Shown here: positions 1-64,000 of the stretch, in pieces
How positions within the stretch are numbered: the first letter of the stretch is position 1
How the letters are laid out: every line of letters starts with the position of its first letter
Notes under the pieces: model-generated
Seen by the model: only the letters and a program-made list of their open reading frames with translations
The model's database searches: none
What the model was told of the DNA's origin: nothing
Origin: Rhodovibrio salinarum DSM 9154
GTDB taxonomy: Bacteria > Pseudomonadota > Alphaproteobacteria > Kiloniellales > Rhodovibrionaceae
Direction: 5' to 3'
DNA length: 64,000 nt
Assembly: GCF_000515255.1 (NCBI RefSeq)
Contig: NZ_KI911559.1
Coordinates: forward strand, 344,149 to 408,148
Translations under genes and position numbers: made by a program

Positions 1-208
1 AGAAGGCGAAATGAAAGCGCTGTCGCGGCACCATGTCGCCGGTGAAGCCGTCGATCGTCACCGTCGTGTGGTCGAGCTGGACGACCGGATAGACTCTGCT
101 GTCGATCCGCGCTCGGGCAACCGTGCCGGGTGCCGCGGCGTCTGCGCGGCCACCCGCATTCCGCGGCCGACTGGCGGATTTCGGCTTGAACAGGTTAAAC
201 GGCCACAC
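1..208 (-). CDS. Partial unrecognised protein (N-terminus only)
   Basis: An open frame runs off the left edge. It begins at a GTG (206-208) preceded by a good Shine-Dalgarno match (GGGAAGG, about 8 nt upstream). About 69 residues are visible: a basic, Ala/Pro-rich N-terminus, then a segment containing RVYPVVQLD and ending in a basic-aromatic stretch (RQRFHFAF). That pattern faintly recalls the first strands of PilZ-type domains, but too little is present to assign a family. There is no signal peptide. It lies upstream of argG on the same strand, so argG reads toward it. The overlapping plus-strand frame looks like a shadow. Confidence 0.4.
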   Translation of the reverse strand, partial: MWPFNLFKPKSASRPRNAGGRADAAAPGTVARARIDSRVYPVVQLDHTTVTIDGFTGDMVPRQRFHFAF

Positions 209-297
209 GGCACACGCCTTCCCGCAATCCCATTGCGATAGCTTCCGGTGCGAAGCGTATGAGATTGTAGGTTAACGGTGGCTTAGCGCGCGAAGCG

Positions 298-1506
<1,209 letters not shown>

Positions 1507-1646
1507 CGCCGCTTCTCGCGCTTGTCTTGGGTATGGCATCCGCCCGAGCGATCCGGGCGCGCGCGGAGTATAGGGATCAAGCGGTGTGGAGCAAGGAGCG
1601 TGGACAGAAGCATATCAGGATATGCCGTCGGGGGATGCGGAGGCAC

Positions 1647-1868
1647 TCAGCCCTCTTCCGAACCGTCCATTCCGGCATCGGTCGGCGATTCGTCGTCCCG
1701 TGGCCAACGGATGAATGCCAGGAACCAGGCAGCCACCAGATAGGCCGGTGGGATCAGCGCGGTCAGCGCCCACAGCGGCGAGAAGCCGGTTTTGATCGCG
1801 ATGCGCGCGTGCAACCAGACCAGTAGAACCGCGATCGCGATTTCCAGAATAAAGCTGCCGAACCCCAT
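1647..1868 (-). CDS. Small two-helix membrane protein (second of a tandem pair)
   Basis: A 73-residue protein of unknown function with two hydrophobic segments (about residues 4-19 and 28-48) and an acidic C-terminus (WPRDDESPTD). It resembles the upstream neighbour: both have a G(L/F)SP turn before the second helix, which ends in LAF followed by a basic residue and WP. It starts 5 nt after the neighbour's stop, at an ATG with CAGGAG upstream, so the two genes are probably co-transcribed and translationally coupled. A longer in-frame start at 1934 would overlap the neighbour and add a non-hydrophobic leader. No enzyme motif is visible. Confidence 0.65.
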   Translation of the reverse strand: MGFGSFILEIAIAVLLVWLHARIAIKTGFSPLWALTALIPPAYLVAAWFLAFIRWPRDDESPTDAGMDGSEEG

Positions 1869-1873
1869 GGCGC

Positions 1874-2179
1874 TCAGGACTCCTGGGAGGGAAATACACC
1901 CTTGCCGGCGCGCCTGCTTTCGCCGTTTGGCCATTTCTGGAACGCCAGGATCGCCGCCGCAGCCGGCAGGCCAATGTAAGGCAGGAACACCAGCAGGCTG
2001 AACCAGGGACTGAGCCCGGCACGCCGATAGATCCGCCAGAACGGGTAGACCAGCAGTAGCGAAAAACCAAACGTGATGGCGATGCTGACAGTGGGGTCCA
2101 TGCCCGGTGGACCCATCGGACCCTGGCCGGGGCCGCCCATGCCGCTGCCGGCACCGCTCTCCTGCGCCAGCGCTTCCAT
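1874..2179 (-). CDS. Small two-helix membrane protein (first of a tandem pair)
   Basis: A 101-residue protein with a Gly/Met/Pro-rich N-terminus (GSGMGGPGQGPMGPPG) followed by two predicted membrane segments (about 30-48 and 56-80) and a basic C-terminus. The Gly-Pro-Met stretch is a low-complexity linker that I do not recognise. The membrane half resembles the following gene, suggesting duplication and divergence. It sits between rlmN and argG on the same strand, only 9 nt after rlmN ends, so it may share the rlmN transcript. Function is unknown. Confidence 0.65.
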   Translation of the reverse strand: MEALAQESGAGSGMGGPGQGPMGPPGMDPTVSIAITFGFSLLLVYPFWRIYRRAGLSPWFSLLVFLPYIGLPAAAAILAFQKWPNGESRRAGKGVFPSQES

Positions 2180-2188
2180 CGCGGTTAT

Positions 2189-3379
2189 CTACTCAGCCGC
2201 CGGGGCGGATGCGGCGGTCCGCGCCGCGGCGTCGCGGACCGACTTCTTCTGCCGCTGGCTTTCCGAGCGCAGCTGGCCGCAGGCAGCCATGATGTCCTGA
2301 CCGCGCGGGGTGCGCACGGGAGCGGACAGGTTCGCCTCGTACAGGATGTCGGAGAAGCGTTCGATCGCCTCCGGACTGGAGCACTCGAACTCCGTACCCG
2401 GCCAGGGATTGAACGGGATCAGGTTGACCTTGGCCGGGATGCCGTCGAGCAGCCGGACCAGTTGGCGCGCGTCCGCCGGGCTGTCGTTGACGCCATCGAT
2501 CATGACGTACTCGAAGGTGATCCGGCGGGCGTTGTTCAGCCCGGGATAGGCCCGGCACGCCGCCATCAGCTGGTCGAGCGGGTACTTCTTGTTGAGCGGC
2601 ACCAGGTAATCGCGCGTGGCATCGTCGACCGCGTGCAGCGAGACCGCCAGGTTCACCCCCAACTCCTCGCCGCATTTCTGCATCATCGGCACCACGCCGC
2701 TGGTCGACAGCGTGATCCGCCGGCGCGAAAAGCCCAGGCCGTCGCCATCCATCGCCATGCGGGTCATTTTGGCGACCGACTGATAATTGTACAGCGGTTC
2801 GCCCATGCCCATCAGCACGATGTTGGTCAGGCGCCGACCCTCCTTGGGCGTCGGCCACTCCTCCAACTCGTCGCGGGCCAGCATGATCTGACCCAGCATC
2901 TCGCCAGCGGAGAGGTTGCGCACCAACCGCTGGGTGCCGGTATGGCAGAAACGGCAGGTCAACGTACAGCCGACCTGGGAGGAGATGCACAGCGTGCCGC
3001 GATCCGCCTCGGGGATGAAGACCGCCTCGACCTCTTGCAGATCGGACAGGCGCAGCAGCCACTTGATCGTGCCGTCGTAGCTGACCTGCTTGTCCTTGAC
3101 CATTGGCCGGTCCAGCGTCGCCACCTCCGGCAGCCGCGCGCGCAGACCCTTCGCCAGGGTGGTCATCTGGGCAAACTCGGTCGCCCCGCGGTGGTGGATC
3201 CAGTGGTAGAGCTGCTTAGCGCGGAACTTCGGCTCGCCCAGTTCTTGGACAAACGCCGCCAGCTCGTCGCGATCCATCTCGACGAGGTGCCGGCGTCGCG
3301 CCGCCGGCGTGCGGGGACCGGCCTGGAACGGGCCTTCGGTGGGCGGCTGATAGGCCGCATTGTGCGCCTGCATGTTCAT
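2189..3379 (-). CDS. rlmN: 23S rRNA/tRNA adenine-C2 methyltransferase RlmN
   Basis: A radical-SAM enzyme that methylates C2 of A2503 in 23S rRNA, and A37 of some tRNAs. The [4Fe-4S]/SAM cluster motif C-x3-C-x2-C is at C138, C142 and C145 (GCTLTCRFC). The GMGEPLYNY segment and a C-terminal Cys in MAACGQL, the likely methyl-carrying cysteine, are also present. Length 396 residues is normal. The start has two candidate ATGs two codons apart (3379 and 3373). It is likely the first gene of a unit reading into the small membrane-protein pair. Confidence 0.95.
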
Positions 3380-3511
3380 GGCCGGTTAGATAACCTCGCA
3401 GCCCGCGCGGGACAAGGAAAAGGCCGGTCACGACACACGCAAGGGGCCGGGATTGCGGTAGGTCGGGTTGCTGACGCCCCGCCTTACCGCCCGCTCGCCA
3501 AACCGTCGCCG

Positions 3512-4051
3512 TCAGTTGGCGTTACAGGACTTGTTGACCGTGTTGTGCGCGGCCGTAAAGCCGAGCAGGGAGTAGGTGTCCGTCGTCTCGGTACCGCGCG
3601 TGGACACGCCCTTGACGATCATCGTGCGTCCGGCACGCATCGCCTGCACCAGGGCCCGGTCGGTCTCCTTGTCCGGCGCCCACGCCGTGTCCTTGTGCGT
3701 GAACAGGGTGAAGCCTTTGCCGTCGATCGAGACGTTGACCCGGCTATCCTCCTTGAAGGGGTAGCCGATCACGAAGCTGACCACGTTGAAGGTATTCTGG
3801 CCCGGGCGGTGCGTCACCATGGCGTAGACTTCGCCACGCTGGGTGTAGTCGCCTTCTTCTTCCTGCGGCTGACTGGCCATATAGCAGACCTTGTTGCCGT
3901 CCTCCTGGAAGGTGAAGGCGCGCCAATCCTCGAACTGGCCCAGGCTCTTGATGTCCTGCGCCTGGGCGGGACCGGCGGCGAACAGCGGCAGGGCAACGGC
4001 CACCGCCGCAGCGGCGGTCGCGAGACAGGTCATCAACCGATGGAGGTTCAT
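3512..4051 (-). CDS. Invasion-associated locus B (IalB) family secreted protein
   Basis: A 179-residue exported protein with a clear Sec signal peptide: basic MNLHRLM, a hydrophobic alanine-rich core, and a probable cut after AQA near residue 31. The mature part fits the IalB family common in alphaproteobacteria (WRAFTFQEDGNKVCYM near the start, and a conserved SLLGFTAA segment near the end). Two cysteines, one early and one near the C-terminus (NKSCNAN), could form a disulfide. The family is periplasmic or surface-associated with no settled biochemical role outside Bartonella. I chose the ATG at 4051 because it gives the signal peptide and has GAGG upstream. It is not obviously in an operon. 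Confidence 0.8.
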   Translation of the reverse strand: MNLHRLMTCLATAAAAVAVALPLFAAGPAQAQDIKSLGQFEDWRAFTFQEDGNKVCYMASQPQEEEGDYTQRGEVYAMVTHRPGQNTFNVVSFVIGYPFKEDSRVNVSIDGKGFTLFTHKDTAWAPDKETDRALVQAMRAGRTMIVKGVSTRGTETTDTYSLLGFTAAHNTVNKSCNAN

Positions 4052-4172
4052 CCCGTTCCTCTGTGGCGTTGTCATCTTAAAGCGTGCTTGTCGAGTACGC
4101 TGGCCCTCGACCCCCGGCCAGCGCGTATTCTGGTGTCGTCGCCCGGGCGCCCGCGCCGCCCAGCCGTGCGTA

Positions 4173-4841
4173 TCATCCCTGATAGCCCCCGGCCCCGCCG
4201 GGCCGTGATCCCGCCCCGCCGGGATCGCTCGAAGCGTGCGCCGGTTGGGCGGGGCGTGTCGAGTCGTCGTTGTCGCCAGGCGCGTGATCGGCAGACCCGC
4301 GCTGGCCGATCGGCGGTGCGTGGCCACCGGACTGGGCCATCTGCTCGGGCATCCCGCGCAGGCTGACCGGCCGGCGCGCATAGCGCCCCAGCGAGATCAC
4401 CCGGTCGTACATCACGATCGCCCCCGCGGTCCCGACGTTCACGCAGAACTTTGTCGGAATCTTGACCACGGCATCACACCGTTCCTGCATCTCCGGGCTC
4501 AGGCTGCCACGCTCGCGTCCCAGGACGTAAGCGGCCATCGACGGATGCTTGAAGCTCGGCAGCTCGACCGACTCCTCCGTGAACTCAATCCCGATCAGCC
4601 GGCAGCCGCGCGGCAGCAGCAGCGCATCCGGCTGATCGAACACGTACAGCGGCACGTGCTCGGTCGACGCCGAAGTGTCGGACTGCGCGACCTCGCGGGC
4701 GTTGAAGGCGGCGTTGACGGTGAAAAAGAACGACGCGCCGAAGGCGTGCGCGGAACGCATCAGGTTGCCCAGGTTCATGGGCTTGCTGATCCCTTCGACG
4801 CCGATCCCGAAATACCCTCGCATGGCGTCGGCACCTTGCAT
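4173..4841 (-). CDS. TrmH/SpoU-family RNA 2'-O-methyltransferase
   Basis: A SAM-dependent RNA ribose methyltransferase of the SPOUT (trefoil-knot) class. Motif 1 is MNLGNLMRSAHAFGA, motif 2 is VLGRERGSLSPEM and motif 3 is CVNVGTAGAIVMYDR. The motif 3 segment is VNVGTA where many members have a SLNVS-type sequence, so its target cannot be predicted. It lacks the N-terminal RNA-binding domain of RlmB/TrmH and ends in a Gly/Pro/Ala-rich, probably disordered tail of about 55 residues. I chose the first of two ATGs (4841; the other is 4823) because a G-rich Shine-Dalgarno-like run precedes it. It is divergent from the asparaginase pseudogene with about 100 nt between. Confidence 0.85.
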   Translation of the reverse strand: MQGADAMRGYFGIGVEGISKPMNLGNLMRSAHAFGASFFFTVNAAFNAREVAQSDTSASTEHVPLYVFDQPDALLLPRGCRLIGIEFTEESVELPSFKHPSMAAYVLGRERGSLSPEMQERCDAVVKIPTKFCVNVGTAGAIVMYDRVISLGRYARRPVSLRGMPEQMAQSGGHAPPIGQRGSADHAPGDNDDSTRPAQPAHASSDPGGAGSRPGGAGGYQG

Positions 4842-4941
4842 GCCCCCACCCCCCAAGGCAAGGTGATTCGCGGTTTGCTGCCGAGTCTTCCGGTATCGCC
4901 GGATCGCCCGTTCTCCCATCCATTTCGGGGCTACCGCTCCC

Positions 4942-5998
4942 ATGCCGCTCGACGCGTCCGTTTCGCCCGAAGCCAACCCGGTGCTGGTGGAAGTCACCCG
5001 GGGCGGCGTGGTGGAAAGCCGGCATCGCGGCGCGTTCGCGGTCGTCGACACGCACGGTCACGTGGTGCTGTCCGCCGGGCAGGTCGACGCGCCGGTCTTC
5101 CCGCGCTCCACGATCAAGCCGATCCAGGCGCTGGCGCTGCTCGAAAGCGGCGCGGCCAACGCCTATGGACTGAGCGAGGCGGAGCTCGCGCTCGCCTGCG
5201 CCAGTCACAACGGCGAGCGGGATCACGTGGACACCGTAACCGCCTGGCTGGCTCGCCTGGGACTGGGCGCGGGCGACCTGGAATGCGGCGGCCATGCGCC
5301 CAAGCACACCGCAAGCGCACAGACGTTGAGCCGGGCCGGGCAAGGCTGGGACGCCCGACACGACAACTGCTCCGGCAAGCACGCGGGCTTCCTTACCCTC
5401 GCCAAGCATCTGGGGGCGCCGACACGCGGCTACATCGACTTCACCCACCCGGTGCAGCAGCGTGTGCTCGGGGTGCTGGAACAGATGACGGGCCTGGACG
5501 ACCTGACCGGGCAGCCGCGCGGGATCGACGGTTGCGGCATCCCCACGATCGCCCTGCCGCTCGGCAACCTGGCGCTCGCGCTCGCCCGGTTCGGCGACCC
5601 GGACGACCAACCGGACCGTCGGCAGGCCGCCTGCCGACGGCTGCTGCAAGCGGTCGCGGCGCAGCCGCGGATGATCGCTGGCACCGATCGAGTTGACAGC
5701 GCGACCGCCGCGGCGTTGGGAAGACGCTGCCTGGCGAAGACGGGAGCGGAAGGCGTGTGCGGAAGGCGTGTACGGTGCAGCGCTGCCGGAACTGGGCCTC
5801 GGCCTGGCGCTCAAGATCGACGACGGCGCCGGCCGCGCGGCAGAGGTCGCGCTGCTACGCCTGCTCCAGCGACTGCAGCTGCTCGACGGGCCGGCGGGGG
5901 AAGCGCTGGCCGACTACGCCCAGCCGGTCATCACCGCCCGCGATGGCCGCCCGGTCGGCCAGATCCGACCGGTCGCCGAATTTCCCGGGATTAGCTAA
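4942..5998 (+). pseudogene. Asparaginase (Asparaginase_II family), frameshifted by a 13-bp tandem duplication
   Basis: The first ~270 codons match the alphaproteobacterial/rhizobial L-asparaginase II family: VEVTRGGVVESRHRG, FPRSTIKPIQALALLESG, ALACASHNGE, NCSGKHAGFLTLAK and DGCGIPTIALPLG. The reading frame is then lost after KTGAEGV. The rest of the family's C-terminus (YGAALPELGLGLALKIDDG and on to a stop at 5996-5998) continues in the +2 frame. The cause is visible: GCGGAAGGCGTGT occurs twice in direct succession (5746-5758 and 5759-5771). Removing one copy restores a continuous frame of about 347 codons. As written, the in-frame product would carry ~80 missense residues to a TAG at 5994 and should lack the conserved C-terminal part. 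Either a recent slippage mutation or a sequencing/assembly error. Confidence 0.9.
5746..5771 (+). repeat. Exact 13-bp tandem duplication inside the asparaginase gene
   Basis: Two adjacent identical copies of GCGGAAGGCGTGT (5746-5758 and 5759-5771). The length is not a multiple of three, so it shifts the reading frame. Deleting either copy yields the expected family sequence AEGVYGAALPELG across the junction. Confidence 0.97.
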
Positions 5999-6016
5999 CC
6001 AGAGGAACCGCATGCC

Positions 6017-7003
6017 ATGCGCCGGATCGCGTGCCACGAACACGGGCAGCTCGACCGCCTGACGCTCGAGACCGACGCCCCGGTGCCCGAGCCGGGAGCG
6101 AACGAGGTGGCAATCGACGTCGCCGCCGCGGGCTTGAACTATGCCGACACGCTGATGGTCGCCGGCAGCTACCAGGCCACGCCGGAGCTGCCGTTCGCGC
6201 CGGGCCTGGAGGTGGCTGGCACCGTACGCGCGCTCGGCCAAGGGGTCACGGGGCTTGCGGTCGGGCAGCGGGTGCTCGCGATCCTGGATTCCGGCGGCTT
6301 CACCGAGGTGGCGATTGCGCAGGCAACCGACGTCTTCCCGATCCCCGACACGATGGACATGGCGACCGCCGCCGGCTTTCCGATCGCTTACGGTACCGCC
6401 CACGGGGCGCTGGTCTGGCGCGCGCAGCTCAAGCGCGGGGAGACGCTGCTGGTGCACGGGGCGGCCGGGGGCGCCGGCCTGGCGGCGGTCGAGGTCGGCA
6501 AGGCGCTGGGCGCGCAGGTGATCGCGACCGCCGGCGGACCGGAGAAAACGGCGATCGCCGCCGAGCACGGCGCGGACGCCACGATCGACTACCGCAGCCA
6601 GGACATCCGCGCGACGGTCAAGGAGCTGACGGACGGGCAGGGGGCCGACGTCGTGTTCGACCCGGTCGGCGGCGAGGTGTTCGAGGCCTCGATGCGCTGC
6701 ATCGCCTGGTGCGGGCGGATCGTGGTGATTGGATTCGCCAGCGGAACGGTGCCGCAGCCCAAGGCCAACCACCTGCTGGTCAAAAACGTCAGCGTCATGG
6801 GCTTCTACTGGGGCAGCTACCGCACCCGCGCACCCGAACTGATGCGCCGACAGTTCGAGGACCTGTTCGCCTGGGCCGGCTCGGGGTCTCTGCACCCGCT
6901 GATCTCGCGGAGCTACCCGCTGGCGGAGGCGGGGCAGGCGCTAAGCGACCTCAAGGCCCGCAAGGCGACCGGCAAGCTGGTGCTGCAGGTCGGCGAAAGC
7001 TGA
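6017..7003 (+). CDS. NADPH:quinone oxidoreductase-type MDR family enzyme
   Basis: A 328-residue medium-chain dehydrogenase/reductase of the zinc-free quinone oxidoreductase branch: NYADTLM near residue 40 and the nucleotide-binding glycine motif HGAAGGAGLAAVEVG near 150. It is expected to reduce quinones or enones with NADPH in the cytoplasm; the physiological substrate is unknown. The ATG at 6017 has AGAGGAA about 10 nt upstream. It lies 18 nt downstream of the asparaginase pseudogene and 3 nt upstream of a methyltransferase gene, so the three probably share a transcript. A distant paralogue lies at 33.2-34.2 kb. Confidence 0.88.
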   Translation: MRRIACHEHGQLDRLTLETDAPVPEPGANEVAIDVAAAGLNYADTLMVAGSYQATPELPFAPGLEVAGTVRALGQGVTGLAVGQRVLAILDSGGFTEVAIAQATDVFPIPDTMDMATAAGFPIAYGTAHGALVWRAQLKRGETLLVHGAAGGAGLAAVEVGKALGAQVIATAGGPEKTAIAAEHGADATIDYRSQDIRATVKELTDGQGADVVFDPVGGEVFEASMRCIAWCGRIVVIGFASGTVPQPKANHLLVKNVSVMGFYWGSYRTRAPELMRRQFEDLFAWAGSGSLHPLISRSYPLAEAGQALSDLKARKATGKLVLQVGES

Positions 7004-7006
7004 GCG

Positions 7007-8263
7007 ATGGCCGACCACTCCGACGACCCCGTGCAGCTTCAATACGAGCAGTTCCCCTATCCCCACCGTGATCCCGCCGACGAAGCGACCCGGCTGGTCA
7101 CTGGCTCGCCCAGCCATCTGGCAGAGATCCGACACTACCTCTACGCCGGCCAATTGGATGTCACACGCGGCTTCCGGGCGCTGATCGCGGGCGGCGGGAC
7201 CGGCGACGCCGCGATCATGCTGGCCCAGCAGTTGGCCGATGCCGGCGGCGGGGAGGTCGTCTACCTCGACATGTCCACGGCCGCGCGGGCCATCGCGGAG
7301 GCGCGGGCGCAGGCACGCGGACTGACCAACATCACCTTCGTCACCGGCAGCCTGACGGACGTCGCGGCGCTCGATCTCGGTCGGTTCGACTACATCGACT
7401 GCTGCGGCGTGCTGCATCACCTGGAGGACCCGCCAGCGGGCATGCGGGCGCTGGCGCAGGCGTTGCGCGCCGACGTGGCGACGGTCGGCGGCGGGATGGG
7501 CGTGATGGTCTACGCGCCCTATGGGCGCACCGGCGTCTACCCGATGCAGCAGATGCTGGCGCAACTGGCCGGCGACCGTCCGCTCACCGACCAGATCGCG
7601 ACCGTCCGACGGCTGTGGGACCAACTTCCGGCGAGCAACTGGCTGCGCCGCAACCCGTTCGTCGGGGATCACAAACGCAGCGACGCGGAGCTGGTCGACC
7701 TGCTGCTGCATGCCCGCGACCGCAGCTACACGGTGCCCGAGTTCGCCGAACTGCTAAGCACCGGCGGCCTGCGCCCGGCGGCGTTCCTGGAGCCGGCGCG
7801 CTACGATCCGGCGACCTACCTGAACGATCCCAAGTTGCTGCAGCCGCTAGGCACGGCTGGATTGGTCGACCGCGCAGCCTTCGCCGAGCGGCTGACGGGC
7901 GCGATGAAGAAGCACATCGCCTACGTCGTGCCGGCAGACGCCAGCGATCCCGTCGCCCAACTCGACGACGGCGCGGTCCCGATGATGCCGGGCAGCGATC
8001 CGGCCGCACTCGTCGGCCAACTGGGCGGCGCATCGCCGAAGCTGACGATCACGCTGGATGGACAGAAACGCAGTTTCCCGCTGCCGCGCCTGACCGCGCC
8101 AATCCTGCGCCAGGCCGATGGCACGCGGGCCGTGGGCGAGATCGTCGACAGGCTATGCAATGCCGACCGGGGCCTGAACCCGGAAACCGCCCGCCGGCAG
8201 ATCGGCGAACTGTACGCGGTCCTGAACGGGTTGAACCTGATGCTTTTATCACGTTCCATCTAA
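7007..8263 (+). CDS. Class I SAM-dependent methyltransferase, 418 residues
   Basis: The N-terminal half is a Rossmann methyltransferase. Motif I is ALIAGGGTGDAAI (about residue 58), and FDYIDCCGVLHHLEDP (about 125) is the motif IV region typical of small-molecule methyltransferases. The C-terminal ~150 residues form a separate region I do not recognise, with a winged-helix-like pattern (LTAPILRQADGTRAVGEIVDRL). It begins 3 nt after the quinone oxidoreductase gene, implying coupling. The substrate is not predictable. No transcription terminator in the + direction follows; the hairpin downstream serves the opposite strand. Confidence 0.8.
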   Translation: MADHSDDPVQLQYEQFPYPHRDPADEATRLVTGSPSHLAEIRHYLYAGQLDVTRGFRALIAGGGTGDAAIMLAQQLADAGGGEVVYLDMSTAARAIAEARAQARGLTNITFVTGSLTDVAALDLGRFDYIDCCGVLHHLEDPPAGMRALAQALRADVATVGGGMGVMVYAPYGRTGVYPMQQMLAQLAGDRPLTDQIATVRRLWDQLPASNWLRRNPFVGDHKRSDAELVDLLLHARDRSYTVPEFAELLSTGGLRPAAFLEPARYDPATYLNDPKLLQPLGTAGLVDRAAFAERLTGAMKKHIAYVVPADASDPVAQLDDGAVPMMPGSDPAALVGQLGGASPKLTITLDGQKRSFPLPRLTAPILRQADGTRAVGEIVDRLCNADRGLNPETARRQIGELYAVLNGLNLMLLSRSI

Positions 8264-8297
8264 GCCCTGAGCGAATGGCAGCCAGCTATCGCTCAAT

Positions 8298-8354
8298 AAA
8301 AAAACACCGCCGGAAGGCCCGGAAAGGGGGGATAATTCCGGGCACCGGCGGTGT
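8298..8354 (-). terminator. Nested rho-independent terminator of the small unknown gene
   Basis: Read on the minus strand: outer arm ACACCGCCGG (8354-8345), an inner pair of arms GCCCGGAA and TTCCGGGC around a short loop, then the outer arm CCGGCGGTGT (8313-8304), followed directly by a run of T. Two stacked stems plus a T-tract make an unusually strong intrinsic terminator. It lies about 85 nt beyond the stop of the gene at 8438-8677 and also faces the end of the methyltransferase gene. Confidence 0.85.
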
Positions 8355-8437
8355 AGAGGCCCAACAGGGAGGACTGAATGGCAGGGCTCGTGTAGCCCTG
8401 AAGGACGGGTCGTGTGGCGCGCCCGCCCAGGCGCTGG

Positions 8438-8677
8438 TTAGCCGCGACGGCTGGTCGCCATCGTCCGCAGCACGTTGTCCACCGCGCTGCCGACGGTGCC
8501 GCCGAAGGCCACGTCGTGCAGCACCGTGTTGGTTTGCCGTGCCGCCGTCGTGCGGCGCTCGAACCGCTTGCCGCCGGCCAGGCTGTTGCGCAGGCGCTTG
8601 AATGCGCCTGTGTGGCTGGACTGTTTCAGGTGATCGCGTGTGATTGCTGTCCGGGTCGTCATCTTTGCGCTGCCCAT
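8438..8677 (-). CDS. Small basic hypothetical protein
   Basis: A 74- or 79-residue unknown protein. The first ATG (8677) gives MGSAKMTTR; a second (8662) begins MTTRTAITRDHLK. Neither has a strong Shine-Dalgarno sequence. The composition is basic (RDHLKQSSHTGAFKRLRNSL), with a Gly/Ala/Val-rich middle (VAFGGTVGSAVDNVL) that is only weakly hydrophobic. I recognise no domain. A strong terminator in the correct orientation directly downstream supports a real transcription unit here. An overlapping 161-codon frame on the same strand looks like a shadow (Pro/Arg/Gln-rich). Confidence 0.5.
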   Translation of the reverse strand: MGSAKMTTRTAITRDHLKQSSHTGAFKRLRNSLAGGKRFERRTTAARQTNTVLHDVAFGGTVGSAVDNVLRTMATSRRG

Positions 8678-8914
8678 ATCGCCGAGGGTTGAACGAAACG
8701 TCGTCCACGGCTGGCGGCGCTTGCCTTGCGTCGTCGCCGTTCACCCAAATATTTGGAGGCGGATGTTTCACACGTCCAATGTCCGGTGACTCCCGCCGCC
8801 ATGCGCACTGTGCATGCGTTGGAAACCGCAGTTTTCTTAGGGTTCTACAAGCTTTGGGATCGTTGCACAGGCTCAGCGCAACAGCCTACGCATAGCATGT
8901 TTCACGGCCGACGC

Positions 8915-10111
8915 CTAATCGTCCAAAAGCGACGCCAAGCGGTCCATCGCGGCCGAAAGACGGTCGGTCGAGGAGGCGAAGCACAGGCGCAGATGCCCTT
9001 CGCCCGCCGCCCCGAACGCGCTGCCGGGGGCAAGGCCGACACCGGTGCGCTCCAGCACCTCCTGCGCGTAGGCCAGGCTGTCGGTGACGCCTTCCACCTT
9101 GAAGAAGGCGTAGAACGCGCCTTCGGGCCGCGCCAACATCACCCGGCGCATCGCACCGAGGCGCTGCACGACGAGTTCGCGTCCCGCGGCACAGCGCTGG
9201 ATCATTTCGTTCGCGAAATCTTCCCCGTCGCGGAGTGCGGTGAGCGCACCGGCCTGCAGGAACGCCGGCGCGCCGGACGTGTTGAACTCGATCAGCGAAT
9301 CGAACACGGGCGCGAGCGATGGGGGATGCACCAGCCAGGCCAGCCGCCAGCCCGTCATCGCCCAGGTCTTGGAGAAGGAATTGACCACGATCACCGGGTC
9401 TTCGGGATCGATCAGCGGCAGCACGCTGGGCGCGCTCGCCGGCTGCGGCCGGTCGTAGACGAAGCGGTGATAGACCTCGTCGGCGATCAGCCAGACGCCG
9501 TGCTTGCGGCACAGGTCGATCACCGCACGCAGATCGTCTTCCCGGGCGGTCCAGCCGGTCGGGTTGGATGGGCTCGCCATGAAGATCGCGCGCGTCTTCG
9601 GCCCGATCGCCGCCTGCAGGGCCTCGATATCGAGCGTGAAGCCGCCATCCGCGCGCTTGGCGAGCGGCACGTCGCGGATCACCCCGCCGTGGATCTGGGC
9701 CGCCGACAACGCGTTCGGCCAGACCGGGGTCAGGGCGATCATCTCGTCGCCCGCGCGCAGGATCGCCTGCAGGATCAGCTGGATGCCGTTCATGCCGGCA
9801 CTGGTGAGCGACAGGCGGTCATGCCCGGGCCGCACGCCGTGCAATCGGCCGTGATAGGCGTCGAGCGCGTCCAGCAGCTCCGGCCAACCGCGCTTGTGGG
9901 TATAGAAGGTGTGGCCATCGCGCAGCGCCCTCGCGGCGGCGTCGCAGATGACCTGCGGGGTGGTCAGGTCGCCCTCGCCAACCCACAGCGGGATCAGGTC
10001 ATCGCGCCCAAAGCCCTGCTGCCACAAGGCAATGATCTTCGACGGCTCCAGCTCGGCTACTTCCGGACGCAGCGGCAGGGGCGGCTGGGGCAGGGCGGAC
10101 TCGCTCGACAT
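8915..10111 (-). CDS. PLP-dependent class I/II aminotransferase
   Basis: A 398-residue fold-type I aminotransferase. The PLP lysine lies in SFSKTWAMTGWR. The substrate/PLP segments MASPSNPTG and IADEVYHRFVYD (Asp and Tyr contacting the cofactor) and the C-terminal LRLCFASS arginine are visible. It is closest in pattern to the aspartate/aromatic/alanine aminotransferase group, but the amino donor cannot be told. The ATG at 10111 gives the family-length N-terminus, with no strong ribosome-binding site. It is flanked by ~200-nt gaps, so probably monocistronic. Confidence 0.9.
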   Translation of the reverse strand: MSSESALPQPPLPLRPEVAELEPSKIIALWQQGFGRDDLIPLWVGEGDLTTPQVICDAAARALRDGHTFYTHKRGWPELLDALDAYHGRLHGVRPGHDRLSLTSAGMNGIQLILQAILRAGDEMIALTPVWPNALSAAQIHGGVIRDVPLAKRADGGFTLDIEALQAAIGPKTRAIFMASPSNPTGWTAREDDLRAVIDLCRKHGVWLIADEVYHRFVYDRPQPASAPSVLPLIDPEDPVIVVNSFSKTWAMTGWRLAWLVHPPSLAPVFDSLIEFNTSGAPAFLQAGALTALRDGEDFANEMIQRCAAGRELVVQRLGAMRRVMLARPEGAFYAFFKVEGVTDSLAYAQEVLERTGVGLAPGSAFGAAGEGHLRLCFASSTDRLSAAMDRLASLLDD

Positions 10112-10319
10112 GGCAGACAGGGCTCCCTTCAGACGGTGTCACGGACAACGCGCGGGAGCATCGATGGCCCTGCGGGCGATGGCAAGCATGGGCTGCGTGG
10201 AAACCGATAGCCGCCGGACATCCTTCGACCCCGCTGGCTCGGCTGCCGGTCGGTAGCACACACGTAGACGCGGCACGTCAAAGAACGCCCACGAGGTATC
10301 GTAAATGCGTGGAACGAAC

Positions 10320-10688
10320 CTAGCGGTTCGGCCGGATCATCACGCCTAGGTCGCAGCCAGCGAAGATGTGCAGGTGGAAGTGCGGCACTTCCTGGTGGGC
10401 GTCGCGCCCGCAGTTGGCGAGGATGCGGTAACCGTCCTGGGGCAGGCCCTTGTCGCGGGCGATCTTGCCGGCCGCGCGGAACAGTGCGGCGATCTCCGCG
10501 TCGCTGGCCTCACTGAAAAAGTCGTCGCTGGAGACGTACTGCCCCTTCGGGATCACCAGCACGTGGGTCGGCGTCTGCGGGTTGATGTCGTTGAAGGCCA
10601 GAACGTGGTCGTCCTCGTAGACCTTGTCGCAGGGAATCTCGCCGCGCAGGATTTTGGCGAACACGTTGTTGTCGTCGTAGCCGGCCAT
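10320..10688 (-). CDS. HIT-family purine nucleoside phosphoramidase-like protein
   Basis: A 122-residue histidine-triad protein: VPHFHLHIFAG supplies the H-x-H-x-H catalytic triad near the C-terminus, and HVLVIPK precedes it. HinT-type enzymes hydrolyse AMP-lysine and other nucleoside phosphoramidates in the cytoplasm. It is the last gene of the his cluster, 38 nt after hisE, an arrangement often seen in alphaproteobacteria. A small inverted repeat (CGAACC/GGTTCG, 10314-10329) spans its stop codon but lacks a T-tract. Confidence 0.92.
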   Translation of the reverse strand: MAGYDDNNVFAKILRGEIPCDKVYEDDHVLAFNDINPQTPTHVLVIPKGQYVSSDDFFSEASDAEIAALFRAAGKIARDKGLPQDGYRILANCGRDAHQEVPHFHLHIFAGCDLGVMIRPNR

Positions 10689-10726
10689 CGTCGTCGCTCC
10701 CTCGTCCGCTTCAGGTTTCCTGCGTT

Positions 10727-11065
10727 CTACGCCTGCTTCTTGCGCGCCATCTTTTCGGCGATACCGCTGGTGCCGAGGCGCGCCTCCAACGCCTGCCAGA
10801 CCCGGTCGGGGTCGAGGCCACGCGCGGTCCAGAGCACCAGCAGGTGGTACAGCAGGTCGGCACTTTCGTTGGCGAGCGCGTCATTGTCGCCGCGCACGCC
10901 CTCGATCACCGTCTCGACCGCCTCCTCGCCAAGCTTCTTGGAGATCTTGTCCGGCCCGGCGTTGAGCAGCTTGGCCGTATAGGACCCCTCCGGGTCCGCA
11001 CCCTGACGGCTCTGGACCACCTGGTAGAGCTCGTCCAGGACGTGGGTGTTGGCGCGTTCGGTCAT
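10727..11065 (-). CDS. hisE: Phosphoribosyl-ATP pyrophosphatase
   Basis: Hydrolyses phosphoribosyl-ATP to phosphoribosyl-AMP, step 2 of histidine synthesis. The 112-residue all-alpha MazG-like fold shows the metal-binding pattern KLGEEAVETVIE and NESADLLYHLLVL. It lies 35 nt downstream of hisF in the his operon and is a stand-alone HisE not fused to HisI. The ATG at 11065 gives standard length. Confidence 0.95.
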   Translation of the reverse strand: MTERANTHVLDELYQVVQSRQGADPEGSYTAKLLNAGPDKISKKLGEEAVETVIEGVRGDNDALANESADLLYHLLVLWTARGLDPDRVWQALEARLGTSGIAEKMARKKQA

Positions 11066-11100
11066 CTGGGTGTTCGGCTCGCTTGGCCTGGGGTGAGTGG

Positions 11101-11883
11101 CTAGAAGACGTGCGGCGGACGCGCGGGCAGGCCAGCGTCCAGCAGTGCCTGTTTCGCTTCCGCAATGGTATGCTCGCCAAAGTGGAAGATCGAGGCTGCC
11201 AGAACGGCCGAGGCGCCGCCTTCCCGGATGCCCTGCACCAGGTGGTCGAGGCTGCCGACGCCGCCCGAGGCGATCACCGGGATGCCGACCGCATCCACGA
11301 TCGCGCGGGTCAGGGGAATGTCGTAGCCCACCCGCGTCCCGTCGCGGTCCATCGAGGTCAGCAGCAGTTCGCCCGCACCCAGATCCTCCATCTTCTTAGC
11401 CCACGCCACCGCATCCAGGCCGGTTGCGTTGCGCCCGCCGTGGGTGAAGATCTCGAAACCGCTTGCGATCTCCGGATTGTCGGTCGCCTTGGCGTCGAGC
11501 GCGACCACGATGCACTGGTCGCCGAACTTCTCCGCCGCCTCGCGCACGAACTCCGGCGTCTTCACCGCGGCGGTGTTGATCGACACCTTATCCGCGCCGG
11601 CCAGCAGCAGTTGGCGGATGTCATCCAACGTACGCACGCCACCCCCGACGGTGAGCGGCATGAAGCAGGCCTCCGCCGTGCGTCGGACGGCATCCAGCAG
11701 AATGCCGCGATCCTCGTGGCTGGCGGTGATGTCCAGGAAGGTTAGCTCGTCCGCGCCAGCGGCATCGTAAATCTTGGCCTGCTCGACCGGATCGCCGGCG
11801 TCACGCAGACCGACGAAGTTCACGCCCTTGACCACGCGGCCGTCCTTCACGTCCAGGCAGGGGATGATGCGGGCCTTCAGCAT
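11101..11883 (-). CDS. hisF: Imidazole glycerol phosphate synthase cyclase subunit
   Basis: The (beta/alpha)8-barrel subunit that, with HisH, converts PRFAR plus ammonia into imidazole glycerol phosphate and AICAR. The catalytic Asp11 ([15 protein letters not shown]) and the C-terminal phosphate-binding [10 protein letters not shown] are visible. Length 260 is normal. It starts 4 nt after the end of hisA, indicating tight coupling. Its partner hisH is two genes upstream. Confidence 0.97.
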
Positions 11884-11887
11884 CGCC

Positions 11888-12622
11888 TCACGCCTCCTGC
11901 CGCGTCAGCTCGAGCGCGGCGCGCGGATCGATCCGCCCGTCGTAGAGCGCCCGGCCCAGGATCGCGCCCTGAACTCCGTCATTCTCCACCGCCATCAGCC
12001 GGCGGATATCCTCCAGGCCGGAAACGCCGCCGGACGCGATCACGGGGATGTCGACCGCGCGCGCCAGCTCGGCCGTTGCCGCGACGTTGACGCCCTCAAG
12101 CGCGCCGTCGCGCTCAATGTCGGTGTAGACGATGGCAGCCACGCCCGCGTCCTCGAACCGCTTCGCCAGCTCCGTGGCGGCGAGCTCGCTGGTTTCCGCC
12201 CAGCCCTCGGTCGCCACGCGACCGGCGCGCGCGTCAATCCCGACCACGATGCGACCCGGGAACGCGCGGCACGCTTCGGCCACCAAGTCCGGATTCTTGA
12301 CCGCCACGGTGCCCAGGATCACCCGGGTGACGCCGCGCGCCAGCCAACGCTCGACCGTCGCCAGATCGCGGATACCGCCGCCGAGTTGCACCGGCAGGTC
12401 GTCAACCGCATCGACGATCCGCTCGACCGCGTCGGCGTTGACCGGCCGACCGGCGAACGCACCGTCCAGGTCGACCAGGTGCAGCCAGCGGAAACCGGCT
12501 GCCTTGAAGTCGGCCGCCTGGGCGCTCGGGTCCTCGTTGAACACGGTGGCCTGCGCCATATCGCCGCGCAGCAGCCTGACCGCCTGACCGCCCTTAAGGT
12601 CGATCGCCGGGAAGAGGTGCAT
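11888..12622 (-). CDS. hisA: Phosphoribosylformimino-AICAR ribotide isomerase
   Basis: The (beta/alpha)8-barrel isomerase converting ProFAR to PRFAR. The catalytic Asp8 (FPAIDLKGG) and the second half-barrel catalytic segment [11 protein letters not shown] are present. Length 244 residues. I chose the ATG at 12622 because it gives the standard N-terminus and overlaps the stop of the preceding acetyltransferase gene by one base (TGATG). An upstream in-frame start would add 24 atypical residues. Confidence 0.97.
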
Positions 12623-13197
12623 CAGCCGATCCCCCCACTGCGGGGTGGGCGCCACTCTTCCAGCGGCTTGACGTAGTAATGGCCGCCGACCCACTGACCG
12701 TCGACCAGGGCGTAATAGGGGTTACTGCCCCAGCGGCGGTAGCCCATCGCCTCGTAAAGCTGGATCGCGCGGGTCTGGGTGTCACGCACGTCGAGCTGGA
12801 CCGCCTTCAGACCGTGCTCGACGGCGCGCGCCTCGACCGCCTCGACCAGCCGGCGGGCCAGGCCATGGCCACGCGACCAGGGGGCCAGGAAGAAGGTGGT
12901 CAACTGACCGACGTAAGCCTGCGCCTCGTTGTTGCGCGGCGCCCGCTGCAGTTGGGCGGATCCGGCGATCACGCCGTCCAGCCGGGCGACGAACAGCTCG
13001 CGTTCCGGCACCAGCAGTACGCCGCGCCAATAGGACTCCATGACGTGGCGCTCCGGCGGATACAGCCAGCCAAAGCCGCCGCCGTGTTCGATTGCCGCCT
13101 CGGCCGCATCGCACAGGTCGTGCAAATCCGCGCCGATCAATTCGGTCATCAGCTCCACGGCCGTTGCCGGCGCGTGGGTTTCGGGCTTCTGGGTCAT
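12622..13197 (-). CDS. GNAT-family N-acetyltransferase encoded inside the his operon
   Basis: A 191-residue protein with a GNAT fold in its C-terminal two-thirds: the acetyl-CoA-binding segment [19 protein letters not shown] (about residues 103-121) and the downstream strand [20 protein letters not shown]. The substrate is unknown. It overlaps hisH by 4 nt (ATGA) at its start and hisA by 1 nt at its end, so it must be translated as part of the his operon. Its fixed position suggests a link to histidine or amino-acid metabolism, but that is inference only. Confidence 0.88.
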
Positions 13198-13847
13198 GGC
13201 ATCCAGGTGAGGAAGTTCGTTAGCAGGCGCAAGCCGGTGGATTGTGACTTCTCGGGGTGGAACTGGGTGCCCACCAGATTGTCGCGGCCGATCACCGCGG
13301 TAACCGGTCCGCCGTAGTCGGTCGTCGCCAACACATGCGCGCGCTGGGATGCCTTGAAGGCGTAGGAGTGCACGAAATAGGCGTGCGCCTGCGCGCTTAG
13401 CCCGTCCAGCACGGGATGGCGCGGCTCCACGGGCTCCAGCGCATTCCAGCCCATGTGCGGGATCTTGAGCGCCGGGTCGGTCGGGCGCAGGGCATCGACC
13501 TCGCCCGGAATCCAGCCAAGACCCGGGGTCTCGCCATACTCCAACCCGCGGGTCGCCATCAGCTGCATGCCGACACAGATTCCCAGAAACGGCCGCCCCT
13601 GGTCGATCACGCGTTGATCAAGCGCTTCGACCACGCCATCGAGCGCGTTCAGCCCGCGCCAGCAGTCGCCGAACGCGCCGACGCCGGGCAGCACGATCCG
13701 GTCGGCCGCGGCGACGACCTCAGCCCGGTCGGTGACCTGGACGTCGGCACACAGACCGGCCTCGACGGCTGCGCGTTCCAGCGCCTTGGCGGCCGAACGC
13801 AGGTTGCCTGAGCCGTAATCGATCACGGCAAGGGTGGTGCGAGTCAT
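13194..13847 (-). CDS. hisH: Imidazole glycerol phosphate synthase glutaminase subunit
   Basis: A class I glutamine amidotransferase that supplies ammonia to HisF. The triad is C91 (GICVGMQLM) with H197 and E199 (QFHPEKSQ). Length 217 is slightly above typical. It is followed with a 4-nt overlap by the GNAT gene and preceded by hisB at a distance of 66 nt. Confidence 0.96.
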
Positions 13848-13913
13848 CAGTTTCGCCTACGCAACAATATCCCACGCGCCCGCCCGCGAGCGGCGCATCG
13901 TTCGGGTCGGGCG

Positions 13914-14501
13914 CTACAACGCGCCCTTGGTGGAGGGCACCTGATCGGCCTTGCGCGGGTCGATCTCGACGGCCGCGCGCAGCGCCCGGGCCAGCGCCTT
14001 GAACGCGGATTCGGCGATATGATGGTTGTTGTCGCCGTACAGCGTCTCGACGTGCAGCGTGATCCCGGCGTTCTGGGCGAATGCCTGGAAGAACTCGCGG
14101 AACAGCTCGGTGTCGAAGTCGCCGACCTTGTCGCGGGAGAACACGACCTTCCAGACCAAATAGGCCCGGTTGGACAGATCGAGGGCGACGCGCGTTAACG
14201 TCTCGTCCATCGGTACCAGCGCATCGCCGTAACGCTGGATACCCTTGCGCTCGCCCAGCGCCTGCGCGACCGCCTGGCCGAGCGCGATGCCCGTATCCTC
14301 GGTGGTGTGGTGCGCGTCGATGTGCAAATCGCCCGTGGCCGCGATCTCTAGGTCGATCAGCGAATGGCGGGCCAACTGAGCCAGCATGTGGTCAAGGAAG
14401 CCCACGCCCGTCTCAACCTTGTAGTCGCCCTGGCCATCCAGGTTCACGCGGACCGCGACATTGGTCTCGCTGGTCTTCCGCTCGACGCGCCCTTCGCGCA
14501 T
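13914..14501 (-). CDS. hisB: Imidazoleglycerol-phosphate dehydratase
   Basis: Dehydrates imidazole glycerol phosphate to imidazole acetol phosphate; metal-dependent. The paired metal-ligand motifs HHTTEDTG and [12 protein letters not shown] and the GVGFLDHML segment are present. At 195 residues it is the monofunctional form. I chose the ATG at 14501 (AAGGAC just upstream), which gives the standard start; an upstream in-frame ATG would add a Pro/Arg-rich leader. It is the first gene of hisB-hisH-GNAT-hisA-hisF-hisE-HIT and is divergent from hslVU. hisG, hisD, hisC and hisI are not in the window. Confidence 0.96.
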
Positions 14502-14712
14502 GGCGTTCACGTCCTTCGTGGTGTGTTCCTGCTCTCCCCGCAAAGCGAGGGGAGAGGCCCCGCCGGCATAACGCGGTAGCGATGGCCCACGCCGATCTGC
14601 TGCGGGTTTTTCGAAAACGGCATTCAACCGCGCGGACTTGTAGCAGGAACGCTATGGGCTCGCCAGCATGGCGCGTCTTGAACGCGTCCAGGCGGTTCCT
14701 CATTTGTGGGGC

Positions 14713-15282
14713 ATGACACAGGACGCGCAGGATTCCCAACAGCCCTGGCACGGCACGACGATCCTGTCGGTGCGCAAGGGCGACCAGGTGGTGATCGCCG
14801 GCGACGGGCAGGTCACCTTCGGCAACACGGTGATGAAGGCGAACGCCACCAAGGTGCGACCGCTCGGCTCGAAGGGCGATGTGATCGCCGGCTTCGCCGG
14901 GGCGACGGCGGACGCCTTCACCCTGTTCGAGCGGCTGGAAGCCAAGCTCGAGCAGCATCCAGGCCAGCTCAAGCGGGCCTGCGTCGAGCTTGCCAAGGAT
15001 TGGCGCACCGACCGCTATCTGCGCCGGCTGGAGGCGATGATGGCCGTGGCCGACCCGCAGCATTCGCTGGTGCTGACCGGCACCGGTGATGTGCTCGACC
15101 CGCAGGATGGCCTGATCGGTATCGGCTCCGGCGGCCCCTATGCACTGGCGGCTGCGCGCGGCTTGCTCGACGTCGACGGCTATTCGGCCGAGGACATCGC
15201 GCGCAAGGCGATGAAGATCGCCGGCGACATCTGCATCTACACCAACGACGCCATTACGATCGAGAAGCTCGATGCCCGCTGA
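14713..15282 (+). CDS. hslV: ATP-dependent protease subunit HslV
   Basis: The proteasome-like peptidase of the HslUV (ClpQY) heat-shock protease. The catalytic threonine is exposed by processing before T15 in [24 protein letters not shown] and the C-terminal ICIYTNDA are family signatures. Length 189 from the ATG at 14713 is normal; an upstream in-frame ATG (14668) would add 15 residues. The stop overlaps hslU by 11 nt. It is divergent from hisB across about 210 nt, which should hold both promoters. Confidence 0.96.
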
Positions 15283-16678
15283 CAGCGACACACAACCCAA
15301 CACCCACGGCGGCGACGGCACCCAGGCGAGCGGCCCGAAAGCCGCCCAGCAGGCCAAGCGCAAGACCGGCGACGCCGCCTTCACCCCGCGCGAGATCGTT
15401 TCCGAACTGGACCGCTATATCGTCGGTCAGGCGGAGGCCAAGCGGTCGGTGTCGATCGCCCTGCGCAACCGCTGGCGCCGTCAGCAGCTCCCCGACGAGC
15501 TGCGCGAGGAGGTGCTGCCCAAGAACATCCTGATGATCGGCCCGACCGGCGTGGGCAAGACCGAGATCGCCCGCCGGCTGGCCAAGCTGGCGCGCGCGCC
15601 CTTCCTGAAGGTGGAGGCGACCAAGTTCACCGAAGTCGGCTACGTCGGCCGCGACGTCGAGCAGATCATCCGCGATCTGGTCGAAATCTCGATTTCGATG
15701 ACCCGCGAGCGCCTGCGCAAGGAGGTTCAGGCGTCGGCCGAGCTGAACGCCGAGGAACGCGTGCTCGACGCCCTGGTCGGCCAGAACGCCCAGGGCGAGA
15801 CGCGCACCAAGTTCCGCCGGATGCTGCGCGGCGGCGAACTGGACGACCGCGAGATCGACATCAGCGTCTCGGATTCCGGCGGCGGCATGCCGATGATGGA
15901 CATCCCCGGCATGCAGGGCGGCCAGATGGGGATGATGAACCTGAACGATCTGTTCGGGAAAGCCTTCGGCCAGGGCAAGCAAAAGACCCGCAAGATGCGC
16001 GTCGCCGACGCGCTTGCCCAGGTGACCGAGGAGGAGGCGGACAACCTGCTGGATCAGGACAAGCTGTCTAGTCAGGCGATCCGCACGGTCGAGAACAACG
16101 GCATCGTCTTCCTGGACGAGATCGACAAGATCACCGCCGCGAGCCAGACCTCGGGCGACGTCAGCCGCGAGGGCGTGCAGCGCGACCTCCTGCCGTTGAT
16201 CGAGGGCACGCAGGTCGCCACCAAGCACGGCACGGTGAAGACCGACCACATCCTGTTCATCGCCTCCGGCGCGTTCCATTACGCCAAGCCAAGCGACCTG
16301 CTGCCGGAGCTGCAGGGCCGCCTGCCGATCCGCGTCGAGCTGCAGGCGCTGCAGCGCGACGACTTCAAACGAATCCTGATGGAGCCGGAGAACAGCCTGA
16401 TCCGGCAGTACCGCGCACTGCTGGAAACCGAGAACGTCACCCTGACTTTCCGGGAGGACGCGATCGACGCACTGGCCGACCTGGCGGCGGAGATCAACGC
16501 CAGCGTCGAGAACATCGGCGCGCGGCGCCTGCACACCGTGATGGAGCGGCTGCTGGACGAAGTCTCCTATACCGCCAGCGAGCGCAGCGGCGAGGAAGTC
16601 GTGATCGACGCCGACTACGTCCAGAAGCAGGTCGCCGGCCTGGCCAAGGACACCGACCTGTCGAAGTTCATCCTGTAG
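15272..16678 (+). CDS. hslU: ATP-dependent protease ATPase subunit HslU
   Basis: The AAA+ unfoldase that feeds substrates to HslV. Walker A GPTGVGKT is at residues 90-97 and Walker [10 protein letters not shown] near 277; the inserted I-domain with a Gly/Met-rich loop ([11 protein letters not shown]) lies between. The protein ends in FIL, like the HslU C-terminus that docks into HslV. The N-terminus carries about 35 extra residues before the usual [10 protein letters not shown]. The start overlaps the hslV stop. Confidence 0.97.
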
Positions 16679-16743
16679 GGATCGGTTTGTCGACCGGCTA
16701 CAGGCTGGGTTCGGTCAGGGGTGAAACACCCGGCAGCGTGGTT

Positions 16744-16782
16744 CGAGAAGCGGCGCCTCGATAAATTCGGGGCCGCTTCTCG
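16744..16782. other. Inverted repeat downstream of hslU
   Basis: CGAGAAGCGGC (16744-16754) pairs perfectly with GCCGCTTCTCG (16772-16782) around a 17-nt loop. It sits 65 nt after hslU in a convergent gap. No T-tract follows on either strand, so it may stabilise the transcript end or aid Rho-dependent termination rather than act as an intrinsic terminator. Confidence 0.5.
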
Positions 16783-16883
16783 CCATGCCGGTGCCATAAC
16801 GACGACCCTTGCCCGAGGGCCCGTCTCACAAAGGCCACCGTAGCATCATCGTTCGCCTCGAATCCGGTTAGGCGAATAGAAGC

Positions 16884-17309
16884 TCACGCCGAGCGGCGGT
16901 CCTGGTCTAATTCCTCGGTATCGGCCGTCGTGGCCGCAACCCCGACACCGTCATTTGCGCGCGCCTGAAGCTCGGCCAGCATGCGATTGACCGTGACCTG
17001 ATCCAAGCCGTGGATCTGCTCGGCCAAACGGTTGGCCAACTCGGTTGCCTCCGGGCTGAGGCCGCTGGTGTCGACTGTCACGCGCGGATGCGACAGATCG
17101 GCGAGGCGCTGCAGCTCCTCGGCATCGTCCCAGATGATGTTGAGCGCCTGACACACACGATGCACGAAGCGCCGGTTGGGCCGACCCCGATGGCCATGCT
17201 CCAGCGCCGAAAGATAGGCGGGCGAAACACTAAGATCGGCAGCCATTTGCTTCAGGGTCAGGCCGCGTTCGCCGCGGAGATCGCGCAAGCGCTGGCCAAA
17301 TGGGGTCAT
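16884..17309 (-). CDS. XRE-family helix-turn-helix regulator
   Basis: A 141-residue DNA-binding protein: N-terminal HTH_3 domain (LTLKQMAADLSVSPAYLSALEHG, about 16-38) and a helical C-terminal part of unknown role. The ATG at 17309 gives the usual start with GGAGG-like sequence (GGGAGGTCTC) upstream. It is convergent with hslU and upstream of nothing on its strand. A similar regulator gene commonly lies between smr and hslU/hisB in alphaproteobacteria, so its position is conserved; its target is unknown. Confidence 0.88.
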   Translation of the reverse strand: MTPFGQRLRDLRGERGLTLKQMAADLSVSPAYLSALEHGHRGRPNRRFVHRVCQALNIIWDDAEELQRLADLSHPRVTVDTSGLSPEATELANRLAEQIHGLDQVTVNRMLAELQARANDGVGVAATTADTEELDQDRRSA

Positions 17310-17536
17310 GAGACCTCCCGTGGCATTTCCTTCGCGAGGTCAGGCGATGGAGATGCGAGTCGATCCCCGAAGCTCGCGTGGAGCGCCTTTCCCCGGCTCT
17401 ATATACAAACGTGACCCGAGGAAAGCCGGCGATCAACCGCCTGATGCTAGGGCCATTTTGTGGACCGGTGGCGTCACACCCGCGGGCTCGGTACCTCCCG
17501 GAAACGCTGCCCCGGGACGACGTATTGGCGGTGTCG

Positions 17537-18028
17537 TCAGTCCTCTTGATAGAGGCCGCTGCGCCGGTGCCATTCCTCGATCGACAGGTCGGGATAGTCG
17601 CCGTAGAGCATGTCCTCCGGCGTATCCTCGACCTCCACCCACACGGCCTTGTCCATCAAGCGGATGTGCGTGCGGGCCGGCGGGGTCGGCAGCGGCGTGT
17701 CGATCGCGCTGGCGAAGGGGTGTACGAGGCGCGGCTCGCTCGGCTCATAAACAAATAGATAGCTGGCGCAGTGCCGACAGAAATGCCGTTCGGTCGTGCT
17801 CGGCTGGTCGCCATGCGGTTCGGTACCGCGAGCGTGGTAGACCTGGACGTGTTCACGCCCCTCGATCTCCAGCGTATGCGCGTCAGCCGCCAGGTTGATG
17901 GCATACCCCCCGCCGCCCTGGGTCTTGCGGCAGATCGAGCAGTAGCAGCGCTGGTAGGGTTGCGGCGTGTGCGAGACGACGCTGAAGCGCACCGCCTGGC
18001 AGTGGCACGAACCTTCAAGCTTGGGCAT
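17537..18028 (-). CDS. GFA (glutathione-dependent formaldehyde-activating)-family zinc protein
   Basis: A 163-residue protein with the zinc-binding cysteines of the GFA/Mss4-like fold: CHCQAVRF near the N-terminus, CYCSICRK in the middle, and HFCRHCASYLF later. The family includes S-(hydroxymethyl)glutathione synthase, but most members have no proven activity. The ATG at 18028 is chosen for CAGGAG upstream; longer in-frame starts overlap smr. It lies about 50 nt after smr and may be its last co-transcribed gene. Confidence 0.85.
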   Translation of the reverse strand: MPKLEGSCHCQAVRFSVVSHTPQPYQRCYCSICRKTQGGGGYAINLAADAHTLEIEGREHVQVYHARGTEPHGDQPSTTERHFCRHCASYLFVYEPSEPRLVHPFASAIDTPLPTPPARTHIRLMDKAVWVEVEDTPEDMLYGDYPDLSIEEWHRRSGLYQED

Positions 18029-18080
18029 GGATTGATCTCCTGTGATCCCAAGACGAACCAAACAAAGAAGAGCGCGTTGT

Positions 18081-18725
18081 CTACCCCCGCTTGCGCTTGA
18101 GCAGAACGTACAGCGCGCCGCCACCGCCGTGTTTGGGTTGGGCCTCGTTGACCGCCACGATCCGTTCGCGCAACGGCGACATGTTGAGCCACTTGGGCAC
18201 TTCCTGCTTGAGCACACCAACCCCGCCGGAAAAGGTGCCCTTGCCGGTGATCACCAGCACGCACCGCTGGCCCCGGTCGGCGGCGGAGAGCACGAAATTG
18301 GTGAGCGCATCCTGCGCGGCCGCGCGGGTCATGCCGTGCAGGTCGATCCGCCCGTCGATCTCCAGCCGGCCGCGTTTCAGGCGGTCGGCGGTACGCCGGT
18401 CGACGCCGTGCAGACGGCCCGGCGTAACACCGGGATCGGCCGGTTTCTTCGGCTGGATCGGCGGTGTCGGCTGCGGGCGGGGTGGAGCAGGTTTCGGTTG
18501 GCCCGACGACCCTGGAGCGGCCTTGTTGGCACGATGCTTCGACGGGTCGGTCTGGGGATCGCTTGGACCCGAGTCAGGTTCGGGCACGTCCACCGGCGCG
18601 CGCTTGCTATGGCGCAACGGCGTGGCATCGCGCATCACCTGCTGCCAGAGGTCACGCTCCGCCCGGCTGGCGACGCGTTCGCGCCGCTTGCGCCCGCGCC
18701 CGTGAGCTCCATCATCCCCGCTCAT
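18081..18725 (-). CDS. Smr-domain protein
   Basis: A 214-residue protein with a long basic/Pro-rich disordered N-terminal half and a C-terminal Smr (MutS2-related) domain: the IDLHGMTRAAAQDAL motif (LDxHG-type), VLVITGKG and the glycine-rich HGGGGALYVLLK. Smr domains are nucleic-acid nucleases or binders, in ribosome quality control among other roles. I chose the ATG at 18725, which overlaps the end of lutC by 14 nt. Confidence 0.9.
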   Translation of the reverse strand: MSGDDGAHGRGRKRRERVASRAERDLWQQVMRDATPLRHSKRAPVDVPEPDSGPSDPQTDPSKHRANKAAPGSSGQPKPAPPRPQPTPPIQPKKPADPGVTPGRLHGVDRRTADRLKRGRLEIDGRIDLHGMTRAAAQDALTNFVLSAADRGQRCVLVITGKGTFSGGVGVLKQEVPKWLNMSPLRERIVAVNEAQPKHGGGGALYVLLKRKRG

Positions 18726-19455
18726 CGCCTCCGAACTCCGCGTCCGCCGCACCGACGACCAGCACATGCAGGTTCATCGGCCCGTGCGCGCCCAGTTGCA
18801 GCGTTTGTTCGATGTCGGCGGTGCGCGAGGGACCCGTGATCAGGTTGACCGTACGCGGCCAATGATCGGCCCAGGCCCCGTTGCCCTGTCTGCCCAGCCG
18901 CGCGCGCAGGCGATCCCAGGCGTCCTCGAAGGTGCCCAGTACTTCCGCCGCCCGGACCACGACGACGTGCGTGGCGGGCAGGAAGTTCAGGGTGGTCGGG
19001 CTGGTTTCGCGGGAATAGAGCAACAGCGTGCCGGTTTCCGCCACCCCAGCGAAGCTGCGGGAGACACCCATGTCAGTATCGCTTTCACCACGGCCCTGGT
19101 CGACCTGCAGCAGCGGGGCCGAGCCCTGCCAGTCCAACCCGGTCAGGTCGGGATGCGGCGCCAGCCGGGCCTGCGCAGCCTCGTTGCGCCCCTGCAGGTA
19201 CGACAGCACGGCCGACGGCACCTCGGCCATCGTTTCCAGGCGCTGGGTCGTGGCCGCGGCTTCCTCCGCCATCTGCTGGAACAGCTGAACGATCTCTTCC
19301 CGGCCCAGTTGACCACGCGCCGGGACGGGCCCGCGCGGTGGGCTGGCGGTGCGCCGCTGCACGGCGTCCAGCCGTTCGCCGGTCAAGGGACCGCGCTTGA
19401 GCGACCGCCGGATCGCGGTGAGCACACGCGCGCGCTGGTCGTTGGTCGCGGTCAT
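18712..19455 (-). CDS. lutC: LUD-domain lactate-utilization protein C
   Basis: The third subunit of the LutABC (LldEFG) L-lactate oxidation complex. The 247-residue LUD domain shows ETGTLLLYSRETSPTTLNFLPA and the C-terminal LITGPSRTADIEQTLQLGAHGP, characteristic of LutC/YkgG. The start at 19455 overlaps lutB by 4 nt (ATGA). Its end overlaps smr. No lactate permease or GntR-type lactate regulator is adjacent. Confidence 0.93.
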   Translation of the reverse strand: MTATNDQRARVLTAIRRSLKRGPLTGERLDAVQRRTASPPRGPVPARGQLGREEIVQLFQQMAEEAAATTQRLETMAEVPSAVLSYLQGRNEAAQARLAPHPDLTGLDWQGSAPLLQVDQGRGESDTDMGVSRSFAGVAETGTLLLYSRETSPTTLNFLPATHVVVVRAAEVLGTFEDAWDRLRARLGRQGNGAWADHWPRTVNLITGPSRTADIEQTLQLGAHGPMNLHVLVVGAADAEFGGDERG

Positions 19456-20912
19456 GCGCTCGGCCGTCCCTTTGCCACGGGCTGGTCCTTGGCCTGCGCG
19501 CGCTGGCGTTCCGCCCAGAGCTGCTGAAAGGTCTTGCCCTCGGGGGTGGGGAAGTCCCGGTGCCGGGTCCAGCCGCCGGCCAGCGGCAGCCAGCCGAAGC
19601 GACCCTTCTTCCGCCCGATCAGATGCAGCGTCTTCGCCTGCAAGCGCGTGGCGAGCTGATACAACGTCGGCCGGCGCGCCAATCCTGCCCACAGCTTCAA
19701 GCCAGTGCGCGCGGGTAGCGGCTGCAGGTGGCGCTCGTACTCCCGCTCGCGCCAGTGGCGCATCATCTTGGGCAGCGGGATGTGCATCGGACAGACCGAC
19801 TGGCAGCGCCCGCAGAAGGTGGAGGCGTTGGGCAGATGCCCGGCCTCGTTCACCCCGATCAGGCTGGGCGTCAGCACCGCGCCCATCGGCCCCGGATAGG
19901 TCCAGCCGTACGCGTGGCCGCCGACCGCGTGATAGACCGGACAGTGGTTCATGCAGGCCCCGCAACGGATGCAGCGCAGCATGTCCTGGAACTCGGTACC
20001 CAGCATCGCCGAACGGCCGTTGTCGAGCAGGATGACGTGGAATTCCTCCGGCCCGTCGAGATCCCCCGTGCGCTTCGGTCCGGCGGAAAAGGTGGTGTAG
20101 ACCGTCTGCTCCTGACCGGTCGCCGAGCGGGCGAGGACGCGCATGATCGTGGTCGCGTCCTCCAGCGTCGGGACGATCTTCTCCAGGCTGGCGATCACCA
20201 CGTGCACGCGCGGCAGAGCCTGGGTCAGGTCGCCGTTGCCCTCGTTGGTGACGATCACGCTCGCACCCGTCTCGGCGACCAGGAAGTTCGCACCGGTGAT
20301 GCCGAGATCGGCGTCCAGGTAGCGCTGGCGCAGCACCGCGCGCGCCTCGTTCACCAGCTGGCGCGCCTCCGACAGGGCGCGGTCGGGCGGGAATTGCAGA
20401 TGGTACTTGCGGAAGTCCGCCTCGACCTGATCGCGGTTCAGGTGCACGGCCGGGGCGATGATGTGGCTGGGCGGCTCGCCGCGCAGTTGGATGATGTATT
20501 CGCCCAGATCCGTCTCGACCGGCACGATCTCGTGGCTTTCCAGGAAGTCGTTGAGGCCGATCTCCTCGGCCACCATCGACTTGCCCTTGGTCACCGTCTT
20601 CGCGCCCCGCCGGCGGCAGATGTCGAGCACATGCTGGCGCGCGTCCGCCGCCGTCGGCGCCCAGTGCACCTGGCCGCCTTGGGCGGTCACGCGCTCCTCG
20701 AACGTCTCCAGGTAGAAGTCCAGGTGCTCGAGCGTGTGGTCCTTGATCTCCTTGGCGTGATCGCGCAGCTGGTCGAACTCCGGCAACCGGTCGACCGCCT
20801 TCTGACGCTTGACGATGAAGCCCTGCTTCATGTTGCCGAGCGCACGCTGCAGCTGTGCGTTGTCGAGCGCGCGCGTCGCGTTCTCCTTGAACGCGTGGGA
20901 GGTCGGCTGCAT
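19452..20912 (-). CDS. lutB: Lactate-utilization iron-sulfur protein B
   Basis: The ferredoxin-like subunit of the L-lactate dehydrogenase complex. It has an N-terminal LUD domain (GAKTVTKGKSMVAEEIG; GANFLVAETGASVIVTNEGNG) and two 4Fe-4S motifs, CIRCGACMNHCP and CGRCQSVCP. Length 486 is normal. It begins 3 nt after the end of lutA, so lutA-lutB-lutC form one tightly coupled operon. Confidence 0.95.
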   Translation of the reverse strand: MQPTSHAFKENATRALDNAQLQRALGNMKQGFIVKRQKAVDRLPEFDQLRDHAKEIKDHTLEHLDFYLETFEERVTAQGGQVHWAPTAADARQHVLDICRRRGAKTVTKGKSMVAEEIGLNDFLESHEIVPVETDLGEYIIQLRGEPPSHIIAPAVHLNRDQVEADFRKYHLQFPPDRALSEARQLVNEARAVLRQRYLDADLGITGANFLVAETGASVIVTNEGNGDLTQALPRVHVVIASLEKIVPTLEDATTIMRVLARSATGQEQTVYTTFSAGPKRTGDLDGPEEFHVILLDNGRSAMLGTEFQDMLRCIRCGACMNHCPVYHAVGGHAYGWTYPGPMGAVLTPSLIGVNEAGHLPNASTFCGRCQSVCPMHIPLPKMMRHWREREYERHLQPLPARTGLKLWAGLARRPTLYQLATRLQAKTLHLIGRKKGRFGWLPLAGGWTRHRDFPTPEGKTFQQLWAERQRAQAKDQPVAKGRPSA

Positions 20913-20915
20913 CGC

Positions 20916-21764
20916 TCAGCCCTCCTTTTGGGCGGCCGCGGAGTCGAGTTCGGCCGGGCTTTCGCCCGGCGCTTCGCCGATCGGCGGGGTGTCATCGGCC
21001 ATGTCGGCCAGCACCTCGGCGACGTGGCGCACATGCACATCCGCACCGCGTCGCTGCAGCTTGCCGGCAATGTTCATCAGACAGCCCAGTTCGCCCGCCA
21101 GCAGCGTGTCCGCACCGGTCGCCTCGACCGACTGTGCCTTGCTGTCGACCATCTGGTTGGAAATCTCGGGATACTTGACGCAGAAGGTGCCGCCGAAGCC
21201 GCAGCAGACCTCCGGGTCGCCCAGCTCCGCGATCTCCAGTCCGGCGACCGAGGACAAGAGCGTGCGCGCCTGACCCTTCAGCCCCAGTTCGCGCAGGCCG
21301 GCGCAGGCGTCGTGGTAGGTGACCTTGCCCTCGAAGTTGGCGTCGACCGCGTCGACGCCCATCACGTCGACCAGGAACTGCAGCAGCTCGTAGGTGCGCG
21401 AGGCGAGATCCTCGGCATCCCGCGCCAGATCGGGGTCCGCCTCGAACAGCTCGCCGTAGTGGGTGGCGATCATGCCACCGCAGGACCCCGAGGGAACGAC
21501 CACGTAATCGTAGCCGCGGAACGCCTCGATGACCTGCCGGGCGATCAGCTTAGCGTCCTGGCGATCGCCGGCGTTGAACGCCGGCTGACCGCAGCAGGTC
21601 TGCGCCTTCGGTACCTCGACGGTGCAGCCCGCGTCCTCCAGCAGCTTCACGGACGCGAAGCCGACGCTGGGCCGGACGACATCCACCAGACAGGTGACGA
21701 ACAGCCCGACCCGCGGGTTCTGCACCGGCGCGTCCGCGCCGTTCCCGGATGCCTGCACGGCCAT
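20916..21764 (-). CDS. lutA: Lactate-utilization protein A (CCG-domain)
   Basis: A 282-residue (Fe-S)-binding oxidoreductase subunit with the two CCG motifs, AQTCCGQPAF and VCCGFGGTFCVKYPEIS. I chose the ATG at 21764 for the strong Shine-Dalgarno GGGGAGG 6 nt upstream; a longer in-frame reading would overlap a parS-like site. First gene of lutABC. The enzyme oxidises L-lactate to pyruvate at the membrane or cytoplasm. Confidence 0.94.
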   Translation of the reverse strand: MAVQASGNGADAPVQNPRVGLFVTCLVDVVRPSVGFASVKLLEDAGCTVEVPKAQTCCGQPAFNAGDRQDAKLIARQVIEAFRGYDYVVVPSGSCGGMIATHYGELFEADPDLARDAEDLASRTYELLQFLVDVMGVDAVDANFEGKVTYHDACAGLRELGLKGQARTLLSSVAGLEIAELGDPEVCCGFGGTFCVKYPEISNQMVDSKAQSVEATGADTLLAGELGCLMNIAGKLQRRGADVHVRHVAEVLADMADDTPPIGEAPGESPAELDSAAAQKEG

Positions 21765-21849
21765 GCACTTCCTCCCCATAGACCGGCGACAAAATGGCCT
21801 TGGCGCCGGGATAAGGCAAGCCGCGCGGCCAGCAGCTACTACGAGCGCA

Positions 21850-21865
21850 TGTTTCACGTTAAACA
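21850..21865. promoter_or_regulatory. parS-like site upstream of lutA
   Basis: TGTTTCACGTTAAACA matches the 16-bp parS palindrome consensus at 15 of 16 positions. It lies between lutA and mltA, about 17 kb from parAB, on the far side of the proposed oriC. It could be an outlying ParB-binding site or chance. Confidence 0.5.
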
Positions 21866-21919
21866 CCGGGGGGGGCGTAGCGGGGCGGCACCGCGAGCCC
21901 CCATTGGCGTGGTCCGGCG

Positions 21920-23137
21920 CTAACTCTCCGCCCGCCGCGCGGCCACGCTCTCCGGCAACAGCAGGTAATAGCGTCCGCGCTGCTTCATCCGGCCGGCCTT
22001 GGCCAGCGCCGGCTCGCCGGAGCCCCAGAAGAAGTCCCCGCGGACCGGCCCCTTGATCGCGCTGCCAATGTCCTGAGCCACCATCAGCCGCTGCAGCGGC
22101 TGCTTGCTGACCGGGTGCGTGGTGTCCAGGAACACCGGCGCCCCCAGCGGCATGAACGCGGGATCGACCGCGAGCGAGCGTTCGGGCGTGAGCGGCACCC
22201 CCTGGGCGCCGATCGGGCCGGGGGCGTCGACCTTGCGGAAGAAGATGAAGCGCGGGTTCTTGCGCATCAGCGCCTCGGCCTTGTCGGGATGCGCGCGCAG
22301 CCAGTCGCGGATGCCCTGCATCGACATATCCTGGCCCTCCATCTCGCCCGAGCGGATCAGCGCGCGGCCGATGGCGAAGAAATCATGGCCGTTGTTGGCC
22401 GCGTAGCCGACGCGCTGTGTCGTGCCGTCGGGCAGCTTGACCACGCCGGAGCCCTGGACATGCAGGAAGAAGACGTCGACCGGGTCGTCGGCGTAGAACA
22501 AGGGCAAGCCGTTGCGCTTCCGGAACGCACCGTCCCAGATCTCCGCCCGGGTGTAGTAGGGAACCAGGCGCTGATCCGCGACCCGGCCGACGATCCGGGT
22601 CGGCTTCAGATCGGCGCGGAACTTGGCGATGTCGGCGGTAATCAGATCATCCGGCTTGGCATAGATCGGGTGCTGGTAAGGTCCGCGCTGTTCCCGCGCG
22701 GCGTCCAGGCTGGCCTCGTAATAGCCGGTAAACAGCCCCTCGGGTCCGTCCGCACCCTCCGCGGCGAAGGGAACGAAGTGGCGTTCCAAGACCGCGCGGA
22801 CGGCCGTGCTGTCGTGCGCGGAGACATCGTCGAGCGCTGCGCAGGGCGCCTGCCAGTCGGCCACGGTGCCGGCACGCCCCTCCGGCCCCACCGGCGCGTC
22901 GTCCGAGCGCTGCAACAGTTTGTCGCAGGAACGCTTCAGCGCGGGCAGGGCCGCGGCCATGCGGTCGTCCTGCCAACCGGGCAGGTCGGCGAAGGTGACC
23001 CGGGCGAGCAGCAACCGCTGCGCAGTCGCTTTTTCCGGGGCTTCCTTGGGCGCTTCACCACAGGCCGCAAGCGTGGCGGCACATAATACGAGCGCGGCCG
23101 TGGTTCGGACCGCGCTCGTTAAAAGCTGGAGTCGCAT
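21920..23137 (-). CDS. mltA: Membrane-bound lytic murein transglycosylase A
   Basis: A lipoprotein that cleaves peptidoglycan glycan strands to 1,6-anhydro products at the inner face of the outer membrane. The signal has a lipobox (TLAAC, about residue 26). The MltA domain shows FTGYYEASLD near residue 140, and the C-terminal 3D-type segment has VAQDIGSAIKGPVRGDFFWG with conserved Asp residues. Length 405. It follows the Tim44-domain gene by 45 nt, the order usual in alphaproteobacteria. Confidence 0.94.
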   Translation of the reverse strand: MRLQLLTSAVRTTAALVLCAATLAACGEAPKEAPEKATAQRLLLARVTFADLPGWQDDRMAAALPALKRSCDKLLQRSDDAPVGPEGRAGTVADWQAPCAALDDVSAHDSTAVRAVLERHFVPFAAEGADGPEGLFTGYYEASLDAAREQRGPYQHPIYAKPDDLITADIAKFRADLKPTRIVGRVADQRLVPYYTRAEIWDGAFRKRNGLPLFYADDPVDVFFLHVQGSGVVKLPDGTTQRVGYAANNGHDFFAIGRALIRSGEMEGQDMSMQGIRDWLRAHPDKAEALMRKNPRFIFFRKVDAPGPIGAQGVPLTPERSLAVDPAFMPLGAPVFLDTTHPVSKQPLQRLMVAQDIGSAIKGPVRGDFFWGSGEPALAKAGRMKQRGRYYLLLPESVAARRAES

Positions 23138-23182
23138 GATCTTAAGACGTCCCGTCGCCGCTGTCCTCGACGGGGACGCAGC

Positions 23183-23902
23183 CTACTCCGGACTGCGGGT
23201 GGCGACCAGGGTCCAGTTCGGGTCGCGGGACCGGGTGTTGCGCGCGAAAGTCCAGATATCTGTCACATCCAGGACCTGTTCGACGTCACCGTCGACCACG
23301 TTGCCTTCGGCATCCTTGAGGATGTTGATCTGCTCGGAGACGAACTTGACCGTCACGAAGGCCGTACGGTTCTGCAGCTCGGCCTCGATGATCTCCGCCT
23401 CGCGGATGTTGACCAGCGTGGTTTCGAGCGTCTGCCCGGCCTGCTCGCGTTCGTCCAGCGCCTGCTCGAAGTCGCCGTATACATCGTTGGCGAGCAGTTG
23501 GCGCAGCGTCTTGCGGTCGCCCTCGGCGTAGGCGTTGACCACCATCTCGAAGGCGCCCCGCGCGCCCTGGACGAAGCCGTCCTCGTCGAAGTCGCGGTCG
23601 GCCAGCTTGATCTGCGTCAGGCCAGCGGACAGCGGCGTTTCCGCCTTGTCGGCAGCTTTCTTCAGCTCCTCGTCGGTCACGCCGGCATCTTCGTTGCGTC
23701 CGGGCATCGGCACGACCTTGTCACGGTCGGCGCCGTTGTTGCCCTGCTGTTGCTGACGCTGCTGCGAGGATTGGAACGGGTCCTGGCCCGGCCGGTTCTC
23801 ATGGCCGGTGCGCTTGCCCAGTACGCTGCGCAGACGCAGCACGAGGAACGCCGCGATCGCGGCGAACAGGATGATGTCGAAAAACTGGAAGCCTTCACCC
23901 AT
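23183..23902 (-). CDS. Tim44/TimA-domain membrane protein
   Basis: A 239-residue protein: one N-terminal membrane helix (FDIILFAAIAAFLVLRL, about 8-24), a Gln/Asn-rich linker and a C-terminal Tim44-like domain (FVQGARGAFEMVVNAYAEGD onward). Homologues in alphaproteobacteria (TimA) are inner-membrane proteins related to the mitochondrial import factor Tim44; their bacterial role is unsettled. It is upstream of mltA on the same strand and divergent from fxsA. Confidence 0.9.
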   Translation of the reverse strand: MGEGFQFFDIILFAAIAAFLVLRLRSVLGKRTGHENRPGQDPFQSSQQRQQQQGNNGADRDKVVPMPGRNEDAGVTDEELKKAADKAETPLSAGLTQIKLADRDFDEDGFVQGARGAFEMVVNAYAEGDRKTLRQLLANDVYGDFEQALDEREQAGQTLETTLVNIREAEIIEAELQNRTAFVTVKFVSEQINILKDAEGNVVDGDVEQVLDVTDIWTFARNTRSRDPNWTLVATRSPE

Positions 23903-24026
23903 GAAAGCAGGCCTATGTCCTGGCGTTGGTGCGGTCGACCCGGCGACCGGCTCACGCCGAAGTGTCAGGCGTCCGCCTCGACGACGACAAGCCGCATCGG
24001 CACGTGGTTGTCACTCGCGTCACACT

Positions 24027-24059
24027 CGGTTCCGGAGGCATGTCGAAGGCCCGGAACCG
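24027..24059. other. Inverted repeat between the Tim44 gene and fxsA
   Basis: CGGTTCCGG (24027-24035) and CCGGAACCG (24051-24059) form a perfect 9-bp dyad with a 15-nt spacer in the divergent 277-nt gap. It could be an operator or a transcript hairpin; nothing else in this gap is recognisable. Confidence 0.4.
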
Positions 24060-24179
24060 CCCGGCGACGCGGGCTTGCGGTGATGCGTCTTGCGCGCGCA
24101 TTCGAGACAACCCGGATCCGCCCGCTTGCGCATTGCCTCCGTCCTCAACACATAGGAGTTAAGCTGCGAAAGGGCAAGT

Positions 24180-24713
24180 ATGGGTCTCCTTCTCCTCATC
24201 CTCTTCATCGCCGTGCCGATCATCGAAATCGCCGTCCTGATCCAGGTCGGCGGGGTGATCGGCCTGTGGCCGACCTTGGGCCTCGTCATCCTCACCGCGA
24301 TCGTCGGCTCGATGGAGCTGCGCGCGCAGGGACTGGCAACGGTCAACAAGCTGCGCCAACAGCTCGACCAGGGGCAAATTCCCACTCAGACGCTGTTCGA
24401 CGGCGTGTGTCTGCTGTTCGCCGGCGCGTTGCTGCTCACCCCCGGGTTCGTCACCGACATCACCGGTATGCTGCTGTTCCTGGCACCCTTCCGCCGGTTC
24501 CTGCTGAAGGTCATCGGGCCTTACGTGCGCCGGCATGCGGAAGCGCGGGTCTATACCCAGCACAGCGGTCATCCAGGTGCCGGCGGGCCGTTCGGCAGGG
24601 GCTCCAGAGCGGACGACGGGGTGATCGATGCGGATTACCAGGACGTCACCCGCGAGGGCCGCGACGACGGTGCGGACGACGACCGCGACCCGAACAATCG
24701 GCTGCGCCACTGA
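24180..24713 (+). CDS. fxsA: FxsA-family cytoplasmic membrane protein
   Basis: A 177-residue inner-membrane protein: N-terminal helix (LLLLILFIAVPIIEIAVLIQ), a second helix (LWPTLGLVILTAIVG), QTLFDGVCLLFAGALLLTPGF and a C-terminal LLFLAPFRR. The last ~60 residues are polar and acidic. FxsA in E. coli alleviates F-plasmid exclusion of phage T7; the normal role is unknown. AAGGGC lies upstream of the ATG. It is followed after 254 nt by secB, in which I see no further gene or clear element. Confidence 0.92.
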   Translation: MGLLLLILFIAVPIIEIAVLIQVGGVIGLWPTLGLVILTAIVGSMELRAQGLATVNKLRQQLDQGQIPTQTLFDGVCLLFAGALLLTPGFVTDITGMLLFLAPFRRFLLKVIGPYVRRHAEARVYTQHSGHPGAGGPFGRGSRADDGVIDADYQDVTREGRDDGADDDRDPNNRLRH

Positions 24714-24967
24714 GTGTTCTGGCTGCCGATCCTGGGCCACTGGTGTCGGGCTGCTGATCTCGGGCTGATGGTTTTGGACCACCGGTCTCGGGGCGTCCGG
24801 TTGTGAGCCCAGGACGTTCGTGCTAGCCAACGCCCGGTTCGCGCAGCCGACAGCGTATCCGGCGCGATTGGCGGCTGCAGCCTTTTACGCCGCAGCGGTC
24901 CGCATGCAGGGTCCGCGGCAACTGGGCGATCCCTTTTCACAGACCCCCGATCCAGCAGGCGAGAAAC

Positions 24968-25477
24968 ATGGCACAGGACGACGGCAATCAGGGCGCACAG
25001 CAGCAGCCCGAGCAGCGCGGCATCACGATCCACACGCAGTACGTGAAGGACCTGTCGTTCGAGAACCCGAACGCTCCGCAGGTCTACGTCAATATGAAGG
25101 AAAGCCCGAGCGCGCAGGTCGCGATCGACGTTCAGGGCATCCGGCTGCAGGAAAACACCTACGAGGTGGTGCTGAATGCCGAGATAAAGGCGACCGTGCA
25201 GGATCAGACCGCCTTCGTCATCGAGCTCAAATACGGCGGGCTGGTCACGCTGTCGGGCGAAATCTCCGACGAGCAGCGCGAGACCGTCCTTCTGATCGAG
25301 GTGCCGCGCTACCTCTTCCCGTTCGCGCGCAACGTCATTTCCGACGCGACCCGCGAAGGCGGCTTCCCGCCGCTGCTGATCAACCCGGTGGACTTCACGC
25401 GCCTCTACCGCGATCAGAAGGCCCGTCAGACCGACGCGACCCAACAGCAGGCCAACGGTAACGGCCAACAGGCCTAA
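24968..25477 (+). CDS. secB: Protein-export chaperone SecB
   Basis: A tetrameric cytosolic chaperone that holds pre-proteins unfolded and delivers them to SecA. The 169-residue sequence shows SFENPNAP and the signature FPFARNVISDATREGGFPPL near residue 130, with a Gln/Asn-rich C-terminal tail. It is followed by a strong intrinsic terminator at 25508-25545. Confidence 0.97.
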   Translation: MAQDDGNQGAQQQPEQRGITIHTQYVKDLSFENPNAPQVYVNMKESPSAQVAIDVQGIRLQENTYEVVLNAEIKATVQDQTAFVIELKYGGLVTLSGEISDEQRETVLLIEVPRYLFPFARNVISDATREGGFPPLLINPVDFTRLYRDQKARQTDATQQQANGNGQQA

Positions 25478-25507
25478 CCCATCCGTCTTTGACCACGGAA
25501 ATCAGAA

Positions 25508-25545
25508 ACGCCGGGCTGCGCCGTACGGCAAGCCCGGCGTTTTTT
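25508..25545. terminator. Intrinsic terminator between secB and dnaQ
   Basis: ACGCCGGGCT (25508-25517) pairs with AGCCCGGCGT (25531-25540) and is followed on the plus strand by six Ts. It ends the secB transcript. The minus-strand exit has a weaker T-rich stretch, so it may also serve dnaQ. Confidence 0.92.
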
Positions 25546-25559
25546 CGTGAACGGATCAG

Positions 25560-26246
25560 CTACTGCTGCCAGAGCGGGTTCGAGAGTTTGGCGAGCATCG
25601 CCTGATGGGCCTGCTCTTCGGCCTCGGACGGGGCGTGTGGGCGAGGCTCGCGGGGAGTGCGTTCGCGCTTGACGAACTGCGGGCCCGAACTCGTGCCTTG
25701 TGTCCGGCCAGACTCACTCGCAAGCGCGAGACCCGGCTGACGGCCGCCACGCAGTTCCAGGTAGACCTCGGCCAGGAGCTGACAGTCCAACAGCGCGCCG
25801 TGAAAGTCACGCGCGCTGTTGTCGATCTCGAAGCGCTTGCAAAGCGCATCCAGGTTGACCTGCGCGCCGGGGAAGCGCTTGCGCGCCATCTCCACCGTAT
25901 CGACGCTGTCGTTGGTCAGGCGCGGCCGGCCGGTCCACTCCAGTTCGGCATTCAGGAAGCCGAGGTCGAACTTGGCATTGTGGATCACCAGGCGCGCGTC
26001 TTGGATGAAGTCCAGAAACGTCTGCGCCTGCTCGGCGAAGGTCGGAAATGTCTTCAGGTAATCCAGGCCAAGGCCGTGGACGCGGTAGGCCTCTTCCGGG
26101 ACCTCGCGCTCGGGGTTGATGTAGAGCTGCTGGGTTTCGCCGGTGGCCACGTGGTTGATCAGCTCCACGCCCGCGATCTCGACGATGCGATGCCCGGCCT
26201 GCGGATCCAGGCCGGTCGTTTCCGTATCCAGAACGATTTCACGCAC
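25560..26246 (-). CDS. dnaQ: DNA polymerase III epsilon subunit (3'-5' proofreading exonuclease)
   Basis: The proofreading subunit of the replicative polymerase. Exonuclease motif I is LDTETTGLDP (residues 6-15), motif II HNAKFDLGFLNAE and motif III HGALLDCQLLAEVY with its His and Asp. Downstream RQPGLALAS resembles a beta-clamp-binding peptide. Length 228. It overlaps coaE by 8 nt. Confidence 0.95.
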   Translation of the reverse strand: MREIVLDTETTGLDPQAGHRIVEIAGVELINHVATGETQQLYINPEREVPEEAYRVHGLGLDYLKTFPTFAEQAQTFLDFIQDARLVIHNAKFDLGFLNAELEWTGRPRLTNDSVDTVEMARKRFPGAQVNLDALCKRFEIDNSARDFHGALLDCQLLAEVYLELRGGRQPGLALASESGRTQGTSSGPQFVKRERTPREPRPHAPSEAEEQAHQAMLAKLSNPLWQQ

Positions 26247-26916
26247 TTGGCCGCCGCCTCCCAGATCGTGGGCTCTTGGGTGGATTGTCCCACAATATTT
26301 TGACGATTCGGCGCAACGTCCGCAAGGTGTGCAACCGTCCCAATCCGGTTTGCACGATGAAGTCGGCGCGCTTGCGTTTAACCTGATCCGGTAGTTGCTG
26401 GGCGCGGATCGCCGCCAGTTTGTCCCGGCTCATGCCGGGGCGGGTCAGAACCCGCGCCTCCTGGACAAACCGCGGGGCGGAAACGACCGCGACCGCGTCG
26501 CACAGCCGCTCCCCACCGGTCTCGAACAACAGCGGGATATCCAGAACGACTAAGCTATCGCCGCGGTATCGCCTGGCCTCGATGAAGCGATGCGCCTCGT
26601 GGCGGACCTTGGGATGCAAAATCGCTTCCAGGCGCTTGAGCGCATGCGCGTCCTGGAACACCCTCGCGCCGAGCGCCCGCCGGTCAACCGCCCCCTCGAC
26701 CACCGCTTCCGGGAAGGCCGCAGCGATTTCCGGGACCGCGCGCCCCCCCGGCGCCATCAGCCGGTGCACAGCAGCGTCGGCATCGTGCACGGCCAGACCC
26801 ATCGCCCGCAGCATGCTGGCGGCCGTCGACTTGCCCATACCGATCGACCCGGTCAGCCCAAGGACGACCGGCCGCCGGCGCAGGGCACGTGGGCTAGTCC
26901 TGCAACACGAAGTCAC
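26239..26916 (-). CDS. coaE: Dephospho-CoA kinase
   Basis: The last step of coenzyme A synthesis, phosphorylating dephospho-CoA at the 3'-OH. The P-loop is GLTGSIGMGKSTAASML; VLDIPLLFETGG and LTRPGMSRDKLAAI follow. No ATG fits the N-terminus. I propose a GTG at 26916 with GGAG 7 nt upstream; it overlaps the end of aroE by 23 nt and adds about 15 residues before the usual start. A start closer to the P-loop, at a rare codon, cannot be excluded. Confidence 0.92.
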   Translation of the reverse strand: MTSCCRTSPRALRRRPVVLGLTGSIGMGKSTAASMLRAMGLAVHDADAAVHRLMAPGGRAVPEIAAAFPEAVVEGAVDRRALGARVFQDAHALKRLEAILHPKVRHEAHRFIEARRYRGDSLVVLDIPLLFETGGERLCDAVAVVSAPRFVQEARVLTRPGMSRDKLAAIRAQQLPDQVKRKRADFIVQTGLGRLHTLRTLRRIVKILWDNPPKSPRSGRRRPSA

Positions 26917-27730
26917 GCAACGTCTCCGTGACTTCCGGGCGCACGCCGAACCAGGCCGCGAACCCCGGCACGGCCTGGTGCAGCAGCATGCCAATCCCGT
27001 CCACCACCGGATTGCCGCGCGCCCGGGCCCGGGCCAACAGGTCTGTCTCCAGCGGTTGATAGACGATGTCGTTGACCAGGGCGTGCGGGGGCAGAGGGGT
27101 GAGATCGATCTCTAGCGCACCATGGCCGATCATGCCCAGGCTGGTGGTGTTGACCAGCAGGTTGGCGCCCTCGAGCGCCGCCGTCTTCTCGTCCCAATCG
27201 ATCACGGTCACCGGACCGTCCAACTGAGCGGCCAACGTGTCCGCCTTGGTTCGGGTACGGTTCGCGAGGCGAATTTCGGGCACGCCAGCGTCGGCTAACG
27301 CAATCACGACCGCCCGCGCCGCGCCGCCGGCGCCGAGCACGACCGCAGGACCCGCTGCAGGGCCCCAATTGGGGGCGCGCTGGTACAGGTTGTTCAGGAA
27401 GCCAACGCCGTCCGTGTTCCGCCCCTCGATGGTTGGGCCATCGAACACCAGCGTGTTGACAGCCCCCAGCCGACGGGCATGGTCGTCCAACCGGTCGCAG
27501 GCCGCGAGCACGCCCTGTTTGTGCGGGACGGTGACGTTGGCCCCCATGAACCCCAGTCGGGGCAGGGCACGCACACAGTCCACTAGGTCTTCCGGCGCAG
27601 TCGGCAGCGGCACATAGGCACCGTCGATGGCATGCTGATCCAGCCAGTAGCCGTGCAGACGCGGCGAGCGGGAGTGTGCCACCGGCCAACCGAGCACACC
27701 TGCCAGTCGGCTTCGACCCGTGAGAATCAT
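26894..27730 (-). CDS. aroE: Shikimate dehydrogenase
   Basis: NADPH-dependent reduction of 3-dehydroshikimate to shikimate in aromatic amino-acid synthesis. The shikimate-binding GWPVAHSRSPRLHGYWL is at the N-terminus, the catalytic Lys in NVTVPHKQGVL, and the NADP glycine motif VVLGAGGAARAVVIAL in the middle. 278 residues from the ATG at 27730; an in-frame TTG at 27778 would add 16 residues. It is one of a maf-aroE-coaE-dnaQ set running away from oriC. Confidence 0.95.
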   Translation of the reverse strand: MILTGRSRLAGVLGWPVAHSRSPRLHGYWLDQHAIDGAYVPLPTAPEDLVDCVRALPRLGFMGANVTVPHKQGVLAACDRLDDHARRLGAVNTLVFDGPTIEGRNTDGVGFLNNLYQRAPNWGPAAGPAVVLGAGGAARAVVIALADAGVPEIRLANRTRTKADTLAAQLDGPVTVIDWDEKTAALEGANLLVNTTSLGMIGHGALEIDLTPLPPHALVNDIVYQPLETDLLARARARGNPVVDGIGMLLHQAVPGFAAWFGVRPEVTETLRDFVLQD

Positions 27731-27822
27731 AAGGTGGTCGAGCTCCAAATCCGGAAGGAGAAATTCAGATGTGAGCAAACATCCGTTGACGCAGATCGGA
27801 ACGCGAACCTGCCGATGCCAGC

Positions 27823-28434
27823 TCAGTTCGGCAATACGCGGTGTTCGCGCAGGAAAGCCATCAGCGGCAGCAGGGGGAGGCCAAGGACGGTGAAATAGTC
27901 ACCTTCCACCCGGCTGAACAGCTGCGCCCCGACACCTTCAAGCTGATAGGCTCCGACGCTGTCGTAAACGGCGTCACCGACTTTATCCAGATAGTCCTGA
28001 ATGAAGTCCTCGCTGAGCGAGCGAACGGTAAGACGGGCACTGTCGCTTTGATGCCAAATCCGACCCCCATCCTTTACCACGACGGCGCAGGCGATCAGGC
28101 GATGCGTCTTGCCCGAGAGGAGACGCAGCGTTTCTGCGGCCTGCTCCCGGTTCTGTGGTTTGTCGAGCCAGGTGCCATCGATATCCAGCATCTGATCGGC
28201 AGCCATGACCAAGCAACCGCCGTGTCGGCTGGCGACGCGGTGCGCCTTCATTTCAGCCAGCGCCTCGGCGACGTCGTCGACCCCGGCGCCATCGGCGCGA
28301 AACGCGGCCTTGACCTCATCCTCATCGACGCCAGGGCGGTCAGTTAGGTGTACCGGGACGCCAGCGGCTTCCAGCATGCGCCGGCGGGTCGGACTCTGCG
28401 AAGCCAGGACGAATGGCGGGACGTCGTCGGTCAT
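27823..28434 (-). CDS. maf: Maf-family nucleotide pyrophosphatase
   Basis: A 203-residue Maf/Ham1-related enzyme that hydrolyses non-canonical or canonical nucleoside triphosphates. Visible motifs are VLASQSPTRRRMLEAAG (SxSxRR), VMAADQMLDIDG where many relatives have an ADT-type sequence, KPQNREQAAETL, and YQLEGVGAQLF. The start overlaps the ppsR stop by 4 nt (ATGA), so it is translationally coupled to it. Confidence 0.92.
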   Translation of the reverse strand: MTDDVPPFVLASQSPTRRRMLEAAGVPVHLTDRPGVDEDEVKAAFRADGAGVDDVAEALAEMKAHRVASRHGGCLVMAADQMLDIDGTWLDKPQNREQAAETLRLLSGKTHRLIACAVVVKDGGRIWHQSDSARLTVRSLSEDFIQDYLDKVGDAVYDSVGAYQLEGVGAQLFSRVEGDYFTVLGLPLLPLMAFLREHRVLPN

Positions 28435-29255
28435 CCAGCCTCCTGCGCGCGGTGGCGGCTGTAGTAGGTCATGATGGTCGCGGCCGTTTCCTCAATCGAA
28501 CGGCGGGTGACATCGATGCTTGGCCAGCCCTTCCGAGCGAACAGACGCCGGGCCTCCTGTACCTCGTCGCGGACTTTCTCGGGATCGACGTAATCGGTGT
28601 GGCCAGCGTGTTCGTCCAGCATGTTGAGACGCTGCCGGCGCACCTGAACCAAGCTCTGCGGCTCCTTGGTCAGGCCGATGACGAGCGGGCCGTCAATCCG
28701 GAACAGGTCCTGGGGCAGGGGGATCCCAGGAACGTAGGGAATGTTCGCCGCCTTGATCCCCCGGTTGGCCAGATAGATGCAGGTCGGCGTTTTCGAGGTT
28801 CGCGAAACTCCGACCAGAATGACATCGGCATCCTTCAACTGGGCCGTCGATTGCCCGTCGTCGTGGCTCAGGGTGTAATTCATCGCTTCGATGCGCTCGA
28901 AGTACTCCGTGTCCATGACGTGCTGCAGCCCCGGCTTGCCGGAGATCGGCAGTCCGAAATAGGCGGCGAGCGCGTGGATCACACCGTCCAAAACCGGGAT
29001 CGTCGGAATGCCGAGTTCGCGGGTTTCCTCGACCAGCTTCGTGCGCAGATCCTCATTGACCAGGGTGAACAGCACCGGCCCGGGATATTTCTGAATCCCC
29101 GCGATGACGCGATCCATCTGACTGCGCGTCCGAACCAGCGACCAAACGTGCTCGACCGGCTCGATCCCCGAGAACTGCACGAGACAGGCACGGGTCACTG
29201 AACTGATCGTCTCGCCAGTCGCATCGGAGACGAGGTGCAGGTGATAGCTGGTCAT
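28431..29255 (-). CDS. ppsR: Pyruvate, phosphate dikinase / PEP synthase regulatory protein (RP001 / UPF0085 family)
   Basis: A bifunctional Ser/Thr kinase and pyrophosphorylase that switches PEP synthase or PPDK. The N-terminus HLHLVSDATGETISSV and the P-loop-like VGVSRTSKTPTCIYLANRG (about residues 155-173) are diagnostic, with the C-terminal kinase-like WPSIDVTRRSIEETA. 274 residues from the ATG at 29255 with GGGGAG upstream. It flanks the proposed oriC, the position held by its homologue RP001 in Rickettsia. Confidence 0.93.
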   Translation of the reverse strand: MTSYHLHLVSDATGETISSVTRACLVQFSGIEPVEHVWSLVRTRSQMDRVIAGIQKYPGPVLFTLVNEDLRTKLVEETRELGIPTIPVLDGVIHALAAYFGLPISGKPGLQHVMDTEYFERIEAMNYTLSHDDGQSTAQLKDADVILVGVSRTSKTPTCIYLANRGIKAANIPYVPGIPLPQDLFRIDGPLVIGLTKEPQSLVQVRRQRLNMLDEHAGHTDYVDPEKVRDEVQEARRLFARKGWPSIDVTRRSIEETAATIMTYYSRHRAQEAG

Positions 29256-29314
29256 ATCTCCCCAAAACGCTGATCGTTCAAAGCGCGCAGCCAAACCCTG
29301 CTACGCCGGCTGCG

Positions 29315-29323
29315 TTATGCACA
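29315..29323 (+). promoter_or_regulatory. DnaA box
   Basis: TTATGCACA fits the relaxed DnaA consensus TTWTNCACA at all positions. It lies at the ppsR end of the candidate origin. Confidence 0.6.
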
Positions 29324-29489
29324 GACGTCCGTCTGCGCCTGTTGATGATCCGGGAGGACTCCAAGCTCACCGCATGGCAAGAGAATTCCACACAGGCTCG
29401 CCCGAAATCCATGAGTCGGGTTGTCCGCAAAGCCTACTTGAGCTCCACAGGCTGGGAAAACTGGTATGCGACCATCGTCGCTGACAAGG

Positions 29490-29507
29490 TTATCCACGTT
29501 TTCCACA
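29490..29507 (+). promoter_or_regulatory. Pair of adjacent DnaA boxes
   Basis: TTATCCACG (29490-29498, one mismatch) is followed directly by TTTTCCACA (29499-29507, full match to TTWTNCACA), both on the plus strand with no spacer. Head-to-tail boxes favour cooperative DnaA binding. Confidence 0.65.
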
Positions 29508-29570
29508 ACCCCTCGGTGGATAGATCGACTCGGCACGGGTCGGACGAGTCAACGCAGGTACGCATGCGAG

Positions 29571-29579
29571 TCTTGCACA
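29571..29579 (+). promoter_or_regulatory. Weak DnaA box
   Basis: TCTTGCACA matches TTWTNCACA at 8 of 9 positions. It lies between the boxed core and the 29624-29650 dyad. Confidence 0.4.
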
Positions 29580-29687
29580 TCAATGCAGCTTGCCCGCACA
29601 ACCCATATTCAGTGTCCGGACAGCCTGGGGACAAACATTTGATCCCCAGGTTCCACCGGCCAGCAACCACAACCGACTCTCTTAAAT

Positions 29688-29705
29688 AAACTCTTCCCAG
29701 AGTTT
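29688..29705 (+). promoter_or_regulatory. Hairpin just upstream of the hemE ribosome-binding site
   Basis: AAACTCT (29688-29694) and AGAGTTT (29699-29705) form a perfect 7-bp dyad with a TCCC loop, ending 2 nt before the AAGGAC Shine-Dalgarno of hemE. It is also in the most AT-rich stretch of the candidate oriC. It may be a translation-control hairpin or part of an unwinding element. Confidence 0.4.
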
Positions 29706-29717
29706 GAAGGACAGGAC

Positions 29718-30791
29718 ATGGCCATCGACCACGCCTCCAGGCGACCCGCCGCGACGGGCAAGCCCCTCCTCGACACCTTGAATGGTCATCAGCAGGATGT
29801 GCCGCCAATCTGGCTGATGCGACAGGCAGGCCGGTACCTGCCGGAATATCGGGAAATCCGGGCAACAGCCGAGGGGTTCCTCGACCTCTGCTTCACGCCC
29901 GAAAAGGCGATCGAGGTTACGCTGCAGCCGATCCGCCGGTATCAGATGGATGGCGCGATTTTGTTCTCCGACATCCTGGTGATCCCCTACGCACTGGGGC
30001 AGAAGCTCTGGTTCACCGAAGGCGTCGGGCCGCAGCTGGAAGCGCTTGAGAACCCGGCCGATGCCGCACAGCGCCTATCGATCGAAGGCATGCACGACAC
30101 GCTGGCCCCGGTGTACGAGACCTTGGCAGGCGTGAAGGCGAAACTGCCGAAGGAAACGACCCTGCTTGGCTTCGCCGGCGCGCCCTGGACGGTCGGCTCG
30201 TACATGATCGAGGGCGGCTCCTCGCGCGATTTCTTCAAGGCCAAGCAGTGGATGTTCCAGCAGCCGGAGGCTTTCCAGGCGCTGATCGATCTATTGGTCG
30301 AAGCCACGGCCGACTATCTCTGCGCACAGATCGATGCCGGGGCGGATGCCGTTCAGCTGTTCGATTCCTGGGCCGCCAGCCTGGCACCGGATGATGTGAT
30401 GCGCTGGTCCCTCAAGCCGCTGCAGCAGATCGTGCAGAAGGTGAAGGCGCGTCATCCCAACACCCCGGTGATCGTGTTCCCGCGCGGGGTTGGCCCGATC
30501 TACGCGACCTTCGCCGAACAGGGCATTGGCGATGCGCTTGGACTCGACACCGGGCTGCCAGCGGCTTGGGCACGCGAGCATCTTCAAGACAAGGTCGCGG
30601 TCCAAGGCAATCTGGACCCGCTACGCGTTGTCGCAGGCGGGGAGGGGATGCGCCAGGCGACCCGCGAGCTGCTGGATACGCTCGCCGGCGGGCGATACAT
30701 CTTCAACCTGGGTCATGGCGTAGTGCCGCAAACCCCACCCGAGCACGTCGGTGAGTTGGTGGAACTTGTCCGCAGCCACGGCCGGCGTTAG
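29718..30791 (+). CDS. hemE: Uroporphyrinogen decarboxylase
   Basis: Removes four acetate carboxyl groups of uroporphyrinogen III to give coproporphyrinogen III in heme synthesis. Family signatures are PPIWLMRQAGRYLPEYRE near the N-terminus and GFAGAPWTVGSYMIEG in the middle, with VQLFDSWAASL. Length 357. AAGGACAGGAC precedes the ATG. First rightward gene after the proposed origin; hemH, which follows hemE in many relatives, is absent and hemJ comes next. Confidence 0.97.
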   Translation: MAIDHASRRPAATGKPLLDTLNGHQQDVPPIWLMRQAGRYLPEYREIRATAEGFLDLCFTPEKAIEVTLQPIRRYQMDGAILFSDILVIPYALGQKLWFTEGVGPQLEALENPADAAQRLSIEGMHDTLAPVYETLAGVKAKLPKETTLLGFAGAPWTVGSYMIEGGSSRDFFKAKQWMFQQPEAFQALIDLLVEATADYLCAQIDAGADAVQLFDSWAASLAPDDVMRWSLKPLQQIVQKVKARHPNTPVIVFPRGVGPIYATFAEQGIGDALGLDTGLPAAWAREHLQDKVAVQGNLDPLRVVAGGEGMRQATRELLDTLAGGRYIFNLGHGVVPQTPPEHVGELVELVRSHGRR

Positions 30792-30848
30792 GCGGGATGT
30801 GATATCTCCGGCCGTGCGGTCGGCGCATGGCCGGATGAGAGTCTGCGG

Positions 30849-30864
30849 TGTTGCACGTGAAACA
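30849..30864. promoter_or_regulatory. parS-like site between hemE and hemJ
   Basis: TGTTGCACGTGAAACA matches the parS consensus at 15 of 16 positions (G for T at position 5). It lies 1.1 kb from the candidate oriC. Confidence 0.55.
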
Positions 30865-30909
30865 TTCCGGTCCGGCAACAGTCGGCCGTAAAACTAAAGA
30901 GGGGATCGC

Positions 30910-31353
30910 ATGACCGGATTTCTGGGTCAGGCGTACATCTGGTTCCTGATTATCCACATCCTGTCGATCATCACCTGGATGGCGGGCCTGTTCTATCTGC
31001 CCCGCTTGTTTGTCTATCACGCGCAAGCGAACGCCACGGGCGAGCCGGCAGAGACCTTCAAGGTCATGGAACGCCGGTTGCTCAAGGCGATCATGAACCC
31101 GTCAATGATCATCGCTTGGGTGTTTGGGATCGCGCTGGCACTCCATATCGGCGCGTTCGCCCAAGGGTGGTTTCATGTCAAGTTGCTGCTGGTGATCGTC
31201 ATGAGCGCGCTACATATGGCGATGGGCAAGTGGCGCAAGGACTTCGAGGCCAACCAGAACAAGCATGGCCACAAGTTCTACCGGGTGATCAACGAGATCC
31301 CGACCGCCATCCTGGTCGTGATCGTGATTCTGGTGAAGCTGAAGCCGTTCTGA
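30910..31353 (+). CDS. hemJ: Protoporphyrinogen IX oxidase HemJ
   Basis: A 147-residue membrane enzyme that converts protoporphyrinogen IX to protoporphyrin IX in organisms lacking HemG/HemY. It has about four hydrophobic helices. A conserved His lies in the first helix (FLIIHILSIITWMAGLFYLPRLFVYH), and KWRKDFEANQNKH, YRVINEIPT and VILVKLKPF follow. GAGGGG lies upstream of the ATG. The pairing with hemE fits a heme operon. Confidence 0.93.
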   Translation: MTGFLGQAYIWFLIIHILSIITWMAGLFYLPRLFVYHAQANATGEPAETFKVMERRLLKAIMNPSMIIAWVFGIALALHIGAFAQGWFHVKLLLVIVMSALHMAMGKWRKDFEANQNKHGHKFYRVINEIPTAILVVIVILVKLKPF

Positions 31354-31820
31354 TTCTTCTCCCTGACGGTAGCGAGCCGGGGCAGGTGGTTTGCGGCGCG
31401 AATGCTGTGCGATTTCCATCTCCCCGGACCTCGCGCTCTCAGGAGAAGCACCGGCGGCCACCCGTCTTTGCGAGACTGCGGGCGATGTTGTTATGCCTGT
31501 ATTATATCGCTAGCGTACACCTGAAACGCGTATCGCGCTGTCACTTGACTTTGCGTCGCGACACGATTAGCTAGCATGGTAGGCGCCCTCCTGTCCTCTC
31601 GAGGCGCCGGACATCATTTTCCAGCAAGCGCTTTTCTCTCCGACGCATCTGGTGGATTCGATCCGCTTGCCGCGCTCATGACCATCCCTGGTCACGCGCG
31701 TTGGCAACAACCGGCTCACTCCGCCTAACTCGTCGGGAGACCGCGGCTCACGGGACTTGTGCCGCGTGCCCTGTCCCTGCGCCTTCCTCCGCCGCTCAGC
31801 CTGACCACCACGAAGTCGAC
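31354..31820 (+). promoter_or_regulatory. Long leader of rho, with a weak promoter candidate
   Basis: The 467-nt gap between hemJ and the rho start codon has no convincing gene. A TTGACT at 31545-31550 with a 17-nt spacer and TAGCTA at 31568-31573 is a weak sigma-70-type promoter candidate, which would leave a leader of about 240 nt. The leader is pyrimidine-rich and C-rich near the start (31720-31815). C-rich, weakly structured leaders are what Rho binds, and rho genes elsewhere are autoregulated by Rho within the leader. An in-frame TTG at 31701 would extend the protein by 40 atypical residues and is rejected. Confidence 0.5.
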
Positions 31821-33077
31821 ATGCATCTTCAAGACCTCAAGGACAAATCGCCCCAGGACCTACTGGCCTACGCCGAGGAACTGGACATCGACAACGCGAG
31901 TTCGCTGCGCAAGCAGGACATGATGTTCGCCATCCTGAAGGAGTTGGCGGACCAGGATGTGGTGATCCAAGGGGGTGGCGTCCTCGAGGTGATGCCGGAC
32001 GGCTTTGGGTTCCTCCGCTCGCCGGAAGCGAACTATCTGGCCGGGCCAGACGACATTTATGTCTCGCCGAGCCAGGTGAAGCGCTATCAGCTGCGTACCG
32101 GCGATACGGTCGATGGCCAGATTCGCGCACCGCGGAAGGGCGAGCGGTACTTCGCCCTCAGTCGCGTTGAGAAGGTGAATTTCGAAGATCCGGAGCGGCT
32201 GCGCCACCGGATCAACTTCGATAATCTCACCCCGCTGTACCCGGATCAGAAGATCCAACTGGAACTGCCGGATCCGTCGCGGAAGGACCTGACCCCGCGG
32301 GTGATCGACCTGGTCGCGCCGCTCGGCAAGGGCCAGCGCGCGCTGATCGTGTCGCCGCCGCGTACCGGCAAGACGATGATCCTGCAGAACCTTGCCCGGT
32401 CGTTCGAGCAGAACCACCCGGAATGCTATCTGATCGTGCTGTTGATCGATGAGCGGCCGGAAGAGGTCACCGACATGGACCGGACGGTGAACGGCGAGGT
32501 GATCTCCTCGACCTTCGACGAGCCGGCGCAGCGCCACGTCCAGGTGACCGAAATGGTGCTGGAGAAGGCGAAGCGTTTGGTCGAAGGCGGCAAGGACGTG
32601 GTCGTCCTGCTGGACTCGATCACCCGTCTGGCCCGTGCCTACAACACCACTGTGCCATCGTCCGGCAAGGTGCTGACCGGCGGTGTCGACGCCAACGCCC
32701 TGCAGCGGCCCAAGCGTTTCTTCGGCGCGGCCCGCAACATCGAGGAAGGCGGTTCCCTGACCATTATCGGTACCGCGTTGGTCGATACCGGCAGCCGGAT
32801 GGACGAGGTGATCTTCGAGGAGTTCAAGGGCACCGGTAACTGCGAGATCGTGCTCGACCGCAAGCTGGCGGACAAGCGGACCTTCCCGGCGATCGACGCT
32901 GCCAAGTCCGGGACGCGGAAGGAAGAGCTGCTGGTCGACCAAAACACGCTGTCACGGATGTGGGTGCTGCGTCGGATCCTCAATCCGATGGGCACGACGG
33001 ACGCTATGGAATTCCTGACCGACAAGCTTCGCCGGACCAAGGACAACGCTGAATTCTTCGCCAGCATGAACCAGTGA
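31821..33077 (+). CDS. rho: Transcription termination factor Rho
   Basis: A homohexameric RNA-dependent ATPase. The N-terminal domain begins [20 protein letters not shown], the RNA-binding OSB region has [14 protein letters not shown] (RNP1-like) near residue 55, and the P-loop PPRTGKT is at about 179-185. The [10 protein letters not shown] and [12 protein letters not shown] segments are conserved. Length 418 from the ATG at 31821. A parS-like sequence and a hairpin follow. Confidence 0.98.
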
Positions 33078-33081
33078 CCGC

Positions 33082-33097
33082 CGTTTCACGGGAAACG
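33082..33097. promoter_or_regulatory. parS-like site after rho
   Basis: CGTTTCACGGGAAACG has 13 of 14 core parS positions (G replaces T in the centre). It lies 5 nt after the rho stop. Confidence 0.55.
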
Positions 33098-33122
33098 TTC
33101 CCATAAAGACGGTTTGATCGGA

Positions 33123-33155
33123 TTGAGGCGCGATCCACCTGGGATCGCGCCTCAA
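33123..33155 (+). terminator. Hairpin downstream of rho
   Basis: TTGAGGCGCGATCC (33123-33136) pairs perfectly with GGATCGCGCCTCAA (33142-33155) around a 5-nt loop. The stem is long and GC-rich, but no T-tract follows; it lies between rho and the convergent oxidoreductase gene. Confidence 0.6.
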
Positions 33156-33203
33156 ACGTTTCCGCGAATGCTGCTTCCCTTCCCAGAGGAGAGAGGGCAG
33201 GGG

Positions 33204-34184
33204 TTATTCCGGTAGCAGGATGGTTGAACCCGTCGTCTTACGCGCTTCCAGATCCTTGTGCGCCCGAGCGGCGTCCTGCAACGGGTAGGTCTGGTTCACC
33301 TCGATCTTCACGTCGCCGTCCAGGACCTTTTCGAACAGCGCGTTGGCGCTCTCGGTGAGGTCCTTTCGCGTCGCGGTGTAGTCCATCAAAGTCGGGCGGG
33401 TCAGGAACAAGGAGCCACGCTTGGCGAGCTCGCCCGGATTGAACTGGCTGACCACGCCGGATGCATTGCCGAAGCTGACCAGCATGCCGCGGCGCGCAAG
33501 CGAGGACAGCGAGGCTTCCCAGGTCGCCTGACCGACGCCGTCGTAGACCACCGGAACGCCGCGGCCATCGGTGAGTTCCTTGACGCGTTCGCCGACGTCT
33601 TCCTGGTTATAGAAGATCGTGTGATGGCAGCCGTGGGCCTTGGCCAGTTCGGCTTTGGCTTCGCTGCCGACAGTGCCGATTACGGTCGCCCCGATCGCGT
33701 GCAGCCATTGGCAGGCGATCAGACCGACCCCGCCGGCGGCGGCGTGGAACAGAACGGTCATTCCCTTTTTCACGGGAAAGGTTCGGCGCACGAGATACTC
33801 GACCGTCATACCCTGCAGCATCATCGCTGCGGCTGTTTGTGTATCGATGCTCTCGGGCAGGCGAACCAGCCGGTCGGCGGGCATGTTGCGGACTGCTTGG
33901 TAGGCGCCCAGCGGCGGGGAGGCATAGGCAACCCGATCGCCGATCCGAAGATCGCTGACGCCGTCGCCCAGCGCCTCGACCACGCCCGCGCCTTCGAGGC
34001 CGATCGGTGCGGGAAGTTGGGGAACGGGATAGAGTCCGGTGCGATGGTACACATCGATGTAGTTGAGGCCGATCGCCTCCTGGCGTAGCCGAACTTCGCC
34101 AGCGGCGGGATTGGGGACCTCCACCTCTTCGGGGGTCAGCACATCAGGGCCGCCGTGTTCATGGATGCGCACGGACAGGGTCAT
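33204..34184 (-). CDS. NADPH:quinone oxidoreductase (QOR/crystallin-zeta type)
   Basis: A 326-residue zinc-free MDR enzyme: NYIDVYHRTGLYP, GLEGAGVVEALGDGV and the NADPH site FHAAAGGVGLIACQWL. This combination is typical of E. coli QorA. It should reduce quinones by one electron from NADPH. It is the only convincing gene on the minus strand between oriC and holA, convergent with rho, so it is opposed to the fork. I chose the ATG at 34184 for the standard N-terminus. Confidence 0.92.
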   Translation of the reverse strand: MTLSVRIHEHGGPDVLTPEEVEVPNPAAGEVRLRQEAIGLNYIDVYHRTGLYPVPQLPAPIGLEGAGVVEALGDGVSDLRIGDRVAYASPPLGAYQAVRNMPADRLVRLPESIDTQTAAAMMLQGMTVEYLVRRTFPVKKGMTVLFHAAAGGVGLIACQWLHAIGATVIGTVGSEAKAELAKAHGCHHTIFYNQEDVGERVKELTDGRGVPVVYDGVGQATWEASLSSLARRGMLVSFGNASGVVSQFNPGELAKRGSLFLTRPTLMDYTATRKDLTESANALFEKVLDGDVKIEVNQTYPLQDAARAHKDLEARKTTGSTILLPE

Positions 34185-34388
34185 GAGCGTGGTGCCTTTT
34201 TTAGTTCCGTTGAGCCGCCCAGCAGCCGTTACCAGCGTGGACGGCGGGCACGAAGGGTAATCCCGTTGCGGTAAAGCTGTCACGGCCTGCCGATCTCATC
34301 CGACTGACACGGCCTAGCCCCAGCCGGGGCGATGCGATATATCGCCGAGTACCTGCGCCACCCCTTAAGCCGTTGTAAGGCTGCCTGC

Positions 34389-34736
34389 ATGACCGATCCC
34401 GAGTCCTATTTCACCTGCCACATTTTCTGTTGCGAGAATCAGCGCCCGCCGGGTCATGAACGTGGCTGTTGCAAGGAGAAGGATGCCACACGGCTGCGCA
34501 ATTATCTGAAAGCCCGGGTGAAGGAGTTGGGAGTCCCGGGCGTGCGGGTGAACTCGGCTGGCTGCCTGGATCGCTGTGAGCTGGGACCGGTCATGGTCAT
34601 CTACCCGGACGGCGTTTGGTACCACTACCGCACGTTGGAAGACGCGGAAGAGATCCTGCAGCGGCATATCGTGGAAGGAGGGCGCGTGCCGCGGTTGATG
34701 CTGCAGCCTGGCGATCAGACACCGCCGGTGGGGTAG
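34389..34736 (+). CDS. Thioredoxin-like [2Fe-2S] ferredoxin domain protein
   Basis: A 115-residue protein of the (2Fe-2S) ferredoxin, thioredoxin-fold family. Cysteine pairs are TCHIFCCENQ and RGCCKEKD near the N-terminus, and SAGCLDRCELGPVMVIYPDGVWY carries the C-x3-C pair and conserved YPDG. The partner is unknown. The ATG at 34389 has AAGG upstream. It sits 43 nt before mnmE on the same strand. Confidence 0.85.
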   Translation: MTDPESYFTCHIFCCENQRPPGHERGCCKEKDATRLRNYLKARVKELGVPGVRVNSAGCLDRCELGPVMVIYPDGVWYHYRTLEDAEEILQRHIVEGGRVPRLMLQPGDQTPPVG

Positions 34737-34763
34737 GGAACGTGGCGATCTGCGTCATCGAAA

Positions 34764-34779
34764 TGTTCCACGTGAAACA
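34764..34779. promoter_or_regulatory. parS-like site abutting the mnmE start codon
   Basis: TGTTCCACGTGAAACA matches the parS consensus at 15 of 16 positions (C for T at position 5). It ends at the base before the mnmE ATG and so occupies the place of the ribosome-binding region. Confidence 0.7.
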
Positions 34780-36117
34780 ATGACGGCTCGGACGATCTTC
34801 GCGCTTTCCACGGCGCCTGGGCGGGCCGGCGTGGCGGTGATCCGGATTTCCGGTCCCGATGCTGCGGCCGTGCTCAAGGCTCTGGCTGGCGATCTGCCGG
34901 CGCCGCGCCATGCCGTCCTGCGCACCTTGACGGATACCGAAAAGGAGCCGATCGATCGCAGCCTCGTACTGTGGTTCCCCGGGCCGAAATCCTTCACCGG
35001 CGAGGACCTGGCGGAACTGCACGTTCATGGCGGCCGCGCGATCATCCAAATGCTGACGGATGTGCTTGCTGCACAACAGGGTTTGCGCCCGGCAGAGGCG
35101 GGAGAGTTCACGCGTCGGGCGTTCGACGCCGGAAAGCTCGACCTGACGGAGGTCGAAGGACTCGCCGATCTGATCGATGCGGAGACGCGCGCCCAAGCCC
35201 GACAGGCATTACGCCAGATGGAGGGCGCGCTGGGCCAGCGCATCACCGATTGGCGGGACCGATTACTTCGCGCGCGTGCACACATGGAAGCCGCGATCGA
35301 TTTCGCCGACGAGGAGCTGCCGGAAGGGCTGGACGCGGAAGTTCGTGTGCAGATTATGCAGTTGGCTGGCGAAATCGATGCCACCTTGCAGGATGCCGCA
35401 CGGGGCGAACGACTGCGTGAGGGTCTGACGGTGGCTATCGTGGGGGCGCCGAACGCCGGCAAGTCTTCGCTGCTCAACGCCGTGGCGGCGCGCGACGCCG
35501 CGATTGTGGCGGAGACGGCGGGCACCACGCGGGACATTGTGGAAGTGCACCTGGATCTGGGCGGCTATCCGGTCACGCTTGCCGATACGGCCGGCCTGCG
35601 CGCGCTTGACCCTGCGGATGCCGATCCAATCGAGGCGGAAGGCATCCGCCGCGCCCGCGCCAAGGCCGAGCAGGCGGATCTGCGCCTGGTGGTGTTCGAC
35701 GCGACCCAGGGCATTGATGCGGCCACCGCGGATTTATTGAACGATGACAGCTTGATCGCCTGGAACAAGCAGGATTTGCCGGGTGGAACTCCCCCAGTGG
35801 AGGTGGCTAGTCGGCCGGTTTATCCGGTGTCGGCCCGGACTCACGCGGGTCTTCCGGAATTGCTGGATCGGCTGCAAGCCAAGGTGACGGAGCAATTAGG
35901 CGTTGCAGGTGCTGCGCCGGCGATTACACGGGCCCGCCACCGCAGTGCGCTGCAAGCTGCCTCCGAGGCTTTGGATCGGGCAGGTTCGGCGGATGCCGCC
36001 GAACTGGCAGCTGAAGACCTGCGCTATGCCACGCACGCCCTTGGCCGCGTGACCGGCGAGGTCGACGTCGAAGACCTGCTCGACGTGATCTTTCGGGACT
36101 TCTGCATCGGGAAGTGA
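34780..36117 (+). CDS. mnmE: tRNA modification GTPase MnmE
   Basis: With MnmG, forms the complex that puts the cmnm5 group on the wobble uridine of several tRNAs. The formyl-THF-binding N-terminal domain begins MTARTIFALSTAPGRAGVAV. The G domain lies in the middle: P-loop GAPNAGKS (222-229), DTAGLR and NKQDL. The C-terminal FCIGK (441-445) supplies the conserved Cys. No clear Shine-Dalgarno: the parS-like site occupies the bases just upstream. Confidence 0.97.
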   Translation: MTARTIFALSTAPGRAGVAVIRISGPDAAAVLKALAGDLPAPRHAVLRTLTDTEKEPIDRSLVLWFPGPKSFTGEDLAELHVHGGRAIIQMLTDVLAAQQGLRPAEAGEFTRRAFDAGKLDLTEVEGLADLIDAETRAQARQALRQMEGALGQRITDWRDRLLRARAHMEAAIDFADEELPEGLDAEVRVQIMQLAGEIDATLQDAARGERLREGLTVAIVGAPNAGKSSLLNAVAARDAAIVAETAGTTRDIVEVHLDLGGYPVTLADTAGLRALDPADADPIEAEGIRRARAKAEQADLRLVVFDATQGIDAATADLLNDDSLIAWNKQDLPGGTPPVEVASRPVYPVSARTHAGLPELLDRLQAKVTEQLGVAGAAPAITRARHRSALQAASEALDRAGSADAAELAAEDLRYATHALGRVTGEVDVEDLLDVIFRDFCIGK

Positions 36118-36134
36118 GCAGCTTGGCAAGGCCC

Positions 36135-36150
36135 CGTTTCATATGAAACA
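36135..36150. promoter_or_regulatory. Degenerate parS-like palindrome between mnmE and mnmG
   Basis: CGTTTCATATGAAACA keeps GTTTCA and TGAAAC but has TA in place of the central CG. It lies 18 nt after mnmE. The two central differences make ParB binding doubtful. Confidence 0.35.
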
Positions 36151-36192
36151 CGGCACTTTGACTTGGGCCCAGGGCTAAGCCATAACCCGGGT

Positions 36193-38076
36193 ATGGTGCA
36201 GGAAACGCAATACGATGTGATCGTGGTGGGCGGTGGCCACGCCGGCTGTGAAGCGGCCGCCGCTGCCGCTCGGCTGGGTGCCCGGACGCTGTTGATCACG
36301 CATAAGATGAGCACGATCGGTGCAATGTCCTGCAATCCCGCGATCGGCGGGCTCGGCAAAGGGCATCTTGTGCGCGAGATCGATGCTCTCGACGGTATCA
36401 TGGGCCGGGCGGCGGACGCTGCCGGCATCCAGTTCCGGGTACTCAACCGGTCGAAAGGTCCCGCGGTCCGCGGTCCGCGGTGCCAAGCGGATCGCAAGCT
36501 TTATCGCGAGGCCGTGCAGGAACTGCTGGCTGAGCTCGAGACGCTGGAGATTCTGGAGCAGCCGGTCGAGGACCTAACGCTGGATGACGCGGGACGCTGC
36601 ACCGGCGCGGTGACAGCGGATGGGACCGAGATTGCCGCCGGACGGGTCGTGCTGACGACCGGGACGTTCCTACGCGGGATGATCCACTTGGGCGAGGAGC
36701 GTATCCCCGCAGGCCGGGTGGGCGACGAGCCGGCCGTTGGCTTGGCCGCAACGCTGGAGCGTGCGGGTTTCCAACTCGGCCGTCTGAAGACCGGCACCCC
36801 GCCGCGTCTGGACGGGCGTACGATCGACTGGTCCGCCACTGCGTCACAGCCTGGTGACGATCCGCCGGAACCTTTCTCGGCCCTGACTGACCGGATCACG
36901 ACGCCGCAAATTGCTTGCCATATCACCACAACGACGCCAGCTGGCCACGCGCTGATCCGCGAGAATCTGCATCGTGCGCCGATGTATAGCGGGCAGATCG
37001 ACAGTACCGGGCCGCGGTATTGCCCGTCGATCGAAGACAAGGTGGTGCGGTTCGCCGACAAGGGAGGCCACCAGATCTTTCTTGAGCCCGAGGGCTTGGA
37101 CGACGACACCGTCTATCCGAACGGCATCTCGACCTCGCTGCCCCGTGAGGTGCAAGCCGACCTGATCAAGACCATTCCGGGCCTGGAACAAGCCGTCATC
37201 ACCCAGCCGGGCTATGCGATCGAGTACGATTACGTCGATCCGCGGGAACTCCAGGCCTGCCTGGAAACCCGCCGGATTCCGGGCCTTTTTCTGGCCGGGC
37301 AGATCAACGGTACCACTGGCTACGAGGAAGCCGGGGCCCAAGGGTTGATCGCCGGGGCCAACGCCGCCCTTCAAGCCGGCGGGACGCAGATGCCGTTCCT
37401 GGTCGACCGCACGGAAGGGTATATCGGGGTGCTGGTCGACGACCTGACCACGCGGGGTGTGAGCGAACCGTATCGGATGTTCACCAGCCGGGCGGAATAT
37501 CGCCTGCGTCTGCGTGCTGACAACGCGGACGAGCGCTTGACCGACAAAGGCGCCGCGACGGGATTGGTGGGATCGGGACGCCATGCGGTCTGGCAGGCGA
37601 AGGCTGCGCGGTTACAGGAAGGTCGTGCGCGACTGCAGGAGTTGAACGCGACGCCGGCTGACCTGGCCAAGGCTGGGTTTCACGTGAAACAAGATGGCGT
37701 GCGCCGGAGCGCGTGGGATCTCCTACGCGGTGGTGACGCGAGCCTGGTGCGGGTGGCGCAGTATTGGCCCGAATTGGCGGCTTATGAAGACGATGTGGCG
37801 CAACGCCTCGAAGTCGATGCGCGCTATGATGCGTATCTGGCACGCCAGGAGCAGGACGTTGCTGCGTTCCGCCGGGATGAACAGCTCGCGCTTCCAGCGG
37901 ACTTGGATTATGACAAGGTGCCGAGCTTGACGACCGAGGTCCGCGAGAAGCTCGCGACGGCCCGACCGGCGACGCTGGGGCAGGCGGCACGCATTCCCGG
38001 GATTACACCCGCAGCGCTGATCGCGCTTTTGACCTACGTTCGGCGGCATCATGACCGGCCGCGCGATGCCGCATGA
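36193..38076 (+). CDS. mnmG: tRNA uridine 5-carboxymethylaminomethyl modification enzyme MnmG (GidA)
   Basis: The FAD/NADH-dependent partner of MnmE. The FAD motif [12 protein letters not shown] is near residue 12, and [24 protein letters not shown] and [14 protein letters not shown] are diagnostic. Length 627 residues from the ATG at 36193; a TTG ten codons earlier is possible. The codons for AGFHVKQDG (37676-37691) contain a perfect-core parS. The stop overlaps the rsmG start by 4 nt. Confidence 0.97.
37676..37691. promoter_or_regulatory. parS site inside mnmG
   Basis: GGTTTCACGTGAAACA contains the complete 14-bp parS core GTTTCACGTGAAAC. It falls in codons for GFHVKQ near the C-terminal third of MnmG, about 1 kb from parA. 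Confidence 0.8.
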
Positions 38077-38729
38077 GTGGTGGACAGCGGCAACCGACCT
38101 ACACTGCCGAGGATTTTCAGCAGGACACCGGCGTTTCACGTGAAACGCTGGCGCGGCTGACGAGCTATGCCAACTTGCTGACGAAATGGAACAAGGCGGT
38201 CAATCTCGTCAGTCGTTCGACGGTGCCGGATCTTTGGTGGCGCCACATGCTGGATTCGGCGCAGCTGGCTGAGCTGCTTCCGGAGGCGCCGCAGTCTCGA
38301 TACCGGCGCGTCGTGGACTTGGGCAGCGGCGCCGGCTTTCCGGGTCTGGTTCTGGCGATCATGGGCGTGGGCGAGGTCCATCTCGTTGAATCCGACGCGC
38401 GGAAAGCAGCCTTTCTGCGCGAAGCCGCCCGGGCCACTGGAACCGAAGTCGCGTTTCACGTGAAACGGGCTGAGACGCTGGAACCGCTCGATGCCGACGT
38501 CGTGACGGCGCGTGCCTTTGCACCGTTGGTCGAGCTGCTGAATTATGCGGAACCGTTGATGCGACCTGGTGCAATCGGCCTCTTTCCCAAAGGAAAAGGC
38601 GTCGAGAGCGAATTGACGGTCGCGCGGAAAGCGTGGAATATGGCTGTGGACCCTGTTCCCAGCCGGACGGACCCGGCAGCATCCATACTAAGGATAGAGG
38701 CTCTTGTCCGAAAAGACGCAAATGGTTGA
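38073..38729 (+). CDS. rsmG: 16S rRNA m7G527 methyltransferase RsmG (GidB)
   Basis: A SAM-dependent 16S rRNA (guanine-527-N7) methyltransferase. Motif I is [17 protein letters not shown], the acidic loop [18 protein letters not shown] follows, and [19 protein letters not shown] is diagnostic. Length 218. It overlaps mnmG by 4 nt (ATGA) and parA by 26 nt. Two parS cores lie in its codons, one for the GVSRETL segment and one for AFHVKR. Confidence 0.96.
38132..38147. promoter_or_regulatory. parS site inside rsmG, first copy
   Basis: CGTTTCACGTGAAACG has the perfect 14-bp core. It is read in frame as the residues SRET, near the N-terminus of RsmG. Confidence 0.82.
38452..38467. promoter_or_regulatory. 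parS site inside rsmG, second copy
   Basis: CGTTTCACGTGAAACG, identical to the first copy and 320 bp downstream. It is read as FHVK in RsmG, the same residues encoded by the mnmG copy. Confidence 0.82.
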
Positions 38730-39549
38730 GGAAGCAACGGCGCGGCGCGGACGGAACGCACGCGTTTTCGCGATCGCCAACCAAAAGGGTGGGGTCGGCA
38801 AGACGACGACCGCCATCAATCTCGGCACCGCGCTCGCGGCGTGCGACCTGAAGGTCTTGGTGGTCGATCTCGACCCGCAGGGCAACGCCTCGACCGGCTT
38901 CGGCCTGACCCGCGGCGACCGCAAGCGCAACATCTACAAGCCCCTGATCGAAGGCGGGGCGGTCAAGGAATGTGTCGTGCCGACCCATGTGCCCGGCCTG
39001 AGTCTGGTGCCATCGGCCGTCGACCTGTCGGGTGCCGAGGTCGAGCTGGCGCAGGCCGAGGAGCGGGAGACGCGGCTGCGCAGCGCCCTGGCGCCCTTGT
39101 TGGGCGACTACGATTACATCCTGGTCGATTGTCCGCCGGCGCTTGGCTTCCTGACCCTCAATGCCTTTGTCGCTTCCGATAGCGTACTCGTTCCGTTGCA
39201 GGCGGAATTTTACGCGCTCGAGGGCTTGAGCCATCTGATGCGGACGATCGAGCGTGTCCGCCGGGCTTTCAATCCGAACCTGGAAATCCAAGGGGTTGTG
39301 CTGACCATGTACGACAAGCGCAACAACTTGTGCGACATGGTGGCGAGCGACGTGCGCGAATATCTCGGCGACGTGGTCTATGACACGGTCATTCCGCGTA
39401 ACGTCCGGATTTCCGAAGCGCCGTCGCACGGGAAGCCCGTTCTGCTGTACGATATGAAGTCGACGGGGGCGCAAGCCTACATCAAACTGGCCGGCGAAAT
39501 GCTACGCCGGTTGCGCGGGCAGGCTGATGCGCCCGCCATGGCGTCCTAA
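38704..39549 (+). CDS. parA: Chromosome-partitioning ATPase ParA
   Basis: A deviant Walker ATPase that moves ParB-parS complexes to segregate origins. The deviant Walker A is KGGVGKTT (about 28-35), followed by DLDPQGNASTG and VDCPPALGFLTLNA. Length 281 from the TTG at 38704, which has AGAGG 3 nt upstream. An ATG at 38722 is an alternative. Its start overlaps rsmG, so rsmG-parA is translationally coupled. Confidence 0.96.
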   Translation: MSEKTQMVEEATARRGRNARVFAIANQKGGVGKTTTAINLGTALAACDLKVLVVDLDPQGNASTGFGLTRGDRKRNIYKPLIEGGAVKECVVPTHVPGLSLVPSAVDLSGAEVELAQAEERETRLRSALAPLLGDYDYILVDCPPALGFLTLNAFVASDSVLVPLQAEFYALEGLSHLMRTIERVRRAFNPNLEIQGVVLTMYDKRNNLCDMVASDVREYLGDVVYDTVIPRNVRISEAPSHGKPVLLYDMKSTGAQAYIKLAGEMLRRLRGQADAPAMAS

Positions 39550-39668
39550 GCGCCGCGAAAGCCTTACCGTCTCGCCTCAGGCCGCGAAAGTCTCTACCCA
39601 TGCCGCCTGCCGCCGCCAACCGAAAGCCCGCGACGTCCGAGTCCGGTACCGAGGACGATACTGCCCAG

Positions 39669-40580
39669 ATGACTGACAACAAGCGCAAGAACCTTGGTCG
39701 CGGCCTCGCCGCGCTTCTGGGCGATGAAGAGGATGACGAGCAGGATTACGCGTCGCTCGACAAGGTCCGCGCGAGCCGGACCGTGCCGATCGAGCAGCTG
39801 CAGGCGAACCGCTTTCAGCCGCGCCGGGTGTTTGACGAAGAAGCGCTGCAAGCGCTGACCGATTCCATCCAGGCGCAGGGATTGTTGCAGCCGATCCTGG
39901 TCCGTCGGCGCGAGGACGATCCGAACAGTTACGAGATCATCGCCGGCGAGCGACGTTGGCGGGCAGCGCAGAAAGCGCAGCTGCATGAGGTTCCGGTGGT
40001 GGTCCGCGATATGGCGGACCGCGAGGCCCTCGAAATCGCGATCGTCGAGAACGTTCAACGCCGCGATCTCACGCCGCTGGAGGAATCGGAAGGCTATCAG
40101 CGACTGATGGACGAGTTCCAGCATACCCAGGAAGACTTGGCCCGGGTCGTTGGTAAGTCGCGCAGCCACATCGCCAACATGCTGCGTCTGCTGCAATTGC
40201 CGGATTCGGTCAAGCAGCTGGTGCAGGGTGGTGAAATCTCGGCCGGACACGCCCGCGCGCTCTTGAACGCGGACGACAGTGAGGCGCTGGCCAAGGAAGT
40301 CGCCAAGAAAGGCCTTTCGGTTCGCGAGACCGAGAAATTGGCCCAGCAGGTCAAGCAGGCCGCGAAGGGGCAGGGCAGCCAGAAGACGAAATCGAAGGCT
40401 CCCCAAAAGGATCCGGATACCCGGCAGCTGGAAGACGATCTTTCAAGCCTGCTCGGCCTCAAGGTCAATATCGAGTTCCACGGTCAGGGCGGAACCTTGA
40501 CCGTGCAGTATAAGACGCTCGATCAGTTGGACGATGTGCTCAACCGTCTAAACCAACAGCCGCGCGCGACCCAGCATTAG
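39669..40580 (+). CDS. parB: Chromosome-partitioning protein ParB
   Basis: A parS-binding CTPase that spreads on DNA around its sites. The N-terminal LGRGLAALLGD box is typical of ParB. IQANR-like LQANRFQPR, the CTP-binding GERRWRAAQKA and ENVQRRDLTPLEE, the helix-turn-helix VGKSRSHIANMLRLLQLP and SAGHARALL are visible. Length 303 from the ATG at 39669; an upstream ATG (39600) would add 23 residues. Follows parA by ~120 nt. Confidence 0.96.
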   Translation: MTDNKRKNLGRGLAALLGDEEDDEQDYASLDKVRASRTVPIEQLQANRFQPRRVFDEEALQALTDSIQAQGLLQPILVRRREDDPNSYEIIAGERRWRAAQKAQLHEVPVVVRDMADREALEIAIVENVQRRDLTPLEESEGYQRLMDEFQHTQEDLARVVGKSRSHIANMLRLLQLPDSVKQLVQGGEISAGHARALLNADDSEALAKEVAKKGLSVRETEKLAQQVKQAAKGQGSQKTKSKAPQKDPDTRQLEDDLSSLLGLKVNIEFHGQGGTLTVQYKTLDQLDDVLNRLNQQPRATQH

Positions 40581-40588
40581 ACCTTCTG

Positions 40589-40615
40589 CTGAGGATCGCC
40601 TAGCTTGGACGATCC
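40589..40615 (+). other. Hairpin downstream of parB
   Basis: GAGGATCG (40589-40596) and CGATCCTC (40608-40615) form a short dyad between parB and the convergent holA gene. There is no T-tract, so it is a weak terminator at best. Confidence 0.35.
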
Positions 40616-40630
40616 TCCAGCCAGTACCGT

Positions 40631-40646
40631 CGTTTCATGTGAAACC
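40631..40646. promoter_or_regulatory. parS-like site downstream of parB
   Basis: CGTTTCATGTGAAACC has 13 of 14 core parS bases (T for C in the centre). It lies between parB and holA, and its last base is the first base of the holA stop triplet on the opposite strand. Confidence 0.6.
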
Positions 40647-41683
40647 TACCGCCCGCCGGCGGTTTGTTTGCGCCGTTGGCGCAGCGGGGAGCGGCTTGCA
40701 ATCCGCATGAGTTCGCGTGCGGCAACAGCCTCCACCGGCATGCCGGTGGACTTGCAGCGCGCTTCGGCGTCCAGCAGCCCATCCAGCACCTGGCCAACAA
40801 GGGCCGGGCTCCAGGCTTTGGCTTGTGCGGTGAACCGCGGCTTCGCCTTCCAGAAAACGGGTGGCCGCAGTTTGTCGACCGCTTGCTCGACATCGCGCGC
40901 GCCAGCCACTTGGTGTAGACGCTTGAAATGGTTTGCCGTCGCGCGTAGCGGCTGAATGGCGTTGGCGCCTTCGGCGAGTGCGCGATCGAACGCCCGTTCC
41001 AAACCCGCGAGATCGCCGTCCGCCACCGCGTTCGCGACATCGTCGAGCGACAGGGCAGCGCTATCACCAACACAAGATGTCGCGTCTTCTAGCTGGACTT
41101 CACCACTTCCCTTGTAGAGAGCAAGTTTTTCCAGCTCGCTCCGGGTGATTCCCCGATCCGCGCCCAGATGCTGACTCAAATAGCCGAGCGCTTCCCGGCT
41201 CACCGATAGGCCGTAGCCTTTCAGCGTCTCCTGAATCAGTCCGCTCAGATCGCGCCCTTCGTCCCGATAGCAGGGCAGGGCGGCGCCCCGGTCCGCCTTC
41301 TCGAAGGCGGCACGCAACTTCGAGCGCCCGTCGAGATCGCCCGCTTCGACCACCACGAGTGCGTCGCCCGCCGGATCGGCCAGGAAATCGCGAAAGGTAT
41401 TGGCCGTATCTTCAGTCGGTGCGCGGACGATCACGACCCGTTGCCCGCCGCCGAAGGCCATCGCGGCTGCTTCATCGGCGAGGGCTGCCGGCGTTTTCTT
41501 CACCTGGTCGCCGGTCAACTCGGCAACCCGGAAAGGATCCTCGGGATCCGTCACCACGGAACGGATCAGTTTGCCGGCGCGTTCACGTACGAGCCCGCGG
41601 TCCGGTCCGTAAACGAGTACGGCGCGAATATTTGCGTCCGGCTTAGCGGCGAAGCGGTCCGCGTTCGCCGGCTTGACCTTCAT
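40646..41683 (-). CDS. holA: DNA polymerase III delta subunit
   Basis: The clamp-loader wrench that opens the beta clamp. The 345-residue protein has the HolA start AVLVYGPDRGLVRERAGKL and the C-terminal lid domain. Its N-terminal Met overlaps the lptE stop by 4 nt. It belongs to the DUF3576-leuS-lptE-holA minus-strand unit common in alphaproteobacteria and is convergent with parB. Confidence 0.92.
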   Translation of the reverse strand: MKVKPANADRFAAKPDANIRAVLVYGPDRGLVRERAGKLIRSVVTDPEDPFRVAELTGDQVKKTPAALADEAAAMAFGGGQRVVIVRAPTEDTANTFRDFLADPAGDALVVVEAGDLDGRSKLRAAFEKADRGAALPCYRDEGRDLSGLIQETLKGYGLSVSREALGYLSQHLGADRGITRSELEKLALYKGSGEVQLEDATSCVGDSAALSLDDVANAVADGDLAGLERAFDRALAEGANAIQPLRATANHFKRLHQVAGARDVEQAVDKLRPPVFWKAKPRFTAQAKAWSPALVGQVLDGLLDAEARCKSTGMPVEAVAARELMRIASRSPLRQRRKQTAGGR

Positions 41684-42246
41684 TGGTCGCTGCGGACCTT
41701 TTTTTCTGGTGATGCGGCCAGAACCGCGTTCGCGCGGGTTGCGATCAGTCGGGCGACCTGGTCGACGACGCGTTCCTGCGCATCCTCGAACGCCGTGACC
41801 GTGGCATAGGGCTGATCCCCGACGTTGTAGCTGGTTGCCGCTTCGGCGCTGGAGCTAAACAGCGATTCGGAACTGTCGTAGGATTCAAGCTGCCAGGTTG
41901 CGCGCAATTGAAAGCGGCGACGGGTGGCCGTTCCGTCACTGCGCAGGGTACTCGGCTCCGAAACCGAGGAAATCTGGACGGCAAGCCGATATTTCGGGTC
42001 ACTTGGCTGTCCGCGTGGGTTCAGCTGATCGCGTAGGGCATTATGCAGCTGCTGACCCAATCGATCGGACAGCGGAACGATCGCCACGCTGTTCATCACG
42101 CTGGGCGAAACCTGGCCGCTCTGCGGGGTTGCGCGCTCGCCATACATCGGCTGAAAGCCGCAGCCGGCAAGGGCCAGCAGCAGCGCGGCAGCCGCGACCG
42201 ACGGGCCAATCCGTCGGCGGCCGGGACGGTCGTTACGCAACCACAT
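41680..42246 (-). CDS. lptE: LPS-assembly lipoprotein LptE
   Basis: The outer-membrane lipoprotein partner of LptD in LPS export. The signal has a lipobox ([13 protein letters not shown]), the GFQPMYG segment being characteristic of the alphaproteobacterial family. 188 residues from the ATG at 42246, which lies inside the leuS 3' end (overlap 14 nt). It is followed with a 4-nt overlap by holA. Confidence 0.88.
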
Positions 42247-44803
42247 TGACGATCTTGTTCGGCACAACGATCACCTTGCGCGGTTCCTTTTCCCCAAGCG
42301 CGCGTTGCACGGCTGATTCGCCGAGGGCCGCGGCGCGCGCGGTCGGCTCGTCGGCGTCGCGGGGCAGCTCGATCGTGCTGCGTACCTTGCCATTGACCTG
42401 CACGGCCATCTTCACCGTGTCGGCGACCAGCAGCTGCGGGTCGGCTTCCGGCCAGGGCTGATCGACCAGCATGGTGGTATGACCCAGGCGTTGCCACAAC
42501 TCTTCGGTCACGTGCGGCATCATCGGCGCGACCATGCGCACCAACAGTTCGGCCGTTTCCCGCCGTGCCCACTGGTCTGCCGCGCCTTCCGGCTGGAAAC
42601 TGCCGAGCGCGTTCGCCAATTCGTAAAGCCGCGCGACCGCTCGGTTCAGGCGAAAGTGGTCGATATCGTCGCCGACCGCCTGAACTGTCCGGTGGGCGTT
42701 GCGGCGCAGTTCCATGGCCGTCTTCGAAAAGGCATCGGCGGCCAGCTTCGGCGCATCGGCGGCTGGAATATCGCCCAACGCGCCGATCACCATGCGCCAC
42801 AGCCGTTGCAGGAACCGGTAGGCACCCTCGACACCCGATTCGGTCCACTCCATGTCGCGTTCGGGCGGCGAATCCGACAGCATGAACCAACGCGCGGTAT
42901 CGGCGCCATAGGCGTCGATCGTCTCGGTCGGGTCGACCGTGTTGCGCTTGGACTTACTCATCTTCTCGACCCGGCCGGCGGTCACGGGCCGGTCGTCGGA
43001 ATCGACCAGCTTGCCCTCGGAATCGCGCATGACCTCCTGCGGCGACAGCCATTTGCCGTCGACGTTCTTGTAGGTCTCGTGCGCGATCATGCCCTGGGTG
43101 AACAGGCCGTCGAACGGCTCCGCCACGTCCAGATAGCCGCAATGCTGCAGCGCCCGGGTGAAGAAACGGGCGTAGAGCAGGTGCAATACCGCGTGTTCGA
43201 CGCCGCCGATATATTGATCGACCGGCAGCCAGTAATCGACGTCTTCCCGCTCGAACGCCTTGTCGCTGCGCGGGGAGCAGAAGCGCGCGAAATACCAGGC
43301 CGATTCCATGAAGGTGTCGAAGGTATCGGTCTCGCGCGTCGCGGCCGCGCCGCATTCGGGGCAATCGACCTGCTTCCAGCTCGGGTGGCGGTCCAGCGGA
43401 TTGCCCGGCTTGGAGAGATCGACGTCCTGGGGCAGCTCGACCGGCAGGTCGGCCTCGGGAACCGGCACCACGCCGCAGGACGGGCAGTGGATCATCGGGA
43501 TCGGTGCGCCCCAATAGCGTTGCCGGCTGACGCCCCAGTCGCGCAGGCGGTACTGCGTCGTGCCTTCGCCGTGGCCGAGGTCCTGCAGCTTTTCGACCGC
43601 CTTCTGTTTCGCCGTCTCGACATCCAGGCCGTTCAGGAAGTCGGAATTGATCAGCGTGCCGTCGCCGGCGAAGGCGGTGTCGTCGATGCTGAAGCTGCTC
43701 GCATCGCCGTCTTCCGGCAGCACCACCGGGGTGACGGGGAGGCCGTAGCGCCGGGCGAAGTCCAGATCGCGCTGGTCATGGGCCGGCACGCCAAAGATCG
43801 CGCCGGTGCCGTAGTCCATCAGCACGAAGTTGGCGACGTAGACCGGCAGCTCGACCTCCGGCATAAACGGATGTCGTGCCTTCAGGCCGGTGTCATAGCC
43901 GCGCTTTTCCGCCCGTTCGATCGCTTCTTCCGAGGTGCCGAGCTGCTCGCACTCCTGGCGGAAGCGGCGCAGGTCGGGATCCTTCTGGGCGAGCTCTTCG
44001 CTCAACGGATGGTGTGGCGACAGGGCGCAGAAACTGGCGCCGAACAGCGTGTCCGGGCGGGTCGAGAACATCTCCAGCCGATCCGTGCGCCCGTCGACCT
44101 CGAAGAACACCCGTGCGCCTTGCGACCGCCCGATCCAGTTCTGCTGCATCAGCCGGACCTTGTCCGGCCAGCGCTCCAGATCGCCGATCGCCGCCAAAAG
44201 CTCGTCGGCGAAGGCGGTGATCTTGAACATCCATTGTGGCAGCTTGCGCTGCTCCACGGGCGCGCCGGACCGCCAGCCCTTGCCGTCCTGCACCTGCTCG
44301 TTCGCGAGCACCGTCTGGTCGACCGGGTCCCAGTTGACCCAGGATTCCTTTCGGTAGGCTAGGCCCTGGCGGTAGAACTCCAGGAACATCGCCTGTTCGT
44401 GGCGATAGTACTCGGGATGGCAGGTGGCGATCTCGCGCGACCAGTCGATCGACAAGCCCATCGATTTGAGCTGGTCGCGCATCGCGTCGATGTTCTGGTA
44501 GGTCCATTCGCCCGGATGCACGCCGCGGTCGATCGCCGCGTTCTCCGCCGGCAGGCCGAAGGCGTCCCAGCCCATCGGGTGCAGCACGTTGAAGCCGCGC
44601 GCCCGCTTATAGCGCGCCACTACATCGCCGATGGTGTAGTTGCGCAGATGGCCCATGTGGATGCGCCCCGAGGGGTAGGGGAACATCTCCAGCACGTAGC
44701 ATTTTTGCCGGCTGGGATCGCGGGTGACCTCAAAGGCGCGCGCCTGATCCCAGGCGCGCTGCCATTTGGCTTCGGTTTCCTTGACGTTGTAGCGACTCGT
44801 CAT
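42233..44803 (-). CDS. leuS: Leucyl-tRNA synthetase
   Basis: Class I aminoacyl-tRNA synthetase for leucine. The HIGH motif is HMGH (residues 49-52), the KMSKS motif [13 protein letters not shown] lies near residue 620, and the editing (CP1) domain sits between, with a Cys-rich zinc segment ([24 protein letters not shown]). Length 856. I chose the ATG at 44803; a GTG five codons earlier is equally poor in ribosome-binding signal. Confidence 0.97.
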
Positions 44804-44895
44804 CGGGCTGTTCGACACTCGGGTGTTGGGCGAAAACCGCCGCGCCTTGCGGCGCGCCCCGGTGGGTCGCCGCGGCGCGTGCGATCCAGGGGCGG

Positions 44896-45444
44896 TTATT
44901 GGGTGCTGGCGATGCGCATTTCGCGGGCGCGGGCCAGGATAGCGTTCTCCAGCTCGGTGGCGGTCTGCCCCTGGACTTCGACATCGCGCCAGGTGCCATC
45001 GGGGCCGCGCTCCTGCCGGAAGACGGAAACCCGCAGGCCATCGGCGCGCAGTTGCCGGCCCAGGATGTACAGATTGACCTTGAAGCGCTCGTTCGGCGTC
45101 TCCGGCGGCGAATACCAGTCGGTCAGGACCACGCCCCCGAACGGATCGGCCGAGTCCACGGGCATGAACGAGAGCGTATCCAACGACGCGCGCCAGAGGT
45201 AGGCATTGACGCCGATACCGGTCCCGCCCTGGGGCGCTTCTTCGTCGGTTCCCAGCAGTTCGACACCGCCGTCGCCGCCGAGGACCGAACCATCCCGGTT
45301 TCGGGCGTTGCCGCCGTCGCCGCCGATCCGGCCCGGATAGTCACTCTCGCCGCCGCCCGCGCACGCGGTCAGCGCCAGCAACAGGGCGACCGCGGGGACG
45401 ATCCGGGGGGTCCAGGGCGAACGCGCATTTCGAAGGCGTGTCAC
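44896..45444 (-). CDS. DUF3576-family lipoprotein
   Basis: A 182-residue exported lipoprotein: signal peptide with lipobox LTACAGGG (Cys near residue 28), a Gly/Asp/Asn-rich stretch, then the conserved DUF3576 core [20 protein letters not shown] and [21 protein letters not shown]. The function is unknown; the gene usually accompanies leuS in alphaproteobacteria, which holds here (92 nt upstream). Confidence 0.9.
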
Positions 45445-45496
45445 AGATGATCTCCAAACATGACTTCAGGCGGCCGATAGGCGGGGTATAAACCAC

Positions 45497-45534
45497 AAAA
45501 AGAGGGGGCAGCAAGATGGCCTTGCTGCCCCCTC
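45497..45534 (-). terminator. Strong intrinsic terminator of the porin gene
   Basis: On the minus strand GAGGGGGCAGCAAG and CTTGCTGCCCCCTC form a perfect 14-bp stem with a 5-nt loop (arms 45502-45515 and 45521-45534), followed by five Ts (45501-45497). Such a long stem fits a highly expressed gene. Confidence 0.95.
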
Positions 45535-45583
45535 GATCTCAGATCTCAGCGCGGTGCGTTAGGCACCGCAGCGATGCCGAGAT

Positions 45584-46660
45584 TTAGAACGACACGCCCA
45601 CGCCCGCGAGCAGGGTGGTGTAGTCGTTGTCATCCACGTTTTCGCTCTCGAGCTGACCGTACACACCGGTGGTGTAGACGTTGACGCCGGAGCCGAGCGC
45701 GTAGTTGAGGCCCAGCTGACCCTCGGTGCGCTCGTCTTCGCCGCCGCCGGCCAGGTCCTGGGAGGCATAATAGCCGGTCAGGCTGATCGACCACGGGCCG
45801 GTGGAGTACGCCACGCCCAGGTCGCCGGCCATGGTATCCTCGTCATCGGTCTCACCGAAGCCATAGGCGCCGCCGAACTCGAAGCCGGCGAAGCCGAGCA
45901 CGGCACCACCGGTGATGCCCCAGGTGTCACCCTGGTTCGCGACGTTCTTCGTGGCACCGGTCAGCGAGGCGGCTAGATCGAAGCTGCCGAAGCTGTTGAC
46001 GTAGTTCGCGCCACCTTCCCACAGATCCGTGGTCTCCGTCGCGTCACGGCTCGGGAACACCGCGTCGGCGTTGCCGTCCGGCGCGTGGGTCACGCCCAGC
46101 TGGAAGCCGGCGAAGCGCGGGGTGTAGTAGTTGATCTTGGTGGAGTCGCCGCTGTCGTTGAAGTTGACAGTGATCGGCGCCGCGTTGCCGGACAGGTTGT
46201 AGAACGCACCGGTGGTGTTGTTGTAACCGCCCGGATAGACCGCCTTGATCGAGGTCGCGCCGTACTTCATCGTGTCGTGCGCGCCGTCCTCGTGGCCCAA
46301 CTCGACGCGGCCGAACGACCCCTCGAGGTAGACGATGTTCTCGTCGATGTTGTCACGTTCGCCGTTGCCGTCGTTGTTGTCGGCCTCGACCTGGACGCTC
46401 ATGCCGGCGGTGATGCCGTTGTCGAGCGTGATCTCACCGTTGAACAGCAGCTCGGTGTTCGTGGAGAAGTCGTAGTCGCTCTCGTGGTAGCCATCGCCGG
46501 CGGTATACGCACTAGTGCCCGGGTTATCCTGGTCAACCCAAGTGGCATAGAAGTCGCTGAAGCCGCCGACGGTGAAGCTGGCATCCTGCGCCTGCGCCGC
46601 GGTGGCGCCCATGCCGAACGCGGCGACGAGCGCCGTCGTTGCGAAAAGGCTCTTCTTCAT
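45584..46660 (-). CDS. General porin-type outer-membrane protein
   Basis: A 358-residue beta-barrel protein: signal peptide MKKSLFATTALVAAFGMGATAAQA (24 residues) then alternating strand-like segments (SFTVGGFSDFYATWVDQD; FNGEITLDNGITAG; FGRVELGHEDGAHDT) and a C-terminal aromatic F (AGVGVSF), the usual Bam-recognition end. Acidic and rich in Gly/Asn/Asp. A strong G-rich Shine-Dalgarno and strong terminator suggest high expression. The barrel is likely a trimer for small hydrophilic solutes. Confidence 0.9.
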   Translation of the reverse strand: MKKSLFATTALVAAFGMGATAAQAQDASFTVGGFSDFYATWVDQDNPGTSAYTAGDGYHESDYDFSTNTELLFNGEITLDNGITAGMSVQVEADNNDGNGERDNIDENIVYLEGSFGRVELGHEDGAHDTMKYGATSIKAVYPGGYNNTTGAFYNLSGNAAPITVNFNDSGDSTKINYYTPRFAGFQLGVTHAPDGNADAVFPSRDATETTDLWEGGANYVNSFGSFDLAASLTGATKNVANQGDTWGITGGAVLGFAGFEFGGAYGFGETDDEDTMAGDLGVAYSTGPWSISLTGYYASQDLAGGGEDERTEGQLGLNYALGSGVNVYTTGVYGQLESENVDDNDYTTLLAGVGVSF

Positions 46661-46990
46661 AGGGATCCCCCCTTTAGAAAGTCGTTGACTGCCACGAACT
46701 GGGCTCGCTTGAGATCACCCATTTCCGAGCCCGCGTTCATGAGCTTTGATAACGAGACGCCTGAGCGATTGCAAAGCCTGTTCGATCGATGCTGAGCGAT
46801 TTTTGCGACACTGTGTCCCTAATGCCACAGTGCGCAAAGTCAGCGACTTAGAGCCCTTCGTTGACTCGATGCGGCCCTTGGTTGGGCTTGGCCGTTCACA
46901 CCGGTGCGGATTATCGTAGCGCCGCCGCGGCTGCGCCAAAGTCTCCGCGCGAAAACCAAACCTAGTCCTCAAGACGGAGATACCGCCGTT
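46661..46990. promoter_or_regulatory. Divergent promoter region, porin and sulfotransferase
   Basis: A 330-nt gap between divergent genes. It contains a strong dyad (46802-46838), listed separately. No confident -10/-35 pair was found. The segment from 46860 to 46990 has an in-frame GTG (46904) that would extend the sulfotransferase by 29 residues of atypical composition. Confidence 0.5.
46802..46838. promoter_or_regulatory. Long inverted repeat in the porin upstream region
   Basis: CACTGTG (46809-46815) and CACAGTG (46826-46832) are flanked by TTTGCG (46802-46807) and CGCAAA (46833-46838), giving two 13-bp arms broken only by one unpaired A. No T-tract follows. A candidate operator or RNA hairpin about 140 nt from the porin start. 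Confidence 0.55.
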
Positions 46991-47827
46991 TTGCCTAAGA
47001 TTTTCTGGGTCGCGTCCTATCCCAAATCCGGCAACACCTGGATGCGGGCGTTCCTGGCAAACCTGCTGATGGCCAAGGAGCATCCGCTTTCGCTGAACGA
47101 GATCGGCGAAGCCTGCGCCAGCGAAGCCAACATCGCGTGGTATCTGCCGCTGCTGAAAGGGCATCAGAGCTCGCTCGAAGATCTGTCCCACCCGGAGATC
47201 ATGGAGCTGCGGCCCAAGGCGCAGAAACGGATCACCGAGGTCAACAAAAACGACGTCTTCATCAAGACGCACAACCTGCACGGCTTGCTCCACGACAAGC
47301 CGCTGATCCGGGACGATCTGACGCTTGGTTTCCTCTACATCATCCGCGATCCGCGCGATGTGGTGATTTCCGGCGCCGACCACTGGGGCGTGACGATCGA
47401 CGAAATGCTGGATTGCATGGCGGAACCGACCGCGGAAACCGCCCCCATGCCCGGTCGCCAGGTGTTCGAAAAGCTCGGCACCTGGTCGATGCACGTCGAT
47501 TCCTGGATGTCGGGGGAGACCCGCAAGCGGCTTTCGGTACGCTACGAGGACCTGTTGCGCGACCCGATCAAGTACTTCACGAAAATCGGCATGGGCCTGG
47601 GCCTGTCCAAGGATCGCGCACGGATTCAACAGGTGGTCGAGTGGACCAGCTTCTCGAAGCTGCGCGAGATGGAGAGCCAGGAAGACTTCGTCGAGCGTTC
47701 GGTCAATTCGGAACGCTTCTTCCGTTCCGGCAAGGCGGGAGGTTGGCGCAAACAGCTTTCCCCCAAACAGGTTGCCCGCATCGAACGCGACCACGGCGAG
47801 GTGATGCGCAGGTTCGGCTACCTGTGA
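46991..47827 (+). CDS. Sulfotransferase-domain protein
   Basis: A PAPS-dependent sulfotransferase: the 5'-phosphosulfate loop ASYPKSGNTWMRAFL near the N-terminus and the 3'-phosphate-binding IIRDPRDVVISGADHWG near residue 120. Downstream RYEDLLRDP and FRSGKAGGWRKQLSP (RKG-like motif) fit the family. I prefer the TTG at 46991, because family members start with PKIFWVASYP, with GGAG about 12 nt upstream; the GTG at 46904 is the alternative. The acceptor is unknown, perhaps a sugar, lipid or cell-surface molecule. Confidence 0.82.
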   Translation: MPKIFWVASYPKSGNTWMRAFLANLLMAKEHPLSLNEIGEACASEANIAWYLPLLKGHQSSLEDLSHPEIMELRPKAQKRITEVNKNDVFIKTHNLHGLLHDKPLIRDDLTLGFLYIIRDPRDVVISGADHWGVTIDEMLDCMAEPTAETAPMPGRQVFEKLGTWSMHVDSWMSGETRKRLSVRYEDLLRDPIKYFTKIGMGLGLSKDRARIQQVVEWTSFSKLREMESQEDFVERSVNSERFFRSGKAGGWRKQLSPKQVARIERDHGEVMRRFGYL

Positions 47828-47861
47828 CGCCCGCTCGTCTCAAACCGAAGGGAGCGCTCCG

Positions 47862-48530
47862 GTGAGCGAAGTTGCCGCCCGCCTCGCTGAAACCCGCGAC
47901 AAGATCGCCGCCGCGGCGCGCGGCATCGGCCGCGATCCCGCGGACGTGTCGCTGATCGCGGTCAGCAAGAAACAGCCCGACGAGCGGGTTCAGGCCGCGC
48001 TCAACGCCGGCCAGCGTGTGTTCGGCGAGAACCGTGTGCAGGAAGCGCAGCAGCGTTGGACCGAGCGGCGCGCTGCGCTTGCGGACCTGGAGCTGCACCT
48101 CGTCGGCGCATTACAGTCGAACAAGGCGAAGGATGCGGTCGAGCTGTTCGACGCCATCCACAGCGTCGACCGGGAGAGTGTCGCCAAGGCCCTGGCCAAG
48201 GAAATCGCCAAGCAGGGCCGCCGACCCCAGATGTTCGTTCAGATCAATACCGGCGAGGAACCGCAAAAGGCCGGTATCGCGCCCGGCGACGCCGATGCCT
48301 TCATCGCCTGGTGCCGGGACGAGCTCGATCTGCCCATCGTGGGTGCGATGTGCCTTCCCCCGGCCGAGGAAGAGCCGGCGCCGCATTTCGCCCTGTTGGC
48401 CAAGATCGCCGCGCGCAACGGCCTGCCCAAGCTATCGATGGGCATGTCCGGCGATTACGAGACCGCCGTTCAGTTGGGCGCGACGCATGTGCGCGTCGGC
48501 TCGGCCCTGTTCGGCGCGCGGGCGGGCTGA
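47862..48530 (+). CDS. PLP homeostasis protein YggS family
   Basis: A 222-residue PLP-binding barrel: LIAVSKKQPDERVQAAL carries the PLP lysine, FGENRVQEAQQRW follows, and HLVGALQSNKAKDAVE and KLSMGMSGDYETAVQLGATHVRVGSALFG are diagnostic. It buffers PLP and affects amino-acid pools. The start is a GTG at 47862 with GGGAG upstream. Near leuS in many alphaproteobacteria. Confidence 0.94.
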   Translation: MSEVAARLAETRDKIAAAARGIGRDPADVSLIAVSKKQPDERVQAALNAGQRVFGENRVQEAQQRWTERRAALADLELHLVGALQSNKAKDAVELFDAIHSVDRESVAKALAKEIAKQGRRPQMFVQINTGEEPQKAGIAPGDADAFIAWCRDELDLPIVGAMCLPPAEEEPAPHFALLAKIAARNGLPKLSMGMSGDYETAVQLGATHVRVGSALFGARAG

Positions 48531-48545
48531 GGCCCGTTACCGGTT

Positions 48546-49130
48546 TCAGGGCCAGGCGTCGTCGCCCCGGTCGTCCCGCTTGCTCTCGTTCTGTCGCGGA
48601 TAAAGCTGCTGGCCGATCTGGCGGAACAGCTGGTCGACCTTGGGATCGTCCGGGCCGTTGACGTCGATGGCGCGGCCGGTCATCCGGGTCACCGCCTTGT
48701 CCCCGCGGCACAGCGCTGCCGTCACGGCAAGCGTGTCGCCCGCCTCGACAGCCGAGCCGGACACGTTCGCGGTACAGGCGTTTGCCGGAGTCACCGTCGC
48801 ATCCGGATTGGCGACGATCACGGTACGTACCGGCCCCTCGGGGGCATCCGCCGGAGTCGCGAAGACGGTGAACTCGGGCCCCGGATGCGATTCGCTCAAC
48901 GCCTCAGCCGCAACCTCGGCGAAGCGTGTTTCCGCCCCGGGGAAGGGCTGTCCCTTGATCTCGAGCGCCATGCCGCCGCGGCTGGCGGCATCGGCGATCA
49001 GGGACGGATCGTAGCCTGACTGGCGCGAATCGTTCACCACCACGCCTGTGCCGGCACAAGCGGCAAGGCTCAAGAGGGGCAGGGCGAGGGCGAGCGCGCG
49101 CGGCGCGAAACGGGTCGATCTCATTCTCAT
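48546..49130 (-). CDS. Hypothetical lipoprotein
   Basis: A 194-residue protein with a lipoprotein signal (LPLLSLAACAGTG, Cys near residue 25). I do not recognise a domain. The rest is Ala/Thr/Val-rich with two cysteines (ACTANVSG, ALCRGDKA) and a conserved-looking FRQIGQQLYPRQNE near the C-terminus. It is convergent with yggS (gap 15 nt) and follows the L,D-transpeptidase gene on the same strand by 16 nt. Confidence 0.75.
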   Translation of the reverse strand: MRMRSTRFAPRALALALPLLSLAACAGTGVVVNDSRQSGYDPSLIADAASRGGMALEIKGQPFPGAETRFAEVAAEALSESHPGPEFTVFATPADAPEGPVRTVIVANPDATVTPANACTANVSGSAVEAGDTLAVTAALCRGDKAVTRMTGRAIDVNGPDDPKVDQLFRQIGQQLYPRQNESKRDDRGDDAWP

Positions 49131-49146
49131 CTCTGCAATGGCGTAT

Positions 49147-49683
49147 CTACGGGTGCGAGGGGGCAGGGCGGATGTCCAGCCTGCTCGCGGGGGTTAATGC
49201 GCTGATCACAATATGGAGTGCCTCTCGGGGCAGCGCAACACACCCTTCCGTCGGCGCCAACCCGGGCCGCGCAACATGCAGGAAGATCGCGCTGCCGGCG
49301 CCCGCGACCGGCGGGTCATCGTTGAATCCCAAGATCACCAGCAGATCGTACAGCGGATCGTCGCGCCACATGTCCTCGTGGCTGCCGGGATAGGGCTTGG
49401 TCACCGGGCGGTTATAGTGTGCGGGATCGTTCGGATCGTCGCACCAGCCATCGGTGGGATCGATCGCGGAGATCGGCAGGGACGTCGAGGGCGGCGCGAT
49501 GCGATCTGGGCGATAGAGCACCCGGCGTACCGGCCAACGGCCGACCGGGGTCATGCCATCCCCCTCGCCCCGCTTGGTTCCAACACCCCCGCGGCCAACG
49601 GCACAGGCAAACGCGCGTCCATCCGGCAGGCGAACCTGCCAGCCCTGGGCGGTCGGTTCGACGATCACATCCATGATGCCCAC
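49147..49683 (-). CDS. L,D-transpeptidase (YkuD) family protein
   Basis: A 178-residue YkuD-fold protein: the catalytic segment HVARPGLAPTEGCVAL gives His and Cys in the H-x(n)-[T/S]-x-G-C arrangement, with GVGTKRGEGDGMTPVGRW near the N-terminus. No signal peptide is visible from this start, so it may act in the cytoplasm or have a non-classical export route. It precedes the lipoprotein gene by 16 nt, probably co-transcribed. Confidence 0.85.
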   Translation of the reverse strand: MGIMDVIVEPTAQGWQVRLPDGRAFACAVGRGGVGTKRGEGDGMTPVGRWPVRRVLYRPDRIAPPSTSLPISAIDPTDGWCDDPNDPAHYNRPVTKPYPGSHEDMWRDDPLYDLLVILGFNDDPPVAGAGSAIFLHVARPGLAPTEGCVALPREALHIVISALTPASRLDIRPAPSHP

Positions 49684-49730
49684 GCTAGCGGGCGATTGCT
49701 ATCTGTGCCAGGGGGGCGGCTCAGTGCGTT

Positions 49731-50831
49731 TTATTGCGCCTCGCGCATCGTTTCGTATTTCTCCAGCGCGCGCATCATCCGCTCCGCCAGATCGCCATGC
49801 GCCGCGGCAGCGGCCGGGTTCGGCTGCGATGCCTGCGTCTGGGACGTTTGTGTCTGGGACGTTTGCGCCTGGGATGACGCTGACGTCGCCTCCGACGGGC
49901 GGCTCTCGCCCCCGGTCGAGCCCGTGCCGGCGCTGGTGTGGGCCGGTGTCGGCACCGCGCGCGGATCGCCTTGCAAACGCCGGTCGCCGAGTGGGTCCGT
50001 CTGGGCGGCCAGGGCGGCAGTGCTCGTCCGTGCCCGCATGTTGGTCAACGCGGCCCGGTCGCCCAGCGGCATGAAACTGCTCGGGGCAGTGCGGTTGGAA
50101 GCCGGGCGGCTTTCGGAGTCGGCCTGCGGCATGCTGTCGCGTCCCGGCGTCGCCCGCGCCTCTTGGCGGCTTTGCAGCTCGGCTCGGCTGCGGGTGGCGG
50201 CTGCTTGATCCGCCTGGGCGGCCGTGGCCGCCGCGCCGGTATCTCGGGCGAAGGCGCGCAGCGCGGCCATACCCGTGAGTGCCCCACCGCCCGCGATGGC
50301 GGCGTCATCGGCGGCCGGGCGGGCTTCTTGTGCCGCGGTGTCCTGAGTCTTGGTGGGTGTTTGAGCGGCCGTCTGCGTGGGGGACGCCGGCGGGACAGCC
50401 GACTCCTCGGCCTTGGACTCCTGCGCCTTGGGCTGAGGCTGGGCCTGGGCGACCTGAACCTCCTCAGCGGGCGTCTCGCCCTCGCTCATGCCCAGTGCGA
50501 CCATGACATGTTCGCCCAGGTCGCTGCCGGTAGCTTCCTCCGCGATCGCGTTCACCAGCCCGCCGACGAAGCCGCCGACGCCGCCGTACAGCCCGCCGCC
50601 GACGACCCGTGCCGCACCCTGGATCGTATCTCCGGTGATCTCGCGATAGATCGTCGAGACGACCGGCAGATGCTGCAACGGGTTGATGACGTCCAGCAGG
50701 TCGTCGAACGAGGCTTCCGGCGCGGTGCCGTTGGCTTTCGCCTGCTCGTAGCGGCGCAGGTCGCCCCACGGGTCGCTGTGCTCGGAGCGGACGTCCGACT
50801 GCGCGTGATTGACGGGGAAGGAAATCGGCAT
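49731..50831 (-). CDS. Unrecognised protein with Gly-rich and Gln/Thr/Ser-repeat segments
   Basis: A 366-residue protein. The first ~110 residues look folded: DVINPLQHLPVVSTIYREITGDTI then a glycine-rich amphipathic or membrane-associated segment (VVGGGLYGGVGGFVGGLVNAI). The middle is a Gln/Ala/Pro/Thr-rich disordered region, ending in a short repeat (SQAQTSQTQTSQTQASQ). The C-terminus is helical (DLAERMMRALEKYETMREAQ). No signal peptide and no enzyme motif. The glycine-zipper stretch could be a membrane anchor. A 48-nt gap separates it from the L,D-transpeptidase gene on the same strand. Confidence 0.65.
   Translation of the reverse strand: MPISFPVNHAQSDVRSEHSDPWGDLRRYEQAKANGTAPEASFDDLLDVINPLQHLPVVSTIYREITGDTIQGAARVVGGGLYGGVGGFVGGLVNAIAEEATGSDLGEHVMVALGMSEGETPAEEVQVAQAQPQPKAQESKAEESAVPPASPTQTAAQTPTKTQDTAAQEARPAADDAAIAGGGALTGMAALRAFARDTGAAATAAQADQAAATRSRAELQSRQEARATPGRDSMPQADSESRPASNRTAPSSFMPLGDRAALTNMRARTSTAALAAQTDPLGDRRLQGDPRAVPTPAHTSAGTGSTGGESRPSEATSASSQAQTSQTQTSQTQASQPNPAAAAAHGDLAERMMRALEKYETMREAQ
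49837..49881 (-). repeat. 15-bp tandem repeat coding for a Ser-Gln-Thr-Gln-Thr unit
   Basis: GTCTGGGACGTTTGT and GTCTGGGACGTTTGC (49837-49851 and 49852-49866) are near-identical, and a third degenerate copy follows (49867-49881). In the minus-strand frame they give the repeating Ser-Gln-Thr-Gln-Thr pentapeptide of the gene at 49731-50831. Confidence 0.85.
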
Positions 50832-51016
50832 GGGCGCGCTGGGCTCGGCCTCGAGGTCACAGGGATCGGCGATCGTGTGACCTCATGTAAGCAAACCGCG
50901 TGCCAGCAGGCGGAATCCCCGAATCCCGGTGTGTCGACCAGGCGTGCGTCGCCACTGTGCGCCGCTACCCGGTAGAAACTGCCGTGTCGGCCCGGCAAAG
51001 AGCGACGTGGCGTGGT

Positions 51017-52180
51017 CTAGTCGAAGCGGTGGCCGAACCGCTCGGCCTTGGTCGCCAGGTAGCGTTCGTTGTGGCCGTTTGACGGGAAGGCATGCGGCAC
51101 CCGATCGCGTACCTGGATGCCGGACCCCGTTAGGGCTTCGACCTTTCTTGGGTTGTTGGTCAACAACCGGACTTCGCCGATGTCGAGCTGGCGCAGCATC
51201 TCGGCGGCCGGTCCGAAGACCCGCTCGTCGGCGTCGAAGCCGAGCGCGTTGTTCGCATCGAGCGTGTCGATGCCGGCGTCCTGTAGGCGATAGGCGCGCA
51301 GCTTGTTGACCAGGCCGATGCCCCGACCCTCCTGAGCCAAGTACAGCAGGACGCCGCCGCCGGCTTCTGAGATCGCGTGGATCGCGCCGCGCAGCTGATC
51401 GCCGCAGTCGCAGCGCAGGCTGCCCAGCAGGTCGCCGGTGAAGCACTCCGAATGCAGCCGGACCAGCACGGGCTGTCTGGTGTCCGGCTGGCCGATCACG
51501 ATCGCCAGATGCTCCGGTCCGCCGTCGCGTGGACGGAAAGCGTGGACCCGGGCATCTTCCGCGCCGGCCAATGGGATCCGGGCGTCCGCTACCGCGTGCA
51601 GGTCCGCCGCGGCGCTCGCCAGTTCCCTCGGTAGGTCGTCGGCTGCGACCCGGAGCAGATCGTGCGCGCTGGCCCAGGTGTCCGGATCCTGTCCGTTCAA
51701 CGGGGCCGGCACCGCCAGCACGGCGGGCAGCAGCCGGCCTAGCTTGGTCAGGGTGAGCGCATGCGTCGCCAACAGATCCGCCGTGGCGATTCGATCGACG
51801 GTCGGCAGGCTGCGTTCGGCCGGGGCCGTTGGATCGGCGAGGGAAAGCAGCGCGGCCGCCGTCCGTTCCGGGGTGTCGCTGGCGATCTGCAGGTCGACCG
51901 CTTGGGCGCCTTCGGGCGCGTTCAAACCCAGGGCGGCGGCACGCCAGGCGGTGACGGTCAGTGCCGGCAGTATGCCTGCGAAGGCTCGCAAGCGTTGCGC
52001 GCCGTCGGGGCCGGCCTCTTCCGCTGCCAGGGCCAGCAACGCTTCGCCACTTTCGAGGGTCAGGAGCACCGGGTCGCCGCGGCGCAGTTCCCCGATAGCC
52101 CGGTCGACTCGCCGGCGGGTGGCGGCATCCAGGGGCTGCGTCGGGACGGGGTCGGTTGGTTGGGCGGGCTGCTGGCTCAT
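51017..52180 (-). CDS. ribA: GTP cyclohydrolase II (RibA) with a divergent N-terminal domain
   Basis: Opens GTP to start riboflavin synthesis. The C-terminal ~200 residues are a standard RibA: zinc cysteines in CFTGDLLGSLRCDCGDQL, QEGRGIGLVNKLRAY and LLTNNPRKVEAL. The N-terminal ~180 residues are related in length to a DHBP synthase (RibB) domain but lack its clear catalytic signatures, so it is likely non-catalytic. I chose the ATG at 52180. Monofunctional and apparently unlinked to other rib genes here. Confidence 0.92.
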   Translation of the reverse strand: MSQQPAQPTDPVPTQPLDAATRRRVDRAIGELRRGDPVLLTLESGEALLALAAEEAGPDGAQRLRAFAGILPALTVTAWRAAALGLNAPEGAQAVDLQIASDTPERTAAALLSLADPTAPAERSLPTVDRIATADLLATHALTLTKLGRLLPAVLAVPAPLNGQDPDTWASAHDLLRVAADDLPRELASAAADLHAVADARIPLAGAEDARVHAFRPRDGGPEHLAIVIGQPDTRQPVLVRLHSECFTGDLLGSLRCDCGDQLRGAIHAISEAGGGVLLYLAQEGRGIGLVNKLRAYRLQDAGIDTLDANNALGFDADERVFGPAAEMLRQLDIGEVRLLTNNPRKVEALTGSGIQVRDRVPHAFPSNGHNERYLATKAERFGHRFD

Positions 52181-52464
52181 GCGGGTCGGGTGATGCTGTG
52201 CGGCGATCTGTTGGGAAAGGGAACGATAGCCAAGGCAGCTTAGCCGCCGGTGCACCGGCCTGTCATCCGGGCCTGTGTTGCGGGCAGGCTGTCATGGACA
52301 CGGCCTGCCTCTCAGGTAGGGCTTCGCGCCAGATGCGCAAAGGTGTAGCACGGTCCAAAGCACGCGCTTGGCCGGCAACGCAGCGTCGCCGCAAGCGCGA
52401 CAATGCGCGGAAGGCTGTCCAGAACAAACGGCCGCGAAGCAACCGGATCAGGCAGGAGACCGAC
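52181..52464. other. 284-nt gap between ribA and the hydrolase gene
   Basis: No gene is visible. It contains a perfect 14-bp palindrome GCCGGTGCACCGGC (52246-52259) about 65 nt upstream of ribA. I did not recognise an FMN riboswitch: the conserved FMN-element core sequences were not seen. It probably holds divergent promoters. Confidence 0.4.
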
Positions 52465-53346
52465 ATGATGGCCGAGATCATCTACCGCGACTGGGATCAG
52501 GAGCGTTTGGATGCGGAGGTGAATCTGCGCGCCCGTTGGCCGGATCATGCCGACTTCATCGAACGCTGGGCGCGGGACAGCTCGGCCGTGCGCGGTCGGC
52601 GCCATGGACTGATCGATCTTGCCTACGGTGCCTCGCCGGGGGAGCGGCTGGACCTCTTCCCGGTTTCGGGGGCGACGGCTGCCCCCGTACTGGCGTTCAT
52701 CCACGGCGGCTATTGGCAGGCCCTCGACAAGGGTCACCACAGCGACCTCGCACCTGCGTTTGTCGATCAGGGCATCGCTTTCGCGTCGCTCAATTACGAT
52801 CTCGCGCCCAAGGCCAAGATCGGCGACATGATCGAGCAGGTGCGCGCCGCGCTTGCCTATCTGCACGATCATGCCGGTCGGCTGGGCCTGGATCCCGAGC
52901 GTATTTTCGTCGCCGGCCATTCCGCCGGCGGGCACTTGGCGGTGAGCGCGCTGGATCGGGACTGGCCGGCGCAGCGGGGCCTGCCGCGCGATCTGGTCAA
53001 GGGCGCGTTGTCGCTGTCTGGTGTCTACGATCTGGAGCCGATCCGGCTCAGCTATCATCAGGCGGTATTGGGGTTGGATGCGGATGAGGTCGCCGCCTGG
53101 TCGCCGCGCCGCAGCTTGCCGACGGATGCGGGGCCGTTGCTGCTCGCCGTGGGGGGCGCGGAAACCAACGAATTCCTGCTGCAGCAGGAGGAGTTCCTGG
53201 CCGCTTGGCGCGGCGCCGGCCTGCGGGCGGGTGCGGTGGATCTGCCGGGCCGCCACCACTTCGATGTGGTCGAGACGCTGGGCGCTCCGGATCACCCGTT
53301 GCATCAGGCCCTTGCCGGGCTGATCGCGCGCGGCGACCTGGAGTAG
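52465..53346 (+). CDS. Alpha/beta hydrolase (esterase/arylformamidase-like)
   Basis: A 293-residue HSL-type hydrolase: oxyanion HGGYWQAL, nucleophile elbow GHSAGGHL with the catalytic Ser, and a late His (GRHHFDVVE). The N-terminal part resembles bacterial kynurenine formamidases. The substrate is unknown. The ATG at 52465 (a second at 52468) has AGGAG upstream. It stands alone. Confidence 0.88.
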   Translation: MMAEIIYRDWDQERLDAEVNLRARWPDHADFIERWARDSSAVRGRRHGLIDLAYGASPGERLDLFPVSGATAAPVLAFIHGGYWQALDKGHHSDLAPAFVDQGIAFASLNYDLAPKAKIGDMIEQVRAALAYLHDHAGRLGLDPERIFVAGHSAGGHLAVSALDRDWPAQRGLPRDLVKGALSLSGVYDLEPIRLSYHQAVLGLDADEVAAWSPRRSLPTDAGPLLLAVGGAETNEFLLQQEEFLAAWRGAGLRAGAVDLPGRHHFDVVETLGAPDHPLHQALAGLIARGDLE

Positions 53347-53512
53347 CTTTCCTGCCAGCCGATCACCCGCCGGACACGGTCGCGTGATCCCCACCAAGCG
53401 GCGGCTGGGGCCAGCTTGCGCACCCGGAGCCGTGGTGGTAATGCCGAATTCGGCGGGCGCGCAGATCCACGACCCCGCAATTCCGGGCCAGGACAGTCGC
53501 AAGGAACCAGGC

Positions 53513-54205
53513 ATGACCGCCGCGACGGGCAAGAAGATCCTGCTGGTGGACGACGACGATACGCTGCGTGAATCGCTCGGCGAACAGCTGCGCCTGCACG
53601 AAGAGTTCGTCACCGAGGAAGCCGAAACCGGCGCCAAGGCGATCGACCTTGCCAAGGCGGCGCATTTCGACGCCATCCTGCTCGACGTCGGTTTGCCGGA
53701 CATGGATGGCCGCGAGGTCTGTCGCATCCTGCGGCGCAACCAAGTCTCGTGCCCGATCGTGATGCTGACGGCGGCGGAAAGCGACGCCGACACCATCCTT
53801 GGGCTCGATTCCGGCGCCAACGACTACATTACCAAGCCGTTCCGCCTGGGCGTGCTGCTGGCCCGACTACGTGCGCAACTGCGCCAGCACGAGCAGAGCG
53901 AGGACGCCGTCTTCACGATCGGCCCCTATACCTTCAAGCCGGCGGCGAAGCTGCTGCTCGATACCCAGGAACGCAAGATCCGCCTGACCGAGAAGGAAAC
54001 GGCGATCCTGAAATATCTCTACCGCAGCGGCGACAAGACGGTCGGCCGCGACACCTTATTGGGCGAGGTCTGGGGCTACAACGCGGCTGTCACCACGCAT
54101 ACGCTGGAAACCCACGTCTATCGCCTGCGTCAGAAGATCGAGGCCGACCCCGCCAACGCCGAAATCCTGGTGACCGAAATCGGGGGCTATCGGCTGGTGC
54201 CGTAG
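53513..54205 (+). CDS. OmpR/PhoB-family response regulator (orphan)
   Basis: A 230-residue DNA-binding response regulator. The receiver shows the acidic pair ILLVDDDD (about 10-17), the phosphorylation Asp in AILLDVGLPDMDGREV, Thr in MLTAAES and Lys in YITKPF. The C-terminal winged helix is LLGEVWGYNAAVTTHTLETHVYRLRQKIE. The ATG at 53513 has GGAACC-like sequence upstream. No histidine kinase lies next to it. A dyad (CCGTAGGC/GCCTACGG, 54200-54230) spans its stop codon. Confidence 0.93.
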   Translation: MTAATGKKILLVDDDDTLRESLGEQLRLHEEFVTEEAETGAKAIDLAKAAHFDAILLDVGLPDMDGREVCRILRRNQVSCPIVMLTAAESDADTILGLDSGANDYITKPFRLGVLLARLRAQLRQHEQSEDAVFTIGPYTFKPAAKLLLDTQERKIRLTEKETAILKYLYRSGDKTVGRDTLLGEVWGYNAAVTTHTLETHVYRLRQKIEADPANAEILVTEIGGYRLVP

Positions 54206-54230
54206 GCGGCCTTTCGCAGCACGCCTACGG
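54200..54230. terminator. Weak hairpin at the end of the response-regulator gene
   Basis: CCGTAGGC (54200-54207) pairs with GCCTACGG (54223-54230), spanning the TAG stop and facing the convergent MFS gene. It has a 15-nt loop and no T-tract. Confidence 0.35.
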
Positions 54231-54247
54231 TGGCTACCGTTCCCCCG

Positions 54248-55453
54248 TTATGCCGGTGCCGTCCGTGACAGCCGCAGGCTGAGCAACAGGCTTAGGGCGA
54301 GCGCGGCGGCGGTGATCGTGCCCAGGATCGGGGCGGCCAAAGTCCATCCGCCGGTCAGCTCGAATGCTTCGGCCAGCAGGATCGGGCCGGCCAGAACGCC
54401 GGTATTGCGCCCGGTCATCAGGATGCCGAAGGCACGCGCGTTCGCCTGGCCCCGCCCGGCGATCCGGCTGGGGGCGGCGAACAGGCAGGTCGGCACGATG
54501 CCGGCCCCGATGCCGTAGAGCCCGAGGGTCAGCGCCCCGAACGCGTCCGCGCCGGCGAATGGCACCAGCCCCCAGGTTGCTGCCTGTAGGCCAAGCCCGA
54601 TCACCAGCAGCCGGCCGATCGGGATGCCTCGCTGCAACAGCCGTCCGGTCGCCAGGATCGACGGCAGCATGATGGCGATCGGCACGGCATAGCCGAGCAG
54701 GGCGCTGTCCATATCAAGACCGAAATCGACCAGGGCCTGCGGCAGCCAGGTCATGTAGGCGAAATACTGCCCCGACCAGAGCATAAAAACGGCCGCCGCG
54801 AGGGCGAGAGACAGACCCTGCGTGCGCTCCAGCCGTTGATCGCTTCGTGTCGGTTTATCAGTCTCTCCTTGCTGGCCGCCCAGGTCGATACCGCCACGCA
54901 GACGCAAGGCCAGCAGCCACAGGGCCAAGGCCCCGGTCAGCAGCAGACCGAGCCACCACAGGCCGGACCAGCCGGTCAGATGGAAAGCCGGGCCTGCGGC
55001 TCCGACCGCGACCAGCTGACCGACCGGAATCCAGGCCGCGGTCGCAGCGACCACGAGCGGCAGCGCCTTTTCACTGGCGTTGGCGTTGGCCAGCACGGGC
55101 CCGGCAATGGCCAGCACGGTGAACGCGACCCCTTCGATCAGCCGGCCCGCCAGCACGCTCGCCCCCGATTGCGGCAGGACCAGTGTGAGGGCAACGCCCG
55201 CTGTCATCAGCGCCAGCGCGGCTGCGACCGGCATGCCCGCGCCGCGGCGCGCAATCGTCCGTCCGAGCAACAGCGAGAGCAGCAATCCGGCGACCGCGTA
55301 GGCGGACATGAACCCGCCAGCCAGCCGCGAATCATAGCTGTAAGCCTCCAGCATCAAGGGCAGGGCGGGGGGCATCTTGAACTGCTGGAACGCGGCGTAG
55401 CAGGCGATGGTCAGGCCAAAGGCGATGCCGGTCCAGTTGCTGCGTTCGGTCAT
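54248..55453 (-). CDS. Major facilitator superfamily transporter
   Basis: A 401-residue inner-membrane protein with about 12 hydrophobic helices and a polar cytoplasmic loop midway (GETDKPTRSDQRLERTQG). LLGRTIARRGAG resembles the MFS loop 2-3 motif. No substrate is suggested. I chose the ATG at 55453, which gives a short cytoplasmic N-terminus before the first helix. It is convergent with the response-regulator gene and is followed on the opposite strand by a methyltransferase gene. Confidence 0.9.
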   Translation of the reverse strand: MTERSNWTGIAFGLTIACYAAFQQFKMPPALPLMLEAYSYDSRLAGGFMSAYAVAGLLLSLLLGRTIARRGAGMPVAAALALMTAGVALTLVLPQSGASVLAGRLIEGVAFTVLAIAGPVLANANASEKALPLVVAATAAWIPVGQLVAVGAAGPAFHLTGWSGLWWLGLLLTGALALWLLALRLRGGIDLGGQQGETDKPTRSDQRLERTQGLSLALAAAVFMLWSGQYFAYMTWLPQALVDFGLDMDSALLGYAVPIAIMLPSILATGRLLQRGIPIGRLLVIGLGLQAATWGLVPFAGADAFGALTLGLYGIGAGIVPTCLFAAPSRIAGRGQANARAFGILMTGRNTGVLAGPILLAEAFELTGGWTLAAPILGTITAAALALSLLLSLRLSRTAPA

Positions 55454-55599
55454 TGCATATCCGGAACGGAAACGGGCTGGGAGCACGTGGCTCCGCGAGA
55501 CATACATGCCCGTCGCGGGATCGTCACTGCCGCGACCGCCGGTCGGCATGGCAGGATGGCGTGCGCGATCTCCTGATGAAGTCCGCCCCGAGAGGTTCC

Positions 55600-56463
55600 A
55601 TGACCGCTGCCCGCCCTACCTTGCGCCGCCTGATTTTCGGCCTGTCCACCGTGCTTGGCCTGAAGGCGCGTGGGATTTTCATCCCCTATCGCCATGCCGA
55701 CCGCCTGCCTGAGCCTGGACGCCGCGACGCCTATCCCCAGCAAGGCGAGCTGTTGCGCGGGCGAGAGCCGGCGATGCGCGGCTGGCTGGATACGCTGGAT
55801 GGGCTCGACACCGAACTGCGCGCGATTCCCGAGACGGGCGGTCCGCCCGAGCCACGCTGGCGCCAGGGCTGGTTCGCGCCACTGGATGCGGCGATGGCCT
55901 ACACGGTCGTGCGCACGCGCAAGCCCCGGCGGATCGTCGAGGTCGGGTCTGGCCATTCAACCCGCTTCCTGGCGCGGGCGGCGCGCGATGGCGGGCTGGA
56001 AACGCAGATCACCTGCATCGACCCGGCGCCCCGCGCGACCCTGGAAGGACAACCGGTTCACTTCCGTCAGGAAACGCTGCAGGAGGCCGGGTTGGCGGCC
56101 GTCGCGGAGCTGCTGCCGGGCGATCTGCTGTTTATCGATTCCAGCCACGTGCTGGCGCCAGGCAGCGACGTCGATCTGGTGCTGACCCAACTGCTGGCGC
56201 ACCTGCCGCAAGGCGCGCTGGTGCATCTGCACGACATCTTCCTGCCGGACGACTATCCAGCCGATTGGGCCTGGCGCGGCTACAACGAGCAGTCCGGGAT
56301 TGCGCCGATCCTTACATCCGGCTGGCGTGTGCTGTTCGCCAGCCACTACGCGGCCACCCGGATGACGGACCGGGTTCAGGCCGGCACGGTTGGCCGCTTG
56401 CCGACGGAGTCCGAGGCGATTCCCAGCAGCCTGTGGCTGGAGAAGACAGCGGGCCGGCTGTAG
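55600..56463 (+). CDS. Class I SAM methyltransferase (methyltransferase_24 type)
   Basis: A 287-residue protein. The SAM motif is VEVGSGHSTRFLARAA, the acidic loop is CIDPAPRATLEG and motif post-I includes DLLFIDSSHVL; HLHDIFLPDDYP follows. The pattern fits enzymes acting on saccharides or surface polymers. I chose the ATG at 55600 with GAGAGG upstream; an ATG at 55576 is possible. It is convergent with the NnrU gene (11 nt apart). Confidence 0.82.
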   Translation: MTAARPTLRRLIFGLSTVLGLKARGIFIPYRHADRLPEPGRRDAYPQQGELLRGREPAMRGWLDTLDGLDTELRAIPETGGPPEPRWRQGWFAPLDAAMAYTVVRTRKPRRIVEVGSGHSTRFLARAARDGGLETQITCIDPAPRATLEGQPVHFRQETLQEAGLAAVAELLPGDLLFIDSSHVLAPGSDVDLVLTQLLAHLPQGALVHLHDIFLPDDYPADWAWRGYNEQSGIAPILTSGWRVLFASHYAATRMTDRVQAGTVGRLPTESEAIPSSLWLEKTAGRL

Positions 56464-56474
56464 CGGTCTTGTTC

Positions 56475-57182
56475 TCAGTGCGGCGGCAGGGCGCTGACCC
56501 CGATCAGCCAGGGGTGCAGATGCATCACCGCGGCATAGACCGCCAAGCCCAGGACCGGTCGCCACAGCCCCAGACCCTTCCAGTCCATGCGGGTCCGCCG
56601 GGCGATCAGGGCGGCGAACGGGACCAGGCTGGTGGTGAGCTGGATCGGCCCCCAGCCGGCGCCCATCTGGCGCTGGCGCTTGAGGTCGATGTGCACCATC
56701 CCGCCCACCGACAGGATCAGCAGGCCGGCGAACACCACCATCGATGCCGCGTCGCCGTTCACGCACAGATGGGAGAAGGCCCACAGCGTCGTGCCCCACA
56801 GGAAGGGGTGGCGGGTGATCCGCAGGATGCCGGGCGCCGGATCTTCCGGCCCCAGATCGGCCGCGCGCTGGTCGCCGCCGACCAGGGTCGGGCTGCGCGT
56901 GGTCACGCCCGCGACCACCAGGATTGCCGCGAGCGCGTTCAGCACCGTCGGAATCCAATAAAGCTCGATCGGCGGATACCAGACCGGGATTGCCGGGGCG
57001 GTGCCGTAGGCCAGGACCAGCCACAACAGCGCACCGGTCATCGCCAGCGAATAGACGGTGGTGAACCCCTGCGCGCCCAGGAAGCGCACCGCGGGATCCC
57101 GCAGCGCCTGGCTGGACAGCAGGAAGTGACCGCCGACGAAGAACACCGTGGCGGCGAACAGGGCGTCGAGGGTTCCGAACAT
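56475..57182 (-). CDS. NnrU-family integral membrane protein
   Basis: A 235-residue protein with about six hydrophobic helices. The NnrU signature is visible: FFVGGHFLLSS at the N-terminus and RITRHPFLWGTTLWAFSHL with conserved His and Arg. NnrU proteins occur in denitrifiers and are related to the plant Z-ISO carotene isomerase; the bacterial role is unclear. No nitrite or nitric-oxide reductase genes are nearby, so a denitrification link is not supported here. Confidence 0.85.
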   Translation of the reverse strand: MFGTLDALFAATVFFVGGHFLLSSQALRDPAVRFLGAQGFTTVYSLAMTGALLWLVLAYGTAPAIPVWYPPIELYWIPTVLNALAAILVVAGVTTRSPTLVGGDQRAADLGPEDPAPGILRITRHPFLWGTTLWAFSHLCVNGDAASMVVFAGLLILSVGGMVHIDLKRQRQMGAGWGPIQLTTSLVPFAALIARRTRMDWKGLGLWRPVLGLAVYAAVMHLHPWLIGVSALPPH

Positions 57183-57333
57183 CGTGGCGGTAGGGCTTTC
57201 CGAAGTGGATCCTGGGCGATGGCGCGGCGCGCGGGCAGGGGCGCGCCCGGTCTTGTGGCGCCGGGCGGAACCGTGCGACAAGCCGGGCCGCCGCCGCAAG
57301 CCCGGCGACCCTTGATCAGGACCTTTTGCCGCG

Positions 57334-57714
57334 ATGACCGACCAAAACGACCCTTCCAACGAGCCCAGCGCCGCGCCCGGCGCGGAGGACCCAAACCGCC
57401 CGAAACGTACCGAGGATAGCGATCCCCTGGCGGGCGAGATCCTGCGCCTGATCGAGCAGCGCGGGCCCGGCAAGTCGATCTGCCCCAGCGAGGTCGCGCG
57501 GTCGTTCGCGGAGGAACGCCGCAAGCCGACCGATCCGCCGGACCTCTGGCGCAAGTACCTGCCGGCGGTGCGTCAGCAGGCCAAGAACCTCGCCCGCCAG
57601 GGGCGCATCTCGATCCTGCGCAAAGGCAAGCCGGTCGATCCGACGGTGCCGGTCAAGGGTGTGGTCCGGCTTAGCCTGCCGGTCGAGGCGGAGGAGCGCG
57701 GCGACGACAGCTGA
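57334..57714 (+). CDS. DUF3253 family protein
   Basis: A 126-residue protein with the DUF3253 core: RGPGKSICPSEVARSF, WRKYLPAVRQQAKNLARQG and ILRKGKPVDP. This is a small winged-helix-like domain of unknown function, possibly nucleic-acid binding by fold resemblance (inference). A disordered acidic N-terminus precedes the core. It is convergent with folD. Confidence 0.85.
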   Translation: MTDQNDPSNEPSAAPGAEDPNRPKRTEDSDPLAGEILRLIEQRGPGKSICPSEVARSFAEERRKPTDPPDLWRKYLPAVRQQAKNLARQGRISILRKGKPVDPTVPVKGVVRLSLPVEAEERGDDS

Positions 57715-57746
57715 TCTGCCGCGCCGCGTCTATATGAGGGTGGCTG

Positions 57747-58685
57747 TTAAACCGTCGGCTCGGCGATACCGTGGGCGCGGCAGCAGGCGGTGACGGTGTT
57801 GGCGAGCAGCACGGCGATCGTCATCGGGCCGACACCGCCCGGCACGGGTGTGATCGCCCCCGCGACCTGCTTGGCGCTGTCGAAGTCGACGTCGCCCACC
57901 AGCGGGCCCTTCTCGCCCTCGCGCTCGGGTGGCAGGCGGTTGATGCCGACGTCGATCACCGTCGCGCCCGGCTTGATCCAGTCGCCCGGAACCATGCGCG
58001 TGCGCCCGACCGCGGCGACCAGGATATCCGCGTTCCGGCAGACGGCCGCGAGGTCCTTGGTCTTGGAGTGCGCGATCGTGACCGTGCAGTTGCGCGCCAG
58101 CAGCAACTGGCTCATCGGCTTGCCGACGATGTTGGAACGGCCGAGCACCACCGCGTTCAGTCCGGTCAGGTCGCCTAACTGATCTTCCAGCAGCATCAGG
58201 CAGCCCATCGGCGTGCAGGGGACCAGCGCGCGGTCGAGTTGGCCGCGGCTCAGCAACCCGGCATTGACGACATGGAAGCCGTCGACGTCTTTCGCCGGAT
58301 CGATCGCCGCCAGCACCTTTTCGGAATCGATCTGATCGGGCAGGGGGAGCTGCACCAGGATGCCGTGGACGTTCGGGTCGGCGTTTAGCTGATGCACGAG
58401 GTCCAGCAGGGTCTGCTCGTCGGTGTCGATCGGCAGGCGATGCTGGAACGACTGCATGCCGACCTCGCCGGTCTTCTTCGCCTTCATGTTGACGTAGACC
58501 TGACTGGCCGCGTCCTCGCCCACCAGCACGACCGCAAGGCCCGGCTGGATGCCGTGCTGGTCACGCAGCTGTTCGACTTGCCGGCCGACGCGGGCCCGCA
58601 CGTCGGCGGCATAGGCCTTGCCGTCGATCAGTTGGGCGCTCTCGCCTTGGGACTGCGCCGTCTCGGACGCGCGTGCCTGGGTCAT
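57747..58685 (-). CDS. folD: Bifunctional methylene-THF dehydrogenase/methenyl-THF cyclohydrolase
   Basis: Interconverts 5,10-methylene-, methenyl- and 10-formyl-THF using NADP in one-carbon metabolism. The catalytic Tyr/Lys segment is [17 protein letters not shown], the substrate region [10 protein letters not shown], and the Rossmann part [15 protein letters not shown]; the C-terminal [17 protein letters not shown] is the classic signature. Length 312 with an acidic N-terminus. Confidence 0.97.
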
Positions 58686-58800
58686 GAGATGATCTCTCCA
58701 CTGCCCGTTATCGGTTTGCTGATGCGGAACTGTGCCGGCGCGACGGGTCGCCGCACCCGCCCGAAACCGCCATCGAACCCTTTCGGACCGACGTTGGCGC

Positions 58801-59136
58801 TCACCCGTCTTGTCCCCCGGGCGGCAGCTCCGCCGCCAGGCGCGCGGCCAGGGTATCCGGATCGCCGGCCAGATGCAGGCGCTTGCGCCGCGCGCCCGCG
58901 CCGGCCGTGAGCGTCACGGCCGACTTGGCCAGCCCCCAGCGTTTGGCGAGCAGCTTGATCAGCGCTTGGTTGGCCTTGCCGTCGGCGGGTGGCGCCTTGA
59001 TCCGCACCCGCAGCACAGGCGCCCCGTCGGCCTGCTGTTCGATCCCATCGACCCGATCGGCCTTGGCGCCTGGGGTAACCTGCAGGTCAACGCTCAGGCC
59101 GTCGGCGACCACGCGCCAGGGGTGGGGATCGGCCAT
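58801..59136 (-). CDS. DUF167/YggU-family protein
   Basis: A 111-residue protein of the small YggU/DUF167 fold: [44 protein letters not shown] and [18 protein letters not shown]. Function unknown. It precedes folD and follows yggT with 18 nt between, a combination often seen in alphaproteobacteria. Confidence 0.92.
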
Positions 59137-59154
59137 CTTGCGTGCGGGGGCGAC

Positions 59155-59475
59155 CTACATGCCGCCCATGCCGCCGCCGGCCATCATTTCGTAGCGCAGA
59201 TTGGCCAGCACCCGCTGCACGAAGAACAGGCCCAGGATCAGGATGATCGGTGAGATGTCGATGCCGCCCAGGTTGGGCATGATGTTGCGGATCGGCCGCA
59301 ACGCGGGTTCCGTGACCCGGCCCAGGAAATCCAGGACGGTGTAGACGAAGCGGTTGGTCGTGTTGATCACGTCGAAGGCGATCAGCCAGCTCAGGATGGC
59401 GGAGATGATGATCGCCCAGATGTAGAGATCGATCGCGACGATGATGATCTCGATCAGCGGGCCCAGGATGACCAT
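59155..59475 (-). CDS. YggT-family membrane protein
   Basis: A 106-residue protein with two membrane helices (VILGPLIEIIIVAIDLYIWAI and PIILILGLFFVQRVLANL), separated by FLGRVTEPALRPIRNIMPNLGGIDISP, diagnostic of YggT. Members are implicated in envelope or cell-division processes; the role is not settled. It ends in Met/Gly residues. I chose the ATG at 59475; an upstream in-frame start would add a basic 26-residue leader. Confidence 0.92.
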   Translation of the reverse strand: MVILGPLIEIIIVAIDLYIWAIIISAILSWLIAFDVINTTNRFVYTVLDFLGRVTEPALRPIRNIMPNLGGIDISPIILILGLFFVQRVLANLRYEMMAGGGMGGM

Positions 59476-59851
59476 GAAGGGGCTGCCTCTCGGGAGCTTG
59501 GGAATGGAGAGCCGGACGGCTCTAGCGGCGGTGTTGCGCGGGGTGCGCCGCACGCCCGGCGTGCGACCAACCCAAAAGCCGGCGACAATCTAGTCGCCGC
59601 CGAAAGGCGAGACAAGCGCGGGCTCGATGCCGTGGCGATGCCGAAATGTACGGCGATTGATGTTGCGGGAGCGGTCAGCGCAAATCGCCCCTTGATCCGC
59701 CGGGGCCGGATTTGCATGCTCCGCGCCCGACAGCCCGCCGTCCCAGCATCGGTGGGCGTTATCCGACCCTTGTGTCCAAGCCCAACGCAGGCTACATGGG
59801 GGTGCGCCGAAGATGGTGGGCGGTTTTTCGCCCTACACGGCGCGACAGCGT
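59476..59851. other. 376-nt gap between yggT and tRNA-Ala
   Basis: No protein gene is convincing. It holds the yggT promoter side, a CGGCGAC/GTCGCCG dyad around 59580-59600, and a weak promoter candidate for the tRNA (TTGTGT at 59770-59775, CTACAT at 59792-59797, 16-nt spacer). Confidence 0.45.
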
Positions 59852-59927
59852 GGGGCCGTAGCTCAGCTGGGAGAGCGCTAGAATCGCACTCTAGAGGTCG
59901 CGGGTTCGAGTCCCGCCGGCTCCACCA
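59852..59927 (+). tRNA. tRNA-Ala, anticodon CGC (encoded CCA end)
   Basis: The 76-nt sequence folds as a standard cloverleaf: acceptor GGGGCCG/CGGCTCC with the G3:U70 pair that identifies alanine tRNAs, D stem GCTC/GAGC, anticodon stem CTAGA/TCTAG, T stem GCGGG/CCCGC, and an encoded CCA. The anticodon loop ATCGCAC places CGC at 59885-59887, so it reads the codon GCG, common in a high-GC genome. Confidence 0.95.
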
Positions 59928-60034
59928 ATTTCCCCGCTTCCGTTTACCCGAAAAGCTGCTTTGAGTGCGTGAGACGGCGGGACGGCCGATCCTCCTTAGG
60001 TATGGATGCGATCCGGCTCAAATTCGCGCGCGGG

Positions 60035-60559
60035 TCAGTTGCGCTCGAGCGCTTGCGCGTACGCGCCCTTCGTTTCGGCATCGAAACAGCAGAAAATCAC
60101 CTTTTCCGGCTGCTCCATTTCGCCAAGCACGCTGCGCACCGTGTCGACCGCGATCTGGGTGGCGCGCTCCAGTGGGAAGCCGTAGGCGCCGGTCGAGATC
60201 GCCGGGAAGGCGACGGTGCGGGCGTCGTGCTCCGCCGCGCGCTTGAGCGAACTGCGGTAGGCCTGGGCGAGCGTTTCGTCCTCGCCCGCGGTGCCGCCGG
60301 ACCAGACCGGGCCTACGGTATGTACGATGTGCTTGGCGGGCAACTTGAAGCCGGGCGTGACCACCGCCTGGCCGGGGGCGCAGCCGCCGATCTTCCGGCA
60401 GGCGTCCTTCAGCTCGGGGCCGGCGGCGCGGTGGATCGCGCCATCGACCCCACCGCCGCCGGCGAGCTGCTTGTTCGCCGCGTTGACGATGGCGTCGACT
60501 TCAAGCTGCGTGATGTCGCCCTGAGTGACCTCGATGCGCGCATCCACGCTGTCGCTCAT
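60035..60559 (-). CDS. Macrodomain protein, O-acetyl-ADP-ribose deacetylase (YmdB-like)
   Basis: A 174-residue macrodomain: DAIVNAANKQLAGGGGVDGAIHRAAG with the catalytic Asn/Asp residues, PGQAVVTPGFKLPAKHIVHTVG, and AFPAISTGAYGFP. Such proteins hydrolyse O-acetyl-ADP-ribose and may remove mono-ADP-ribose from proteins. The start at 60559 is the standard N-terminus. It lies 107 nt after the tRNA on the opposite strand. Confidence 0.93.
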   Translation of the reverse strand: MSDSVDARIEVTQGDITQLEVDAIVNAANKQLAGGGGVDGAIHRAAGPELKDACRKIGGCAPGQAVVTPGFKLPAKHIVHTVGPVWSGGTAGEDETLAQAYRSSLKRAAEHDARTVAFPAISTGAYGFPLERATQIAVDTVRSVLGEMEQPEKVIFCCFDAETKGAYAQALERN

Positions 60560-60607
60560 GATTGCTGCCTCCGCTTTCGACCTTGCGGTCAGGGACGGAA
60601 GCCGCGC

Positions 60608-62035
60608 TCACCGCGGGACGTTGGACGCGGTTCCCTGGCCGGTTGGTTCTTCTGCTTCTGTCGGGCTCGCCGCCTGGCCGTGCGGGCTGCGGTGAATCAC
60701 CCAGAGCGCGAGTGCGATCGCCGGCAGGCCGATCGCAGCCGCGATCAGGAAGAAGTCGACATACCCATGGGTGTCCACCACGATGCCGCCGAAGCCGCCC
60801 ATGAACTTCCCCGGCAGGGTCATCAGCGAGGAAAACAGGGCGTACTGCGTGGCCGTGTAGGCGGTCGATGTCAGGGACGAGAGGTACGCGACGAACACCG
60901 CCCCGGCAAGTCCACCAGCCAGGTTGTCCGCGCTGATCGTCAGGGTCAGCAGCCGGATGTCGGGGCCGAGCTGGGCCATCAGCGCGAACAGCAGGTTGGT
61001 GAGCGCGACCAGCGTGGCGCCGATCACCAGCGGCCGCAGCACGCCCAGCCGCGCCACCAGGATGCCGCCCAGGAAGGCGCCCACAATCGTCATGGCGAAG
61101 CCGAACACCTTGGTGATGCTCGCGATCTCGGTCTTGGTGAAGCCAAGGTCGATGTAGAAGGGGTTCGCCATCACCGCCATGGTGAGGTCGGACAAGCGAT
61201 AGAGCGCGACGAACGCCAGGATCATCAGCGCCGCCTTGCCGTAGCGGCCGAAGAAGTCGAGGAACGGACAGGCAACCGCACTGTAGAGCCAGGCAAGCGC
61301 ACGCCGGAGCGTTTCCGGCAGGCGCGCCGCCATCAGCCGGTCGGGCAGGCGTTCGCCGAGTTCGGCGGCGCGGTCGGTCCGCTTCTCCGGCTCCCGGATC
61401 ACCAGCACGGTTGCGATGCCGACCCCCATGCAGGCGGCCATCGCGGTATAGGCGGCCGGCCAGGAGACGAACTCCGCGAGGTAGAGCGCGCCCGCGCCGG
61501 CGACCAGGAGCGCCAGGCGGTAGCCTAGGACGTAGGCCGCGGCCATCGCACCCTGCACCGCGCGCTGCACCGCCTCGATCCGGTAGGCGTCGATCGCGAC
61601 GTCCTGGGTGGCGGAGAAGAAGGCGATCAGCACCGCAACGACCGCCAGTCGCGGAATGTCGGTGCTGGGATCGCTCGCCGCCACCGCAAGGAGTCCGGCG
61701 GCCACGCCCATTTGCCCCAGCAGCATCCAGCTGCGCCGCGGGCCCAACAGTCGGGTCAGAAGCGGCAACCGCATCCGGTCGACCACCGGCGCCCAGATCA
61801 CCTTCACCGAGAACATGATCCCGGTCCAGGAGAAGAAGCCGATCGTGGTCGCGGCCACCCCGGCCTCACGCAGCCAGGTGGACAGGGTGGCGAAGATCAA
61901 GAGGTACGGCAGCCCGGCGGAAAAGCCCAGGAACAGCAGTCCGGCGACGCGCGGGTGCAGATAGACCCGGGCGGCCTGAATCCAGCTTCCCAGACGGCTG
62001 GGCGTGTCCGTCGGCGACCCGCCGGGCGCACTCAT
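60608..62035 (-). CDS. ampG: AmpG-family muropeptide MFS permease
   Basis: A 475-residue inner-membrane transporter: 12 or more hydrophobic helices, with FLGFSAGLPYLLIFATLSTWLRE, ATTIGFFSWTGIMFSVKVIWAPVVDRM and FFSATQDVAIDAYRIE (the AmpG pattern). It brings GlcNAc-anhydroMurNAc peptides from peptidoglycan turnover back into the cytoplasm, linking to the lytic transglycosylase MltA at 22 kb in cell-wall recycling. It has the same orientation as the macrodomain gene 48 nt downstream. Confidence 0.88.
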   Translation of the reverse strand: MSAPGGSPTDTPSRLGSWIQAARVYLHPRVAGLLFLGFSAGLPYLLIFATLSTWLREAGVAATTIGFFSWTGIMFSVKVIWAPVVDRMRLPLLTRLLGPRRSWMLLGQMGVAAGLLAVAASDPSTDIPRLAVVAVLIAFFSATQDVAIDAYRIEAVQRAVQGAMAAAYVLGYRLALLVAGAGALYLAEFVSWPAAYTAMAACMGVGIATVLVIREPEKRTDRAAELGERLPDRLMAARLPETLRRALAWLYSAVACPFLDFFGRYGKAALMILAFVALYRLSDLTMAVMANPFYIDLGFTKTEIASITKVFGFAMTIVGAFLGGILVARLGVLRPLVIGATLVALTNLLFALMAQLGPDIRLLTLTISADNLAGGLAGAVFVAYLSSLTSTAYTATQYALFSSLMTLPGKFMGGFGGIVVDTHGYVDFFLIAAAIGLPAIALALWVIHRSPHGQAASPTEAEEPTGQGTASNVPR

Positions 62036-62214
62036 CGACCGCGATCCCTTCCTCGGTAGCGCGGCTGGTATACCCCTTCCGGCGCCACCTAGGCCATTGC
62101 CAGCGTTGTGACGGTATTAAGGCGCGCAGTCTGTGCCGAAGAGGGCCCGGTTGGTCCCCTGCGTCTTCTGTTGGCGCAGAGACGATTCGCAATCACGGCT
62201 GGACCGCTTGAACG

Positions 62215-62267
62215 AAAAGAAGGGGCATGAAAGCGCCGCCGTAGAACGGTCGCCTTCATGCCCCTTC
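62215..62267 (-). terminator. Intrinsic terminator downstream of typA
   Basis: On the minus strand GAAGGGGCATGAA and TTCATGCCCCTTC form a perfect 13-bp stem (plus-strand arms 62219-62231 and 62255-62267), followed by TTTTC. It has a 23-nt loop. It lies between typA and ampG and most likely ends the typA transcript. Confidence 0.85.
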
Positions 62268-62288
62268 GCGTTTTTCATGCCTGCTTTT

Positions 62289-62308
62289 GTGATGCGGATC
62301 CGCATCAC
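62289..62308. other. Perfect 20-bp palindrome between typA and its terminator
   Basis: GTGATGCGGATCCGCATCAC is an exact palindrome with no spacer, 22 nt from the typA stop. It may form a mRNA-end hairpin or be a protein-binding site. Confidence 0.7.
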
Positions 62309-62330
62309 CAGCAGCATGGAAAAGCCGCAG

Positions 62331-64000
62331 CTACCCGGCCTTGCTCACCTTCTGCTCGCGCTTGCGCTGGTTGGGATCCAGCGTGCGCTTGCGCAGACGG
62401 ATCGCGGTCGGGGTCACTTCCACGAGCTCGTCGTCGGCGATGTAGGACATCGCCTGCTCGAGCGCCATGCGCACCGGCGGGGTCAGTTTGATCGCCTCGT
62501 CCTTGCCGCTGGCGCGCACGTTGGTGAGCTGCTTGGCCTTCACCGGGTTGACCTCGAGGTCGCTCGGCCGGGCGTGCTCGCCGATCACCATGCCCTCGTA
62601 AACGGTGTCGCCCGGATCGATGAACAGCGTGCCGCGATCCTCGAAGTTGTTCAGCGAGTAGGAGGTCGCCTGGCCCTGTGCCTGCGAGATGATCGCGCCG
62701 TTGCGCCGCGCCGGCACCGAGCCCTTGAACGGCGCGTAGCCGTCAAACACCCGGTGCATCAGGCCGGTGCCGCGGGTGTCGGTCATGAACTCGCCCATGT
62801 AGCCGATCAGCCCGCGCGCCGGCACGCGGAAGGCGATCCGCGTCTTGCCGCCGCCGGACGGCTTCATGTCGACCATCTCGCCGCGGCGCTGCTGCAGCTT
62901 CTCCATCACCGTGCCGGAGTGCTCGTCGTCGACGTCGATCTGGACGTACTCGATCGGCTCCAGCGTTTCGCCGGTGTTCGGATCCTGCTGGAAGATCACC
63001 TTGGGCCGGGAGATCGACAGTTCGTAGCCTTCCCGGCGCATGCTCTCGATCAGCACGCCCAGCTGCAGTTCGCCGCGGCCGGCGACCTCGAAGGACTCCT
63101 TGTCCGCGCTTTCCTTGATGTCGAGCGCGACGTTGCCCTCCGCCTCGCGCAGCAGGCGCGTGCGGATCAGCCGGCTGGTGACCTTGTCGCCCTCCTTGCC
63201 GGCAAGCGGGCTGTCGTTGATCGAGAAGGTCATCGACAGGGTCGGCGGGTCGATCGGGTCGGCCGGGATCGGCTCGGTGACCTCGGGCGAACAGATCGTA
63301 TCCGCGACGGTGGCTTCGCTCAGGCCGGCGATGCAGACGATGTCGCCCGCCTGGGCCTCCTCGACCGGTACGCGCTGCAGGCCGCGGAAGGCGAGCAGCT
63401 TGGTCAGGCGGCCGCTTTCCAGCACCTTGGAGCCGTCGCGCGCGATCGCCTTGACCTGCATGTTCTGCTTGGCCGTGCCCTCGAGCACGCGACCGGTCAG
63501 GATCCGGCCCAGGTAGGGGTCGGCCTCGAGCACGGTGGCGAGCAGCTTAAACGGCTTGGTCTCGTCGCCGTGGGCCTGGGGCACGCGCTCCAGGATGCTC
63601 TCGAACAGCGGGGCCATGTCCTGGCGCTCGCCGTCCGGCTCCAGCGCCGACCAGCCTTCCTTGGCGCTGGCGAACACGGTCGGGAAGTCGAGCTGCTCCT
63701 CGTTCGCTTCCAGCGCGGTGAACAGGTCGAACACCTCTTCCTGGACCTCCCAGGCGCGGGCATCCGGCCGGTCGGCCTTGTTGACCACCACGATCGGCTT
63801 CAGGCCCTTGGCCAGCGCCTTCATGGTGACGAACTTGGTCTGTGGCATCGGGCCTTCGGCCGCATCGACCAGCAGCAGCACGCCATCGACCATGTTCAGG
63901 ATGCGCTCGACCTCGCCGCCGAAGTCGGCGTGGCCCGGCGTGTCGACGATGTTGATCTGGTTGCCGTTCCACATCAGCGAGGTGCACTTGGCCAGGATGG
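62331..64000 (-). CDS. typA: Ribosome-associated GTPase TypA/BipA (5' end beyond the window)
   Basis: A translational GTPase of the EF-G-like family that binds the ribosome under stress and low temperature and helps 50S assembly. About 555 residues are present; the N-terminal P-loop is missing beyond the right edge. The DTPGHADFGGEVERIL switch II region and NKADRPDAR (NKxD) are visible, followed by the EF-Tu domain 2-type and domain V-like parts (SGTVMEKLQQRRGEMVDM). The frame runs off the edge with no start in the window (ILAKCTSL codons precede the first internal Met). Confidence 0.96.
   Translation of the reverse strand, partial: ILAKCTSLMWNGNQINIVDTPGHADFGGEVERILNMVDGVLLLVDAAEGPMPQTKFVTMKALAKGLKPIVVVNKADRPDARAWEVQEEVFDLFTALEANEEQLDFPTVFASAKEGWSALEPDGERQDMAPLFESILERVPQAHGDETKPFKLLATVLEADPYLGRILTGRVLEGTAKQNMQVKAIARDGSKVLESGRLTKLLAFRGLQRVPVEEAQAGDIVCIAGLSEATVADTICSPEVTEPIPADPIDPPTLSMTFSINDSPLAGKEGDKVTSRLIRTRLLREAEGNVALDIKESADKESFEVAGRGELQLGVLIESMRREGYELSISRPKVIFQQDPNTGETLEPIEYVQIDVDDEHSGTVMEKLQQRRGEMVDMKPSGGGKTRIAFRVPARGLIGYMGEFMTDTRGTGLMHRVFDGYAPFKGSVPARRNGAIISQAQGQATSYSLNNFEDRGTLFIDPGDTVYEGMVIGEHARPSDLEVNPVKAKQLTNVRASGKDEAIKLTPPVRMALEQAMSYIADDELVEVTPTAIRLRKRTLDPNQRKREQKVSKAG

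Follow-up and report, generated by a model that had tools for sequence, protein, structure and literature searches.

The question raised by this locus is where replication of a 4.18-Mb alphaproteobacterial chromosome begins. The window, which is the whole stretch of 64,000 nt that was analysed, comprises bases 344,149-408,148 of a single 4,176,524-bp contig, and positions below are those of the window unless the contig is named. A first-pass annotation had proposed that a gene-free segment of the window, with neighbouring genes running outward on both sides, was the chromosome origin. Its coordinates were exact: the segment (29256-29717, 462 nt) is precisely the gap between ppsR and hemE; its first base adjoins the start codon of the leftward ppsR (ATG, 29255) and its last adjoins the hemE ATG (29718). 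Both bounding genes were confirmed by family searches. The leftward genes were ppsR, maf, aroE, coaE and dnaQ, and the rightward genes were hemE, hemJ and rho.

29256..29717, no strand: oriC, the entire ppsR-hemE intergenic segment (skew minimum, top DnaA-box window, synteny)
28431..29255, minus strand: ppsR (COG1806/DUF299, RP001-type), left boundary, transcribed away from the segment (NCBIfam NF003742, 326.8 bits)
29718..30791, plus strand: hemE, right boundary, transcribed away from the segment (TIGR01464, 414.9 bits)

The proposal was supported by the skew minimum, a conserved core, the clustering of parS sites, the gene order and the DnaA boxes, and the segment is almost certainly oriC of this single-contig chromosome (probability about 96%). 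Fifty-one genomes from this order likewise had divergent ppsR and hemE genes, separated by 375-886 nt. The Caulobacter crescentus origin, Cori, was mapped experimentally between hemE and CC0001/COG1806, and the predicted origin of Rickettsia prowazekii lies between hemE and a COG1806 gene (PMC1914354). The location is textbook for the alphaproteobacteria and was already known (PMC1914354); no mapped origin for this lineage was found in the literature searched. The present analysis adds a conserved core that does not depend on hemE, and triplets that fall outside the canonical DnaA-trio rule.

A cumulative GC-skew minimum lying elsewhere had been named in advance as evidence against an origin at this site. 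Over a continuous 264 kb the minimum was found at the segment (29777, 60 nt away), with the best change-point at 30001 (approximate 95% set, 29501-34001). Genome-wide skew was taken from 20-kb samples spaced every ~104 kb. It was weak (about -0.015 and +0.018), negative before the window with one exception (3.76 Mb) and positive after it, and its sign reversed again between 2.51 and 2.61 Mb of the contig. A dif-like site with two mismatches to a degenerate pattern was located near that reversal, at contig positions 2,563,154-2,563,175 (G000:C1, L314). The antipode of the segment falls at ~2,462 kb, and the terminus signals therefore fit a near-symmetrical chromosome. The T-A skew, which had its minimum at 17436, was not used for placing the origin because it was noisier than the G-C skew. 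As a separate observation, the plus strand between 6635 and 28713 carried five GGGNAGGG (KOPS-like) motifs, whose polarity was opposite to that expected on that replichore, and no clean flip in the polarity of this motif was seen in the 130 kb to the left of the segment.

The segment also had been credited with four matches to the DnaA box, and these were scored against shuffled sequence and against a 1.06-Mb sample of the genome itself.

29315..29323, plus strand: DnaA box TTATGCACA (box match)
29490..29507, plus strand: central abutting head-to-tail DnaA-box pair, TTATCCACG (29490) and TTTTCCACA (29499)
29571..29579, plus strand: very weak DnaA-box-like sequence TCTTGCACA, with three mismatches to TTATCCACA and not significant alone

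The matches at 29315, 29490 and 29499 were confirmed, whereas the weak one at 29571, with its three mismatches, carried no weight by itself. Three boxes with at most one mismatch were present compared to 0.08 expected, a number reached by none of 500 dinucleotide shuffles. DnaA-box density, which had been suggested as a check, was in agreement, since the segment ranked first for box score among the 20,821 windows sampled from the genome. The 29490/29499 pair was the sole near-consensus abutting head-to-tail pair in that sample, and 29 of the 51 order relatives matched the TTATCCNCN/TTATCCNCN tandem on the plus strand in 12 or more of its 14 letters. In the controls for this tandem, the minus strand gave 4 matches in 52 and shuffles reached at most 11 of 14 letters. 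The short dyads noted in the first pass were present as perfect hairpins (four distinct, five counted, compared to 1.4 expected), but the excess over chance was mild, and they are graded only as suggestive because 14 of 200 shuffles reached the observed number. An IHF site is one of several elements of hemE/COG1806-type origins, not all of which are required (PMC1914354); in its exact form, the consensus WATCAANNNNTTR had no match in the segment. In 20 of the 51 order relatives the motif YGCAAG followed the central box pair at a fixed distance of 14 nt; it was absent in the window. A perfect DnaA box, TTATCCACA, was also observed within hemJ (30950-30958), with the parS site at 30849 ~100 nt away.

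Conservation between relatives, another proposed check, was found for part of the segment but not for the gap as a whole. When the gap was compared with 38 relatives by BLAST, it was mainly the ppsR start that matched; the gap is therefore conserved only as short elements, and a profile approach was used. Two such elements recurred in the order relatives, the central head-to-tail pair and, more strongly, a core before hemE. The first-pass annotation, which recorded only an AT-rich end at this position, had missed the core.

29626..29709, plus strand: conserved oriC core, a putative strand-opening module (profile built without this genome)
29626..29634, minus strand: inverted weak DnaA box TTGTCCCCA (minus-strand reading), in a position that fits the TGTGGATAA-type boxes of relatives, for example L164
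29640..29657, plus strand: weak tandem box pair TGATCCCCA (two mismatches) and GGTTCCACC (four), aligned with TAATCCCCG/TGATTCACA in relatives
29658..29661, plus strand: GC cluster GGCC
29664..29672, plus strand: triplet run CAA CCA CAA, DnaA-trio-like with a non-canonical middle base
29680..29709, no strand: presumed DNA unwinding element (nearest-neighbour scan)

The AT-rich end itself was real, with 29680-29709 being the least stable 30-mer in the 64-kb window. In the relatives the core was laid out as an inverted box of the TGTGGATAA type, an abutting weak pair of the TAATCCCCG/TGATTCACA type, a GC cluster, a run of C-A/T-A triplets, and AT-rich DNA. An nhmmer profile constructed without this genome matched the window at 29626-29710 with an E value of 4e-9; its next best match in the stretches of the genome searched (~1.06 Mb) had an E value of 13. 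An independent, sequence-only covariance model (R1), built from 29 relatives with this genome left out, gave exactly one match in the whole genome, at 29626-29709 (E = 3.0e-8). Across the class, 158 of 289 sampled genomes gave a match to the core model, and the 29 top-scoring matches, with this genome excluded, were all located just upstream of hemE and pointed at it.

In 20 further loci hemE was beside the core in 17, and at the other three, where hemE was not found, the core was located between maf and hemJ (L257), rho and ppsR (L265), or rho and coaE (L268). The core therefore follows the junction and not hemE. Four complete relatives were also tested for skew. A change-point was located at the core or within 1.5 kb of it in two of them, one of which was the hemE-less genome G210 (approximate set, -23 kb to +2.5 kb); the 200-kb skew of the other two, G252 and G258, gave no usable change-point. 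In all four relatives parS was found 3-29 kb from the core.

The parS sites of the chromosome, which were not remarked upon in the first pass, clustered in the same region. All six strong sites of the 4.18 Mb were within 9 kb of the segment, and every match in the genome with two or fewer mismatches fell at 21850-38467 of the window. Genes resembling parA and parB were located to the right of the cluster.

21850..21865, no strand: parS TGTTTCACGTTAAACA
30849..30864, no strand: parS TGTTGCACGTGAAACA, between hemE and hemJ
34764..34779, no strand: parS TGTTCCACGTGAAACA, before mnmE
37676..37691, no strand: parS GGTTTCACGTGAAACA
38132..38147, no strand: parS CGTTTCACGTGAAACG
38452..38467, no strand: parS CGTTTCACGTGAAACG, second copy
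38704..39549, plus strand: parA-like ATPase gene, start codon uncertain (ORF listing, Walker motif by eye)
39600..40580, plus strand: parB-like gene (ORF listing, by eye)

Two other explanations of the segment were weighed against these data. If the core served hemE (and ppsR) solely as a promoter or leader, its DnaA boxes would act in transcription control and the origin would lie elsewhere nearby. However, retention of the core at the divergent junction, by hemJ or rho, in the three loci that lack hemE argues against a hemE promoter element. Furthermore, the skew minimum, the parS cluster and the least stable DNA coincide at the segment, an Rfam scan returned no match, and a promoter scan detected no sigma-70-like promoter. 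Given the core without hemE and the skew and parS data, a pure promoter role is therefore very improbable.

Bacterial origins are most commonly linked to dnaA, and on that general ground replication could start at dnaA, with the ppsR-hemE gap serving as a secondary DnaA-binding locus. In this chromosome, however, dnaA (contig positions 497,904-498,386; G000:C1, L222) is 124 kb from the segment, no strict DnaA box was found around it between 419,579 and 613,815, and the skew was already positive on either side of the gene (samples at 418-438 and 522-542 kb). This explanation is considered the more improbable of the two, to the point of being scarcely tenable. Several observations do weigh against the assignment of the segment as oriC: the low amplitude of the GC skew, the T-A skew minimum at 17436, the unusable skew in two of the four complete relatives, the imperfect flip in GGGNAGGG polarity, and, within the core, box mismatches of two and four and a triplet run of little length.

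With the segment taken as oriC, DnaA binding, opening, strand choice and regulation would proceed along the following lines. DnaA would load on the stronger boxes, at 29315 and in the tandem pair at 29490/29499, and on the weak pair at 29640/29649, and would then spread across the GC cluster as far as the triplets at 29664-29672, capturing one strand. The unstable DNA beside hemE (29680-29709) would open, and helicases would be loaded there. Two forks would diverge from the origin and converge near 2.5-2.6 Mb, and ParB bound to the surrounding parS sites would segregate the new origins. In the weakest part of this scheme, CcrM methylation of clustered GANTC sites may modulate firing. With the origin fixed, the replication direction, the replichores and the gene dosage are fixed for the lineage. 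The core profile pinpoints the putative strand-opening module by sequence in many alphaproteobacterial genomes, even where hemE has moved away.

The basal unwinding system (BUS) described for bacterial origins consists of a box pair followed by a GC cluster, a period-3 run and then unstable DNA, and its DnaA-trios, by the published rule, are runs of three or more 3'-NAN-5' triplets in succession, no further than 16 nt from a box (PMC8287927). Like the BUS of Bacillus subtilis and others, the core has a tandem box pair, a short GC cluster, a period-3 run and easily opened DNA (PMC8287927, PMC10721633). The pair at 29640-29657, TGATCCCCA (two mismatches) and GGTTCCACC (four), was within the limits set for BUS box pairs (at most two and at most four mismatches). 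The core differs from the BUS in that its triplets are mostly CAA (3'-GTT-5' opposite the boxes) rather than 3'-NAN-5', and in that the boxes of the pair are weak in this genome. When the strand opposite the boxes was read by eye, no three consecutive 3'-NAN-5' triplets were found and at most two stood in a row; this choice of strand is our assumption, made by analogy with B. subtilis. With these non-canonical triplets, the DnaA-trio code that has been proposed can be put to a direct test beyond the Firmicutes.

Among the in-frame triplets at the core run of the relatives, CAA numbered 115 and CTA 45. The run near hemE varied by lineage when it was read in the ppsR-hemE gaps of L046, L049, L054, L057, L061 and L068-L103, being AAG-like in the Beijerinckiaceae, CTN in the Caulobacterales and CAA/CTA in this order. 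In B. subtilis the middle base of the trio contacts Asn187 of DnaA, and thymine at that position slows opening (PMC10721633). The DnaA residue aligned with Asn187 was Tyr421 in this genome, and 17 of the 18 other DnaA proteins read from alphaproteobacteria likewise had Tyr; the DnaA of one family member (G002) had Thr at this position. Because Tyr also occurs in lineages with other triplets, it is a lead and not a correlation. Trios that lack the middle adenine were already anticipated in the origin survey (PMC8287927). It is conceivable, if rather doubtful, that a single DnaA-guided strand-opening core, at the maf/ppsR-hemE/hemJ junction, is common to the origins of alphaproteobacteria and that its triplet code has diverged between lineages (CAA/CTA for this order and for several others, CTN for the Caulobacterales, AAG-like for the Beijerinckiaceae). 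In this order the captured middle base would mostly be thymine in place of adenine, read by a DnaA with Tyr in place of Asn187.

The first-pass annotation had set the segment apart from the Caulobacter origin by its tandem DnaA pair and its lack of TTAA-N7-TTAA CtrA sites. No CtrA site was found in the segment, even with two mismatches allowed, and this part of the contrast was retained. Neither feature, however, was unusual: tandem pairs were more frequent than any other arrangement in the survey of bacterial origins (PMC8287927), and a CtrA site is not expected here because an exact one was present in only 1 of the 51 order relatives, compared to at least one site in 31 of 34 Caulobacterales-type loci. 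Cori and the segment have in common the same divergent boundary genes, DnaA boxes, an AT-rich stretch, parS within a few kb, and GANTC; the segment differs in its absence of CtrA sites, its stronger DnaA boxes and its abutting central pair. The Caulobacterales triplets are of the CTN type, in contrast to the CAA type here, and the core model scored weakly on the Caulobacterales. With the R. prowazekii origin the segment shares the boundary genes and a gap of more than 400 nt, and it differs in lacking CtrA sites and in belonging to a high-GC genome.

The GANTC sites had been overlooked in the first pass.

29357, 29413, 29527, 29546, 29568 and 29675 (span 29357..29679), no strand: six GANTC (CcrM) sites

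Six sites were present in the segment compared to 0.76 expected from the genome sample, in which a few other places held as many. GANTC in the Caulobacter origin and a general excess of the motif between genes were already reported (PMC3973325), and the cluster is therefore a modest extension of that work. In the origins of the 51 order relatives GANTC was 2.4-fold over expectation and seven control palindromes were not enriched; a CcrM-type (RAMA-domain) protein is encoded.
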